A model generated the notes under the pieces. That model had not been told where the DNA came from and did not search any database. It saw only the letters and a list, made by a program, of their open reading frames with translations. This document shows, piece after piece, positions 1-42,898 of a DNA stretch of 42,898 bases (within the stretch, counting starts at the first letter, position 1; every line of letters begins with the position of its first letter). Both the position numbers and the translations under genes were made by a program. The stretch lies in the IMG/VR virus record IMGVR_UViG_3300027917_000075, positions 1-42,898 of that record, one strand, 5' to 3'. Origin of the DNA: a virus.

Positions 1-2631
1 GCTCCTACTGCAGCGGCTCCTCAAGTTACAGCGAAGAGCGCGCTACGTACCAAGCACCAAGCTCTTCAAAAAGAGATCATAGCTCTGCAAGCTAAGAAAC
101 CTAAGGGCAAAGACCTTGCTCATCTTAATGATTTGAAACAACAGTATTCTCAATTAGGTAAGCAATTAACACTTTCAGATGCAGAACGTCGAGCAGCTAT
201 TGAAGCTGGTAAAAAAGCCCAGCCCAGATTAGATAAGATGGAAGGTTACGAGACCTTTAAGAAACCGATAGAGAAACTTAGAGACGAAACAGGAACTTGG
301 CGTCCATTTGGTAAAGGTAAGCAACCGAGTAAAAAAGCAGATCAGGCGGCGGATGACATGGTAGCCGCTTTTAGAAAGGTGTTGCCTGACATTATTGATG
401 ACGTTAAGCAGCATGGTGGTACTGTGATGGATCGTATCAAAGCAATGACGGATGACTCTGGCAAGCCGTTAGCTAATGAAGCTGTCATCAAGATGGTTGA
501 GAAAGAAGTAGCTGAGTCAGCAGCCGCTGCTAAGGTGGAGATTACAAGACACGGTAATTGGAATCTGAAGAACCTAAATCAAAAGCTTAGAGATGCTATT
601 GTCGAAATGGCAGAGAAGGACCCAGCGATGACAAAGAAGGGACCTGTCATAAGTGATCCTGACGTGGCGAAGATAGCAGAGAATCTTTCCGACACGCCGA
701 TCATGCGCGCTATATTAAAGAAGAAGCCGGGACAGTTCGCTGGCGAGATGCGTAAGTCTATTGATGATGCAGCGTCATCTCTCAAAGCTGTGTTAGAGGA
801 AGACTTTGGAGCGCAAGGTTTGATGAAGCATATTAACGCTGTTGTAAAGAAACGTTTCCAGCAACAAAAAGAGTTCGCGTCACGTACCGGCCGCGCTCTT
901 CGGCAAAACTTAACAGCTAATGATGAAGCTAAGATTAAAGGACTTATCGAGGCTGTCATCGCTAAATACAAAAGAGACCCGTTGCTTAGTCCGGAAGACT
1001 TCAAAACTATTGAACAAGGTCTGCTTAAACTTAAACATGACATATTAAATACATCTAATATCAGTGAGTTTATGGATAAATCATATTTTGTTTGGTTGAA
1101 TTCATTGCTATCTAATCCATTTACTCATGGGGTTAACTTCACTAGCAACGCTCTTTTTATGTTAGAGAAGATTCCTAATAGAGCCTTTGATGTATTAGGA
1201 GACTTGACCGTACGCGGTATTGCTAGAATGAAAGGAATTAAGTTAGACCCTGTCTTTAAGTTTAAAGAACTGCCGGCGATGTGGCGTGGCTTTAAGCGGT
1301 GGGCTTATTATAAGCGTACTGGCAGACGCATACCATTTAAAGTGAAGAAAGGTACTAAGCTCGACGTGGATTTACCAATGCCATTTAGCAAGAAGGTTAA
1401 TGACGTTGTAGGAGCGCCCGTTAGTTTCTTGAAGAAAGGCGATGATATATTTAAGGAAGCTGTAGGATATATGGAGTATTACGCACGGCATGTTATGGGT
1501 GAGCGTGGTGATGATCTGTTGAGCGCAATATATGAAGAGCAATTACACCGCACGTTTCAAGACACCGCTGGACCATTAGCAAAGTGGTTGCTCGAAGGCA
1601 AGAAGCGTGTTCCGGGATTGCGCTGGATCATACCGTTTGTTAAGACGCCTGAGCGTCTGCTTATGCGCGGCTTAGAACGCACACCTCCCGGCGCTGCCGG
1701 TAAACTAATCCGTGATTTAGTTAGAGGCGGTACACAAAAACAAATAGCACATGATATTGGTTTGTTATATCAAAGCGCATTATTAACTATGGGCGTAGGA
1801 TGGTTATGGAGTAATGCTAAAGTAACTGGAGATGCGCCAGATGACGAAGCAGAACGTGCTGCTTTCTATGAATCAGGAAAGAAACCTAATTCTATATTAA
1901 TAGGTAAACACTGGGTGCCATTTGCTCGTATGGAACCTGCAGGCACAGCGTTATCTTTGATGGTTAACTTTACACAAGACGTAGCTAACTCCGATAAAGA
2001 AATGCCTATTGATAAGATAGCCGATGGTATTGGTGGTATCACACAGACCTTAGCTAATAAGACATACTTCAGCGGTGTGTTAGGTTTCATGCGTGCTGCT
2101 GCTGAACCTCAAATATACGGTGGTAAGCTTATATCTAAGTTCGTAGCCAGTGGTATGCCGGGATTATTTAAATTCGCAGCTGATATTATTGATCCCGTTT
2201 ATAGACAACCAGAAGGTTTAGTTGGAGAGGTTGCAAAACGTACACCCTTTGCTTCTAAGCTTATTGAACCTACGCTTGGTGTCTTCGGTGATGTACAACC
2301 TAAAGTACCGTTAGGTATTGGTACTGAGAAGCGTGACCCGTTAACTCTAGCACTTAAAGATACACCGGTGCCTATGCCTAGCCGTCGGCTCGGCGGTGAG
2401 AAGCTTACTGTTAAAGAATATAATAATATTTTACGACAGTCTGGCCCGTATCTAAGACAGTTATTAGAAGCAGCGACAGCGTTACCAGTATGGCAGGAAA
2501 TTCCAAGAGGGATTAGGCAGAAGATAGTTGATGATGCAGCGAGACAAATACGAGGGGCCTACCGCGATGTTCTCTTAATGCAGAAGATCGCAGAAGACCC
2601 CAAGAAGTTAGTCGATAAGTATTTGGAATAA
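1..2631 (+). CDS. Large virion-type polyvalent protein, C-terminal part (5' end outside window)
   Basis: The reading frame is open from base 1, so the true start lies to the left; the TTG at 133 is an internal codon. What remains is about 876 residues: a Lys/Ala-rich helical first half, then a region with the signature SNPFTHGVNFTSN (near 1110-1150) and, after 1620, FVKTPERLLMRGLERTPPG. Signatures like these occur in very large multidomain phage proteins carried in virions or ejected with DNA (large polyvalent protein type); that is family knowledge recalled, not searched. A hydrophobic stretch near 1770-1825 could contact membrane. The stop is directly abutted by the stop of the convergent DNA polymerase gene. 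The catalytic domains such proteins often carry would lie upstream and are not visible. A structural or ejection role is inference. Confidence 0.6.
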   Translation, partial: APTAAAPQVTAKSALRTKHQALQKEIIALQAKKPKGKDLAHLNDLKQQYSQLGKQLTLSDAERRAAIEAGKKAQPRLDKMEGYETFKKPIEKLRDETGTWRPFGKGKQPSKKADQAADDMVAAFRKVLPDIIDDVKQHGGTVMDRIKAMTDDSGKPLANEAVIKMVEKEVAESAAAAKVEITRHGNWNLKNLNQKLRDAIVEMAEKDPAMTKKGPVISDPDVAKIAENLSDTPIMRAILKKKPGQFAGEMRKSIDDAASSLKAVLEEDFGAQGLMKHINAVVKKRFQQQKEFASRTGRALRQNLTANDEAKIKGLIEAVIAKYKRDPLLSPEDFKTIEQGLLKLKHDILNTSNISEFMDKSYFVWLNSLLSNPFTHGVNFTSNALFMLEKIPNRAFDVLGDLTVRGIARMKGIKLDPVFKFKELPAMWRGFKRWAYYKRTGRRIPFKVKKGTKLDVDLPMPFSKKVNDVVGAPVSFLKKGDDIFKEAVGYMEYYARHVMGERGDDLLSAIYEEQLHRTFQDTAGPLAKWLLEGKKRVPGLRWIIPFVKTPERLLMRGLERTPPGAAGKLIRDLVRGGTQKQIAHDIGLLYQSALLTMGVGWLWSNAKVTGDAPDDEAERAAFYESGKKPNSILIGKHWVPFARMEPAGTALSLMVNFTQDVANSDKEMPIDKIADGIGGITQTLANKTYFSGVLGFMRAAAEPQIYGGKLISKFVASGMPGLFKFAADIIDPVYRQPEGLVGEVAKRTPFASKLIEPTLGVFGDVQPKVPLGIGTEKRDPLTLALKDTPVPMPSRRLGGEKLTVKEYNNILRQSGPYLRQLLEAATALPVWQEIPRGIRQKIVDDAARQIRGAYRDVLLMQKIAEDPKKLVDKYLE

Positions 2632-4329
2632 TTATTCCTTTTCAGACCAATTAGTTGTCGTCTTAGAAATATTACAGGTGATGGGGACTCTGAATGTTTT
2701 GTAGTCCTCCATCATCTTTTTTATTTGCTTGACTAAAACCTCTTCGTCTTTATGTATTTCAATAACTATCTCGTCGTGAATAGTTAATAGAATGTTGCTC
2801 TTAGTGTCGCGTAACAAGCTATGTACTTTAATCATAGCATTCTTTAGGACACCGGCCGCACAACCTTGAATGAGATAGTTAACAGCTTTGTAGGTCATAT
2901 TCTTATCACAGGTGTAACGTCTACCGAAAACGTCTTGAACATATCCTTTCTCTAATATACGGCGAGGGACATTCCAAGTGAACTTCCTAACCTCGTAATA
3001 GTTATGGTAGTACCGATCAATGAAGGACTTCGCTGAGGTATATGTGTAGTTCGACTCAGGGTAGGCTTGATTGAGGACTTCACAAAAGTGTTTTGGTCCG
3101 ATACCATAGACAATGCCGAAGTTAAGGCGCTTGGCAATGTCCCTCTGTTCTTTCGTATAGTCTTCTCCAAAGATTAACTCTGCTGTCATGCCGTGTAAAT
3201 CTCCGTCGGCACGAGAAAGCTCATCTATCATTTTCTGTTCCTTAGAATAGTGGGCAAGAATTCTAAGCTCAATCTGACTATAGTCAAAATAATAATTGGT
3301 ATAATCAGGACGGCAATTAAAAGATTTACGAATATCGACACTACCACCTCTAGGGATGTTTTGAAGATTTGGCTGTCGACAACTGAATCGACCTGTCTTT
3401 GCACCAACTTGATAAAAGTCACAATGTATTACTCCTTTATCATCAGCACCATCCAACAAACCATAAACATAGGTATTGAGACGTTTAGTTACATCACGCA
3501 TCTCAATGACAAGGGGTATGATAGGATGGTCATATTGTTTTAGATTATAATCATCAAGGACAGGATTACCTGCTTGAGAATATGCGTTGCACTGAATACG
3601 TTCCTCGTCAAATAGAAATTTGCCTAGCTGTTTATTACTTAGAACATTAACATCACCGAACTCTGTTTTAATTCTAGCATTAAGTTCAGCTAAACCCATT
3701 TCACATAATTGTTTTGCTGAGGTAAGATAATCAATATCAAGTTGCGCGCCGCGTTGTTGCATGTCGACGAGAACTTGCAGTAATTTCATTTCCGTTTTAT
3801 ATACGGGATTATCGAGTACGCCTTTGGATCTGTAGAATTCAAAGAGATCCATTGTGTACTCCACATCTTTGAGCGCATACGGTTCCATAATCTCACGAGG
3901 AACTTCTTCGTAGGCTTTGAGTTTGTGCTTTCGCATATATTCTTTAAGTTCTTTCTCTTCACTGGTGTCTGCTCCCAAATACTTCTCTGCTAACCTTTTT
4001 AATGCTTTGCTTGTTTCATCGGGATTATACACAGCAGCCATAATCATTGTGTCGTGTATTTCTCCCTTTACTTCCATACCATAAACTTTTAACATTTGTA
4101 TGTCAAACTTAGCATTATGAAATACTTTAACATAATTAGTACTCATGAGGGCTAAGTCAAGGGGGACAAGGTCATCTTCCCCTATACAGATGTATGACTT
4201 AACGTGGGCTTCCCCGGTCCGCACGTTATAATCTAAGAATTCCTTGTCCCCGTGTATTGAAATAGCGAAAGGTTTATCACCGGTATATGGATTCAGGCCA
4301 GTGGTCTCTGTGTCTACGGCAATTATCAT
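2632..4329 (-). CDS. Family A DNA polymerase with 3'-5' exonuclease domain
   Basis: Replicative DNA polymerase of the Pol I/T7 type, 565 residues. The N-terminal exonuclease shows DTETTG (D6, E8), FHNAKFD (70-76) and YALKDVEYT (about 151-159). The polymerase domain shows KTGRFSCRQPNLQNIP (311-326), motif A DYSQIELR with D349, motif B K400xxxF404GxxYG on the O helix, and motif C HDE (518-520). There is no 5'-3' exonuclease domain, as is usual for phage enzymes. F404 is at the position of E. coli Pol I Phe762, the Phe-type residue used in viral ecology to sort phage Pol A. It is the last gene of the leftward replication operon. Its ATG overlaps the TGA of the upstream 52-codon gene (ATGA), and its stop abuts the stop of the convergent gene with no gap. 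Confidence 0.97.
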   Translation of the reverse strand: MIIAVDTETTGLNPYTGDKPFAISIHGDKEFLDYNVRTGEAHVKSYICIGEDDLVPLDLALMSTNYVKVFHNAKFDIQMLKVYGMEVKGEIHDTMIMAAVYNPDETSKALKRLAEKYLGADTSEEKELKEYMRKHKLKAYEEVPREIMEPYALKDVEYTMDLFEFYRSKGVLDNPVYKTEMKLLQVLVDMQQRGAQLDIDYLTSAKQLCEMGLAELNARIKTEFGDVNVLSNKQLGKFLFDEERIQCNAYSQAGNPVLDDYNLKQYDHPIIPLVIEMRDVTKRLNTYVYGLLDGADDKGVIHCDFYQVGAKTGRFSCRQPNLQNIPRGGSVDIRKSFNCRPDYTNYYFDYSQIELRILAHYSKEQKMIDELSRADGDLHGMTAELIFGEDYTKEQRDIAKRLNFGIVYGIGPKHFCEVLNQAYPESNYTYTSAKSFIDRYYHNYYEVRKFTWNVPRRILEKGYVQDVFGRRYTCDKNMTYKAVNYLIQGCAAGVLKNAMIKVHSLLRDTKSNILLTIHDEIVIEIHKDEEVLVKQIKKMMEDYKTFRVPITCNISKTTTNWSEKE

Positions 4330-4484
4330 AAAAGAACTTCCTTTCGTTTTCTAATTATCTTATACAAATCTCCGTCGAGAAGTTTATTAGTTACTTTTAA
4401 TACTTCTTTTATCTGTGCTACAGAAAGGTTCTTCTTCTTTCCTTCAAGCATTGCTACAGCTACTGAGAAATCTGTTATTTTCAT
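4326..4484 (-). CDS. Small hypothetical protein (52 aa)
   Basis: Short gene directly upstream of the DNA polymerase. It is preceded by a strong SD (AGGAGGATTAAATG) and ends in an ATGA overlap with the polymerase start, so it is likely translated and coupled. The product starts MKITDFSVAVAMLEGKKK and is mainly helical and basic, with a Lys/Arg-rich end. I do not recognise a family. It could be a small polymerase accessory or simply a conserved filler gene; nothing in the sequence decides. Confidence 0.75.
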   Translation of the reverse strand: MKITDFSVAVAMLEGKKKNLSVAQIKEVLKVTNKLLDGDLYKIIRKRKEVLL

Positions 4485-4769
4485 TTAATCCTCCTGTTTA
4501 TCTGGTTTCCATCCAAAATCAACCATTTTATAGTCTCGACCATATTTACTTTTAATTGTTTGGTCGTGTAATTTAAATATCTTTTTATCAATCATATCAT
4601 ATGGAATACTCATTTTTAACCAAACACCGTCTTCATTTCTATAACACAATCTTAAACCAACACGTAACTGTTTACATTTCCTAACAGTATAATCACCACA
4701 ACTAACAATTCCTTTCCAAATTTTTTTAACTTCGTGTTCTAGATAGCCTGCTATAACTCTATCTTCCAT
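4485..4769 (-). CDS. Hypothetical protein (94 aa)
   Basis: Start ATG at 4769 with GGAGG seven bases upstream; the stop sits immediately before the next start at 4484, and the gene overlaps the end of the upstream gene by 11 bases. The product is mixed alpha/beta with several aromatic residues (IWKGIVSCGDYTVRKC, VWLKMSIPYDMIDKKIF) and ends in DFGWKPDKQED. I see no motif. It belongs to the replication operon by position only. Confidence 0.8.
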   Translation of the reverse strand: MEDRVIAGYLEHEVKKIWKGIVSCGDYTVRKCKQLRVGLRLCYRNEDGVWLKMSIPYDMIDKKIFKLHDQTIKSKYGRDYKMVDFGWKPDKQED

Positions 4770-5322
4770 TCACATTCCTCCCTTTATAAGTTGGTCTTAA
4801 CTGCTTTGCAAGAGCAAAGATAGCCCTGCAAGCAGCGTGTGACAAATGATCATCGCTATTATCACCAGAAAGATAAGCGTAGACGTGCATAAGAAGATGA
4901 TTAAGATTTTCTTCAACAGAGAGATTTCTCCAATTATCCTCTCCGTACTTCTCAGCTCCTTTATGCAATACAGCACTGATACCAAGCATAGCGCTAGCAT
5001 CGAAGAGATCGCAACGATAGATAGTTGCACTTTGCTTACCTCCTTCCGCATTAGTTATTATAGGAGCATTAGGCTCAAGTCCTGTAAACTTTTTCTTACG
5101 TCTTGTATAAGGTTTTCTCGGTTTTTTAGTTGGTAATGTTTTTATTTTTTTTATGTCAAATTCATTTAAGTCGTCCAAGATTCTCTTCTCCTTTTCTATA
5201 CAAGCAAAACAACGCTTGTTTATGTTATATAAACTTAATCGTTTACCGCAGTCTTTGCACTTACCTGCTCGTTGTCTTTTTCTTATACTAGATTCACTAC
5301 CAATTTTATCTGCTAACGGCAT
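4759..5322 (-). CDS. Zinc-ribbon fused to MazG-like/dATP-dGTP pyrophosphohydrolase-type domain
   Basis: 187 residues in two parts. The first has a Cys4 zinc ribbon, C22-x2-C25-x12-C38-x2-C41, in a setting LSLYNINKRC, followed by a Lys/Arg-rich linker. The second part (about 105-180) has GAEKYGEDNWR, then a helix with HLLMHVYAYLSGDN, DDHLSHAACRAIFAL. This resembles the all-alpha nucleotide pyrophosphohydrolase family annotated as dATP/dGTP diphosphohydrolase (DUF5664-like), which cleaves dNTPs to dNMPs and PPi; a relative, MazZ, works in 2-aminoadenine phages. Substrate is not deducible here and no PurZ is in the window. An exactly spaced cousin of the zinc ribbon occurs in the gene at 11895-12230. 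SD AGGAG precedes the ATG. Confidence 0.7.
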   Translation of the reverse strand: MPLADKIGSESSIRKRQRAGKCKDCGKRLSLYNINKRCFACIEKEKRILDDLNEFDIKKIKTLPTKKPRKPYTRRKKKFTGLEPNAPIITNAEGGKQSATIYRCDLFDASAMLGISAVLHKGAEKYGEDNWRNLSVEENLNHLLMHVYAYLSGDNSDDHLSHAACRAIFALAKQLRPTYKGRNVNGR

Positions 5323-5555
5323 GCACTCCTGCTCAATTTATAAAGAGCGTTAGCAATATCTATATCATTAGTTTTATCAGAATATCCAATATCTCGACGA
5401 GCTCTAGCTAACATACGTGTCATTGCCGGCGTCTTCCATTCCCCATCGTGTCCGTGCTGCGACTGAATCAACTGATGTAGAGTTTGCAATACTCTTTTGT
5501 TACAAGTTTTCTTAATGAATGCTACTTTTTTTGGATATAAGCGTCCTTTGTTCAT
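5313..5555 (-). CDS. Hypothetical protein (80 aa)
   Basis: ATG at 5555 with GGAGG upstream; its end overlaps the next gene by 10 bases and its start overlaps the end of the AAA+ gene. The product is basic and probably helical, with HQLIQSQHGHDGEWKTPAMTRML and a C-terminal IANALYKLSRSACR that could be a small helical bundle. No family recognised. Tight packing supports translation. Confidence 0.75.
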   Translation of the reverse strand: MNKGRLYPKKVAFIKKTCNKRVLQTLHQLIQSQHGHDGEWKTPAMTRMLARARRDIGYSDKTNDIDIANALYKLSRSACR

Positions 5556-6838
5556 TAGTATTCCTCCACCTCAACAACTTCAGGTTGTTGCATATACGTC
5601 TTGATTAATTTAATGAAAGCAGGAGTCTTGGCATATGCAGTATAGTATTTAATTAAAGCGTTGTTCTTTAATAACTCGGAGACGTGTGTACGTGCTGTGG
5701 TTCTGTCACAGTTAAGCAAGTCCTCAAAATCTTTCAAGGTCACTTGTTTAAGATTAAGAAGCTTGCGTACCGCGTTACGTCCCATGGCATCTAGAACACG
5801 TTCTACTTCTTCAATAGACACAAGGCTTTGTTCAGGATTATGATCTAAACTCCATTCTTGATACATAAAATATTTAGAATCATATATTTCATTAAGCCAT
5901 TCATAAATATACTCGACGTGGTCAGGAGTAACTTTAACCTTCACGCCGTCCTCTGTGCTGAAAAGTCTACAAGCAAGAGAGGTTGCCATTCGGGCAAGCT
6001 TTATTTTTTGCTCCGAAGGATTAACGAGAGGACAAGCGTGAGAATATTTATTATACATTTGCTTAGCTAATGAAAAACAAGCCTCGTAAGCTTTCTTCTC
6101 TATATTAATGTCTGCAGGTTTTCGGCTCCAAGCCCACAAAACTAAATCTCTACAGAGGTCGGAAGTAAAGACATGCGGTACTTCTTCTCTATATGGTGCA
6201 TTAATCAGGTCACTATCAACATCATCGAAGGCAATGATTAAAGCAAAGTCGAATCGGGCGACGTCCTCGGGTTGCGTGACAAGATTTTTAATAATGTCAG
6301 GTCCGGTATTGAAAGCGTTAATAGACAAGTTTTTTCTTGGATTAGAAAACCAAGCAAGACGAGTCCTTGCGTTTGTTCGTGCAGTGCGGATTTTAACAAT
6401 TTCAGCGATACCGGAACTTCGAATTTGGGATAAGGCGGCGATGACTTCAGGGTCCATTCCAGCCATTTCATCAATAATGAGTAATCGTTTGTGGTTAAGA
6501 GGAATTTTTCCCCAATTGACTGTCCAACGAGAATGCAGTTGTTCAAGTCCTCCGATGAGCCCAGCAAACGTAGTTTGTTCACCGCTTGCAAAGGCCCCCA
6601 ATTGGTAATGTTGTAAGAATTTTTTACAGGTTTCTGTCTTTCCACAGCGCGTGTCTCCTATTACTAAACTCTCTAAATATCCTTTACGAATTTCACCGGC
6701 GAATGGTATTTGTAATACACTATGATATACAAGGTCTAAAGCAAAGTGCAGGCTCTGTCTCTCATATATTCTTGTGACATTCGCGGCTAAGTCATTGTAG
6801 ATATAGTTGAGTTGTCTTCTAATTGATTTGGTGCACAT
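5555..6838 (-). CDS. MCM-like AAA+ replicative helicase ATPase
   Basis: 427 residues. Walker A is GDTRCGKT (61-68), Walker B LLIIDE (119-124), sensor 1 WFSNPR (163-168), and an arginine-finger segment EDVARFDFA (R195) resembles the SRFDL motif of MCM proteins. A winged-helix-like end (about 355-395, LKDFEDLLNCDRTTARTHVSELL) also fits MCM architecture. The usual MCM N-terminal zinc/OB region is missing here, but the primase just upstream has an extra C-terminal zinc-containing region that may supply it. The start overlaps the primase end by 52 bases and has GAGGG eight bases upstream. No DnaB-type helicase is present, so this is the likely fork helicase. The ATPase class is clear; helicase function is inferred. 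Confidence 0.82.
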   Translation of the reverse strand: MCTKSIRRQLNYIYNDLAANVTRIYERQSLHFALDLVYHSVLQIPFAGEIRKGYLESLVIGDTRCGKTETCKKFLQHYQLGAFASGEQTTFAGLIGGLEQLHSRWTVNWGKIPLNHKRLLIIDEMAGMDPEVIAALSQIRSSGIAEIVKIRTARTNARTRLAWFSNPRKNLSINAFNTGPDIIKNLVTQPEDVARFDFALIIAFDDVDSDLINAPYREEVPHVFTSDLCRDLVLWAWSRKPADINIEKKAYEACFSLAKQMYNKYSHACPLVNPSEQKIKLARMATSLACRLFSTEDGVKVKVTPDHVEYIYEWLNEIYDSKYFMYQEWSLDHNPEQSLVSIEEVERVLDAMGRNAVRKLLNLKQVTLKDFEDLLNCDRTTARTHVSELLKNNALIKYYTAYAKTPAFIKLIKTYMQQPEVVEVEEY

Positions 6839-8379
6839 TGAAATACCCTCAGTTTTTCAAATAGTTCATCTGTCATTTTGAATTCCTCTATTGACGTTTC
6901 ACACGGACGCGACTTGTACACAATATGCACAAGGTACTGTGTCCGTGGATCGGGCACTGTCAATGTCTCCACTTCATAATCCCTATTAGCTTCCAATTTA
7001 TGATTAAGCACAAACATTGTCCGTCGGATATACTCAGCATCGAATGTTTGCTCATCTATATAAGGAATAGCTGTAATCTCTTCAACAAATTGATGAGACT
7101 TATAATTCACAACGAACGAATTACATTGCCCAGCAATTCTGAAGGTTTGTCTAAGTACCACCTTTTGTTGTGCGTTGCTACAATTTAAAAAAGCCAGTAA
7201 CTCAGGTCGTACTTCTGTAAGAACTATTGTTGAAGTCAAGTCTGGATTACGCGATAGACCACAACCAATACATTTAGTCTTTCGCCCATCCGCACATGAA
7301 ATTGTAATCTCTTTAGGAATAATAAAAGGAGCGAGGTCTTTACCTAGAATACGCACTTTAATGCGTAGACGTTTAAAAAAATTATCATTATATGATGCGT
7401 CTTCTAACGTTGCTACTGTGACATCATCTTTAATGTCAACATAAGTTTCATCTTTAATCTTTAATGTCGGCGTCCTGTCGACGAGCGCAGCGAAGTCTTG
7501 AATAGTATTCTTCTGTAGTATGTAATCAGTAAAGTCACCGTTATCCGGATAGGTTAACGGCAACTTCACGATTTTTATACTTTGTACAGCGCCTGATAAT
7601 ATAGACGATACTTTCTTAGCTCCTTCTACACCTGCCTTATCTATATCATAACACAATACAACATGTTTACCCATAAAGTATTTACGCCACTCTTCGTGAA
7701 AAGTGCCAGCACCACCGGTAACGGTGGCAGATGGAAGACCTAATTGATTAGCAAGGATACAGTCCTTCTCGCCTTCAAATAGGTACACCACAGAATCATC
7801 CAGCTTTTCCAAAGGCCACAGACACGCAGTGTTAAAATCACGTACACCCGACATCTTGTTCTTTGAATTTTTAGGTGAGTATAAACGAATATTGATCAAT
7901 TGCCCGTCCCTCCTGATGGGAATTGTTATTCGTGCCCCATCCCACCCAAGCTCAAATTCATCTATGGTATGTTCCGTGTACCGGCAGTGCTTAGCAAGCC
8001 ACTCCATCATAGTTTTATTTTGAAGTAAGGCCATGTGCCACGCTTGTACGTCATCTTCTGTATGAGGAAAATTCTTATACTGCTTAGGATTTTTCTTATA
8101 CAGTTTATAAATAGCACCACGTGCAACTGACACATCCACTTCATTAACAGCAGCATAAAACTGATAGATATTACCACCCGTTGACTGAGGACATGATGCC
8201 GCGTGACATTTATAGAGACCGGTATGCAAATTGATACTAAGAGACGGCTTCTCATCTTTGTGAAAAGGACACCTCGTCGTTAATTCCATAGTCCCATTAC
8301 TACGATTTACACGTATGGCATCATCAAATGAAACGTATTGACTATAAAAGTCCTCTATATCGTGAGTGGTTAGTTTCAA
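6787..8379 (-). CDS. DNA primase, CHC2 zinc finger plus TOPRIM, with extra C-terminal domain
   Basis: 530 residues making RNA primers. The N-terminal CHC2-type zinc-binding motif uses C37, H40, C58 and C63 (CPFH...KCHAASC). The TOPRIM domain has FEGEKD (E202) and CYDIDKAG (D245, D247). After about residue 320 there is an unusual region with VRILGKDLAPFIIPKE, then C362, C370 and C373 (CADGRKTKCIGC), and a beta-rich tail. This looks like a zinc/OB platform as found at the N-terminus of MCM helicases and may dock the MCM-like ATPase encoded next. ATGA overlap joins its start to the upstream gene's stop. The primase call is firm; the C-terminal interpretation is inference. Confidence 0.92.
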   Translation of the reverse strand: MKLTTHDIEDFYSQYVSFDDAIRVNRSNGTMELTTRCPFHKDEKPSLSINLHTGLYKCHAASCPQSTGGNIYQFYAAVNEVDVSVARGAIYKLYKKNPKQYKNFPHTEDDVQAWHMALLQNKTMMEWLAKHCRYTEHTIDEFELGWDGARITIPIRRDGQLINIRLYSPKNSKNKMSGVRDFNTACLWPLEKLDDSVVYLFEGEKDCILANQLGLPSATVTGGAGTFHEEWRKYFMGKHVVLCYDIDKAGVEGAKKVSSILSGAVQSIKIVKLPLTYPDNGDFTDYILQKNTIQDFAALVDRTPTLKIKDETYVDIKDDVTVATLEDASYNDNFFKRLRIKVRILGKDLAPFIIPKEITISCADGRKTKCIGCGLSRNPDLTSTIVLTEVRPELLAFLNCSNAQQKVVLRQTFRIAGQCNSFVVNYKSHQFVEEITAIPYIDEQTFDAEYIRRTMFVLNHKLEANRDYEVETLTVPDPRTQYLVHIVYKSRPCETSIEEFKMTDELFEKLRVFQCAPNQLEDNSTISTMT

Positions 8380-9080
8380 TATTCAGTCTCCTCTGACGTC
8401 TTAGGGGTTGTAGGAGTTTGTTCTTCTTCGAATTTAAGGTCTCGCTTAATGAAAGCATTGTAAATTCTCTCAGCTCTTTCATAGTCAGCCTTCTTAGCTA
8501 GACCGCCTTCTTCAACACCGAGAACAAAAAACGTACCTTTATTATTAGTACGTGTCTTAGCGCTGATTTTATATGTACGACTAAACAAATCACCGCCATT
8601 CATCTTAGCCATAGTAAGCAACCTACGGCCGGCAGTGTATGATGTGTTACTAAATGATACTACAATAGGCATTTCCTCACCTTCGATAAGACAGAGATAA
8701 TTAAGGTAAGCTGTGGCTAATGGCTTCTCACCATTGGGACCGAACTTAGTCTCCTCTATAACGCGTGGATCATTGGGATCATCGCTACGCCATAACATAC
8801 CACCACCTTCACTACGCGGTACCCAACGAATGAAGTTCTTCCTTAATATGATAGGAATGATGGTAACTTCATCGCCTAGTTCTGATTTGTCAACGCTATT
8901 CAACAATACGCCCGGTTTTGCATCTCCTGTGACTACACTTGGACTTAATGCTTGGGTAAGTTCCAAGCGTGGAAGGATAAGGTCTTCCTGTGTTACTGCT
9001 GCATCAATACCTCTCGGTGCCTTTTGCAACTCTGCTACTTCTTGTGTTCCCTTTTTTACTACGTCTTTTTTCTCTGGCAT
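8376..9080 (-). CDS. Putative single-stranded DNA-binding or recombination-associated protein
   Basis: 234 residues. A conserved-looking segment ILPRLELTQALSPSVVTGDAKPG leads into an alternating beta region (DEVTIIPIILRKNFIRWVP, GGGMLW). The C-terminus is strongly acidic (FEEEQTPTTPKTSEETEY), as in phage SSBs such as T7 gp2.5 that recruit partners through acidic tails. It lies just upstream of the primase gene with a 4-base overlap. I recognise the general phage family by its LPRLxLxQxLSP opening, but not a proven function. The SSB assignment rests on context and tail charge. Confidence 0.5.
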   Translation of the reverse strand: MPEKKDVVKKGTQEVAELQKAPRGIDAAVTQEDLILPRLELTQALSPSVVTGDAKPGVLLNSVDKSELGDEVTIIPIILRKNFIRWVPRSEGGGMLWRSDDPNDPRVIEETKFGPNGEKPLATAYLNYLCLIEGEEMPIVVSFSNTSYTAGRRLLTMAKMNGGDLFSRTYKISAKTRTNNKGTFFVLGVEEGGLAKKADYERAERIYNAFIKRDLKFEEEQTPTTPKTSEETEY

Positions 9081-9095
9081 TTTTAGCCTCCTGTG

Positions 9096-9497
9096 TTATG
9101 TGTTGTCTGATTCTTTTCTTACGCGTACTTCCTGTGTAATGTACACGCTTACTCCCGGCGGTAACTCCTCGTTATTCGCCTTCTTCTCTTTATAATAAGC
9201 GCCAAACTTCTTAGCGTTAAATGACTTACAGAGTTCTATATCACCTGTGTCATTCATCCATCTAAAGAACGACTCTTCATCACTGATACTATAACGAGGC
9301 GTCCTATTCACATAGAATAAGGATCCGTCCAATGACTGACGTGGTATATCGTGCATATCGAAGTATTCAATTAAGTCACCGGACAACTCCTCTAATTTCT
9401 TATTAAGTTCTTTATCACGTTCTTTAAGAGAGGCTTTTTCCACTCTTATAGCACGCACTTCTTTAAGCTTGTCATAAAATTCTTCTGTATTAAGCAT
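9096..9497 (-). CDS. Conserved phage protein with N-terminal coiled coil
   Basis: 133 residues. Residues about 15-45 form a charged helix (KASLKERDKELNKKLEEL), probably a coiled coil. The second half carries NAKKFGAYYKEKKANNEELPPGVSVY before a final beta strand with VRVRK; phrases of this sort recur in phage replication regions. No enzyme motif. Start ATG has GGAGAG nearby in the end of the upstream gene, which it overlaps by 8 bases. Confidence 0.75.
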   Translation of the reverse strand: MLNTEEFYDKLKEVRAIRVEKASLKERDKELNKKLEELSGDLIEYFDMHDIPRQSLDGSLFYVNRTPRYSISDEESFFRWMNDTGDIELCKSFNAKKFGAYYKEKKANNEELPPGVSVYITQEVRVRKESDNT

Positions 9498-9834
9498 TGT
9501 TCTCTCCTAAACATAACTGGTTTTCGGTTATAGTTTGAGGTTGGTAATCACGCGTCTTAGCGTCGAAAATAAGTACATTGACACGACCGTACTTAAACCA
9601 TATCAATGCAGCCGATAAGATATTTAGTACAGGATGTCCTGACAATAACAAGAAGTCATTATCATCCACGTCCCTCAGCTTAGGCTTTATCTCACTAAGC
9701 AAGCTATCTGTGCTAAAAATATTTACACCACGTCCTTCAGTTAAGTATATAAGCTCACCAAAGCGTTCTGCTGAGCTCATATCTTGGTCGCTGTGGTTAA
9801 CGACATATACTTTACGTTTGTTCACTCTATTCAC
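9490..9834 (-). CDS. Hypothetical protein with Rossmann-like strands (114 aa)
   Basis: The sequence reads as alternating strands and helices: VYVVNHSDQDMSSAERFGELIYLTEG, then DFLLLSGHPVLNILSAALIWF and VNVLIFDAKTRDY. The pattern LLLSGHPVLN followed by a strand suggests a small alpha/beta fold, possibly nucleotide related, but no catalytic motif is evident. It follows the SNF2 gene closely and has AAGGAGGTGAAT before its ATG. Confidence 0.75.
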   Translation of the reverse strand: MNRVNKRKVYVVNHSDQDMSSAERFGELIYLTEGRGVNIFSTDSLLSEIKPKLRDVDDNDFLLLSGHPVLNILSAALIWFKYGRVNVLIFDAKTRDYQPQTITENQLCLGENNA

Positions 9835-9838
9835 CTCC

Positions 9839-11188
9839 TTATACCATTTCTACAAGTTTATTCGTTGCTAAATTACTCAAAGATTCCTTTCGACGTAGCG
9901 TGTTGTGTATGCTGACATCAACGGACTTTTTCATTAGTAAATCTATATAGGTACAGTTCTTATCCTGTCCTATTCTATGAATTCTATCCTCTGCTTGTGT
10001 TCTTTCACCATAACTGTAACTATTACTCATAAAGACAGCGTAGTTAGCAGATGTTAAATTGATACCCATACCAGTAGTTTGTATCTGACCTATAAAACAA
10101 CGGACGCTCGCATCTCTGTTGAATTTAGATACGAGAGCAATGCGGTCTTTAGTACTACCTTGCACTGTAACGAACTGTATACCTGCTTTATGTAACGCTT
10201 CCTCAACCATTTTGATTTCAAAAGTGAATCGGCAAAAAACCACAATCTTACGTGTAATCGCGAGATTTTGTATGAAATTAACAAGCCAATCAACTTTTGG
10301 ATTTTTGGTGAACGCATATTCTTCTCCTTCCACTGTTTTTGTAAAGCCTGCTGTTATTTGACTGAATCTCATCAAGCGAGTAAGTATAACTGGCGCGGTA
10401 ATAACTTCATCGCGGAACTCAGCAATGAAACCTTGCTTGAGATCAGCGTATACTTGCTTTTGCTCGTCGGGCATATCAAGTCTAATGATTTGATATAGTT
10501 TATCAGGTAAATCAAGACATTCGTCTTTCGTCTTCCGTATTGCGCAACGATATAATCGTTCACGGAAGTCAACCATATTTACCCACCTCACTACTTGCTT
10601 ATCTAGATAACCACCCATCACTGCATATCTAGAACGGAAACGATAATAGTTTCTGCCATAGATGTCAGGGTTAAGAATACGATACTGTCCAAATATATCC
10701 AATGGATTATTCATTACTGGAGTTCCAGTCAGTATGAGTTTATCTTTGACATAGTGAGAAATATCAAAACAAGCTTTAGACTGCAGCGTCTTAGGATTCT
10801 TAACAGCAGTACTCTCGTCGAGAACTAACAAATCAAATCCTTTTTGAATTAAATTGTGTTTTAGAATACGACATGACTCATAGTTAATGATATACACATC
10901 AGCAGGCCAACTCAGTTTACGAATGCGTTTACCTTTACTGCCTAGTAATGCAATCGCTTCTAAGTTACTATGCTTATGTGTTTCATCTACCCAATTCTCG
11001 ACGAGAGTATTGGGGCAAACTACAAGTGTTTTATAAATTTGATTTTGTTCTTTGCGGTAAGTTGCGATGTCGAGTACGACTTTAGTTTTACCTAAGCCGG
11101 GCTCTAGTAGAAGGGCATAGTAGGGTTTGTCTTTTATATTTTCAAAACACTCCAATTGGTGTTTGAAGCAAGTTGTTTTAAAATCCAT
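9839..11188 (-). CDS. SNF2-family DNA helicase/translocase
   Basis: 449 residues, superfamily 2. Motif I is EPGLGKTK (29-36), motif II VLDES, motif III LTGTP, and motif VI QAEDRIHRIGQ, all in order. Such compact SNF2 proteins are common in phage replication operons and translocate on duplex DNA, perhaps to remodel forks or recombination intermediates. The next gene upstream is a VRR-NUC nuclease whose 3' end overlaps this start by 55 bases; the pair may act together. No extra DNA-binding domain is visible. The family assignment is firm, the substrate unknown. Confidence 0.95.
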   Translation of the reverse strand: MDFKTTCFKHQLECFENIKDKPYYALLLEPGLGKTKVVLDIATYRKEQNQIYKTLVVCPNTLVENWVDETHKHSNLEAIALLGSKGKRIRKLSWPADVYIINYESCRILKHNLIQKGFDLLVLDESTAVKNPKTLQSKACFDISHYVKDKLILTGTPVMNNPLDIFGQYRILNPDIYGRNYYRFRSRYAVMGGYLDKQVVRWVNMVDFRERLYRCAIRKTKDECLDLPDKLYQIIRLDMPDEQKQVYADLKQGFIAEFRDEVITAPVILTRLMRFSQITAGFTKTVEGEEYAFTKNPKVDWLVNFIQNLAITRKIVVFCRFTFEIKMVEEALHKAGIQFVTVQGSTKDRIALVSKFNRDASVRCFIGQIQTTGMGINLTSANYAVFMSNSYSYGERTQAEDRIHRIGQDKNCTYIDLLMKKSVDVSIHNTLRRKESLSNLATNKLVEMV

Positions 11189-11481
11189 TCTATTGCTCCT
11201 TGTCTCGTTGTTTCAGTATTCTGTATTCTGTATATTCTCTTTGAATTCAAATACGTCACTACTTCAGCAAAGCCACCGTGCTTTCTTATCTTCTCTATAT
11301 AATGCCGTTGCAAAGGTGTTGGTTGATTATTGTCTATCTTTACTTCGATAGCAACGAATCGCCCTTGAACACAGCCAATAATATCAGGAATGCCTGCGTG
11401 AAACTTATCGCTGGCTTTCCAAAAAAAGCCGTGTTGTTTAAGCAGTTTTAGTAGGGTTGTTACTACTTGGCTTTCCTTCAT
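11134..11481 (-). CDS. VRR-NUC domain nuclease
   Basis: 115 residues with the PD-(D/E)xK layout of VRR-NUC proteins: HAGIPDIIG with D33, then RFVAIEVK with E46 and K48, and TPLQRHYIEKI with Q58. Stand-alone VRR-NUC proteins act as structure-selective nucleases, for example on Holliday junctions or flaps. It overlaps both the preceding gene (44 bases) and the SNF2 gene (55 bases), suggesting coupled expression with the SNF2 protein. Confidence 0.9.
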   Translation of the reverse strand: MKESQVVTTLLKLLKQHGFFWKASDKFHAGIPDIIGCVQGRFVAIEVKIDNNQPTPLQRHYIEKIRKHGGFAEVVTYLNSKRIYRIQNTETTRQGAIEWILKQLASNTNWSVLKI

Positions 11482-11779
11482 TGTCTTCTCTTAGTTTGAA
11501 TTCCAATACTTTTAGTGATTTGGCTACTCGATCAAAATCCTCTCGTGTAATCTCCTCACCAACTCGGAACGTCAAACCATTTCCACCAATGAAGAAAATA
11601 GAAATTGTGTCTGCGGCTTTGATGTCATAATCCTCGTCGTTGAATTTACCGTTCTCATCGGGAACCGCATCCTCCTTAGGTTTGCGATAAGCAATGCCTT
11701 TCTCGACGGCATACGATACCACATTGTCGAGGATAATAGTAACATCATCTGTGATTTTGAGTTGAATTGGTCGGCTCAC
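11438..11779 (-). CDS. Hypothetical protein, first gene of the replication operon (113 aa)
   Basis: Begins with GTG at 11779; SD AAGGAG stands six bases upstream and fixes this start. It is mainly beta at the start (IQLKITDDVTIILDNVVSYAV), acidic in the middle, with FFIGGNGLTFRVGEEITREDFDRVAKSL, and a disordered C-terminus. No family recognised. It is the first gene after the promoter at 11818-11845. Confidence 0.75.
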   Translation of the reverse strand: MSRPIQLKITDDVTIILDNVVSYAVEKGIAYRKPKEDAVPDENGKFNDEDYDIKAADTISIFFIGGNGLTFRVGEEITREDFDRVAKSLKVLEFKLREDNEGKPSSNNPTKTA

Positions 11780-11817
11780 TACATCTCCTTTCTGTTTATG
11801 GTTAATTGAATGTGAGT

Positions 11818-11845
11818 ATTATACACAAAACCGACCGTATGTCAA
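11818..11845 (-). promoter_or_regulatory. Sigma70-type promoter for the leftward replication operon
   Basis: On the minus strand TTGACA (11840-11845) is followed by a 16-bp spacer and TATAAT (11818-11823). Both hexamers are perfect consensus. Transcription would start near 11811, about 30 bases before the GTG at 11779, and read the replication genes. It lies in the 115-base gap between the genes at 11779 and 11895. Confidence 0.85.
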
Positions 11846-11894
11846 TTAGTTTTTGTACTTTCTACATACAGCACTACATATTTTGCATATGCTG

Positions 11895-12230
11895 TTAATA
11901 CCTTTTGGTCTTCGAACCAGAAGGCCTCTTCACCTTTTTCTTTCGCTTTTTCATAGGCTTTCCTAAAGACTCCATAATTCTCTGTTGTGATAAACGTTTG
12001 CTTTTCGCTTTCCATTGTTTTATCCTCTTTTCATCTTGAGCTATTGCTTCTTGTTCTAATCCTATATGTAAATGCGCGAAGCAATACTCATTAACATTAT
12101 ACATAGAGAGCTTCACCTTACAGATCTTGCACTTGCGAAGACGCTTATTAACGCGTACCCTACCTATAATAGAGAAGGGAACATGACCATCCACGTCCTC
12201 AGCCACCATGATCGGTTTACCTTTAGGCAT
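11895..12230 (-). CDS. Small basic zinc-ribbon protein (111 aa)
   Basis: C34-x2-C37-x12-C50-x2-H53 in a setting KLSMYNVNEYCFA. Spacing and surrounding residues match the zinc ribbon at the N-terminus of the pyrophosphohydrolase gene (4759-5322). The rest is Lys/Arg rich (KRKKKVKRPSGSKTKRY at the end), consistent with nucleic-acid binding. GGAGG precedes the ATG. Likely a DNA- or RNA-binding accessory factor; nothing more specific is visible. Confidence 0.75.
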   Translation of the reverse strand: MPKGKPIMVAEDVDGHVPFSIIGRVRVNKRLRKCKICKVKLSMYNVNEYCFAHLHIGLEQEAIAQDEKRIKQWKAKSKRLSQQRIMESLGKPMKKRKKKVKRPSGSKTKRY

Positions 12231-12329
12231 TTACATACCTCCTTTCCAACATTCTATAAGCAAAGCTGAAATAATAAACGCAATCCCACATAAAAGCAAT
12301 GTGAGTCCTACTCTAGCAAGTATTGGCAT
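12231..12329 (-). CDS. Tiny membrane protein (32 aa)
   Basis: ATG at 12329 follows GGAGGAGGTGTGTTG, a very strong SD. The product is essentially one hydrophobic helix (VGLTLLLCGIAFIISALLI) followed by ECWKGGM. Its start overlaps the TGA of the upstream gene by one base, and its stop is adjacent to the next start. A single-pass membrane microprotein; role unknown. Confidence 0.65.
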   Translation of the reverse strand: MPILARVGLTLLLCGIAFIISALLIECWKGGM

Positions 12330-12553
12330 CAACACACCTCCTCCTTATCTAGCCAACTCTCAATAGCGTCAGCCACCTCATCAGGCACCTCGTTATTTAA
12401 AAAACGAATTGTGCCATCATTATACTCTAGGGCAATAGACCACGTCACCACGTGGCGCATCTCATTATGTCCCTCTTGTGGATTACATATAGGGCAATCG
12501 CCCCCTTGATTACACTCCTTAGCCCACCTCGCTTGTTGACTTTCTAAACACAT
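12329..12553 (-). CDS. Hypothetical protein with Cys cluster (74 aa)
   Basis: Starts at 12553 after AAAGGAGGCTATGCC. Cysteines at 2, 14, 20 and 23 (CNQGGDCPIC) may bind zinc; the second half is beta then helical (WSIALEYNDGTIRFLNNEVPDEVADAIESWL) and acidic. No family recognised. It overlaps its upstream neighbour by 10 bases. Confidence 0.7.
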   Translation of the reverse strand: MCLESQQARWAKECNQGGDCPICNPQEGHNEMRHVVTWSIALEYNDGTIRFLNNEVPDEVADAIESWLDKEEVC

Positions 12554-12714
12554 GGCATAGCCTCCTTTATCACTTCGGATAGTTCTTTGAGCATACTAAT
12601 TGCTTCAGCACACGTCATTAGATATGCATAGTCATCTACAGGGGTAATGCTGAACGTCACGCCCCCATCTTCAATAACCATATAAATGTCTTTACCAATA
12701 TCAATTTTATCCAT
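12544..12714 (-). CDS. Small hypothetical protein (56 aa)
   Basis: ATG at 12714 overlaps the TAA of the upstream gene (TAATG), with AAGGTGG as SD. The product MDKIDIGKDIYMVIEDGGVTFS... has two short strands and a C-terminal helix (YLMTCAEAISMLKELSEVIKEA). It ends at TAG 12544, overlapping the next gene. Packing and SD support it; function unknown. Confidence 0.65.
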   Translation of the reverse strand: MDKIDIGKDIYMVIEDGGVTFSITPVDDYAYLMTCAEAISMLKELSEVIKEAMPCV

Positions 12715-13001
12715 TAAAACCACCTTGTAATTACATTTAAGTCTCTTTTAGCTTTGCAATACTCGTAAATGGTTCGCTTGAGTTCAGGGCTAAGTTCAGA
12801 AAACCTTAGCCCCATTCGTGTTGCACGCTTCTGTGCCATACGCTGTATTGCCCTGTGTGTCTTGCGTTCCTCAAGTGTCATAGGCTTACCTATTATAGCC
12901 TGAGAATAACACGCATTGTCACAATACTTACGCTTCAAGCTACGATTAGCACGCTTAGGGATAGGCTTCTTACAAAATTTACATATCCTAATCGTTCTCA
13001 A
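12714..13001 (-). CDS. Small zinc-finger protein (95 aa)
   Basis: Cysteines C7, C10, C27 and C31 (CKFC...KYCDNAC) form a zinc-knuckle of the kind seen in phage and HNH-associated proteins. The rest is a very basic helical region (RAIQRMAQKRATRMGLRF). Probably nucleic-acid binding. No nuclease residues such as HNH are evident. It overlaps its neighbours at both ends. Confidence 0.7.
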   Translation of the reverse strand: MRTIRICKFCKKPIPKRANRSLKRKYCDNACYSQAIIGKPMTLEERKTHRAIQRMAQKRATRMGLRFSELSPELKRTIYEYCKAKRDLNVITRWF

Positions 13002-13212
13002 GCAAATGCTCCTCTTGCACTGCCTGATAATACTCTAGCTTTTCTTTCATATGGTTAAGGGCGTGTATCTTAATAGCACTATTACAGCCCCTAAGCCTTA
13101 GCTCTATTTCATCATGTCGCCTCACATCAGCCTTGAAGTCATTAACTGATTTTTGTATCTCTGCAAGTATGCCATTAGGTGTGCTAAAGTCCACATCTGT
13201 TTGTCTTACCAT
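12988..13212 (-). CDS. Hypothetical helical protein (74 aa)
   Basis: ATG at 13212 preceded by AAGGGGG at seven to eight bases, the G-rich SD type typical of this block. The product is helical, with charged heptad-like stretches (ILAEIQKSVNDFKADVRRHDEIELRLRG) suggesting a short coiled coil. No family recognised. Confidence 0.7.
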   Translation of the reverse strand: MVRQTDVDFSTPNGILAEIQKSVNDFKADVRRHDEIELRLRGCNSAIKIHALNHMKEKLEYYQAVQEEHLLEND

Positions 13213-13222
13213 TTAGTCCCCC

Positions 13223-13507
13223 TTACTTAGACACTTTGGCAAAATGCCATACATTTGTTTTAGGATTATATTTAGCCTTGATTACATATACACCTTTACA
13301 ATGCTTATAGGCATATGCTCTTGCAGCACCACCTAAACTCTTGCTGTTACACACACAACTCAACGCTTCACCTATACGCAAATTCTTAACAGCCTCGTAG
13401 ACAGGTAAGTATCTTGACTTAACTTCTCTTGTCCAGTCCACATCATCATAATTGACCGTTGTGATTTGAAACTCATCTACTCTTTTCGGTTTTCTCCCTC
13501 TTGGCAT
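13223..13507 (-). CDS. Hypothetical basic protein (94 aa)
   Basis: Starts MPRGRKPKRVDEF after AAGGAG. The body RIGEALSCVCNSKSLGGAARAYAYKHC then VYVIKAKYNPKTNVWHFAKV suggests a helix followed by a beta hairpin, possibly a small nucleic-acid-binding fold. No family recognised. Confidence 0.7.
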   Translation of the reverse strand: MPRGRKPKRVDEFQITTVNYDDVDWTREVKSRYLPVYEAVKNLRIGEALSCVCNSKSLGGAARAYAYKHCKGVYVIKAKYNPKTNVWHFAKVSK

Positions 13508-13532
13508 TATACTACTCCTTTCGGTTTAAGGT

Positions 13533-13760
13533 TTATACTGTCCAACTCTCACACACATCTCGTCGCTTGATATACCACATATCAGCAACTTTTAATGCTC
13601 GTAATGCTCCTCGTCTTATCCTTGCTCGTACTGCTTGTTCCGTGATGCGTAATCTCCTTGCCACATCACGCACTGTTACATAATCGCCATTAATTTCTTG
13701 TACTCCATATAGGCAAGGCGTTATGTAATAGCGTTGCCGACTACCTCTTGTAGTCCACAT
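13533..13760 (-). CDS. Small helix-turn-helix DNA-binding protein (MerR/excisionase-like)
   Basis: 75 residues. Residues 28-62 read YVTVRDVARRLRITEQAVRARI then GALRALKVADMWYIKRRD, which is the winged HTH pattern of the MerR/excisionase (HTH_17) type: recognition helix then a wing with a Tyr/Trp. It may regulate this accessory block. The gene follows a strong hairpin (13782-13835) and its SD AAGGAG lies just after it, so translation may depend on that structure. Confidence 0.75.
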   Translation of the reverse strand: MWTTRGSRQRYYITPCLYGVQEINGDYVTVRDVARRLRITEQAVRARIRRGALRALKVADMWYIKRRDVCESWTV

Positions 13761-13781
13761 AGTCCATACTCCTTTCTTAGT

Positions 13782-13835
13782 GAGGGCATAGGCACAATAA
13801 GGCTTCGGAACTTATTGCGTTATTCCTATGCCCTC
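13782..13835 (-). promoter_or_regulatory. Nested intergenic hairpin before the HTH gene
   Basis: GAGGGCATAGG (13782-13792) pairs perfectly with CCTATGCCCTC (13825-13835), and inside it CAATAAG (13795-13801) pairs with CTTATTG (13811-13817). The structure fills most of the gap between two genes and ends a few bases before the SD of the HTH gene. There is no U-run, so it is not a standard terminator. Likely an mRNA structure controlling stability or translation. Confidence 0.7.
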
Positions 13836-13840
13836 GGGGG

Positions 13841-14047
13841 TTACACAAGTCCAACAGGCAAATTGTTGTCATAATGCTCATCAAAACATTCTTCAGCCTC
13901 AAACTCATTAACAAATAAGCGTGTTGGCTCTATGTCATCAACTTCCAGCGTGTTGGCAAATATCGCCTTAGCTTGTTCTTCATTCATAGCTTCAACATAA
14001 TCTTCATATTCCAATGTTTCTTCATAATAAACTCTAAATAGTTTCAT
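13841..14047 (-). CDS. Small acidic protein (68 aa)
   Basis: MKLFRVYYEETLEYEDYVEAMNEEQAKAIF... is highly acidic, with a beta-helix-beta opening and a C-terminus NNLPVGLV. It overlaps the 3' end of the gene upstream by four bases (ATGA). No family recognised. It follows the ubiquitin-like cassette and its acidic character could fit a mimic or inhibitor, but that is speculation. Confidence 0.7.
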   Translation of the reverse strand: MKLFRVYYEETLEYEDYVEAMNEEQAKAIFANTLEVDDIEPTRLFVNEFEAEECFDEHYDNNLPVGLV

Positions 14048-14535
14048 TTTTCTTTCTCCTTTAGGTCATTGTACTTATTGGCTAAGTAATCTCCAAAGGT
14101 AATTGAAGTGAGAAAATATTTACGGCTTAATACACCAAGTGGCTTACGCCTTAGTATCTGGAATTTCCTAGCTTCATATCTATTTTCTTCGTGATGTTCT
14201 TCTTTAATCACTCTAAAATGCTTATATATCATATTCAAAATGCTACGCTTTGTAGGATAATTAAACGCTTCTAGCTTATCAGGATACAAGTAACCTGTGC
14301 CGTCAGCATAACATCTGAATATCCAATTAGAGCCGTTTTGTTCGTTATTCCTGTAATAATCATTACGCCCTCTTGGTTCTTTAAAACATACTTCTGTACC
14401 AATGCGATTACCATAATAAGTATTGCCTTCTCTTTGCTCACTTATGCCCCTTATGCGTAATCGCCCTACACCCCTTGAATAGCTATTCCAATTATTGAAT
14501 ATAGCTCTATCCTCTATTTGTCTTGCGTAACTCAT
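14044..14535 (-). CDS. Hypothetical protein following the JAB gene (163 aa)
   Basis: Starts MSYARQIEDRAIF after a GGGGG SD, 12 bases beyond the stop of the JAB-like gene. It is rich in Arg, Asn and Tyr, with beta-prone stretches (SNWIFRCYADGTGYLYPDKLEAF) and a basic C-terminal half. No family recognised. Its tight position behind the four-gene cassette makes it a candidate fifth component. Confidence 0.75.
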   Translation of the reverse strand: MSYARQIEDRAIFNNWNSYSRGVGRLRIRGISEQREGNTYYGNRIGTEVCFKEPRGRNDYYRNNEQNGSNWIFRCYADGTGYLYPDKLEAFNYPTKRSILNMIYKHFRVIKEEHHEENRYEARKFQILRRKPLGVLSRKYFLTSITFGDYLANKYNDLKEKEK

Positions 14536-14546
14536 TTATAACCCCC

Positions 14547-15242
14547 TTAATCAAAATGCATAACGCCGTGTTCATTAGCTTCGCCTCTTTCTAAATGCGT
14601 AATAGCGTGATGCCTTTTGCGTTTCTTTTTCTTTTTGCCTTTACCCATTTTACGCTTATCAGTATCCCATTTAGTATTGCCTTCATCTTCCCACCATTTG
14701 CCTTTAGGCATACCTGTATATTGATATGTTTTTTTCGTGATATTATCAAAGCCCTCAATGCTTTCAATAATCGGTGATATAACGGATACATTAGCATCAA
14801 AGAAATGCGTCATCTTACAAGGTAGCTCATAACGCATACACGCTTTCATTTCGCCTTTGTTATTAACAACAATGTGATTTTTGATTAAGCTATTATTTGT
14901 AAATTTCTCGTCAACACCACTAAAGAATACGCCCATAGAAGCGTGAGAATGTATTGTGCAAATAATCCCTCTTTCTTTTATCACATCAGCATTAATTAAG
15001 TCTAAGTTCTTAACAGATGATAGCGTAACTTCTTGCTTAGGTATCCAATAACCCGTAACCCATACGCCCTCTTTATTCTCTATGCCTGTTAATAACATTT
15101 GCCATTCACTTTCAATATCCTTACACAACTTTTTAATAACTGATTGTACTTCAGGCGTTAGCCATATTGTTGAACCTGTATATTGTTCTGCCCAACTGCA
15201 CTCATCTGCATTTGTGCATTTATCTCCTGTATCCCAACTCAT
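14547..15242 (-). CDS. JAB/JAMM-domain isopeptidase-like protein
   Basis: 231 residues. The JAMM zinc-protease signature is complete: E46 (EWQMLLTG), H98-S-H100-x7-S108-x2-D111. Proteins of this kind remove ubiquitin or ubiquitin-like proteins by cleaving isopeptide bonds; relatives are PRTRC protein A, Cap3 and BilC. After the catalytic domain there is a Gly/Trp region and a Lys/Arg block (MGKGKKKKKRKRHH) near 205-218, which could bind nucleic acid. The ATG overlaps the stop of the E1-like gene (ATGA), so the two are coupled. Deubiquitinase-like activity is inferred from motif and context. Confidence 0.88.
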   Translation of the reverse strand: MSWDTGDKCTNADECSWAEQYTGSTIWLTPEVQSVIKKLCKDIESEWQMLLTGIENKEGVWVTGYWIPKQEVTLSSVKNLDLINADVIKERGIICTIHSHASMGVFFSGVDEKFTNNSLIKNHIVVNNKGEMKACMRYELPCKMTHFFDANVSVISPIIESIEGFDNITKKTYQYTGMPKGKWWEDEGNTKWDTDKRKMGKGKKKKKRKRHHAITHLERGEANEHGVMHFD

Positions 15243-16057
15243 AATAAGCCCTCACTTTCTAGTCTATCATCAACATATTCTAGGTCATCATCACTCATAT
15301 TATCTCGATATATGCTGATTATTTTCTCTAAGCGTTTAACCTTTTCACTAGCTTTAACTTTAGGCTGTTTGCCTTGTATAATAGCCCTTAGGTCTAGCTC
15401 AATATCATCATTAATTAAACATCTAGCAAATATGCCTATCCCTGCTGATATACAAGATGTTACTGCATTAGCGTTAGATGTTCTGTATCCTGTTTCATAG
15501 TCATCTGCTGTCCACACATCAAAATTGCTATAACAACCAACATTAAAGCCCTCATAGCCTAGCTTTCTATATGTCATATTGGCTATGTCATTACAATAAT
15601 TAAACAACTGCGTTTGTATCCTTGCATCATCTGTTGTATCCCACAATGTTGCTTTGCTATTATTGTAAAAATATCTAGCCCCCATTGATTTGAAACGCCC
15701 TGTTGCGTTCTTCAATATACTCAATGTGTCTTTCTGAATATTGGTACTCAATGCCATTACAACAGTATCAAGCCTCATTGACCTAATTACTTTGCGTAAT
15801 GCAACAGCTTTATTAGTACCAACCCAAGTTTGTGGTACAGGCAACCTATTCAAATTGCTATAATCTACTGTTTCCCCGTCGATAAGAATAAAATGCCTAT
15901 AACCTAACATAGCTAATTGTATTCCAAGCCAAAAGCCAATGCCACCACAACCCACAATGATATTAATATCATCTTTAGTTAGCTTTGGCGTTAATATACT
16001 ATCAAGCTCAGCTTGTCTTGAATAATCAACAATATTTAATTGTTCTATACTTGCCAT
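15239..16057 (-). CDS. E1/ThiF-like adenylating enzyme
   Basis: 272 residues. The nucleotide-binding GCGGIG lies at 36-41, followed by D60 and SNLNR (67-71) and VGTNKA with K83: the arrangement of ThiF/MoeB/E1 adenylation domains, which activate the C-terminus of a ubiquitin-like protein with ATP. Several cysteines (about 154, 174, 201, 212) could serve as thioester residue; none is decisive. No CxxC zinc motifs are present. It starts inside the end of the E2-like gene (13-base overlap) with a GGGGGG SD and is coupled to the JAB-like gene. The length and neighbours match PRTRC-type ThiF proteins. Adenylating fold is firm; partner is inferred. Confidence 0.9.
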   Translation of the reverse strand: MASIEQLNIVDYSRQAELDSILTPKLTKDDINIIVGCGGIGFWLGIQLAMLGYRHFILIDGETVDYSNLNRLPVPQTWVGTNKAVALRKVIRSMRLDTVVMALSTNIQKDTLSILKNATGRFKSMGARYFYNNSKATLWDTTDDARIQTQLFNYCNDIANMTYRKLGYEGFNVGCYSNFDVWTADDYETGYRTSNANAVTSCISAGIGIFARCLINDDIELDLRAIIQGKQPKVKASEKVKRLEKIISIYRDNMSDDDLEYVDDRLESEGLL

Positions 16058-16761
16058 TGTGTAGCCCCCCTTTCTTCCACGCTTATTATCGTGTCATCAT
16101 TGATAATAGCTTGAAAGTCATAACTAATATTGCCTATTGTTACACTACTACCTGCAGGGCTAAATGTGTTAATCCTATTCATTTGAATAGTTAGGTTTTC
16201 ATCATTTAATCTCCAAAAGTCATTAGCCTTATGCCTACCTGTGCATACATTACTACCATACATAGTATGAAATGTACGCAATTGTGGCGTATACATTTGA
16301 TTAGCTTTCTTGTCATAGCAAAGCACTAATGGAATAGCAAACAACGGCTTAATCTTTAATATCACATTAGCATCTCTATCTCTAAACGCATTCCACATAG
16401 CCCGTCGGTAGTTAATACGAAGCCTATTACGCAACCAACTCATTGAAGCACTAACCTCATTAGGCGAATAGATAATAATGCGTACAGGCATCAACACGCC
16501 ATTAAAAACTATAACAGGCTGATTAAACATACTTTCAGGTATCGCAATAGCCCCTCTTGTTTCAAATTTACGCAAGTGTGCTATTTGCGTATCCCATTCT
16601 TCTTGCATATTATCATTAAGCACTTGCCCAAACTCTTGGGCTAATTGCCCGTGCCTTTCATCATAGAACTCTTTAAGCTCAGCGTTAATATCTATGCCTT
16701 TAGCTTGTATTTCGCTAACAGCATATACTTTGTCGCCTAGCTTTAGATAATTGACTTCCAT
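16045..16761 (-). CDS. E2-like protein (PRTRC protein B / Prok-E2 family D type)
   Basis: 238 residues. The N-terminal half is helical and variable; the C-terminal half has a strand-rich stretch ILKIKPLFAIPLVLCYD, then HTMYGSNVCTGRHKANDFW. The Cys in GSNVCTG (C173) fits the GxVCxG context recalled for prokaryotic E2-like proteins of the PRTRC protein B type, which sit beside E1, JAB and ubiquitin-like genes. This is pattern recognition without a search, so the family call is moderate. It lies between the ubiquitin-like gene and the E1-like gene, the order expected for a conjugation cassette. A GGGGG SD precedes the ATG and a strong hairpin lies immediately before that. Confidence 0.65.
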   Translation of the reverse strand: MEVNYLKLGDKVYAVSEIQAKGIDINAELKEFYDERHGQLAQEFGQVLNDNMQEEWDTQIAHLRKFETRGAIAIPESMFNQPVIVFNGVLMPVRIIIYSPNEVSASMSWLRNRLRINYRRAMWNAFRDRDANVILKIKPLFAIPLVLCYDKKANQMYTPQLRTFHTMYGSNVCTGRHKANDFWRLNDENLTIQMNRINTFSPAGSSVTIGNISYDFQAIINDDTIISVEERGATQWQV

Positions 16762-16783
16762 AGGTTTAACCCCCTTTAGATTA

Positions 16784-16851
16784 GGGCTACGATACTGCTA
16801 AATGATGAGTTTAGAATTGCCAAGTATCACTTGTCTTTTGTATCGTAGCCC
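16784..16851 (-). promoter_or_regulatory. Branched intergenic RNA structure between ubiquitin-like and E2-like genes
   Basis: GGGCTACGATAC (16784-16795) pairs over 12 bp with GTATCGTAGCCC (16840-16851). Enclosed are two further hairpins, CTAAA/TTTAG (16798-16814) and CAAGT/ACTTG (16821-16833), giving a three-way junction. The structure ends a few bases before the SD of the E2-like gene. No U-run follows. It may control relative expression of the ubiquitin-like protein and the enzymes. Confidence 0.75.
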
Positions 16852-16861
16852 CTTTTGTTAT

Positions 16862-17068
16862 TTACTTCTTCGCTTGGTCTAAGACGGCACTAACACGAAT
16901 ATCATTCATATCAACCATATCAGGCAAGTCATCAGGCGTTGTCATCAATTGACCTTTATGAAATACTTTAAAAGCCCCTTTGATGCCTTCATCTTTTGCC
17001 TTTTCAATAATCTTGCTCTTTGCTTCTGCCTTGCTAATTAAACCATTGTCGCTTGTTTCCCATACCAT
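16862..17068 (-). CDS. Ubiquitin-like beta-grasp protein candidate (68 aa)
   Basis: 68 residues. A helix (about 12-27, KAEAKSKIIEKAKDEG) is followed by strands GAFKVFHKGQLM, a DLPD segment and NDIRVSAVLDQ. This matches the second half of ubiquitin in order: helix, LIFAGKQL-like strand, TLSDY-like turn, last strand. The C-terminus is LDQAKK, with no Gly-Gly, as in some prokaryotic ubiquitin-like proteins of E1/E2/JAB cassettes. SD AAGGAG precedes the ATG. It is the first of the four cassette genes. The fold is inferred from pattern and neighbours; a structure prediction would decide. Confidence 0.6.
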   Translation of the reverse strand: MVWETSDNGLISKAEAKSKIIEKAKDEGIKGAFKVFHKGQLMTTPDDLPDMVDMNDIRVSAVLDQAKK

Positions 17069-17116
17069 TTGTTTTCTCCTTTGCTACTTGTTAATAATAG
17101 CTTAACCCGTGCCACA

Positions 17117-17269
17117 TCACACCACATCATCATTATCGCATAACTCTAACCCCCTTTCCAGTTGTGCCTTAGCCCACATCACACCTGCGTTATATCCTTT
17201 AGCAAAACCCAAGAAATAGCCACATAACATTACAACACTACCACTAAGCCAAAAGACTAAATATATCAT
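17117..17269 (-). CDS. Small membrane protein (50 aa)
   Basis: I start it at ATG 17269, where GGGGGATAGCACA provides an SD, rather than the upstream ATG at 17311, which has none. The product MIYLVFWLSGSVVMLCGYFLGF has one membrane helix, then AKGYNAGVMWAKAQLERGL and an acidic end. Its start overlaps the TGA of the tiny gene upstream. Role unknown; a small phage membrane effector is possible. Confidence 0.65.
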   Translation of the reverse strand: MIYLVFWLSGSVVMLCGYFLGFAKGYNAGVMWAKAQLERGLELCDNDDVV

Positions 17270-17358
17270 TGTGCTATCCCCCAAAAGAATTGTATTGCCC
17301 ATAATACCCATAGCCCAAAGGCTATGAGTATTAGGGCTAATGCATTAGTATCTTTCAT
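17266..17358 (-). CDS. Tiny membrane protein (30 aa)
   Basis: ATG at 17358 with GGGGG eight bases upstream; TGA overlaps the next ATG by four bases. Nearly the whole product (NALALILIAFGLWVLWAIQFF) is one membrane helix. Together with the following 50-residue membrane protein it forms a coupled pair of microproteins. It is short, so the evidence is SD, coupling and hydrophobicity only. Confidence 0.6.
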   Translation of the reverse strand: MKDTNALALILIAFGLWVLWAIQFFWGIAQ

Positions 17359-17596
17359 TTAACAAGCCCCCTTTAGTAATGCCCCTTGCATCTAACTTAT
17401 CAAAGTCTAGGTCATTATCTAAAAGGTCTTGTAATATCCCCAAGCGTGTATATATCTTACACACTTCACTTGCCACATTAACATCAAGGGGCATAATTGA
17501 TATGCCTAAATGCCCCAAGTCAACACGAATACCACGCAATATATATTGCTCATAGGTCATACCATTATCAACTATTGTCTTTAGCTCTACGCACAT
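17345..17596 (-). CDS. Hypothetical protein (83 aa)
   Basis: The start is set at ATG 17596, preceded by AAAGGGGGCTAAGA, instead of an upstream ATG lacking an SD. The product MCVELKTIVDNGMTYEQYILRG... has a beta-helix opening and an acidic helix (LQDLLDNDLDFDKLDARG). It overlaps neighbours on both sides. No family recognised. Confidence 0.65.
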   Translation of the reverse strand: MCVELKTIVDNGMTYEQYILRGIRVDLGHLGISIMPLDVNVASEVCKIYTRLGILQDLLDNDLDFDKLDARGITKGGLLNERY

Positions 17597-17714
17597 TCTT
17601 AGCCCCCTTTGTTTTAGTGTTATTGCCTTTAGGCTCAAAGCGTTCATACCACCCAAGCCCCTTGCACTTGTCCTCTACCACTTCAGCTTTATTTATTAAT
17701 TCACATTTGTCCAT
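17568..17714 (-). CDS. Small basic protein (48 aa)
   Basis: ATG 17714 to TGA 17568, with AAAGG upstream; its end overlaps the next gene's start region. The product MDKCELINKAEVVEDKCKGLGWYERF then turns very basic (KGNNTKTKGAKNVRRAKDNS). It starts after a strong hairpin (17733-17767). No family recognised. Confidence 0.5.
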   Translation of the reverse strand: MDKCELINKAEVVEDKCKGLGWYERFEPKGNNTKTKGAKNVRRAKDNS

Positions 17715-17732
17715 AGTAATAGCCTTTGTTAT

Positions 17733-17767
17733 AATAACACAAGGGGCATTTAGCCCCTTGCGTTATT
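17733..17767 (-). promoter_or_regulatory. Intergenic hairpin
   Basis: CAAGGGGC (17740-17747) pairs with GCCCCTTG (17753-17760) around a 5-base loop; after one A/C mismatch the stem continues AATAAC/GTTATT (17733-17738, 17762-17767). It lies between two minus-strand genes and ends a few bases before the next SD, as do the other hairpins of this block. No proper U-run follows. Confidence 0.7.
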
Positions 17768-17776
17768 GTGCTTTGA

Positions 17777-18064
17777 TTATAGGTCTATTTGCGTTATACT
17801 GTCAGATGATTTATTGGGCTGTGGCACTTTGCCCACTCTAACATCAACATATAAAGTTATAGGTTCGCCTTTGTCCGTTGTGCCTATTGCTATGCCCGAT
17901 TTAAAACGCCCTGCCCCCTTATAGAACTTTGCAAGTTGTTTATAACTTGACTTTACGCCGTTGTATTCTTGCTCGATAGTGCGTGGCTCGAATACTATCT
18001 TTGGCATAATATACTGCCCTGCCGATACTGCCATACCACTTTGCCATTTTACTTGATTAGCCAT
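17777..18064 (-). CDS. Hypothetical protein, first gene of the accessory block (95 aa)
   Basis: Starts at ATG 18064, after AAAGGGGGTTACAGTA; an in-frame ATG 21 bases earlier would place the SD inside the gene. It has beta-prone and basic segments (YIMPKIVFEPRTIEQEYNGVKSSYKQLAKFY, ITLYVDVRVGKVPQP). No family recognised. It is the first gene downstream of the leftward promoter near 18134-18162. Confidence 0.7.
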   Translation of the reverse strand: MANQVKWQSGMAVSAGQYIMPKIVFEPRTIEQEYNGVKSSYKQLAKFYKGAGRFKSGIAIGTTDKGEPITLYVDVRVGKVPQPNKSSDSITQIDL

Positions 18065-18133
18065 TACTGTAACCCCCTTTGCCAATTTGTTTAGCTATTT
18101 GGCGTTTAGCTTGTGGCGTTTTGCCACGCTTTC

Positions 18134-18162
18134 AGTATAACCCGATTTTTCGATTTTCGCAA
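18134..18162 (-). promoter_or_regulatory. Probable promoter for the leftward accessory block
   Basis: On the minus strand TTGCGA (18157-18162) is separated by 17 bp from TATACT (18134-18139). The match is moderate (4/6 and 5/6). It points toward the gene at 18064, with a leader of about 60 bases that includes a small hairpin (GTGGC 18113-18117 with GCCAC 18123-18127). Confidence 0.55.
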
Positions 18163-18203
18163 CCCGTTGCCGTGCAACAACTTGCGACAATTTCGGGGCG
18201 TGG

Positions 18204-18241
18204 TTTCCGACGGGGAAACATTTGGTTTTCCGACGGGGAAA
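18204..18241. repeat. Duplicated 15-mer TTTCCGACGGGGAAA
   Basis: Two perfect copies at 18204-18218 and 18227-18241, 23 bp apart start to start. Each is itself partly palindromic (TTTCC...GGAAA), which suggests protein binding sites. They adjoin the tandem decamers. Confidence 0.85.
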
Positions 18242-18258
18242 TGCGAAAAAATGCCGAT

Positions 18259-18298
18259 TTTTGCGTGGTTTTGCGTGGTTTTGCGTGGTTTTGCGTGG
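18259..18298. repeat. Four tandem copies of TTTTGCGTGG (iteron-like)
   Basis: Four perfect contiguous 10-bp units. A 10-bp period puts each copy on the same helix face, as expected for iterons bound by an initiator or regulator. They stand next to A/T tracts in the non-coding region. Confidence 0.9.
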
Positions 18299-18313
18299 CT
18301 ATTAGTATCGTAA

Positions 18314-18388
18314 TGCGTATTGCGTTAGAAAAAAAAAAAGAGGCATATTATTAAGAATAAATGTTTTTTGTTACACACGCAATACGCA
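18314..18388. repeat. 12-bp perfect inverted repeat with 51-bp spacer
   Basis: TGCGTATTGCGT (18314-18325) and ACGCAATACGCA (18377-18388) are perfect complements. The spacer contains an A-tract. It may extrude as a cruciform or bind a dimer; it lies between the decamer repeats and the T-tract. Confidence 0.8.
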
Positions 18389-18421
18389 GGGCGTATAGGG
18401 CATAAAAGACAAGAAAAAAAT

Positions 18422-18458
18422 ATAAAGTATTATATAATCTTTATTTTTTTTTTTTTTT
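18422..18458 (+). terminator. Possible rho-independent terminator or AT-rich unwinding tract
   Basis: ATAAAG and CTTTAT arms (18422-18444) with a very AT-rich stem precede fifteen T residues (18444-18458) on the plus strand. The stem is weak, so it may instead be simply an easily melted tract of an origin. As a terminator it would insulate the rightward promoter from upstream transcription. Confidence 0.35.
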
Positions 18459-18479
18459 AGTCCTATGCCTAGTATAGCA

Positions 18480-18505
18480 CGGCACGGCACACGGCACACG
18501 GCACA
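18480..18505. repeat. Short tandem repeat CGGCACA
   Basis: Three perfect contiguous copies (18485-18505) preceded by a partial copy CGGCA (18480-18484). A GC-rich patch within AT-rich non-coding DNA. Function unknown. Confidence 0.8.
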
Positions 18506-18671
18506 AGTATATGATATATATAGACATAGCCCCCCTGCCTATTGGATTTCGCATCTATGCCCACAGCTGTCGCGTAGGATCGACCTTTAAAATATTCTAA
18601 AATTTTTCTAACATGTTGAAAAAGGGTGACAAACATTGACATTTTTTTTTCACAAATTTTTGCAATTTTTG

Positions 18672-18747
18672 ACAATCCATTGTACATTTTTTGTCACTTT
18701 TGTACAATCAATTGTAAAAAAATGCTTGACTTTGTACAATCAATTGT
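18672..18747. promoter_or_regulatory. Three operator-like palindromes at exact 32-bp spacing
   Basis: ACAATCCATTGT (18672-18683), ACAATCAATTGT (18704-18715) and ACAATCAATTGT (18736-18747) start 32 bp apart, about three helical turns. The last lies inside the spacer of the rightward promoter, so binding there should block RNA polymerase. The two proximal copies share a longer context, TTTGTACAATCAATTGT. The ribbon-helix-helix-like proteins encoded just downstream are candidate binders. Confidence 0.8.
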
Positions 18748-18754
18748 CTATAAT
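18726..18754 (+). promoter_or_regulatory. Rightward sigma70-type promoter
   Basis: TTGACT (18726-18731), 17-bp spacer, TATAAT (18749-18754). Start would be near 18761, giving a short leader with AAGGAGG before the ATG at 18786. An operator palindrome occupies the spacer. Confidence 0.88.
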
Positions 18755-18785
18755 TGACACTAGAAAATTAACTAAGGAGGTGAAA

Positions 18786-19037
18786 ATGGAATATTTTCCA
18801 GATAAAAACTTAAAAGAGTGCTACGAATCACTCAACACGTTACACGATCAAGCACACCACTCATCACAGATGATGGCGGCAGATGGCGACGAGGATTTAG
18901 CACAAATGTTAACTTCTATGTACATTTCTAATCATAATCAGGGAATTATGTTGTGGCATTTGCTTATCAGATTAGAAAAAAAAATGGATGCTCTTTTAGC
19001 TAAGATAGATAAACCTCATAAGAGATTTGAAATTTAA
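18786..19037 (+). CDS. Hypothetical protein, first rightward gene (83 aa)
   Basis: ATG with a perfect SD (AAGGAGGTGAAA). The product is acidic and helical, rich in His and Met (LHDQAHHSSQMMAADGDEDLAQML), with a C-terminal helix LLIRLEKKMDALLAKI that could be a coiled coil. No family recognised. Being first after the repressible promoter it is an early gene. A T-rich stretch (19038-19079) follows and may attenuate transcription. Confidence 0.8.
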   Translation: MEYFPDKNLKECYESLNTLHDQAHHSSQMMAADGDEDLAQMLTSMYISNHNQGIMLWHLLIRLEKKMDALLAKIDKPHKRFEI

Positions 19038-19124
19038 AAATATTTTATTTTTTTTATATATTATTTTTTTTTATTTTTTAAAAGGAGAAACAGTAAACCA
19101 TTTGTGCGTACGAAAGGAGGGGAT

Positions 19125-19298
19125 ATGAGCCACAATGTAAGAATTTCCGATAACCTATGGCCGTTACTGGCCGCGGAAGCCGGGAAACGTATCACGACGC
19201 CATCAAGACTCACTGATTTAGCCATCAGACGCGAGCTTGGGTTAGAACCAACGAGGATTATAATAGAGAAGGAGGAAAAAGATGGCGAAAATTGTTAA
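19125..19298 (+). CDS. Ribbon-helix-helix-like small regulator (57 aa)
   Basis: Start chosen at ATG 19125, directly after GAAAGGAGGGGAT; an earlier GTG has no well-placed SD. MSHNVRISDNLWPLLAAEAGKRITTPSRLTDLAIRREL fits the strand-helix-helix pattern of CopG/Arc-type DNA-binding proteins, which act as dimers on palindromes. It may be an autoregulator of the promoter with the ACAATCAATTGT sites. The next gene overlaps it by 17 bases. Confidence 0.6.
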   Translation: MSHNVRISDNLWPLLAAEAGKRITTPSRLTDLAIRRELGLEPTRIIIEKEEKDGENC

Positions 19299-19758
19299 AA
19301 GAATCAGTTTTTATGCGGAAACTTGGACTCAAATTGAGGAAAAGGCTAAAGTACGTAACACGAGCCCCACACAATGGGTTATAGATGCCGCAATGGACCG
19401 TCTACACGGTACGATCCGTGACACGCAACTCGCAATTGACGTTTCTGCACCTGCGAGTAAGCGTCCCAAGCGTCCCAAGACTGAGGTACAGGAAGATAAG
19501 CCTTCGGGCGAGACTCCACCTCCCAATTGGGGCGTGGACATTAAGAGGATACAGGAGCTGCAGGAGGTCGTGGCCCGTGAGAGAGACCTTCTGGAGAGCT
19601 ACCTTAGTGCCACGGTGAGGGATCCTGCCACGGGTGAGGACGTACCGGATAACCCCGACGCTTGGTATATAGTGGAGTGCCGCGAGAGACTAAGCGCGGC
19701 GGAGGAAGAGCTGGATCAGTTGGTTCCAAAGACGGAGGCACCTGATGAGTTGGTATGA
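19282..19758 (+). CDS. Ribbon-helix-helix-like protein with C-terminal coiled-coil region (158 aa)
   Basis: The first 45 residues, IVKRISFYAETWTQIEEKAKVRNTSPTQWVIDAAMDRL, again look like a ribbon-helix-helix domain. A Pro/Lys-rich linker follows, then charged helices (IKRIQELQEVVARERDLLESYL, ECRERLSAAEEELDQL). Its GC content is visibly higher than its neighbours. It may regulate or organise DNA; the tandem arrangement with another RHH-like gene is notable. GGAGG precedes the ATG. Confidence 0.6.
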   Translation: MAKIVKRISFYAETWTQIEEKAKVRNTSPTQWVIDAAMDRLHGTIRDTQLAIDVSAPASKRPKRPKTEVQEDKPSGETPPPNWGVDIKRIQELQEVVARERDLLESYLSATVRDPATGEDVPDNPDAWYIVECRERLSAAEEELDQLVPKTEAPDELV

Positions 19759-20137
19759 ACGAGCCCTAGAACTGCTAGGGGTAAGGAGGAGAGACATGGC
19801 TACATCAGCTATAAACACCGCTACTTATGTGGAAGGGCTGTCTGCTGCGAGGTTGGAAGCCGCTAGACAGCAAATGGAGCACCTAACGGATACAAGTGGT
19901 TGGTACCTTGATCCAGATATAGGAGGTGATTTAGTAGCAAATTGGGATAATGTCACAACCACGGCAAATGGCACCGGTAATGCCCTCTATATACATCAGG
20001 ATGGCGCGTTTCAGCCTGTATATGAGCACGTACCCTATGGAGCTACAATAGCTGTAGCCCCGGAGCCCGAGCCGCGTGTCGTACCTATAACGGACTTTGG
20101 TGAGTGGTTGATGAAGAAATATAACAAAAAGGACTAG
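19745..20137 (+). CDS. Hypothetical protein (130 aa)
   Basis: The ATG at 19745 overlaps the previous stop and has GGAGG at good distance; a second ATG at 19796 also has AAGGAGG upstream, so the true product may be 113 residues. The body contains YVEGLSAARLEAARQQMEHL, then beta-prone segments with GNALYIHQDGAFQPVYEHVPYG, and an end PITDFGEWLMKKYNKKD. No family recognised. Confidence 0.7.
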   Translation: MSWYERALELLGVRRRDMATSAINTATYVEGLSAARLEAARQQMEHLTDTSGWYLDPDIGGDLVANWDNVTTTANGTGNALYIHQDGAFQPVYEHVPYGATIAVAPEPEPRVVPITDFGEWLMKKYNKKD

Positions 20138-20171
20138 GAAATTATGTAAACCAAAGAAAGGAGGTTAACCT

Positions 20172-20708
20172 ATGTTAACCGAACAAATCGCGAGAGTGTG
20201 TCATGAAGTGAACAGGGCGTATTGCGTGTCAATGGGTGACGAATCACAGTTGCCTTGGGATCAAGCGCCGAAATGGCAGCAAGAGTCTGCTATTAAAGGA
20301 GTTACAGCTCACCTAGAAAACCCCGAATTATCTCCACGAGAAAGCCACGAACTATGGGTAACGAATAAGATGAAGGAAGGTTGGGTGTACGGGCCGCAGA
20401 AGAATGTTGCGGAAAAACAACATCCGTGCATGGTTGCGTATTATGATTTACCAATGTCTCAACGATCTAAAGATTATATCTTTAAAGCTATTGTTAATGA
20501 GCTGCAAGGCTTTAGAAAACGTTGCACGGAGGATGAGGTTAATTCGGCAATGAATCAACTAAAAGGAGAAGATGATGGACAAAGTAGAGATACAGAAGAT
20601 AGTCCTGAAGTTAGGGAAGAAGGAAGTCAGCCTGAGTCTGGAGGAGGCGAAGAAGCTCCACAGCCTGTTGAACGAGACATTCGGGAAAACGGTGGAGATA
20701 TATCATGA
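20172..20708 (+). CDS. RyR-domain protein
   Basis: 178 residues. The first 120 match the RyR domain seen in many phage proteins: QQESAIKGVTAHLENPELSP, HELWVTNKMKEGWVYGPQKN, KQHPCMVAYYDLPMSQRSKDYIF. The phage function of RyR domains is not established. The C-terminal 50 residues are Glu/Gly/Pro rich and overlap, in another frame, a second gene starting at 20572, which may explain their low complexity. SD AAGGAGG precedes the ATG. Confidence 0.85.
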   Translation: MLTEQIARVCHEVNRAYCVSMGDESQLPWDQAPKWQQESAIKGVTAHLENPELSPRESHELWVTNKMKEGWVYGPQKNVAEKQHPCMVAYYDLPMSQRSKDYIFKAIVNELQGFRKRCTEDEVNSAMNQLKGEDDGQSRDTEDSPEVREEGSQPESGGGEEAPQPVERDIRENGGDIS

Positions 20709-20859
20709 TAGATGGTATTGGAAACCGTGGTATCCGTATTATACCTATTGTAGCAGTGGTAATAGTGCTTTAAAGTTAAGTACGGGCACCGTATTATGTA
20801 GTGCGGATACGGGTACGTTGACGCTGGATGCGTCTACCAGCGACGTGCTCAAGGCGTAA
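20572..20859 (+). CDS. Small phage protein overlapping the RyR gene (95 aa)
   Basis: AAAAGGAGAAG directly precedes ATGATG. The opening VEIQKIVLKLGKKEVSLSLEEAKKLHSLL (strand, strand, helix) is a pattern common among small phage proteins near packaging genes. The tail is Ser/Thr rich with short beta repeats. 137 bases overlap the RyR gene in a different frame. No function known. Confidence 0.65.
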   Translation: MMDKVEIQKIVLKLGKKEVSLSLEEAKKLHSLLNETFGKTVEIYHDRWYWKPWYPYYTYCSSGNSALKLSTGTVLCSADTGTLTLDASTSDVLKA

Positions 20860-20892
20860 GTTGTAAGTGGTTGGAAATAATAGACTTTTTTA

Positions 20893-20921
20893 TTGACAAA
20901 TCGACACATTTGTGCTATATA
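20893..20921 (+). promoter_or_regulatory. Promoter for the packaging/structural genes
   Basis: TTGACA (20893-20898), 17-bp spacer, TATATA (20916-20921). The predicted start of transcription, six to eight bases on, falls at 20928-20930, at the ATG of the small terminase gene. No SD is seen before that ATG. This suggests a leaderless mRNA. Confidence 0.7.
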
Positions 20922-20928
20922 TAAGACA

Positions 20929-21321
20929 ATGACTATAATCGACTTATATATAGCTTTTAAAGCAAACCCCGGTAACGATAAGAAGGACGATGCGTTCTTT
21001 TGTAGCGATACCGGGGTTTCTCTTTCTGAGCTTCGACGAGAGAAGAAGCATCATAGAAATTGGGCGAAATCAGCTCTTAATCTCCGGCGTGAGCACTACG
21101 CCGAGAAAATGGTAGAAATTGACAAAGCTTTGTTTATAGCCGCCAAAAATGGAGACACGAAGGCGGCTGATTTATTATATAGACGATTTGATGGATGGAA
21201 TCCGAAGGTCGTCGAGCAAACTAATAATTTCTACAATTTCGCAGACTTAGTTAAAGGAATTAAGGATGCAGGAACTCAGCAGGGAAGACGCACAACTGTT
21301 ATACGAAAAAGCGAAGAGTGA
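20929..21321 (+). CDS. Terminase small subunit
   Basis: 130 residues counted from ATG 20929; an in-frame TTG at 20893 is inside the promoter and is rejected. An N-terminal helical region (LSELRREKKHHRNWAK) may bind DNA; the segment KALFIAAKNGDTKAADLLYRRFDGWNPK is characteristic of small terminase subunits. It is followed with overlap by the large subunit. It would recognise the packaging site and recruit the motor. No SD; likely leaderless. Confidence 0.8.
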   Translation: MTIIDLYIAFKANPGNDKKDDAFFCSDTGVSLSELRREKKHHRNWAKSALNLRREHYAEKMVEIDKALFIAAKNGDTKAADLLYRRFDGWNPKVVEQTNNFYNFADLVKGIKDAGTQQGRRTTVIRKSEE

Positions 21322-22687
21322 TCCTGTCTTTTTTGCTGAAGAAATTTTGGGAGTAATCCCATGGGAAAAGCAAAAACAGATACTCTACTCGATCAGGGAC
21401 AACAACAACACTTGTGTGGCATCTGGCCACGGGGTGGGGAAAACATTCGTCTCCGCGGTGGCTACATTGTGGTTTCTATTCACCCACGAGAATTCGAGAA
21501 TTATAACAACTGCCCCGACGAACAGACAAGTCGAGAGTATATTGTGGGCAGAGATAGCCAGTTTGTACAAGAATTCGAGAGTCCCGTTAGGTGGTAGAAT
21601 ATTAAAGACTGCTATACATGTTAGTGATAAGTGGTTTGCAATGGGATTGTCGACGGACGATCCTGATAGATTTCAAGGACACCACGCGGAACACATGTTA
21701 TTGATAATGGACGAAGCGCCCGGTGTCGATCCAAAGATTTATGAAGCGGCTCAAGGTATACTTACGCAGGCAAACAGCAAGTGTTTATTAATTGGTAACC
21801 CGACTTCTCCGTCGGGACCGTTCTTTGATGCATTTCATAATAGATTATGGCGTTCTTTTTATATCAGCTGTTATGATAGTCCGGCGATCGCGGATCCGGA
21901 AGCATATCCGTCACTCACAACCCAGAAGTGGATAGATGAACGTAAGGAAGAATGGGGGGAACATTCTCCTATGTTTATATCCCGTGTTCTAGGTCAGTTT
22001 CCCTCCGAGGGTGAGGATACTTTGCTTCCGTTAAGTTGGTGTAACAAAGCGGTAGGTAGATGGGATAAAAGTAAAGAGAATTGTAAAATAAGTGACCATG
22101 TCTATTTAGGGTTGGACGTAGCGAGATACGGAACAAATAAAACGGTTCTCACTAATTTTGTTCCTAACAGGATGATGTATCAAAAATCCTTGCAGAATAA
22201 ATCTACGACGGACGCAACCCAATTAACTATTAAGGACGCTATCTCAGCCGGAGCTAAATTAATGCAGATCACGACCGACGATACAGGTGTCGGTGGAGGC
22301 GTAACAGACAGGTTACGCGAGCTGGGATATCCTGTACTAGCTGTTAATTTTAGTCAGAAGCCGACTGACCCGTATCATTTTCGCGGAATACGTGATGAGA
22401 TGTATTGGCACCTAAGAGAATTATTTAGAAGTGATGAAATAGCAATACCACAATTAGATATTTTAATTAATCAGCTAAGTTCTATTAAATATAAAATTAA
22501 TCCTCGTAACGGTAAGATAGAAATTGAAACTAAAGATGATATGAAGAAGCGAGGACTTAAATCTCCCGACGAGGCTGATAGTTTAGTCATAGCAGTGTGG
22601 GGAGCTAAGAGAATGAAAGCTTCAGGTCAGTTTCGTCGACGAGCAATGGGACGGAGCATGAATTATCATGACATTGCCTACTATTGA
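21266..22687 (+). CDS. Terminase large subunit (packaging ATPase and nuclease)
   Basis: 473 residues. Walker A SGHGVGKT (53-60) and Walker B LLIMDEAPG (D149, E150) in the ATPase; the RNase H-like nuclease shows GLDVARYG (D284), TTDDTGVGGG (D338/D339) and SPDEADSLVIAVW (near 430). A coupling segment GNPTSPSGPF lies between. It packages DNA into the prohead and cuts concatemers. It overlaps the small subunit gene by 56 bases. Confidence 0.97.
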   Translation: MQELSREDAQLLYEKAKSDPVFFAEEILGVIPWEKQKQILYSIRDNNNTCVASGHGVGKTFVSAVATLWFLFTHENSRIITTAPTNRQVESILWAEIASLYKNSRVPLGGRILKTAIHVSDKWFAMGLSTDDPDRFQGHHAEHMLLIMDEAPGVDPKIYEAAQGILTQANSKCLLIGNPTSPSGPFFDAFHNRLWRSFYISCYDSPAIADPEAYPSLTTQKWIDERKEEWGEHSPMFISRVLGQFPSEGEDTLLPLSWCNKAVGRWDKSKENCKISDHVYLGLDVARYGTNKTVLTNFVPNRMMYQKSLQNKSTTDATQLTIKDAISAGAKLMQITTDDTGVGGGVTDRLRELGYPVLAVNFSQKPTDPYHFRGIRDEMYWHLRELFRSDEIAIPQLDILINQLSSIKYKINPRNGKIEIETKDDMKKRGLKSPDEADSLVIAVWGAKRMKASGQFRRRAMGRSMNYHDIAYY

Positions 22688-22760
22688 ACAATTGATAGGT
22701 TTGAGTTTGTTGTTCGGTGTCTTTATTATAGTTTTCTTTATGACGGAGAAGAAAAAATAG
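22668..22760 (+). CDS. Tiny membrane protein (30 aa)
   Basis: ATG 22668 to TAG 22760, beginning inside the end of the large terminase. The product MTLPTIEQLIGLSLLFGVFI... has a single hydrophobic helix then MTEKKK. The stop directly abuts the next ATG. No clear SD, so expression would rely on coupling. Confidence 0.45.
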   Translation: MTLPTIEQLIGLSLLFGVFIIVFFMTEKKK

Positions 22761-22934
22761 ATGCCATTTAAAAGTGAGAAACAACGTCGATGGATGTGGG
22801 CTAATGAACCCGAGATGGCTCGTCGGTGGACGAAGAAGTATGGTAATAAAATAGAGGAATCGGCTCGTAAAAAGAGGAAGAAAAAACATGGTAAATCGCG
22901 CGATAAAAAACGAACAAGAAGTCGGCGAAGTTGA
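22761..22934 (+). CDS. Small basic phage protein (57 aa)
   Basis: MPFKSEKQRRWMWANEPEMARRWTKKYG resembles the short MPFKSxxQRR proteins commonly found near packaging genes. The second half is a run of Lys/Arg. It overlaps the portal start by 47 bases. Probable nucleic-acid contact; function unknown. Confidence 0.75.
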   Translation: MPFKSEKQRRWMWANEPEMARRWTKKYGNKIEESARKKRKKKHGKSRDKKRTRSRRS

Positions 22935-25125
22935 ACAACCACAAAACCTAGTCGACATAAATCCATTATTACTTAAACTTACTCCTGAACAAGAAGAAGA
23001 ACTTGTTCAAATAATTATGGAAGATTACCGTAATGCGTTGGAAGCGCGTCAACAAACAAGTTGGGGTACTGATACAAATGGTAAAGGAATAGATTTTGAT
23101 ACGAAATATGCCGATCTAGTTAAGTTGTATGAAGGTGATGATGTTACAAGACCTGAAGCATGGATGTGTGGGCGTTCTTTGAAAATTGCGCAAGCCATTG
23201 TTGAAATGTTAGTTGCCCGTATTTTTCCTGCGGTATGGAATGAAGACACTATTCGTTGGAAACCCGTCGAGTTTACAGATAAAAAGAGAACACAAGCTGC
23301 TAATGATATTATGCGATGGGTATTTGTTGTATGGATGAAAGTAAGAAAAGATATTTTAGAAACCGTAAGAGGCTGTATTAGTTTAGGTACAATATTTACT
23401 GAACCATATTGGTATGTTAAGAAAAGAGATTTAGGTGAGACGAGACAACAGGAAGTTGTCGACGAGACTGGTGCTCCAGTGATGGATGATATGGGACAGC
23501 CTATGACTATTGAAGCAAGAATGCTTTCGGTCGATGAGAAACCTGCAATAAAAAATATTCCGCTTACAAAAATTTTAACACAGCCCGGCTGTACAGATAT
23601 ACAAAAAGAGCCGATCATAAAGTTAGAAGATTTTTATTATCATGAACTTGAACAAGAACAACGTGAAGGAATTGTTGTAAATGTCGACGAGAAACTTAAA
23701 GATAAAGTTACGACTGCAATAATTACCAAGTTCGGTTCAGAATTAGAAAAGGCTGAAAAAATTGCATCGCTAAATGCTAAACGACGTAATACTCTCGTCG
23801 AGTGTTTAATGTGGTATGGTCCATACGACGCTAATGGTGACGGCTTTCCGGAAGAAGTTGCCGTGCGTGTTGCAATAAAAGACGAAATTTATTTACAAGG
23901 GTATCCTATCTCAGCGATTTCTCGTCGAGGAAAACGACCTATCGTTCAAACTAATTTTATAAACAGAATGTTTAAGTTACTGGGCATTGGCGTCCTCGAA
24001 CAGGTTAAACCACTGGCCGAAGAAATAGACGCTTGTTTCCGTCAACTGCAGGACGCGAATACACTTGGTATTATGAAGTGGGGCTTCTATGATCCGAATA
24101 GTGATTATAATCCTGACGAGCATGTAGCAAAACCTCGCGCCATGTATCCAGTAACTAATCCGTCGCAGAATGTTTATTTTCCAGATATGAGCGTTCCTAT
24201 CGAGCGATTGATCATGGCCATTCGACTTGTTATGGAGTTTATTGAAAGACTCACGGCAGCGTCGAGCTATATTATGGGAAAAGAGTCTAATATAGTTGGA
24301 GGTTCTGGTACAGCTACTAGAACACAAGCAATTATGGGTTCCGCTGAGGCACGTTTTAATTTACCGGGAATGAATATACGTGATGGTATTGCTGAAATAC
24401 TTACTCATATTTTCGATATATGTCACATGAATATGCCGGAAGGATTAGAGAAACGTATTTTAGGTGAAGATAATGAACCGATATTTGAAACAAGTGAAGA
24501 TGTTAAAGCAGCGTTTATGACTGAGATGGACAGTTATTTAGAACCAAATGCTGCATTTGGTGATGTAACTACAATGCGTGAGTTGGCAACAGTTTTATAT
24601 GATAAGTTTGTTATGGGCGGAAATCCTCTTGTGGTTGGGGCCGTCGATAAGCTATATCATGCCACGGCGAATGTATTTAAAGCTTATGGTGAAAATCCGA
24701 AGGAATGGATCGGCCCACCGCCTGTAACAAAGGAGACGCAAGATCCAGTCGAGGAACATACTATCATAAGAGAAGGACGAGTGATTTCTCCCGACCCTCA
24801 AGAGAATCATCTCGAACACATTATAGTTCATACAGATGCATTACAAAGTCCTGAAATTCTCACATGGCCTAAAGAAGCTGTTATGGTTTTACAACAGCAC
24901 ATTGAGGAACACAAAAGAATGATGACATTGTTAATGCAGTTCCAAGGTCAAGGTAAAACGGGAGGAACAGAGAATGGAGCTAACACCGGAGGAGAAGCAG
25001 GTGCAGCAGCACGACCTGCAGCAACTAGAGGAGAACAAGGTCTTCAAGGAAATGCAAACCCAGCTGCGTCAGCGGTTGAACAACAGACACAGGGAACAAC
25101 GCTTGGCACTCCAGAAGTGCGATAA
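22888..25125 (+). CDS. Portal protein
   Basis: 745 residues, in the size range of podovirus-type portals. Placed just after terminase and before scaffold and capsid. Recognisable segments include RPEAWMCGRSLKIAQAIVEMLVARIFP, IKNIPLTKILTQPGC, MYPVTNPSQNVYFPD and IERLTAASSYIMG, typical of portals with long stem helices. The C-terminus is Gly/Ala/Gln rich and overlaps another gene. It forms the dodecameric DNA channel at one capsid vertex. Confidence 0.88.
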   Translation: MVNRAIKNEQEVGEVEQPQNLVDINPLLLKLTPEQEEELVQIIMEDYRNALEARQQTSWGTDTNGKGIDFDTKYADLVKLYEGDDVTRPEAWMCGRSLKIAQAIVEMLVARIFPAVWNEDTIRWKPVEFTDKKRTQAANDIMRWVFVVWMKVRKDILETVRGCISLGTIFTEPYWYVKKRDLGETRQQEVVDETGAPVMDDMGQPMTIEARMLSVDEKPAIKNIPLTKILTQPGCTDIQKEPIIKLEDFYYHELEQEQREGIVVNVDEKLKDKVTTAIITKFGSELEKAEKIASLNAKRRNTLVECLMWYGPYDANGDGFPEEVAVRVAIKDEIYLQGYPISAISRRGKRPIVQTNFINRMFKLLGIGVLEQVKPLAEEIDACFRQLQDANTLGIMKWGFYDPNSDYNPDEHVAKPRAMYPVTNPSQNVYFPDMSVPIERLIMAIRLVMEFIERLTAASSYIMGKESNIVGGSGTATRTQAIMGSAEARFNLPGMNIRDGIAEILTHIFDICHMNMPEGLEKRILGEDNEPIFETSEDVKAAFMTEMDSYLEPNAAFGDVTTMRELATVLYDKFVMGGNPLVVGAVDKLYHATANVFKAYGENPKEWIGPPPVTKETQDPVEEHTIIREGRVISPDPQENHLEHIIVHTDALQSPEILTWPKEAVMVLQQHIEEHKRMMTLLMQFQGQGKTGGTENGANTGGEAGAAARPAATRGEQGLQGNANPAASAVEQQTQGTTLGTPEVR

Positions 25126-25237
25126 GGATAAAGGATTGTTGATGGAAGGTGTTTTGATGGGACTTGAAGACGCGTTACAGATTTATGATTTGGTTCGGTA
25201 TAAGGATAAACCGGAGAATCCCACAATTAAATACTAA
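24974..25237 (+). CDS. Hypothetical helical protein overlapping the portal end (87 aa)
   Basis: GGGAGGAACAGAG precedes ATG 24974. The product is helical and Gln/Glu rich (PEEKQVQQHDLQQLEENKVFKEM), then GLLMEGVLMGLEDALQIYDLVRY. It overlaps the portal C-terminus by 152 bases in another frame; that portal segment is low-complexity, which would tolerate the overlap. Possibly a head-assembly accessory. Confidence 0.6.
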   Translation: MELTPEEKQVQQHDLQQLEENKVFKEMQTQLRQRLNNRHREQRLALQKCDKDKGLLMEGVLMGLEDALQIYDLVRYKDKPENPTIKY

Positions 25238-25252
25238 GTGGAGGAAGTAAAA

Positions 25253-26056
25253 ATGCCCGATGACGAAAAACAAGATGACATCCTTATAGAGGATGAAGAG
25301 CAAGAAGAAGAACAGCAGCAAGATGTGGAGGTCGATTTAGATGATGAAGAAGAAAAGAAAAATCGCGAAGAAAAAGATAGGAACAAAGCCTTCGCGTCGA
25401 TGCGCATAGAAAATAAAGAATTAAAACAGTCGGTTGATACATTAACACAACAAGTTGCAGAATTAACTAAGAAAGCAGTGCCGGAAGATACGAAGCCAGC
25501 TCCAACAGGAATGCCGCAAACAGATGAAGAATGGGACGATTTAGCTGATAAAGATTGGAAGAAAGCTGTTGATCTAAGAAGTATTCAGAATGCTCAGAAT
25601 ATTATGAAGCAACAGCAAGCAATTGCAAAAGCGGACGACACGTTGACTAAATCTAAACAAAGGGTTCTTGCACTTCATCCGGAATTGAATGATAATAATA
25701 GTGAAAAAGCAAAAATATATATAAACATTTTAGAACAGAATCCTGATTATTTGACACAACCAAAAGGTCCTTTATATGCTATGAGAGATATGGAGGATTA
25801 TATGGAAAATACATTAGGATATAAACGTGAAGATATTCGGTCCGCTGAGAAGAAGGGTGCTCAGCGAGAAGCTAGTAGGCAAAATAGGATAATACTTAAC
25901 AAAGGCGCAGGACATACGAGTGAAACGTCAGGTAACAAAGTAGTGCTTAGTAAAGATGAAATGGAGTTTTGCAAATTTCAAGGGATTGATCCTAAAGAAT
26001 ACGCAAAAAATAAACAAAAGTTAAGTAAATCCAAAACAGAAGGAGTTTCAATATGA
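25253..26056 (+). CDS. Probable scaffold protein
   Basis: Start at ATG 25253 because GGAGG lies 9-10 bases before it; an upstream in-frame GTG is part of that SD region. 267 residues: a highly acidic N-terminus (DDILIEDEEQEEE), a coiled-coil segment (KELKQSVDTLTQQVAELTKK), and a basic C-terminus (KNKQKLSKSKTEGVS). This charge and helix pattern between portal and capsid genes is usual for scaffolds. Overlaps the next gene by four bases. Confidence 0.75.
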   Translation: MPDDEKQDDILIEDEEQEEEQQQDVEVDLDDEEEKKNREEKDRNKAFASMRIENKELKQSVDTLTQQVAELTKKAVPEDTKPAPTGMPQTDEEWDDLADKDWKKAVDLRSIQNAQNIMKQQQAIAKADDTLTKSKQRVLALHPELNDNNSEKAKIYINILEQNPDYLTQPKGPLYAMRDMEDYMENTLGYKREDIRSAEKKGAQREASRQNRIILNKGAGHTSETSGNKVVLSKDEMEFCKFQGIDPKEYAKNKQKLSKSKTEGVSI

Positions 26057-26607
26057 GCGCTACTAAGATACCTAAAAAAGATAAAGATATAGTCCAAGAA
26101 GATAAGGTTACGCCGGCGGCAAGCGAACCTAAACCAGTTAGTTTGTCGAAAGAAGAATCGCATATAGCAGAGCTAGTTAAAGAACAGCCAAAGAATGTTG
26201 CGGAATTTTCGACGAAAACACTATCTAGATTTAATCTTCTTGAGTTGCCAGAAGAGTGTAAGCCTTTGCATGGTAAAAAATACCGGTTCAGATGGCTGGA
26301 TAAAAAGAATATCGAAGCAAGGCTTAATAGTAGTATATGGGTACTATGCACTCGAACCAATTCTCCATATATAAAGCCTCATCGGTTTAAGGATCATGGT
26401 GCTATTGAACAGGCAGGAATGTTATTGGCATTTACACCTGAAGAAATGGGCAAAGAGCGTGAAGAAGCGCCGGCCAAAAGAAGCGCCGCTTTAGTGAAAC
26501 ACTACACTAAAGATTTACCTAATGATGAGGCAAGAGGATTCTATACGCCTAAAGATATGGGTGAGGAAGACTCTTCAGAAGGTTTAGAAGAAGGTAGAGA
26601 CTTTTAA
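26053..26607 (+). CDS. Hypothetical head-module protein (184 aa)
   Basis: Begins with an ATGA overlap. The centre, RFNLLELPEECKPLHGKKYRFRWLDKKNIEARL then WVLCTRTNSPYIKPHRFKDHGAIEQAGMLLAFTPEEM, looks like a folded domain; both ends are charged and probably flexible. No family recognised. Its place between scaffold and decoration genes suggests a head or assembly role. Confidence 0.75.
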   Translation: MSATKIPKKDKDIVQEDKVTPAASEPKPVSLSKEESHIAELVKEQPKNVAEFSTKTLSRFNLLELPEECKPLHGKKYRFRWLDKKNIEARLNSSIWVLCTRTNSPYIKPHRFKDHGAIEQAGMLLAFTPEEMGKEREEAPAKRSAALVKHYTKDLPNDEARGFYTPKDMGEEDSSEGLEEGRDF

Positions 26608-26622
26608 CGAAGGAGAAATAAT

Positions 26623-27183
26623 ATGGCTAATGTTGATAGACCACGCGGTCTAGAGCCCATTGGTCCATTACTATCTGTTCGAGAATATAAGGTCGTTGCA
26701 GCTTATGCACAAGACCTTTTTATCGGTGATCCCGTTGTAGCTATTGCTACCGGTCGTGATGTTGAGATTGCGACCGCAGGTACTGGTAATGCTATCCTCG
26801 GCGCTATTGTAGGTATCTATGATAGCAATAAAGTAGCGTTGCCATACTGGGACAGTGGACATGCCGGTGAAGGTTATATTATGGTTGCAGATCATCCTGA
26901 TCAACTTTTTGTTTGTCAGGGTGACGGCGATACTTCATATCTCGATGAAAATGACTGTAATGGAAACATTGACTTGGTCAGTGGGACTGGAAGTACCGTG
27001 TATTACAGAAGTGGGTGGGAGTTAGATGATTCTGATACTGGCGCTAATACCGCTGGCGATCAGATTCGTTTGATTCGTCCACAGGACAGGCCAGATAATA
27101 CAATTGCTATCGCAAATTGTGACTGGATCTGTAAAATTAATAATCATCAAGGCTTGCAAGGGATTGTAGGCGCAGGTATCTAA
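26623..27183 (+). CDS. Head decoration or capsid-associated protein
   Basis: 186 residues beginning MANVDRPRGLEPIGPLL, an opening recurrent in phage structural proteins encoded just before the major capsid gene. The rest is beta-rich with many Gly/Asp (VEIATAGTGNAILGAIVGIYD). Likely a capsid surface or stabilisation protein by position. AAGGAG precedes the ATG. Confidence 0.7.
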   Translation: MANVDRPRGLEPIGPLLSVREYKVVAAYAQDLFIGDPVVAIATGRDVEIATAGTGNAILGAIVGIYDSNKVALPYWDSGHAGEGYIMVADHPDQLFVCQGDGDTSYLDENDCNGNIDLVSGTGSTVYYRSGWELDDSDTGANTAGDQIRLIRPQDRPDNTIAIANCDWICKINNHQGLQGIVGAGI

Positions 27184-27195
27184 GGAGATAAACTA

Positions 27196-28086
27196 ATGAA
27201 TAGATCACTATTTAGTAAAGCGATCGTTCCGGGTTTGTTCTCCTTCATGACAAGTTCTTTTAAGGAAAGAGAGCCTTATTACAATAAGATCTCTACCATT
27301 AAGAACTCAAGGAGATCCTACGAGGAATCCGCTTATTACGCAGGTCTCGGCCTCTTAGCCGAAAAACCTGAAGGTGAAGGAATCACATATGATGATTTCA
27401 TCCAAGGGCCAACTAAGAGATGGGTGCATAAGACCTATGCACTAGGGGTTCGTATCACTGAGGAAATGATCGAGGATAGTCTTTATCCTGACATTCCTAC
27501 AGAGATGTCTGATATGACCAAAGAATTAGGTAGAAGTGCTCGTGAAACTATTGAAGTTTTAGTCCACGATTTGTATAACGGTACCAGCAAGACAGCTGGT
27601 GACGGCTTAGCTATCTTTAGCAACAGCCACACTAAGCTTGGTGGTGGTACTTGGTCTAACTTGTTAACACCTGCAGCTGACTTGTCTGCTTCTTCATTGA
27701 AGCAAGCATTGCTCAACATAGAGGAAACAACGGATGACCGCGGTAAACAACAGGTTATCAAGCCTAGGACTCTTTTGATTCCGGCTGAGCTTGAGTTTAC
27801 AGCGAAAGAGTTATTGAATTCTACGCATGACCCAGAGTCTGCTAACAATGCAGTTAACTCTATTCAAAGCAGAAATCTGCAACTCGTCATAGATCCTTAT
27901 CTAACTGATGCTGATGCATGGTTCTTGCTGGCAGAGAAAAATCCGTTTATTACTTTTATGCGTAGGAAAGTTAAATTTGCTAAAGATGGTGATTTTGAAA
28001 CTGGCGATGCCAAATTCAAAACCAGCTTCCGTATCTCTAGTGAAGTTAATAATCCAATGGGCGTATATAAGTCTGCTGGAGCTTAA
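27196..28086 (+). CDS. Major capsid protein
   Basis: 296 residues. Opening helix MNRSLFSKAIVPGLFSF, then KRWVHKTYALGVRITEEMIEDSLYPD, a long spine-like helix with RSARETIEVLVHDLYNG, and C-terminal PDP-like strands (NPFITFMRRKVKF, FRISSEVNNPMGVYKS). The layout recalls HK97-fold capsids of the Mu gpT type. Position after scaffold and decoration genes supports it. AAGGAGATAAACTA precedes the ATG. Confidence 0.85.
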   Translation: MNRSLFSKAIVPGLFSFMTSSFKEREPYYNKISTIKNSRRSYEESAYYAGLGLLAEKPEGEGITYDDFIQGPTKRWVHKTYALGVRITEEMIEDSLYPDIPTEMSDMTKELGRSARETIEVLVHDLYNGTSKTAGDGLAIFSNSHTKLGGGTWSNLLTPAADLSASSLKQALLNIEETTDDRGKQQVIKPRTLLIPAELEFTAKELLNSTHDPESANNAVNSIQSRNLQLVIDPYLTDADAWFLLAEKNPFITFMRRKVKFAKDGDFETGDAKFKTSFRISSEVNNPMGVYKSAGA

Positions 28087-28220
28087 AAATAAAGGGGAGT
28101 GTTGCAGTAAACGTAACGGGTAGAACTGAGTGCGCTGCCCCCTCCCCTTCCTTACTAATGAACACGTCCCGATTAGGGTAAATTCTAGTGTAACTCTAGA
28201 AGGCGGTTAAGGAGGATGTT
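28087..28220 (+). promoter_or_regulatory. Structured 134-bp gap after the capsid gene
   Basis: AAGGGGAG (28092-28099) can pair with CTCCCCTT (28142-28149) around a 42-base interior, and TTCTAG/CTAGAA flank a 7-base loop further on. No U-run, so not a simple terminator. It may protect the capsid mRNA or control downstream expression. I see no gene in it. Confidence 0.45.
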
Positions 28221-28601
28221 ATGGGTTTAACTTATTTACCAAATGGTTTAGGAACAGATTACGACGGTATTCTTCATGCCGAAATTGTTGATATTTCAAC
28301 AGCTGCTAGTTCTTGGACGGCGGCACTTCCATTTGATGTTGAAATTGTTGGTGCATATGTAACACAAGAAACTGCAGTTACAGTAGCAAGTGCAGAAGTT
28401 ACTTTTGAAATTGATGGAGTAGCAATTACGTCAATGGCTGTAACAGTAGCTACAGGCGGAGCAGCAGGAGACGCTTTTGCTGCAGTTGCTCCTACGGGCG
28501 CTTATTCTTTGACAGCTGGAACCGCTATAGAAGTCATTACAGACGGGGCTTCAACAACAGCGTCAAAGGGCATCGTTGGTATTGCTTATAAACGAGTTTA
28601 A
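28221..28601 (+). CDS. Beta-rich structural protein (126 aa)
   Basis: GGAGG stands before the ATG. The product is rich in Ala, Thr and Val (IVGAYVTQETAVTVASAEVTFEIDG, GAYSLTAGTAIEVITDG), consistent with a beta-sandwich virion protein such as a head fibre or decoration subunit. No specific family recognised. Confidence 0.75.
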   Translation: MGLTYLPNGLGTDYDGILHAEIVDISTAASSWTAALPFDVEIVGAYVTQETAVTVASAEVTFEIDGVAITSMAVTVATGGAAGDAFAAVAPTGAYSLTAGTAIEVITDGASTTASKGIVGIAYKRV

Positions 28602-28613
28602 TCTCAGAGGCCT

Positions 28614-28640
28614 TCAGAGGTGAGCCTTAATCACCTCTGA
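28614..28640 (+). promoter_or_regulatory. Perfect 10-bp hairpin between structural genes
   Basis: TCAGAGGTGA (28614-28623) and TCACCTCTGA (28631-28640) pair perfectly around a 7-base loop. The only SD-like sequence in the gap (GAGGTGA) is in the stem, and the next gene's ATG at 28649 has no other SD. The hairpin may therefore limit translation. No U-run. Confidence 0.65.
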
Positions 28641-28648
28641 CCACTATA

Positions 28649-29254
28649 ATGAATACCAGCACCTTGCAAAAATATGATTGCGATCGGTGCGGTTTCACTT
28701 ATAAGAAAACTCAGTTGAAAAGACAGCGTGGGATGCTCCTTTGCTGTGATTGTAGAGATAATTTAAAAAGGATTAAGCAGCCCAAACCTCGGTGGATGTC
28801 ACCGAGAGATAATAGTTTATCGACAGATCCTGTTAGCACTCCTACGGTTTATACTATAAGCGCTGCCGCAGGGATCGACGCGCTACGCCAGTCGCGTGAA
28901 TATACACGCGAAGGTGGTAGACGACACTTTCACATGTACGTCGTTAGTGACGGCGGAGCTATCACTATTTCTGTGGATCCTTCCATAGCAGACGGTCTTC
29001 ATGGGGATATTCTCACCTTACACGGAACTTCCGATACAGATACAATTACATTTGAAGATGACGCGTATTTACATTTAAATGGTAATTTTGGCGGCAAGAT
29101 TACTCTAGGTAATGGTGATAAAATTACATTTGTTTATAATGAACCAGATACATATTTAAGAGGCTGGGGTTATTTTTATTGGGGAAATGGTCAAGGGTAT
29201 TCAACGTTATCAGATGGATGGGTAGAAACCTCAAGATATAAGGGAGGCATATAA
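28649..29254 (+). CDS. Zinc-ribbon plus beta-domain virion protein (201 aa)
   Basis: C11, C14, C32 or C33, and C35 (CDRCG...LLCCDC) form an N-terminal zinc ribbon; residues about 65-200 are beta-rich (GAITISVDPSIADGLHGDILTLHG, DAYLHLNGNFGGKITLGNGDKITFVYN), which looks like a compact jelly-roll or lectin-like module. Such two-part proteins occur in phage structural regions; exact role unknown. The start lacks an SD. Confidence 0.7.
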   Translation: MNTSTLQKYDCDRCGFTYKKTQLKRQRGMLLCCDCRDNLKRIKQPKPRWMSPRDNSLSTDPVSTPTVYTISAAAGIDALRQSREYTREGGRRHFHMYVVSDGGAITISVDPSIADGLHGDILTLHGTSDTDTITFEDDAYLHLNGNFGGKITLGNGDKITFVYNEPDTYLRGWGYFYWGNGQGYSTLSDGWVETSRYKGGI

Positions 29255-32200
29255 ATGGGCACAACAACCACTAATTATAGTTTTTATAAACCTGACATAG
29301 GTGAGACTGGCTGGGGCGCTACGTTTAACAGTCAGACCCTTGATGCTATAGATACAGCGATTAAAGCTAATGCTGATGCAATCTCCTTAGAAAATCTATG
29401 GGATCGTACTGGTGGAGTGCTTGTGCCCCACACTGCCAATGATCCGGTGGATTTAGGTTCAGGGAATTTTGACACAACTGGAACGATTACAGGTGGAACA
29501 CTTACAGATGGTACATTTAGCACTACAGCAGGAGTCGTTACAGGTATTTCTAGTTTAACGTTAGTTAACCTCATCAATGAATTCTCAACAGATGGGACAA
29601 TGGTAGGTGACAGTGACTCTGCAGTACCAACAGAAAAAGCGGTTAAGACATACGTAGATGCACAAGTAGCAACTTCTGATACCTTGCAAGAAGTATTTGA
29701 TAACGGACAGTCTATAGTTATTCATAATACTGATAATCTATCTTTAACGCTTACTAATAATGATACGACCAATAATCCTACTACTTTTTTACTAACTAAT
29801 GCTGGTGCATCACACGGATTAAGGATTGCGCAGACAGGTATATTAAGTGCTGCTAATTACGGATTACAAGTTTATTCTAATGCTGCACAGAATTCTTCTC
29901 CGCTAGCTATGATAATGCAAGACGGTGAATCTTCTAATCAAACTGCCTTATGGGTTGAGAATGATGGAACTGGCTCAGGAATATGGGTTGGTCAAGATGG
30001 TAATGGCGTTGGTGTAAGGATAGATAATAATGGTACTAATCATGGTTTGTATATTTCACAAGACGGAGTTTTGGCAGCAGGAGACTATGGATTATTTATA
30101 GCTTCTGCAGCAGCACAGGTAAACTCGCAATTACTGCGTATTGACTCCACTAATGCTTCTAGCACAGCTTCTTTATTCTTAATTGATAATGACACTTCAG
30201 GTGATGCTATTGAAATTGATAATAATGGAACTGGTAGAAGTATATTTATAAATAATAGTGCGTCAAGTGATAAAGCAGTCACTATATCTAACTTTTCAGA
30301 TAAAGGTGCTTTATATGTAAATCAAGATGCTGCTGTATCTGGTGGGGAATATGGATTATATGTATATACAAACGAGATACAAACTACATCACAGTTAGTA
30401 AGATTTGTTAGTACAAACGCAAGTTCGTCTACTGGTGTATTCTCACTTCAGAATTATGGAACTGGTTATGGGTTTGATATTTATAATAGTAACGCATCTA
30501 ATACTAATTTTACTACAAGAATTAGACAAAATGGGACTGGGTCCGGATTAGAGATTTCTCAAAATGGTGTGGGAGCAGCATTTGATGATAATGCTTTACA
30601 GGTTTATTCAAATGTAGCTCAAACAAACGCACCTATTTTCTATGTTCGACAAGATCAGCCAACAGGCGGAGTATTGCCAATGGCGTGGTTTCAGAATGAT
30701 TCTGACACTACTCAAGGTGTTTATATTATTCAGTCAAACTCATCTTCAATTGGAGCAGCGTGTGAGATTGATAATGATGGCACAGGACACGGAATATACA
30801 TTCATCAAGATGGAGTACTGGCAGCGAGCAAGCATGGTTTATATGTTTATTCAAACGCTGTTCAGGTAACGTCTGAGTTAGCTTATATATACCAAGCTAA
30901 CGCTTCGTCTACTGCTGATTGCACTATAATACACAACAATGGAACTGGTAATGGTTTATGGATTTATCAAAATGGAGTACTAGCAGCGAGCAAATATGGA
31001 TTGTATGTTTACTCCAATACTGACCAAGATTCTGCTCCATTAGCACGAATAGATATGGACAACGCAGGTTCTTCACAGCCGGCTTTATCTGTTAAGCAAG
31101 ATGGGACAGGGGACGGTATTGAGGTATCTAAAGACCTTGCAGGACCTTGTATTGACATCAATGCAGCAGGGACTAATGTTTCTTCACATTTAAGATTGCG
31201 TGGAGACCCAACGGTTGCTTCTCCTGTTGATGGTGATTTATGGTACACAGGAACAGCTCTTAATTTTTATGACGGTGCAACAACAACCGATCTTCTTGGT
31301 GCGGCAGCTCCTGATTATACCGATATATCTAACAATGATGCAGCGACGGACGTAACAGGTGCTGAGCTTGAAGAGTTGACAGACGGATCGGTCACGGTAC
31401 TCCACTCTCACGCCGGTGGTGGAGTTACGCTTGAGACAGCTTTTGATAATGGTCAGACAATAACTATTCTTGATACTGAAAACAGAACACTTGCCATTGC
31501 AAACCAAGATACAACAAATAATCCAGACGTAGTGACAATAACAGACCAAGGTACAGGAGGCGCGCTTCTTTTACAGCAGACTGGTAACGGACGTGCTTTG
31601 ACTATTAATAATTCTGGAACAAAACATGGTATCTATATCAATCAAGCTGATGTTTTAGATGCAGCGCAATATGCTTTATATGTTTATGGTAACGCAAGTT
31701 TTGCACAAACTAACTCTCAATTAGTATATGTTCATCAAGACAACGCATCTTCAACTGCAGGTGTCATGCGTATTCAGAATGATGGTACAGGAACTGGTTT
31801 GCGTATCAGTCAAAATGCTGATTCAGCTGGATTCTCTAACAATGCATTATATGTTTATTCTAATGTAGCCCAGACAAATGCACCGTTGCTTTATGTCCGT
31901 CAAGACCAGCCAACAGGTGGAAGTATACCTAACGTTTGGTTCCAGAATGATTCTGACACTACTCAAGGCGTTTATATCATCCAAGCTAATGCTTCTTCAA
32001 CGGGAGCAGCTTGTGAAATTGATAATGATGGTACAGGCTATGGGTTGTATATCCACAATGATACAACATCTGGAAGTCCTTTGTATGCTTATAGTACAAG
32101 TGCATCTAATAGTAGTTTTTGTGCACGTATTAGGCAAGCAGGTACGGGAAAAGGTCTTGTTGTTACAAAAGAAGGAACTGGTAACAATGCTTTTGAAGTC

Positions 32201-33232
32201 GCCAATGCTGGGAATAGTACAGCTGTTTACATAGAACAAACAGGTGTTCTTGGTGATAATGAACAAGCACTATATGTTTATAGTACAGGAGCCAACACCT
32301 CATCAGTTGGAGATGTTGTTACAATACATCAGTCCAATACGAGTTCTACAAAAAGGCTATGTCAGTTTCGTAATGATGGTTCTGGTAGTGGTGTAAATAT
32401 AGGACAATACACTACTGAACCTGCAGCATCAACTCATCTACTTCGTGTATATACAACAGTAAACTGCACTAATTCTGATTCAGCTTTAGCTCAGATTTAT
32501 CAAGGCGGAAGTGGTTCAACGCAACCTGCATTGGAAGTTTATAATAATGGAGGAGGGCATGGAACTTATATAAATCAAGTTGGGCAGTTAGATGCCAATA
32601 TGCATGCTTTATATGTTACTTCAAATGCTGCTCATAGTAATTCTAGTTCTCAGCTTGTGAGATTTATTCAAGATAGCGCAAGTGCCACACAAGTTTTATT
32701 AAGATTGGATAATGATGGAAGTAGCAGAGCATTATCAATAGCACAAAATGGAGATGCGGCGCACATTGTTCTTAGCGGAGATCCAACGAACAGCTCGCCG
32801 GTTGATGGAGATCTTTGGCATGATGGAACAACTCTTAACTTTAATGATGGCACAAGGACACATGCTTTAACTGGTATCTCAGCACTTGAGTTTGTCATAG
32901 ATGGTGGTGGATCTGCTATAACAACAGGTATAAAAGGTGATCTTGAGATACCGTTTGACTGTACAATTCTTCAGGCAACATTGTTACTTGACCAATCAGC
33001 TACATTTACACTTGATATTTGGAAAGATACTTACGCGAACTTTCCTCCGACTGTGGCTGATACTATCACGGCTGCAGCTAAGCCGGGTACAACAGCAACG
33101 AATAAAGACCAAGACTCTACGCTGACAGGATGGACGACATCGGTAACAGCTGGAGATATTATACGATTCAATGTAGACGCTAACGATAGCGCTACACGTG
33201 CAACTATTTCACTAAAGGTGGTTAAGACATAA
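29255..33232 (+). CDS. Very long repetitive tail-fibre-like protein (1325 aa)
   Basis: Opening YSFYKPDIGETGWGATFNSQTLDAID is typical of phage tail-fibre or appendage proteins. Most of the length is repeats of a module with NDGTGxGxxIxQxG, LYVYSNAxQ and QxNASST elements, alternating strands of a probable beta-helix or fibrous stack. Two SPVDGDLW blocks (about 31200-31280 and 32780-32860) mark similar ends of two halves, and the second half restarts with FDNGQTITI like the first (FDNGQSIVI). The last 120 residues form a different beta-domain. Adhesion to host or another surface is inferred. SD GGGAGG; stop overlaps the next ATG. Confidence 0.85.
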   Translation: MGTTTTNYSFYKPDIGETGWGATFNSQTLDAIDTAIKANADAISLENLWDRTGGVLVPHTANDPVDLGSGNFDTTGTITGGTLTDGTFSTTAGVVTGISSLTLVNLINEFSTDGTMVGDSDSAVPTEKAVKTYVDAQVATSDTLQEVFDNGQSIVIHNTDNLSLTLTNNDTTNNPTTFLLTNAGASHGLRIAQTGILSAANYGLQVYSNAAQNSSPLAMIMQDGESSNQTALWVENDGTGSGIWVGQDGNGVGVRIDNNGTNHGLYISQDGVLAAGDYGLFIASAAAQVNSQLLRIDSTNASSTASLFLIDNDTSGDAIEIDNNGTGRSIFINNSASSDKAVTISNFSDKGALYVNQDAAVSGGEYGLYVYTNEIQTTSQLVRFVSTNASSSTGVFSLQNYGTGYGFDIYNSNASNTNFTTRIRQNGTGSGLEISQNGVGAAFDDNALQVYSNVAQTNAPIFYVRQDQPTGGVLPMAWFQNDSDTTQGVYIIQSNSSSIGAACEIDNDGTGHGIYIHQDGVLAASKHGLYVYSNAVQVTSELAYIYQANASSTADCTIIHNNGTGNGLWIYQNGVLAASKYGLYVYSNTDQDSAPLARIDMDNAGSSQPALSVKQDGTGDGIEVSKDLAGPCIDINAAGTNVSSHLRLRGDPTVASPVDGDLWYTGTALNFYDGATTTDLLGAAAPDYTDISNNDAATDVTGAELEELTDGSVTVLHSHAGGGVTLETAFDNGQTITILDTENRTLAIANQDTTNNPDVVTITDQGTGGALLLQQTGNGRALTINNSGTKHGIYINQADVLDAAQYALYVYGNASFAQTNSQLVYVHQDNASSTAGVMRIQNDGTGTGLRISQNADSAGFSNNALYVYSNVAQTNAPLLYVRQDQPTGGSIPNVWFQNDSDTTQGVYIIQANASSTGAACEIDNDGTGYGLYIHNDTTSGSPLYAYSTSASNSSFCARIRQAGTGKGLVVTKEGTGNNAFEVANAGNSTAVYIEQTGVLGDNEQALYVYSTGANTSSVGDVVTIHQSNTSSTKRLCQFRNDGSGSGVNIGQYTTEPAASTHLLRVYTTVNCTNSDSALAQIYQGGSGSTQPALEVYNNGGGHGTYINQVGQLDANMHALYVTSNAAHSNSSSQLVRFIQDSASATQVLLRLDNDGSSRALSIAQNGDAAHIVLSGDPTNSSPVDGDLWHDGTTLNFNDGTRTHALTGISALEFVIDGGGSAITTGIKGDLEIPFDCTILQATLLLDQSATFTLDIWKDTYANFPPTVADTITAAAKPGTTATNKDQDSTLTGWTTSVTAGDIIRFNVDANDSATRATISLKVVKT
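30601..32040 (+). repeat. Internal duplication in the fibre gene, offset 1251 bp
   Basis: The segment near 30601-30790 recurs near 31852-32041 with high DNA identity, including a 26-base perfect match (30692-30717 and 31943-31968). The offset, 1251 bp, is a multiple of three, so frame is kept. Recombination between copies would change fibre length. Confidence 0.8.
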
Positions 33233-35982
33233 TGGCAGGATTAGATTACAAAGCTGATTTAGTATTTCATCCTGATGGTAATGACGGTGGGACGGATGTC
33301 ATAGAAAGCGGTAACACTGGTCATGTAGCAACTAGAGTCGGTGATGCTAGTTTTTCTGAGATAACAAAAGCATTCGGAACCACTTCATTATTATTAGGAG
33401 GAAGTTCCGATTACTTATCTATTCCTAATAGTTCAGATTTTGATATTATGGCTAGTAATGCGGTAAGTAATGTCTTTACTGTTGAAGCTTGGGTATATGC
33501 ACATGATATTTCAGCATCCAGACCAATATTCCAGCATTATAATTCAGCAGCAAGTTATAGTTGGTGGCTTTTGGAACATACTACAGCTGGTCTTAAACTT
33601 TCATTTAGACTCACTGGAACTACTTATATAAATTATGATACTAATGTGAAAATAGATGTTAATAGATGGGAGCACGTTGTTCTTTATGTTGAAGGTACGG
33701 GAAGCACAAAAGATATAGGAATATATCTAAATGGTAGGCAAGTTGGATGGGTTCAACATGCTCAGACGGGGACTGTTGGAGGTCCGTTATATATAGGGTA
33801 CAACGGTGAAGCTACAACTGAATGGGATGGGCATTTAGATGAAGCGAGGATTTATGCCGGTAATCCTTATTCAGCTAATCCTAACTCAGGTAAGACTGAC
33901 TTAATAACCGTTCCTACGGCTGCTCACACATCTGATGTTAACACTAATCTTTTACTTCATATGGAAGGAATGGATAGGTCACAGAATCATGCTAACGCAA
34001 CATTTCAAGGTACAGCTCAAGTAGATACAGCCGTATCAAAGTTTGGCGATGGTTCATTACTACTTGATGGAAATTCAGATTATGTTGAGATACCTGATAG
34101 CGAAGCATGGAATTTCGGAGATGATGATTGGACTATAGATGCGTGGATTTACTTTAATAACGTTACTCAGAATGATCAGTATGTTTGTTCCCAGTCTGTA
34201 GATTCACAGAATTATTGGGGACTTTATTGGGATAATAGTAACCAAATGCGTATGCAAATGGATAACAATGCTGGTGATGGAGACGAGTTCTTTTTAGGAG
34301 CTAGTTTTACTCCGACAATAAATACATGGTATCATTTGGCTGTAGTTAGAGAAGGAAATGATTTTACCATGTATATTAATGGTACAAGTATAGGAAGTAC
34401 TACCGACGCTAGTTCAACGTTTCCAAGTTTAGCACATACATTAGAAATAGGCGCTCGAACTTCTTCGAGTAAGTATTTCTTTGGTCAAATTGAAGAGTTT
34501 AGAATATCAAACTTTGCTAGATGGACTGCTAACTTTACTGCTCCAACAGATTATTATTCTACTCCAGATTCAGGAGGAATAACAAGTGACACTACAATGT
34601 TAGTACGCGGTGATGGTCCTGATGGCAGCTATGAGATAAGTGATTCTGGTGCTGGTCATGTAGTTACTCAGAATGGAACAGCAGCACTTTCTACAACGCA
34701 GAAAAAGTTTGGTTCAAGTTCATTATATTTACCGGGAACATCTGCTAATTATCTTACGGTACCTGATAGTGCAGATTGGGATTTATTTGCTTCAAATTCA
34801 GATAGTTGGACCATGGATCTATGGATGAAGCCGGATGATTACACAGCTTCTGAAGATCAAATTCTGCTACAGCAGTATCAAGACAATAATACTAGATGGC
34901 ACTTTTGGTATCACTGTGGTACGGGTGGAGGTAGAGGATTTAGGTGTTATTTTGTTAGTGGTGGTTTAGATTATGGAATGACATCAATTAATACTCCTTT
35001 GTCAGATAACAATTGGCATCACATTGCTGTTTGTAAAGTGGCAGATGAATATGGTTTATATGTGGATGGGACACAGGTTAATTATGCGCAAACATCAACA
35101 ACTGTAAATATGTCAGGATTGTTGTATATTGGAGCAGATAATGCTGGAACATCAAATTTCCATGGTTATTTAGATGAGATACGCATAACTAAATCTAATC
35201 CATTTCAAGCCGCTCCTGTTGTTGGTTTAACAGATACAATAACAGTACCTGCATCTGCGTATGAAGATATTAACGCTAGACTTTTATTACACATGGAACC
35301 CAAAGACGTATCTCTTAATTATAATATTCCTGATTTTGGTGGAACAGCAGCTTCATTATCGACAAATGTTCAATGGGGTTGGGGGAGATCATCTTTATGG
35401 TTCGACGGTAATTCTGATTATATCAAAATACCAGATGCTGGGACAGATTTTGATATTGTCGCTAGTAGTAGCGATAATTGGACTATTGATTTATGGGCTA
35501 GGTGGAATTCGCATGGGAGTGGTGGGGATATAATGACCTTGTATTCTCAGTTTCAGTCAGCTATAAATTATATTCAAATAAAACATAGGAATAGCTCAGG
35601 TCTTAGGTGGGAGGTTCAAGTTGGCGGTGGTGTTATTATTGATACTGGTTATGTAGCTGAGATTACAGATACTGGTATTTGGCATCATATAGCTATGTGT
35701 AAAGTGGGAAGTTTGTATGGACTTTATATTGATGGGGCGCAAGTCGGTTATACTAATGATAGTTCAACAGGTAATCTTACGGGTGATGTGTATCTTGGAC
35801 AAAGAGGAGATAGTGGTAATTGGTTTAATGGAGAAATGAATGAGATAAGAGTACAGCATAGTAATTGGTTTGGAGCTGCTCCTGTTGTTGGTTTGACTGA
35901 TACTATTGATGTACCATTAGGGCAGTATACAGAAGAAGTGCTGTCATGGACAGGATATAGTCAGGGGATTATAATTGCTTAA
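33232..35982 (+). CDS. Four-fold LamG/concanavalin-like domain protein (916 aa)
   Basis: Four LamG/ConA-like domains, each with a FGxxSLxLxGxSDYxxIPDS start (near residues 47, 272, 493 and 718), a WTIDxW strand, a NxWHHIAxCK strand, a GLYxDGxQV hairpin, and an ending such as DEIRI. Domains of this type bind glycans. Placed after the long fibre gene, it is probably a virion adhesin. Domains three and four share the linkers AAPVVGLTDTI. The ATG overlaps the stop of the fibre gene (TAATG). Confidence 0.88.
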   Translation: MAGLDYKADLVFHPDGNDGGTDVIESGNTGHVATRVGDASFSEITKAFGTTSLLLGGSSDYLSIPNSSDFDIMASNAVSNVFTVEAWVYAHDISASRPIFQHYNSAASYSWWLLEHTTAGLKLSFRLTGTTYINYDTNVKIDVNRWEHVVLYVEGTGSTKDIGIYLNGRQVGWVQHAQTGTVGGPLYIGYNGEATTEWDGHLDEARIYAGNPYSANPNSGKTDLITVPTAAHTSDVNTNLLLHMEGMDRSQNHANATFQGTAQVDTAVSKFGDGSLLLDGNSDYVEIPDSEAWNFGDDDWTIDAWIYFNNVTQNDQYVCSQSVDSQNYWGLYWDNSNQMRMQMDNNAGDGDEFFLGASFTPTINTWYHLAVVREGNDFTMYINGTSIGSTTDASSTFPSLAHTLEIGARTSSSKYFFGQIEEFRISNFARWTANFTAPTDYYSTPDSGGITSDTTMLVRGDGPDGSYEISDSGAGHVVTQNGTAALSTTQKKFGSSSLYLPGTSANYLTVPDSADWDLFASNSDSWTMDLWMKPDDYTASEDQILLQQYQDNNTRWHFWYHCGTGGGRGFRCYFVSGGLDYGMTSINTPLSDNNWHHIAVCKVADEYGLYVDGTQVNYAQTSTTVNMSGLLYIGADNAGTSNFHGYLDEIRITKSNPFQAAPVVGLTDTITVPASAYEDINARLLLHMEPKDVSLNYNIPDFGGTAASLSTNVQWGWGRSSLWFDGNSDYIKIPDAGTDFDIVASSSDNWTIDLWARWNSHGSGGDIMTLYSQFQSAINYIQIKHRNSSGLRWEVQVGGGVIIDTGYVAEITDTGIWHHIAMCKVGSLYGLYIDGAQVGYTNDSSTGNLTGDVYLGQRGDSGNWFNGEMNEIRVQHSNWFGAAPVVGLTDTIDVPLGQYTEEVLSWTGYSQGIIIA

Positions 35983-36127
35983 TAGACTTTTAATAATATT
36001 TATTTGTGCAGCTATAGTTGGCCTTTGGGTCAGGGTTAACTTTCTTATAGATGCAACGACAGAACTCGATAGGCGAGTTCGGTTAATAGCCGGGGGGCTA
36101 ATGGAATTAAAAACGGGGAGGAATTAA
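35975..36127 (+). CDS. Small membrane protein with TTG start (50 aa)
   Basis: TTG at 35975 is preceded by AGGGGA at a good distance and no ATG is available. The product starts LNRLLIIFICAAIVGLWV, one membrane helix, then a charged region (DATTELDRRVRLIAGG). It overlaps the LamG gene end by eight bases and its stop overlaps the next ATG. Role unknown. Confidence 0.6.
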   Translation: MLNRLLIIFICAAIVGLWVRVNFLIDATTELDRRVRLIAGGLMELKTGRN

Positions 36128-36300
36128 TGCAAGTAGAATTAGAAATAGCTGATATTCAAAACTTACTGTCAATCGTTAATCAATCTATGATCAAGGGACA
36201 AGATGCTGAGACAATCGCTAATTTAAAAATCAAATTACGGCAAGCGTTACCTGCGGTAAAGAATGATAATCCGCAGCCGGAAGAAGGAGGGGAACAATAA
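36127..36300 (+). CDS. Small hypothetical protein (57 aa)
   Basis: ATG after GGGGAGGAATTA. The product is helical, MQVELEIADIQNLLSIVNQS then ETIANLKIKLRQALP, with a Glu/Gly tail. The stop overlaps the following ATG (TAATG). Small helical proteins of this kind are frequent among phage structural genes. Confidence 0.75.
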   Translation: MQVELEIADIQNLLSIVNQSMIKGQDAETIANLKIKLRQALPAVKNDNPQPEEGGEQ

Positions 36301-36650
36301 TGGCAGATATGGGAGCTTATCAATTATGGACCACGGAGTCTATTGCTGCTAGCGGTACAGCTGTGTCTGAGCCTATAGATATAGGGAAGGCGAATGCTCT
36401 AGCGTTGCACGTTACCGCTATTACAGGTGGCGTTGGACTAGATGTTACGTTTACATATTCTCTTAGTAACAGTAAAGAGGGGACATATGTAACGCCTAGT
36501 TCACCGGCAACAATTGGAGCTAATATTGCTGCGGCAGATGTGCTTGATTTTGCGCCTGAAGCAGCACGGTTTATTAAAATAACCGCCACTAACAATGATG
36601 TAGCGGATGCTGCAGTTGTTACAGCACAACTTGCTATGCAAGAATTATAA
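36300..36650 (+). CDS. Beta-rich structural protein (116 aa)
   Basis: Starts MADMGAYQLWTTESIAASGTAVSEPIDIG and continues with strands (LALHVTAITGGVGLDVTFTYS, RFIKITATNN). Likely a beta-sandwich virion protein. Similar compositions occur in the genes at 39813 and 40331. No family named. Confidence 0.75.
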   Translation: MADMGAYQLWTTESIAASGTAVSEPIDIGKANALALHVTAITGGVGLDVTFTYSLSNSKEGTYVTPSSPATIGANIAAADVLDFAPEAARFIKITATNNDVADAAVVTAQLAMQEL

Positions 36651-36660
36651 GGAGGTCGTT

Positions 36661-37170
36661 ATGGGTTTTGCTAAAGGACCTCGTGATGAGGTCAGAGAAG
36701 AAAAGACCGTAACCATCATTAAGAAGGTCATCCAAGAGCCAAAGTTTGAAGAGGTTCAAGTAGCGAAGCCTATCTTTAAAGAGGTGGTTATAGAGAAACC
36801 GGTTATAAAGGAAGTGGAAGTTATTATAGAAAAACCGGTTATCAAAGAAGTGGAAAAGATCGTGGAGGTACCGCGTTATGTGCCGAAAGAGATCGAAATT
36901 GAGAAGATTAAGACAGTTCCAAAAACTGTTACGGATGCCAAAGTGGTGGAGAAAGTCGTCTATGTCACTAAAGAAGTACCTAAACTTAAGGAAATTGAAT
37001 ACGTTGTGCGAGTACCGAAGGTGGTCTATCAAGAACAAATTAAAGAGCTTATAGTACCAGTACTTAAAGAACAGGAGATTATAGTTCAACGTCCTAAGTT
37101 TGTAGAAAAAGTAGTAGAGCTTATTAAACCTAAATATATATGTCAAAAATGCGGACATGAGGTAAGATGA
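36661..37170 (+). CDS. Alveolin-like charged-repeat protein (169 aa)
   Basis: Start at ATG 36661, set by GGAGG; an earlier in-frame codon has none. After a short head the whole protein is alternating Val/Ile, Lys/Glu and Pro: EKPVIKEVE occurs twice, then EKIVEVP, EKIKTVP, EKVVYV, EVPKLKEIEYVVRVP, and so on, ending ICQKCGHEVR. The EKxVEVP style closely resembles alveolin/articulin repeats of eukaryotic cytoskeletal proteins. A stiff or filamentous linker protein is plausible; the role is unknown. Confidence 0.75.
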   Translation: MGFAKGPRDEVREEKTVTIIKKVIQEPKFEEVQVAKPIFKEVVIEKPVIKEVEVIIEKPVIKEVEKIVEVPRYVPKEIEIEKIKTVPKTVTDAKVVEKVVYVTKEVPKLKEIEYVVRVPKVVYQEQIKELIVPVLKEQEIIVQRPKFVEKVVELIKPKYICQKCGHEVR

Positions 37171-37769
37171 GAGCACTTCAGCATGTAAAGGAAATTGGGG
37201 ATTTTGATTATTATAATGCGTACACTTTGACGAATTTATATGTCGAGCAAGTGTTTGGTGGATTATTATCTACCATAAATATAACCAATGATTCTCCTAC
37301 TGATACAGCCCAGTTTAGTTGGGATGGTGCTACACTTGCCGGTGAAGTTAAACCGGGTGAAAGCGTTACTATAAAAGTGGATCAGCATAGTAGCATATAT
37401 ATCAAGGGCACGGCAGGAGGCGATGATGTTCGTATCTGGGGATACGTAGACCTCAGGGCATCTGCAGTTACAACATCATTTGTTCCCCTTGGTGTTGTAA
37501 ACAAATCATATGAAGGGACTGTTACGGCAGGCAACAGTCCCATCACTTTAGATTTTAATTCCGATGCTGGGCGTAATGCAAAAGACGGTTGGGTTAACTG
37601 TGACGGATTAGGAGATATGACAGTTGCTTTTTCAAGAGACGGCATTACTTATGGTGATGCTTGGACTATGAAACAAGGTGAGAATACAGGTCTCAGGAAT
37701 TTTGATGTTGATAGTTTAAAAATAACGCATTCTGGAGTAGATTGCGGATACAGGGTGGTGTTAATCTAA
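37167..37769 (+). CDS. Beta-rich structural protein (200 aa)
   Basis: ATGA overlap with the repeat-protein gene. Segments such as GGLLSTINITNDSPTDTAQFSWDG, GEVKPGESVTIKVDQHSSIYIKG and GDMTVAFSRDGITYG suggest two beta-sandwich domains. Likely a virion component; no family named. Its stop overlaps the next ATG. Confidence 0.75.
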   Translation: MRALQHVKEIGDFDYYNAYTLTNLYVEQVFGGLLSTINITNDSPTDTAQFSWDGATLAGEVKPGESVTIKVDQHSSIYIKGTAGGDDVRIWGYVDLRASAVTTSFVPLGVVNKSYEGTVTAGNSPITLDFNSDAGRNAKDGWVNCDGLGDMTVAFSRDGITYGDAWTMKQGENTGLRNFDVDSLKITHSGVDCGYRVVLI

Positions 37770-38140
37770 TGGCTGATTTTAGACCTTCATTTAGAAAAGT
37801 TACAGGTTTAGTTGATGTTTCAGCAGAAGCTTCTTCTGTGATTGCGGTGGGACAACAGACACTCGTTGGCGTTAACACATTAACAACAATTGTAACTATG
37901 ACTGCGAATGGATATGATCACGTTACACAAATATCTTGTAGTGGTCAGGAGTCGGCAAAGTGGCAATTATTTATTAATTCGGTGCTGGTAGATACAAAAA
38001 GAGGAGGATTAAATATAGAGTTTAGATTTGTTAATCCTTTGTATATAGCAGCGACGAGCGTTCTAGATGTTAAGATGACTCACTATGTAACGGGTGAGAC
38101 TCCTACATTTGACGCGACAATCTATGGATTTAGTGCATAA
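37769..38140 (+). CDS. Beta-rich structural protein (123 aa)
   Basis: ATG 37769 overlaps the previous stop (TAATG), which I prefer to an upstream in-frame codon without SD. MADFRPSFRKVTGLVDVSAEASSVIAVGQQ then YDHVTQISCSGQESAKWQLFINSVLVDTKRGG suggests one beta-sandwich domain, resembling small phage appendage proteins. Confidence 0.75.
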   Translation: MADFRPSFRKVTGLVDVSAEASSVIAVGQQTLVGVNTLTTIVTMTANGYDHVTQISCSGQESAKWQLFINSVLVDTKRGGLNIEFRFVNPLYIAATSVLDVKMTHYVTGETPTFDATIYGFSA

Positions 38141-38370
38141 TGGCAGATTTACCCGTACCCCAAAATTGGCTAGTAAGCCCCGATGCCGCCATTGAGGAAA
38201 AATGGCGAGAGATTCAGATTCAAGAGAGACTATCTAGGATAGTCAGGCATAAACAGGACATCGAGGACTTGACAAAGGGTAAGATCAAGGAACTCGAAAT
38301 AAAGATTAGCATGTTGGAAAAAGAAATCCAGCATTTAAAACAAAAACAACCGGTTGAGGTAAACACTTAA
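38140..38370 (+). CDS. Small coiled-coil protein (76 aa)
   Basis: Coupled by TAATG overlap. After MADLPVPQNWLVSPDAA the product is a long charged helix (HKQDIEDLTKGKIKELEIKI, LEKEIQHLKQKQ), very likely a coiled coil. Possibly an oligomerisation or fibre-connection element. Confidence 0.75.
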   Translation: MADLPVPQNWLVSPDAAIEEKWREIQIQERLSRIVRHKQDIEDLTKGKIKELEIKISMLEKEIQHLKQKQPVEVNT

Positions 38371-38382
38371 AAGGAGGTAGCC

Positions 38383-39561
38383 ATGGCAGATGGAAGCTAT
38401 CCGGGTTTAGTTTCTAGAGATAGAAATTCAAACGCCCAGACAAATGCTATTTGGGTCAGACTTACTGACGACACAAATGACGTTGAGATGGGAGGTGGTG
38501 TTGAGGCCGATGCGCTGCGAGTAACTCTTGCCAATGATTCAACAGGTTTATTATCAGTTGATGATAATGGAAGTTCGTTGACCATTGATAATACTACTTT
38601 AGCAGTGGTTGGTGGAGGCACCGAAGCAACAGCATTAAGAGTAACTATCGCCAATGATTCAACAGGCGTTCTGTCTATTGATGATAATGGCGGTAGTATA
38701 ACAGTTGATGGTACGGTATCCGTGTCTGACTTCACATTTGATTATGCTGAAGATTCGGCGCATGGTACTGGGGACGTCGGCGCATTTATCCTAGCAGTTC
38801 GACGAGATGCTGATACATCTTTAGTTGATACTGATGGAGATTATGCTCCGCTACAAGTCAACGATGTAGGCGCATTAAAAGTAGACGTTATTGATTCTGT
38901 TGTATCTTCAAACTTAGTAGACGATGCAGCGTTTACTATCGCAACAGATACTGTAACTCCAAGTGGTTTCTTAGCAGACGAAACTGCTCCTGATTCAGTA
39001 GATGAAGGGGATATCGGTGTTGCTAGAATGACACTTGATAGGAAGCAGTTAAACGTTTTAGTTGATGCAACTACAGACGCTAACAGATTGGCTATTGATG
39101 CAAGCGGTCTTGCACAAGTTGATGTAGCTGCACACGCATTAACTAATGCCAATGCATTACCTGTTTCAAAAGACAATAATGCTAACGCAGAGACTAATCC
39201 TCTCTTCGTGTATCAAGTAAACACTGTTGTCAGCGGTAATGAAGTACATGATTATGATACAGCTTCAGCGGTTGCTGCGGATGCAACAAGTAATCATGAT
39301 TATGCAGTAGCCAACACAACCTTCTTATTGAAGAGTATTATTGTGGCTGGTTCTGGTAATATTAAGTTCGAAGTTATTGATGATCCTGCTGGTACTCCAG
39401 CAACTATTGCTGTTGGATTCTTAACAGGACGTCAAGGAGATACAAAGCAAATATTCTTTGATCCTGCATTTGAGTGTACAACAACTCTTAGGGTTCAGAG
39501 AACAAATCGCCAAGGCGCTGCTACAGATCTGTACAGCACCATTATTGGTAGTGATGTGTAA
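38383..39561 (+). CDS. Repetitive beta-rich structural protein (392 aa)
   Basis: AAAAGGAGGTAGCC precedes the ATG. Near the start a 43-residue unit is repeated: ADALRVTLANDSTGLLSVDD and ATALRVTIANDSTGVLSIDD. The middle has VDxAxxTDANRLAIDASG and the end reads NTTFLLKSIIVAGSGNIKFEV, GFLTGRQGDTKQIFF, a beta-sandwich ending. Likely a tail or appendage protein. Confidence 0.8.
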   Translation: MADGSYPGLVSRDRNSNAQTNAIWVRLTDDTNDVEMGGGVEADALRVTLANDSTGLLSVDDNGSSLTIDNTTLAVVGGGTEATALRVTIANDSTGVLSIDDNGGSITVDGTVSVSDFTFDYAEDSAHGTGDVGAFILAVRRDADTSLVDTDGDYAPLQVNDVGALKVDVIDSVVSSNLVDDAAFTIATDTVTPSGFLADETAPDSVDEGDIGVARMTLDRKQLNVLVDATTDANRLAIDASGLAQVDVAAHALTNANALPVSKDNNANAETNPLFVYQVNTVVSGNEVHDYDTASAVAADATSNHDYAVANTTFLLKSIIVAGSGNIKFEVIDDPAGTPATIAVGFLTGRQGDTKQIFFDPAFECTTTLRVQRTNRQGAATDLYSTIIGSDV

Positions 39562-39624
39562 CCACCCTTGTAGTTTCGACTCAAGGTGCGGACTAACGTC
39601 CAGCTAAATTGAAAGGACAGGTGT
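39562..39624 (+). promoter_or_regulatory. Small structured gap
   Basis: CACCCTTG can pair with CAAGGTG with one bulge, and GGACTAACGTCC is a small perfect hairpin; both lie before the SD GAAAGGACAGG of the next gene. No U-run. Possibly mRNA stabilising structure. Confidence 0.4.
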
Positions 39625-39813
39625 ATGACTAAGAAGAACGAGAGATTAAAAAAGGTTCAACCAGTAAAAAAGGAAGAGTCTGGCAGGACTCAAGTTATTC
39701 AAGGTAATATACCTGTCCTTACAATTCAGTTGTTGGACAGTATTAACAGAAACTTAATAACACTGACCACTATTATTAAGGAAGAGTTGGTTAGGAAAAA
39801 CAAGAGGATATAA
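39625..39813 (+). CDS. Small basic helical protein (62 aa)
   Basis: ATG after AAAGGACAGGTGT. Lys-rich opening (MTKKNERLKKVQPVKKEES), then a helix IPVLTIQLLDSINRNLITLTTIIKEELV. The stop overlaps the next ATG. No family recognised. Confidence 0.7.
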   Translation: MTKKNERLKKVQPVKKEESGRTQVIQGNIPVLTIQLLDSINRNLITLTTIIKEELVRKNKRI

Positions 39814-40334
39814 TGGCAGATCTAAATGATTTAACTCAGAATGTAAATATCTGGGATGATGCAAAGAGTAAAGCGGTATCTGTCATTACAGATGGATCTA
39901 CAGAACGTCTTGCTGTTGATGTATCAGGTACTGTGGATATTGACTATGATGAGTCTCCGACGAAGTATCAGTTGAAGACTGACTATGATGCGACTGGTAC
40001 GTCAGTTGCTTCATCTCCTGACACAACGCTTTATACGTATTCAGGCTCAGGTGTTATTGACCTTGTAGCCGTCAACTGTCTTACCTCAGCAAACTGGGGT
40101 GTTGATATTATTATAGACGGAACATCAAGGCTTCGTATTACTATGCCTGATTTAGGAAGTCAACTTGGTCTTACAGACTCTAACTTTGATGTTGTTGCTC
40201 AGACGGCTAACAAGCAGTTTAGATGGAAGCCTTCGCAAATTGGGTTTACAACGAACTTCACAGTCAAAGCGTATGCAACAGGTGCAACAGTCACATTAGA
40301 GCATCTTATTCTATTCAGGGAGAGGATAACATGA
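39813..40334 (+). CDS. Beta-rich structural protein (173 aa)
   Basis: MADLNDLTQNVNIWDDAKSKAVSVITDGSTERLAVDVSGTV is like the openings of phage beta-structured appendage proteins; the rest alternates strands (VIDLVAVNCLTSANWGVDIIIDGTSRLRITM, TNFTVKAYATGATVTLEHLILF). Ends in ATGA overlap with the next gene. Confidence 0.75.
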   Translation: MADLNDLTQNVNIWDDAKSKAVSVITDGSTERLAVDVSGTVDIDYDESPTKYQLKTDYDATGTSVASSPDTTLYTYSGSGVIDLVAVNCLTSANWGVDIIIDGTSRLRITMPDLGSQLGLTDSNFDVVAQTANKQFRWKPSQIGFTTNFTVKAYATGATVTLEHLILFRERIT

Positions 40335-40660
40335 GCATAAATAGCCAAAAGACACTTGATGCTGTTGAGATTAGAGATACGGCTACTCATAATGGTGATG
40401 TTGTTTTCAATGGCGACTTCGTTGTTAAGACGCTTGTTATTGAGAACAGCCTAGACCAGACAGTCACTCTCCAATGTCAGGCATCAGCAAATAGTAATTT
40501 CAGTAATAGCTTTGATGTTGGTAGTTCGTTTGATGTTACTGCCAGCACAAACACTTATCAAACTTGTAGCAGTTATTTCCCTTACTGGCGTGTTACAGCG
40601 ACATGTGCGTCATCTCCGTCAAGTGGGGATTTAACTGTAATATGTTATGGGGTGGCCTAA
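40331..40660 (+). CDS. Beta-rich structural protein (109 aa)
   Basis: Start at ATG 40331 from the four-base overlap and the SD AGGGAGAGG. VVFNGDFVVKTLVIENSLDQTVTLQCQAS then YFPYWRVTATCASSPSSGDLTVICYGVA suggests a small beta-sandwich. Likely a virion accessory. Confidence 0.75.
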   Translation: MSINSQKTLDAVEIRDTATHNGDVVFNGDFVVKTLVIENSLDQTVTLQCQASANSNFSNSFDVGSSFDVTASTNTYQTCSSYFPYWRVTATCASSPSSGDLTVICYGVA

Positions 40661-40848
40661 TGGGAACACTAGATAATACAGAAGGAGCACAAGTTAATCG
40701 TAAGATAACTTTGATTGACGTAACGCCTTATACGCCGGCACAGATTGAAACTTATTTTAATGACAACTATGGCAATAAGGGCTGGGAAGTAAAGCAAGTT
40801 GTAGTTATTGGAACTAATAAGTATCTACTTACGGAGAAGCAATACTAA
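40660..40848 (+). CDS. Small hypothetical protein (62 aa)
   Basis: TAATG overlap start. MGTLDNTEGAQVNRKITLIDVTPYTPAQIETYFNDNYGNKGWEVKQVVVIG has strand-helix-strand character. No family recognised. It begins a run of very small coupled genes. Confidence 0.7.
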   Translation: MGTLDNTEGAQVNRKITLIDVTPYTPAQIETYFNDNYGNKGWEVKQVVVIGTNKYLLTEKQY

Positions 40849-40928
40849 TGGTTAAATTCGCTATGGTCCGACGAGCTAAGCGTAAAAAGGCTAAGAAAGC
40901 TAAAAAGAAACGCAAGAAGAAACGATGA
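40848..40928 (+). CDS. Extremely basic micropeptide (26 aa)
   Basis: ATG overlaps the previous stop and the TGA overlaps the next ATG (ATGA), so it is coupled on both sides. After MVKFAMV almost every residue is Lys, Arg or Ala. Such a peptide might bind nucleic acid or membrane. No SD of its own is clear. Confidence 0.45.
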   Translation: MVKFAMVRRAKRKKAKKAKKKRKKKR

Positions 40929-41095
40929 TTAATACTATTTGTCCTCATTGCGGTGAAGTTGTTGAATTAGAGGACGGACATTCTTCATGGATATGTTCGA
41001 AATGCAGAGGTTTTATAGATGGGCTATATAGAAACAGAACAAGCGGTTCGGTTGATAGAGACAACAACCAATGCGATCAGGGAGACACAGCCTGA
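40925..41095 (+). CDS. Small zinc-ribbon protein (56 aa)
   Basis: C6, C9, C24 and C27 (CPHCG...WICSKC) form a zinc ribbon; the rest is polar. ATGA overlap at the start and a 77-base overlap at the end with the next gene. Third or fourth zinc-ribbon type in the window; role unknown. Confidence 0.65.
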   Translation: MINTICPHCGEVVELEDGHSSWICSKCRGFIDGLYRNRTSGSVDRDNNQCDQGDTA

Positions 41096-41186
41096 ACCAG
41101 AACCTACTAATTACTGGTGGTTATTACTTATAGGAGTTGTGCCGGTGTTTGTAGGATGGCTACTTACACGCAAAAAAAAATCATAG
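41019..41186 (+). CDS. Small membrane protein (55 aa)
   Basis: AGAGG precedes ATG 41019. A helical amphipathic part (ETEQAVRLIETTTNAIRE) and a Pro/Glu linker precede one membrane helix (YWWLLLIGVVPVFVGWLL) with a Lys-rich end. Could be a holin-like or spanin-like part, but the evidence is only topology. Confidence 0.6.
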   Translation: MGYIETEQAVRLIETTTNAIRETQPEPEPTNYWWLLLIGVVPVFVGWLLTRKKKS

Positions 41187-41227
41187 AACATGATTTAGGC
41201 TATCCACCACCGCATAATATTGACTAA
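41156..41227 (+). CDS. Micropeptide (23 aa)
   Basis: ATG 41156 to TAA 41227, whose last base is the first of the next ATG (TAATG). Sequence MATYTQKKIIEHDLGYPPPH then NID. The only support is coupling on the 3' side and a weak AGG before the start, so it is tentative. Confidence 0.35.
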   Translation: MATYTQKKIIEHDLGYPPPHNID

Positions 41228-41553
41228 TGGCAAAAAGAGGAAGACCAAAATTGTTTCAGAATGGTGATAGCAAGATAATATATGACGCGATTAAGGAAAT
41301 TACCAAGAGCACATCAGAGCTAAGGGCAATGATAGCAACTAATGCTACCAAGATTGACGAGAGACATAGTTCTAACTTGCGCGCACTTGAGAATATGTCT
41401 GGTGATATGCACATTGTTTTGAACAAGGTACAGGATCTACCTTGTGGTGCAGTGAAGGCAGAAGTTAAGGCAAATGGAACACATATTAAATGGTTGTGGG
41501 GATTATTTAGTGCAATAGTTGTTGCGGTTATAATAGCTTTTGTAAAAGGTTGA
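41227..41553 (+). CDS. Membrane protein with coiled coil, holin/XhlA-like topology (108 aa)
   Basis: A basic N-terminus (MAKRGRPKLF), a long helix, and a C-terminal membrane helix WLWGLFSAIVVAVIIAFVKG. This is the arrangement of XhlA-like haemolysin/holin-associated proteins. No endolysin is visible nearby, so a lysis role is a guess. Confidence 0.6.
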   Translation: MAKRGRPKLFQNGDSKIIYDAIKEITKSTSELRAMIATNATKIDERHSSNLRALENMSGDMHIVLNKVQDLPCGAVKAEVKANGTHIKWLWGLFSAIVVAVIIAFVKG

Positions 41554-41555
41554 TA

Positions 41556-41726
41556 ATGACTAAAGAAGAATTTCTAGGTGCGTTCCTAGGATTTATCGTT
41601 AAGAAGTCAGAGCAATGGCTTCCGGAAGAAGCACCAGAAGACATGCTTCTTGACATAATGCAAAAGATGTTGGCTAAGCATAATGACGATATAAAAAGAA
41701 TTTTAAGGAGGCAAGCTTATGGCTGA
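41556..41726 (+). CDS. Small hypothetical protein (56 aa)
   Basis: ATG three bases after the previous stop. MTKEEFLGAFLGFIVKKSEQWLP then PEDMLLDIMQKMLAKHNDDIKRIL is helical and amphipathic. Its end contains the SD AAGGAGG of the next gene, which it overlaps by eight bases. Confidence 0.65.
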   Translation: MTKEEFLGAFLGFIVKKSEQWLPEEAPEDMLLDIMQKMLAKHNDDIKRILRRQAYG

Positions 41727-42375
41727 TATAGTATGGACAAAAGAATGGTCTGCTTCCGACGACGGCACGATAGTTACCGGAGCTGATCTAGGAAACATTC
41801 AAGATGATATTGGCTCTGGTATTACCACCGATGCTACTACAATACAAGGTGTTCCTATTGATGCGCCTATAGCTGGTGATGATGGTAAGTTAATTTATTA
41901 TGATCACGGTAATACGAAATTCGATTACGCACCATTATCTAGTTTTATTACAGAAACAATAATTCAGTCTATTATTCCACCCGGAGTTATTTTAATGTGG
42001 TCAGGGACCATAAACGTTGGCAACCCTGCCACTGATATACCAACAGGTTGGTACTTGTGCGACGGTAATAACGGCACTCCCGACCTTACAGATAAATTCG
42101 TTATACATGCTGATGATGATAGCGGAGGAACACGTGATGTTGGAGATACAGGCGGTGCACATGAATATGATTTGTCACACGATCATACAGTATCTCATGA
42201 CAATTGGGGAACTCAAGATGCTGGTGCTGCTGGAGGTAGGTTATGTACTAATACACTTCCTAGCGGTGCTCCAAACGATTGTGCTACTGGATCCAAAACC
42301 ACGAGCTCAGGAGGTAGTGCCACTCAAGCTACGATTCCTAAATTCTATGCATTAGCATTTATAATGAAAGCGTAA
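41719..42375 (+). CDS. Tail-collar-type fibre tip protein (218 aa)
   Basis: After an N-terminal fibre region (GADLGNIQDDIGSGI) comes PPGVILMWSG, then IPTGWYLCDGNNGTPDLTDKFVI, the signature of phage tail collar domains, followed by His-rich turns (DLSHDHTVSHDNW) as in metal-coordinating fibre tips. The end KFYALAFIMKA also matches. AAGGAGG precedes the ATG. Probably a receptor-contacting tip. Confidence 0.88.
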   Translation: MADIVWTKEWSASDDGTIVTGADLGNIQDDIGSGITTDATTIQGVPIDAPIAGDDGKLIYYDHGNTKFDYAPLSSFITETIIQSIIPPGVILMWSGTINVGNPATDIPTGWYLCDGNNGTPDLTDKFVIHADDDSGGTRDVGDTGGAHEYDLSHDHTVSHDNWGTQDAGAAGGRLCTNTLPSGAPNDCATGSKTTSSGGSATQATIPKFYALAFIMKA

Positions 42376-42389
42376 ACTAGGAGGGGAAT

Positions 42390-42551
42390 ATGTTAAAAGG
42401 ATATAAGACGTATATTATTATGGCGATAGGCGTCATAGCTAATGGATGCTTTGCAATGGGATTAATTCCAGTGGAATGGATTTCTATTGTAAATAGCATC
42501 TTGGCATTCTTAGGGCTAGGGGCACTAAGAAGTGGAATTGCTAATAAGTAA
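42390..42551 (+). CDS. Small membrane protein, holin-like (53 aa)
   Basis: GGAGGGG precedes the ATG. MLKGYKTYIIMAIGVIANGCF, then WISIVNSILAFLGLGALRSGI give two hydrophobic helices. Similar short proteins follow fibre genes in many phages and are often called holins. Evidence is size, topology and place. Confidence 0.65.
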   Translation: MLKGYKTYIIMAIGVIANGCFAMGLIPVEWISIVNSILAFLGLGALRSGIANK

Positions 42552-42563
42552 GGAGGAAACAGA

Positions 42564-42898
42564 ATGAAAAAGTTTTTATTGATTTGCTTGCTCATCGCAG
42601 CAGTTGGTATCGTTGGATGTGCAAAAGAAGCTGAAGCAAAGGGTGGACCTAAGAAAGACATTTGTGATACACCGTTTGGTTCTATCTATAATGAATGTCA
42701 TATAGTTACCCATCCTACATCAGATAAAGAGCTTATGCCTATTGGCGTTGGGTTAGACTTAATTTTGTTAGAGTCTGACATTGAAGGTATTTCTTATGTC
42801 ATTACAACTGAATACAAATATGATATTAGAAATAGTGAGCAGTCGGTTTATGGTGTCATAACGCTTAAACTTGCCGACATTATAAAGAAAGTTAAGGG
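42564..42898 (+). CDS. Lipoprotein, incomplete at the right edge
   Basis: AAGGAGGAAACAG precedes ATG 42564. A signal peptide MKKFLLICLLIAAVGIVGC ends in a lipobox with Cys at 19, so the protein is probably lipidated and membrane anchored. The mature part (VTHPTSDKELMPIGVGLDLILLESD, then strands) is cut by the window edge after about 111 codons. Phage lipoproteins can block superinfection or act in lysis; neither can be decided. Confidence 0.75.
   Translation, partial: MKKFLLICLLIAAVGIVGCAKEAEAKGGPKKDICDTPFGSIYNECHIVTHPTSDKELMPIGVGLDLILLESDIEGISYVITTEYKYDIRNSEQSVYGVITLKLADIIKKVK

Follow-up and report, generated by a model that had tools for sequence, protein, structure and literature searches.

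The 42,898-nucleotide stretch of viral DNA analyzed here (the window) carries four adjacent genes for a ubiquitin-like modifier (Ubl), an E2-like protein, an E1-like adenylyltransferase of the ThiF family, and a predicted JAB/JAMM isopeptidase, which probably constitute a phage-owned, reversible ubiquitin-like conjugation system. Matching sets located beside DNA-replication genes in several unrelated phage groups suggest that phages run a protein-tagging system of their own.

The 42.9-kb record encodes terminase, portal, PolA, primase, and an SNF2 helicase and is therefore that of a phage, which bears out the location assigned to the gene set in an earlier note on this DNA. The four open reading frames are found on the minus strand where that note had placed them, in the order Ubl, E2-like, E1/ThiF, and JAB, upstream of the replication genes (see the table). 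They carry the motifs listed for them: C173 within GSNVCTG in the E2-like protein, GCGGIG (residues 36 to 41) and SNLNR (67 to 71) in the E1, and E46 plus H98-S-H100-x7-S108-xx-D111 in the JAB protein. The E2 and E1 genes overlap by 13 nt and the E1 and JAB genes by 4 nt (ATGA); the translational coupling claimed for genes 2 to 4 is made plausible by these overlaps. Of the two genes that follow the cassette, the fifth, which may belong to the same operon, is 31% identical to its L039 counterpart (E 1e-12; E 3e-4 to that of L040), and the sixth, which likewise has counterparts in both contigs, gave a match at E 1e-8.

Table. Features of the Ubl conjugation cassette and the adjoining genes in the window
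Feature	Position	Strand	Basis of assignment
Ubl gene, 68 aa	16862..17068	minus	Family profile matches SUMO; AF2 order b-b-a-b-b-b-b
E2-like protein, 238 aa	16045..16761	minus	Profile-profile match with large-phage E2; H165/C173 invariant
E1-like adenylyltransferase (ThiF), 272 aa	15239..16057	minus	Pfam ThiF; conserved adenylation residues
JAB/JAMM isopeptidase (predicted), 231 aa	14547..15242	minus	Complete JAMM site
RNA hairpin (predicted), Ubl-E2 gap	16783..16852	minus	z -4.8; same place in relatives
Fifth gene, 163 aa, directly 3' of JAB	14044..14535	minus	Conserved in place in L039 and L040
Sixth gene, 68 aa	13841..14047	minus	Conserved in place in L039 and L040

The identities of the E1 and JAB proteins are secure. 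The E1 matched Pfam ThiF (E 8e-15), and its profile retrieved MccB, ThiF, UBA1, Cap2, and TcdA from the PDB, with MccB and TcdA as the best matches. Ten aligned E1s conserve R14, GCGGIG (with I40 in 9 of the 10), D60, N68, R71, K83, and D140/D143, which correspond to the known adenylation residues of MoeB and E1 enzymes. The JAB protein contains the complete JAMM active site (ExnHxHx7SxxD), of which E46, H98, H100, S108, and D111 are all invariant in a 10-member alignment; its match to Pfam Prok-JAB is below threshold (E 0.014), and its profile finds AMSH, Rpn11, and BilC at E values of 0.02 to 0.3. Neither the Ubl nor the E2 of the window had a relevant direct match in Pfam, PHROGs, NCBIfam, or PADLOC, so that, among the families named in the earlier note, ThiF was matched, Prok-JAB was approached below threshold, and Prok_Ub and Prok-E2_D were unmatched.

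As single queries against viral contigs and phages, the E1 and E2 of the window yielded no matches, and relatives were reached through the terminase first and then through profiles. Two contigs, L040 (49.2 kb) and L039 (where the cassette lies at the end of a 51.9-kb contig), encode all four genes in the window order, followed by the fifth and sixth genes as in the window; their products are 45 to 47% (E1), 45 to 50% (JAB), and 28 to 39% (E2) identical to those of the window, with Ubl identities of 53% in L040 and 46% in L039. A third relative, L007, has an E2 (37% identity) and a Ubl (45%) at a fragment edge. At the same locus, L006, L009, L010, and, up to the JAB gene, the fragment L013 carry a variant cassette with the order Ubl (KGG end), E2-like protein with zinc (HPHV...CWG and a cysteine-rich tail), JAB, and E1, so that this phage clade holds a Ubl cassette at one site in two forms. 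Plasmid ThiF matches of the L039 E1 included one in a CBASS operon and one beside a peptide-modification gene; phage ThiF matches in Acinetobacter "MD-2021a" records, which have host-like gene names, were set aside.

A second group of loci, from large phages, was found with the E1 profile and then the E2 profile and includes one contig filed under a Thermoplasmata metagenome-assembled genome. With duplicates counted once, all 16 loci show the arrangement clamp loader, sliding clamp, Ubl, E2. The 14 loci long enough to be tested for the whole cassette all continue with the E1 and JAB genes, which is the cassette order of the window. The clamp loader was called by phrog_168 (E 2.5e-62) and the sliding clamp by phrog_223, which matched 2 of 6 members (best E 4e-7); a PDB profile search did not find the clamp. 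Plain BLAST linked the window E1 and JAB to their large-phage homologs (best E 3e-24 and 3e-16, respectively), and the large-phage Ubl profile recovered the window Ubl at E 0.0054 among 5519 ORFs (0.0045 in another run), with the Ubls of L039 and L040 ranking next. That homologs of the whole set recur together in an unchanged order in L039, L040, and the 14 large-phage loci makes the cassette more than a chance assembly. Sequence, gene order, and relatives alike support the four-gene Ubl/E2/E1/JAB set that the earlier note had read on a phage.

Candidate sets are also present in cultured phages. In crAss001, gp76, annotated as a "thiamine biosynthesis protein," is a ThiF protein, and gp77, annotated as a metalloprotease, is a JAB protein (HSHNNMATFFSGTD); in profile comparisons with the phage profiles, the crAss JAB and E1 scored E 2.5e-14 and 4e-13, respectively. 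The neighboring gp78 contains HSHV...PCTG, and gp79 has an N-terminal domain with a ubiquitin-like layout; by motif, position, and layout, these two are candidates for the E2 and the Ubl. The block (gp79 to gp76) has the order primase, Ubl, E2, JAB, E1, uracil-DNA glycosylase (UDG). Forty-five phage records, among them those of the cultured phages DAC15 and DAC17, contain homologs of gp78, and the block had the gene context of crAss001 in each of the five relatives examined, with primase and UDG annotated beside it in four of them and unannotated in DAC15. Xanthomonas phages PhiXhv-12, PhiXhv-15, and PhiXhv-16 and Erwinia phage Ep032 encode an E2-like protein with HPHM...HGSLCLG, which in PhiXhv-12 lies between a Ubl candidate with an SGG end and ThiF.

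Of the three roles that the earlier note had proposed, an involvement in the phage's own replication fits these gene neighborhoods best, and tagging of host or virion proteins or resistance to host defenses fits them less well. The candidate targets would most likely be proteins of replication or late transcription that are produced in the course of infection, since in different phage groups the set lies beside the clamp loader and clamp, between primase and UDG, or beside the replication operon. More specifically, and as a tentative and rather doubtful proposal, the SUMO-like system of several phage groups could modify their own replisome (e.g., the sliding clamp or primase), with an attenuator setting the dosage of the modifier; if true, this would be a viral counterpart of PCNA SUMOylation and ubiquitylation. 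Host Ubl systems do act against phages (PMC10097602; for Bil, PMC11354881), and their work could be reversed by a JAB protein from the phage or met with competition from its Ubl or JAB. However, a function in counter-defense or host takeover, whereby host proteins would be tagged or the Ubl, E2, or JAB would interfere with conjugation by host Bil, Bub, or CBASS systems, appears unlikely: in different phage groups the set keeps a fixed place, next to the clamp and its loader or flanked by primase and UDG, unlike the usually variable counter-defense genes, and a full four-gene set exceeds what an inhibitor needs. The placement with replication genes in three groups favors a function in the DNA metabolism of the phage itself over counter-defense.

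The modifier resembles SUMO. A profile of the 20-member Ubl family found SUMO/Smt3-type proteins in 11 of its 15 PDB matches (E 0.0042 to 0.032), and these were the best sequence-profile matches of the family, although at E of about 0.004 this appears to be a likeness rather than membership, and the members of this phage Ubl family end in a single AG instead of GG. An AF2 model of the window Ubl has the beta-grasp order b-b-a-b-b-b-b at moderate confidence (pLDDT 73). Foldseek returned no match to this model at E < 1, and VIA gave Z scores of at most 4.3, the top match being DNA polymerase kappa; HPr, ThiS, and Ub/SUMO were mixed at Z of about 3, HPr fitting equally well. The beta-grasp fold expected of the 68-residue protein is suggested by the order of elements in the model and by the SUMO profile match, the structural matches being weak.

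The C-terminal glycine of Ubl conjugation cassettes is absent from the window Ubl. This protein ends in LDQAKK, its relatives in QAG or VAG, to which a short tail may be added, and it is the sole exception (K67-K68) to an AG end conserved in 19 of the 20 aligned Ubls. The residues that follow AG are none, R (the Ubl of L040 ends in AGR), T, I, LV, LERGF, or NVVLV, or 18 residues in L007 and L039; A66 is invariant across the alignment, the window included. With AKK in place of AG, the window copy may be atypical or impaired, and its Ubl may conjugate only weakly, if at all; the ending could reflect an impaired copy, an assembly error at that point, or else trimming by the JAB protein to A66. 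A CBASS cGAS that ends in alanine conjugates at a reduced level (PMC10097602), and by analogy A66 might be partially tolerated as the C terminus of the window Ubl. A cassette impaired in the window phage through loss of the terminal glycine (or an assembly error), with apparently intact enzymes, would account for the replacement of G by K67 in the window only, but it is quite unlikely in view of the invariant A66, the retention of all the catalytic residues of the E1, E2, and JAB proteins, and the open, overlapping genes.

The E2-like protein is assigned by homology and by its motif. In a 21-row alignment, H165, C173, G175, N198, S201, and A203 are invariant, which yields an invariant His-x7-Cys-x-Gly motif. 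Profile-profile comparison aligned the window E2 with the large-phage E2 over its whole length (E 8.6e-4, probability 24%), and the large-phage E2 profile placed the E2s of L040, L039, and the window directly behind the members of its own family (E 0.014 to 0.22), which weakly suggests that the window protein belongs to that family. The E2s of variant 2 and of the crAss-like phages gave no significant profile match to the window E2 and are therefore named by motif and context only. In eukaryotic E2s, the spacing from His to Cys is ten residues, and the same spacing was read from the HPH-x-C sequences of L009, L010, and L013. Searches of the PDB with the E2 profiles gave no UBC match, no family member matched a Pfam E2 model, and Foldseek returned no meaningful fold match for the AF2 model, which was built from the 21-row alignment and has a pLDDT of 58, lowest around the Cys. 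The UBC fold anticipated for the 238-residue protein thus found no usable counterpart at this model quality, and its designation as a putative E2 draws on the invariant His and Cys, the gene context, and the HPH-x-C motif of variant 2.

The only invariant Cys of the E1 is C37, within the GCGG nucleotide loop, and the window clade lacks two further Cys columns of the alignment; the enzyme is a single adenylation domain with no conserved catalytic cysteine, which makes direct transfer from the adenylate to the E2 likely. Transfer of sulfur or of a small molecule (ThiS/MoaD-ThiF- or MccB-like) to a nucleotide, tRNA, or peptide, with the E2-like protein as acceptor or synthase, would suit this single domain, the MccB and TcdA matches, and the poorly modeled E2 without a UBC match, but is very unlikely given a Ubl profile that by sequence matches SUMO and not ThiS/MoaD, an invariant E2 motif, and the presence in every complete locus of a JAMM enzyme whose active site is intact. 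For the preferred reading, reversible protein conjugation, we infer the following chemistry and direction of transfer. The E1 would bind ATP, adenylate the C terminus of the SUMO-like Ubl, and, having no conserved catalytic cysteine, probably pass it directly to C173 of its E2-like partner. That partner would then attach it to targets with no need for a dedicated E3, a part that the zinc-rich E2 extensions of some relatives could play, and the JAMM enzyme would trim tailed Ubl precursors and strip the Ubl from its targets.

The kinship with PRTRC, Bil, and CBASS systems that the earlier note had brought up found no support, and membership in any of them was rejected because the phage cassette departs from them in its E2 motif, in the cysteine that its E1 lacks, and in how its genes are laid out. 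The plasmid operons of the PRTRC or 6d family likewise have four separate Ubl, E2, E1, and JAB genes on a mobile element, but the family 6d E2, as described in PMC1779556, has no N-terminal His and a conserved His after the Cys, whereas the invariant His of the phage E2s precedes it. The window had no match to Prok_Ub, Prok-E2_D, or the PRTRC models. As the earlier note had said, neither ParB nor a cyclase accompanies the cassette: ParB_N and SMODS nucleotidyltransferase, the latter representing the CBASS CD-NTase, were not detected in the record, which may be incomplete. Bil systems also comprise Ubl, E2, JAB, and E1, and the BilABCD order equals the Ubl-E2-JAB-E1 order of the crAss-like phages and variant 2. 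However, BilA has two Ubl domains, BilB a CEHH motif with His after Cys, and BilD an inactive and an active adenylation domain (a pseudodimer) plus a Cys domain (PMC11354881), whereas the window has one Ubl domain, His before Cys (the CEHH motif being absent from the phage E2 alignment), and a single-domain E1 of 272 aa in which only C37 is conserved. Type II CBASS Cap2/Cap3 shares the E1, E2, and JAB chemistry, and Cap2 is among the E1 profile matches, but its E2 and E1 are fused, whereas those of the window are separate and accompanied by their own Ubl.

A pairing of Ubl and JAB in phages is known from the lambda-type tail genes I and K, which according to a 2006 survey (PMC1779556) serve in tail assembly and have no E1 or E2 partner; the window cassette lies apart from the tail genes. 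The passages of the survey that were consulted mention no phage E1-E2-JAB-Ubl set, and the open literature yielded neither a paper on such a phage cassette nor relevant work on crAss-like phages and ubiquitin; the novelty of the cassette is provisional, as subscription papers and preprints (bioRxiv) lay outside the search. The bacterial Ubl systems studied so far (CBASS and Bil) are antiphage defenses, and the phage sets turn this picture round: candidate complete sets fixed beside replication genes in more than one phage group indicate that phages may themselves put Ubl tagging to use in their life cycle. The candidate set of the cultured crAss-like phages makes this idea directly testable in laboratory hosts.

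The gap between the Ubl and E2 genes is a further shared feature. In the window, this 100-nt gap folds more stably than its shuffled versions (z -4.8) and is predicted to form a hairpin with a 13-bp stem (GGGCUACGAUAC/GUAUCGUAGCCC) and no U-run. Strong predicted folding recurs in the same gap of L040 (z -3.9) and L007 (z -4.4), in 14 of 15 large-phage loci (z -3.1 to -6.0), in PhiXhv-12 (z -3.9), and in all five crAss loci tested (z -3.7 to -5.8), most of which have terminator-like U-runs; L070, L039, and L006 are the exceptions. For comparison, only 3.9% of random windows fell below z -3, and the clamp-Ubl gap, used as a control, fell below z -2.3 in none of 15 loci. The hairpin is a candidate attenuator (partial terminator) or processing site, and on the simplest reading it would keep the modifier in excess over the enzymes.

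In the cultured phage crAss001, the four consecutive proteins gp79 to gp76, which are currently annotated as hypothetical proteins, a metalloprotease, and a thiamine biosynthesis protein, look like, in that order, Ubl, E2-like, JAB, and E1 proteins. In the crAss-like phage cr106_1 (L078, positions 2699-3902), two short ORFs flank an HNH endonuclease gene at the position of gp79 in its relatives, and the Ubl gene may have been interrupted by this endonuclease gene. The Ubl candidate of Xanthomonas phage PhiXhv-12 ends in ASGG, and the accompanying 892-aa protein combines the E2 motif HPHM...HGSLCLG with a cysteine-rich tail; two topoisomerase genes are located near this locus.

A cysteine-rich, zinc-ribbon-like tail is found in the variant-2 E2-like proteins (Ubl-E2-JAB-E1 gene order) of L009, L010 and L013, whose N-terminal stretch resembles HERC2 (E value of 0.02); both segments are possible built-in ligase parts. 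The large phage L044 carries a tandem pair of E2-like genes (4228-5217 and 5224-5970). The clamp loader-clamp-Ubl-E2-E1-JAB block is encoded on a 16-kb contig (L056, JAEHCK010000102.1) that was binned as a Thermoplasmata archaeon and is probably a virus caught in binning.

In the phage clade of the window, several otherwise dissimilar proteins (7 observed, 1.2 expected) share the C-terminal end [FWYL]LxxKYN, which could be a docking tag. Close to the 5' end, the window encodes a phrog_6651-like protein, whose gene adjoins that of the polymerase and stands apart from the remaining structural genes.

Coordinates of the features discussed
Feature	Location	Remarks
Candidate Ubl, E2-like, JAB, E1 (gp79-gp76)	L053 1253-5663	crAss001, MH675552.1
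Ubl candidate, E2-motif protein, ThiF	L054 1790-5666	Xanthomonas phage PhiXhv-12
Variant-2 E2-like proteins	L009 3460-4608; L010 4956-6317; L013 660-1799	
Proteins ending in [FWYL]LxxKYN	window 14044-14535 (fifth gene, downstream of JAB) and 19745-20137	also in L002, L003, L039, L040/L041
Internal-virion-protein-like ORF	window 133-2631	resembles part of phage internal virion protein (phrog_6651)

What the first reader, a model, noticed from the sequence alone, without database searches (positions are those of the whole stretch)
18204..18505. Candidate replication origin with iteron-like repeats
Within 300 bases: two 15-mers TTTCCGACGGGGAAA, four perfect TTTTGCGTGG decamers, a 12-bp inverted repeat, long A and T tracts and a CGGCACA array. 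They lie between divergent operons. The repeats have no coding explanation. The initiator could be one of the island's unknown DNA-binding proteins.
Basis: partly seen in the sequence, partly recalled or inferred. Interest (0 to 1): 0.6.

Follow-up and report, generated by a model that had tools for sequence, protein, structure and literature searches.

The report
Conserved control region in phage genome
In the gap between the two oppositely transcribed halves of an uncultured bacterial virus lies a ~450-base non-coding block of short repeats flanking an easily melted stretch; its layout, but not its exact letters, is kept in about nine related viruses, which makes it a good but unproven candidate for where the virus starts copying its DNA and controls its genes.

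Summary
The repeats are real and well beyond chance. The window is not an island: it is an entire uncultivated tailed-phage record. A replication/early operon (- strand) diverges from a packaging/structural operon (+ strand), and the repeats lie in the 721-bp gap between them, the largest non-coding gap. Related phages (TerL 67-88% identical) keep a fixed order: 10-bp-period array, A-tract, ~90-115 bp of easily melted DNA, T-tract, 7-bp-period array, conserved C-box (CCCCCC-n-CCTRTT), sigma70-type promoter. The 10-bp period is found in most, the 7-bp period in all nine tested, although unit sequences differ. Small ribbon-helix-helix-fold proteins encoded just to the right are natural candidate binders. 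Best explanation: a cis-acting control region combining the phage replication origin with operators of the divergent promoters, working like (not homologous to) the Lactococcus c2 origin. Origin activity is not shown. The GC-skew minimum lies here, but in a complete relative the skew follows gene orientation, so it does not count as evidence. Packaging site (cos/pac) and pure regulation remain live rivals. Interest 0.45.

The parts
17777..18064 (-). first gene of the leftward (early/replication) operon, unknown function, 35-36% identical homologue in relative G006
   Evidence: RBS-like AAGGGGG upstream (sequence)
18134..18162 (-). candidate leftward promoter P_left, TTGCGA-N17-TATACT
   Evidence: weak by itself (shuffle p 0.23) but at 166 bp from the A-tract, against 170 bp for TTGACA-N17-CATACT in relative G002
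18204..18241 (.). two 15-bp dyads TTTCCGACGGGGAAA, operator-like; relative L049 has ACTTCCGACGGAAAT at the corresponding place
18259..18298 (+). 10-bp-period tandem array, TTTTGCGTGG x4; same place holds GGACANNCCN-like 10-bp arrays in most relatives
18314..18388 (.). 12-bp perfect inverted repeat (arms 18314-18325 and 18377-18388) around the A-tract; not conserved in relatives
18329..18339 (+). A-tract (A11)
18340..18439 (.). low-stability A/T interval between A-tract and T-tract (candidate DNA unwinding element)
   Evidence: 78% AT; best 100-bp window among the least stable 0.6% of the record
18440..18458 (+). T-tract, followed in relatives by YTAG
18483..18505 (+). 7-bp-period array CACGGCA x3.3; all relatives have a 7-bp-period GC-rich array here (e.g. 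GTGTTAC-GTGAAAC-GTGCCAC)
18530..18543 (+). C-box CCCCCCTGCCTATT; most conserved DNA of the region in relatives (CCCCCC-n-CCTRTT)
18663..18756 (.). palindromic operator repeats (TTTGTACAATCAATTGT x2 plus a diverged copy) overlapping P_right
18726..18754 (+). rightward promoter P_right, TTGACT-N17-TATAAT (11 of 12); near-consensus promoter in all nine relatives
18786..19037 (+). first gene of the rightward operon (83 aa), homologue in L012
19125..19298 (+). small protein, ribbon-helix-helix-like N-terminus, homologous to L012 2676-3119
19282..19758 (+). protein with predicted ribbon-helix-helix fold (first 51 aa modelled)

Best explanation
The 18134-18785 gap is the cis-acting control region of a virulent tailed phage of a clade with no close cultured member, and most likely includes its replication origin. 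Proposed working: small phage ribbon-helix-helix (RHH) proteins (and perhaps an unrecognised initiator) load cooperatively on the 10-bp and 7-bp arrays, bend or strain the A-tract/T-tract-bounded interval so that it melts, and the phage's own MCM-like helicase, primase and family A polymerase enter there; binding to the arrays and to the palindromes also switches the divergent promoters P_left (replication genes) and P_right (packaging/structural genes). Shown: repeats, periods, promoter-like sites, conserved order, low duplex stability, RHH fold prediction. Inferred: origin activity, which protein binds which array, helicase entry, switching.
For: Fixed order of elements in about nine relatives with strongly diverged letters; the strict composite pattern found at this locus in 8 records (7 distinct relatives plus near-duplicate L020; window and G001 deviate in one element) and 0 times in 80 shuffled genomes. 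Period 10 left of the A-tract and period 7 right of the T-tract stand out against neighbouring lags in 8/9 and 9/9 records. A-T interval among the least stable 0.04-2% of 100-bp windows in every record. Largest non-coding gap of the window and of complete relative G002. Phage encodes its own family A polymerase, MCM-like helicase, primase, SNF2 helicase and nuclease in the adjoining operon. RHH fold for first + genes: AlphaFold pLDDT 85, the leading PDB matches are RHH proteins (TacA, AtaR, NikA, PutA, Arc, CopG; TM 0.6-0.8). Precedent: Ceduovirus origins lie between divergent early and late blocks, are non-coding, and fall into sequence types without similarity that still replicate a plasmid (PMC7150918).
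Against: No direct evidence of replication start. GC skew is explained by gene orientation. No known initiator/Rep family in the early operon; DnaA boxes not enriched. The 10-bp array is absent in L049. Conservation equally fits promoters/operators, and the C-box plus nearness to terminase genes fits a packaging site. RHH assignment rests on fold only (Foldseek E 0.2 and above; no Pfam hit). P_left is convincing only in G002 and L016.
Confidence: 0.5

Rival explanations
1. Packaging site: the C-box and flanking arrays are the cos or pac site cut by terminase, so the virion DNA ends lie here and the divergent arms point inward from both ends, as in L5-like mycobacteriophages.
For: The C-box is the best conserved DNA of the gap and TerL is the best conserved large enzyme (67-88%); terminase genes are the first recognisable genes of the + operon; contig L048 begins exactly at the C-box and contig G002 was cut 74 bp away.
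Against: It lies about 2.4 kb upstream of the putative small terminase gene with several genes between. G002's terminal overlap is an exact 123 bp, which fits an assembler k-mer better than a biological end (inference), and its cut is at a T15 run that could break assembly. The other contigs end elsewhere. Does not explain the A/T interval or the paired arrays. Distant TerL relatives (46% identity and below) lack the composite.
Confidence: 0.2
2. Purely regulatory divergent switch: all repeats are operators of phage repressors/activators acting on P_left and P_right; the origin is elsewhere.
For: Strong P_right in all nine records with palindromic or tandem operators on top in several (window, L015, L012); RHH proteins encoded next door; TTTCCGACGGGGAAA dyads next to P_left.
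Against: About 400 bp separate the two promoters; the conserved A-tract, T-tract and C-box lie 100 bp or more from either, more than ordinary operators need. No other sizeable non-coding gap is available for an origin outside genes, though an origin inside a gene is possible, as in lambda.
Confidence: 0.22
3. Partition (centromere) site of a phage-plasmid, like omega/parS of pSM19035 (7-bp repeats) or ParR/parC (about 10-bp repeats).
For: RHH-fold proteins plus contiguous 7-bp and 10-bp arrays resemble those systems (PMC9499535).
Against: No ParA-type (AAA_31) family and no integrase in five records; the gene content is that of a virulent phage; only 3.3 heptads, whereas omega needs four or more to activate its ATPase.
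Confidence: 0.04

Closest known systems
Ceduovirus (Lactococcus phage c2 / bIL67 / 923) replication origins (PMC7150918)
   Same: Non-coding region between divergent early and late blocks of a virulent phage; repeats and palindromes; several sequence types with no similarity but the same position and role.
   Different: No DNA similarity. c2-type origins lie between the first two early promoters and need no phage protein in plasmids; here the region lies between P_left and P_right, the paired 10-bp/7-bp arrays and C-box are not reported for c2, and the phage brings its own polymerase, primase and MCM-like helicase.
Lambda-type / plasmid iteron origins (own knowledge)
   Same: Direct repeats beside an A/T-rich unwinding interval.
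   Different: Iterons there are ~17-22 bp and cognate to a known initiator; here units are 10 and 7 bp, on opposite sides of the interval, and no initiator is recognised.
Omega/parS heptads of pSM19035 and ParR/parC arrays (RHH proteins; PMC9499535)
   Same: Contiguous 7-bp (omega) or about 10-11-bp (ParR) tandem repeats bound cooperatively by RHH dimers, overlapping promoters.
   Different: No ParA or other partition ATPase found; arrays flank an A/T interval; unit sequences unrelated.
cos region of divergent-arm phages (e.g. mycobacteriophage L5; own knowledge)
   Same: When the genome is circularised, virion ends fall between divergent arms.
   Different: No end evidence here; the A/T interval and arrays are not part of such cos sites as far as I know.

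Membership tests
Iteron-type replication origin | tandem direct repeats beyond chance | tested here: met
Iteron-type replication origin | adjacent easily melted A/T-rich interval | tested here: met
Iteron-type replication origin | cognate initiator (Rep/O-like) gene | tested here: inconclusive
   No Rep family among most early-operon proteins scanned; RHH proteins are present but not known initiators
Iteron-type replication origin | host DnaA boxes (present in many, not all) | tested here: not met
   counts near expectation in all nine records
Iteron-type replication origin | autonomous replication of the segment | not testable with these tools
   needs a host and a plasmid assay
Ceduovirus c2-type origin | non-coding region between divergent early and late blocks | tested here: met
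Ceduovirus c2-type origin | sequence homology to a c2, bIL67 or 923 origin | tested here: not met
   no blastn match in 50,697 phage records; so it is not filed as a member
Ceduovirus c2-type origin | flanked by two early promoters PE1/PE2, with a transcript lacking an RBS | tested here: inconclusive
   one weak leftward and one strong rightward promoter; no transcript data
RHH-bound array (omega/ParR type) | 7-bp or 10-bp contiguous arrays | tested here: met
RHH-bound array (omega/ParR type) | RHH-fold protein encoded nearby | tested here: met
   (fold prediction only)
RHH-bound array (omega/ParR type) | partner ParA ATPase | tested here: not met
   ParM was not searched separately
cos/pac packaging site | virion DNA ends at the site | not testable with these tools
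   no reads available; contig ends only hint
cos/pac packaging site | conserved short sequence near terminase genes | tested here: met
   about 2.4 kb from the putative terS in the window

The most novel reading that the evidence does not exclude
A phage replicator of a layout not described before: a melting interval bounded by an A-tract and a T-tract, flanked on the early side by a helically phased 10-bp array and on the late side by a 7-bp array plus a C-box, where fast-evolving RHH proteins and their arrays co-diverge between relatives and couple replication start to the divergent early/late promoters and to an MCM-like helicase.
Probability: 0.22. Interest if true: 0.65.

Novelty: new variant of a known kind. 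Interest (0 to 1): 0.45.

Why it matters
Origins are unmapped for almost all uncultured phages, and those of phages with MCM-like helicases are poorly known. A layout that can be recognised by element order and period instead of by sequence gives a testable signature. If the arrays and the RHH proteins co-evolve, it would show how phages swap control proteins while keeping one replicator plan.

Tried and rejected
(1) GC skew as origin evidence: the minimum is here, but in complete relative G002 the maximum sits at the gene-orientation switch (36.5 kb), not at the antipode, so rejected as evidence. (2) DnaA boxes: not enriched. (3) RNA element: no Rfam hit and no consensus structure around the C-box. 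(4) Conserved cruciform: the 12-bp inverted repeat is significant in the window only; it has no counterpart of the same design in relatives. (5) Exact repeat in other viruses: TTTTGCGTGG x2 absent from IMG/VR; no isolate phage matches the DNA. (6) C-box scan of IMG/VR: only relatives of this clade carried it with the A/T tracts. (7) Linkage test, does the region travel with terminase or with replication genes: uninformative, because both modules always occur together in this clade. (8) G002's 123-bp terminal repeat read as a physical end: set aside as a probable assembler overlap. (9) Phage-plasmid: no ParA or integrase.

Full report
What the window is. The 42,898-base window is an entire virus record, not an island. 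Genes on the - strand (2632-18064) encode a family A DNA polymerase, an MCM-like P-loop helicase, a DnaG-type primase, Pam3 gp32/33/34-like proteins, an SNF2 helicase and a VRR nuclease. Genes on the + strand (18786-42661, and 133-2631 across the contig ends) encode terminase, portal, capsid, tail and internal virion proteins. Gene order in relatives shows that the contig is a permuted piece of a circular map; about 12 kb between its two ends appear to be missing compared with G002 (inference).

The observation. They sit in a 721-bp gap (18065-18785), the largest non-coding gap; even when spurious short ORFs are counted as coding it keeps 379 bp, while the next inner gap is 100 bp.

Comparison with relatives. 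The polymerase and terminase found relatives at 56-58% and 67-88% identity. A strict composite pattern of A-tract, T-tract and C-box matched at this locus in 8 of 10 sequences searched and in none of 80 shuffled genomes; the window (G in the C-box spacer) and G001 (shorter T-tract) miss the strict pattern only narrowly. The C-box is found in 11 of 11 aligned records.

Periods. For each record, identity at lags 7-12 was measured in the 200 bp left of the A-tract and compared with 2000 random segments of the same contig. Lag 10 stands out in 8 of 9 (fractions 0.0035-0.08; L049 has none). Right of the T-tract, lag 7 stands out in 9 of 9 (fractions 0.002-0.05), while lags 6 and 8-10 do not; lag 5 is also high in the window alone. 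Since the random segments sometimes overlap the array itself, the small fractions are upper bounds. Unit sequences differ: TTTTGCGTGG here; GGACAACCTA in L016; GTCATGGACA in L015; CACGGCA here; GTGTTAC-GTGAAAC-GTGCCAC in G002.

Melting and promoters. The A-T interval lies among the least stable 0.04-2% of 100-bp windows of each contig. A near-consensus rightward promoter is present in all nine (10-11 of 12 positions); the window's is TTGACT-N17-TATAAT, covered by palindromic repeats TTTGTACAATCAATTGT. A leftward promoter is convincing in G002 and L016 and plausible in the window, at nearly the same distance from the A-tract as in G002 (166 and 170 bp).

Candidate binders. Small genes at the start of the + operon in every relative share an N-terminal pattern. 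A model of the window's 19282 gene product with 13 relatives (pLDDT 85) has the strand-helix-helix order, and its leading structural matches are ribbon-helix-helix proteins (TacA, KacA, AtaR, NikA, PutA, Arc, CopG, SvtR), with TM-scores 0.6-0.8 but Foldseek E-values of 0.2 and above, as expected for a 50-residue domain. These N-termini are only 14-24% identical to one another. RHH dimers bind contiguous short repeats cooperatively, for instance 7-bp heptads for omega of pSM19035 (PMC9499535). That these proteins bind these arrays is inference.

Mechanism. The anatomy (arrays on both sides of a melting interval, in the sole large gap, next to the phage's own replication operon) fits an origin that is also the operator region of both operons. 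The best precedent is the Ceduovirus origin, between divergent early and late blocks, with sequence types that share no similarity but all drive plasmid replication (PMC7150918). It works like that; it is not a member, since no DNA similarity exists.

What does not count or speaks against. The cumulative GC-skew minimum is at 18194, but in the complete circle of G002 the skew stays positive up to 36.5 kb, where gene orientation switches, far beyond the antipode at about 26 kb; it therefore reports gene direction. DnaA boxes are not enriched. No Rep-type initiator was recognised. A packaging site is a real rival: the C-box is the best conserved DNA, TerL is the best conserved large protein, and one contig (L048) starts exactly at the C-box. 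A linkage test that could have separated packaging from replication was uninformative.

Verdict. Observation confirmed and extended; origin interpretation partly supported, about 50%. New variant of a known kind (divergent-gap phage control/origin region), interest 0.45.

Noticed in passing
window 14547-17068 (- strand): A ubiquitin-conjugation-like cassette: ThiF/E1-type adenylyltransferase (15239-16057; Pfam ThiF E 8e-15, weak PADLOC E1-E2 hits) flanked by 14547-15242, 16045-16761 and a 68-aa protein 16862-17068 that could be JAB-, E2- and ubiquitin-like by position and size only; the whole set is conserved in G002.
   Followed up: partly
window 5555-8379 (- strand): MCM-like P-loop helicase and DnaG-type primase as two adjacent overlapping genes; PHROG 18685 and Microbacterium/Bacillus phages match both parts, in some annotated as one primase/helicase.
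   Followed up: partly
window 1-132 and 42706-42898: Contig ends do not overlap; compared with complete relative G002 about 12 kb of late genes seem to be missing between them.
   Followed up: partly
L023 (G002) 1-123 and 51783-51905: Exact 123-bp terminal overlap, probably an assembler k-mer, so G002 is a complete circular map of 51,782 bp although the tool's listing does not mark it complete.
   Followed up: yes
window 29255-33232: 1325-aa repetitive tail-fibre-like protein; relatives have much shorter versions (299-561 aa).
   Followed up: no
window 8376-9834: Three adjacent proteins matching cyanophage Pam3 gp34/gp33/gp32 families, suggesting a shared replication-associated block.
   Followed up: no
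window 4759-5322: dATP/dGTP diphosphohydrolase N-terminal domain (Pfam PF18909, E 2e-17), possibly nucleotide modification or pool control.
   Followed up: no
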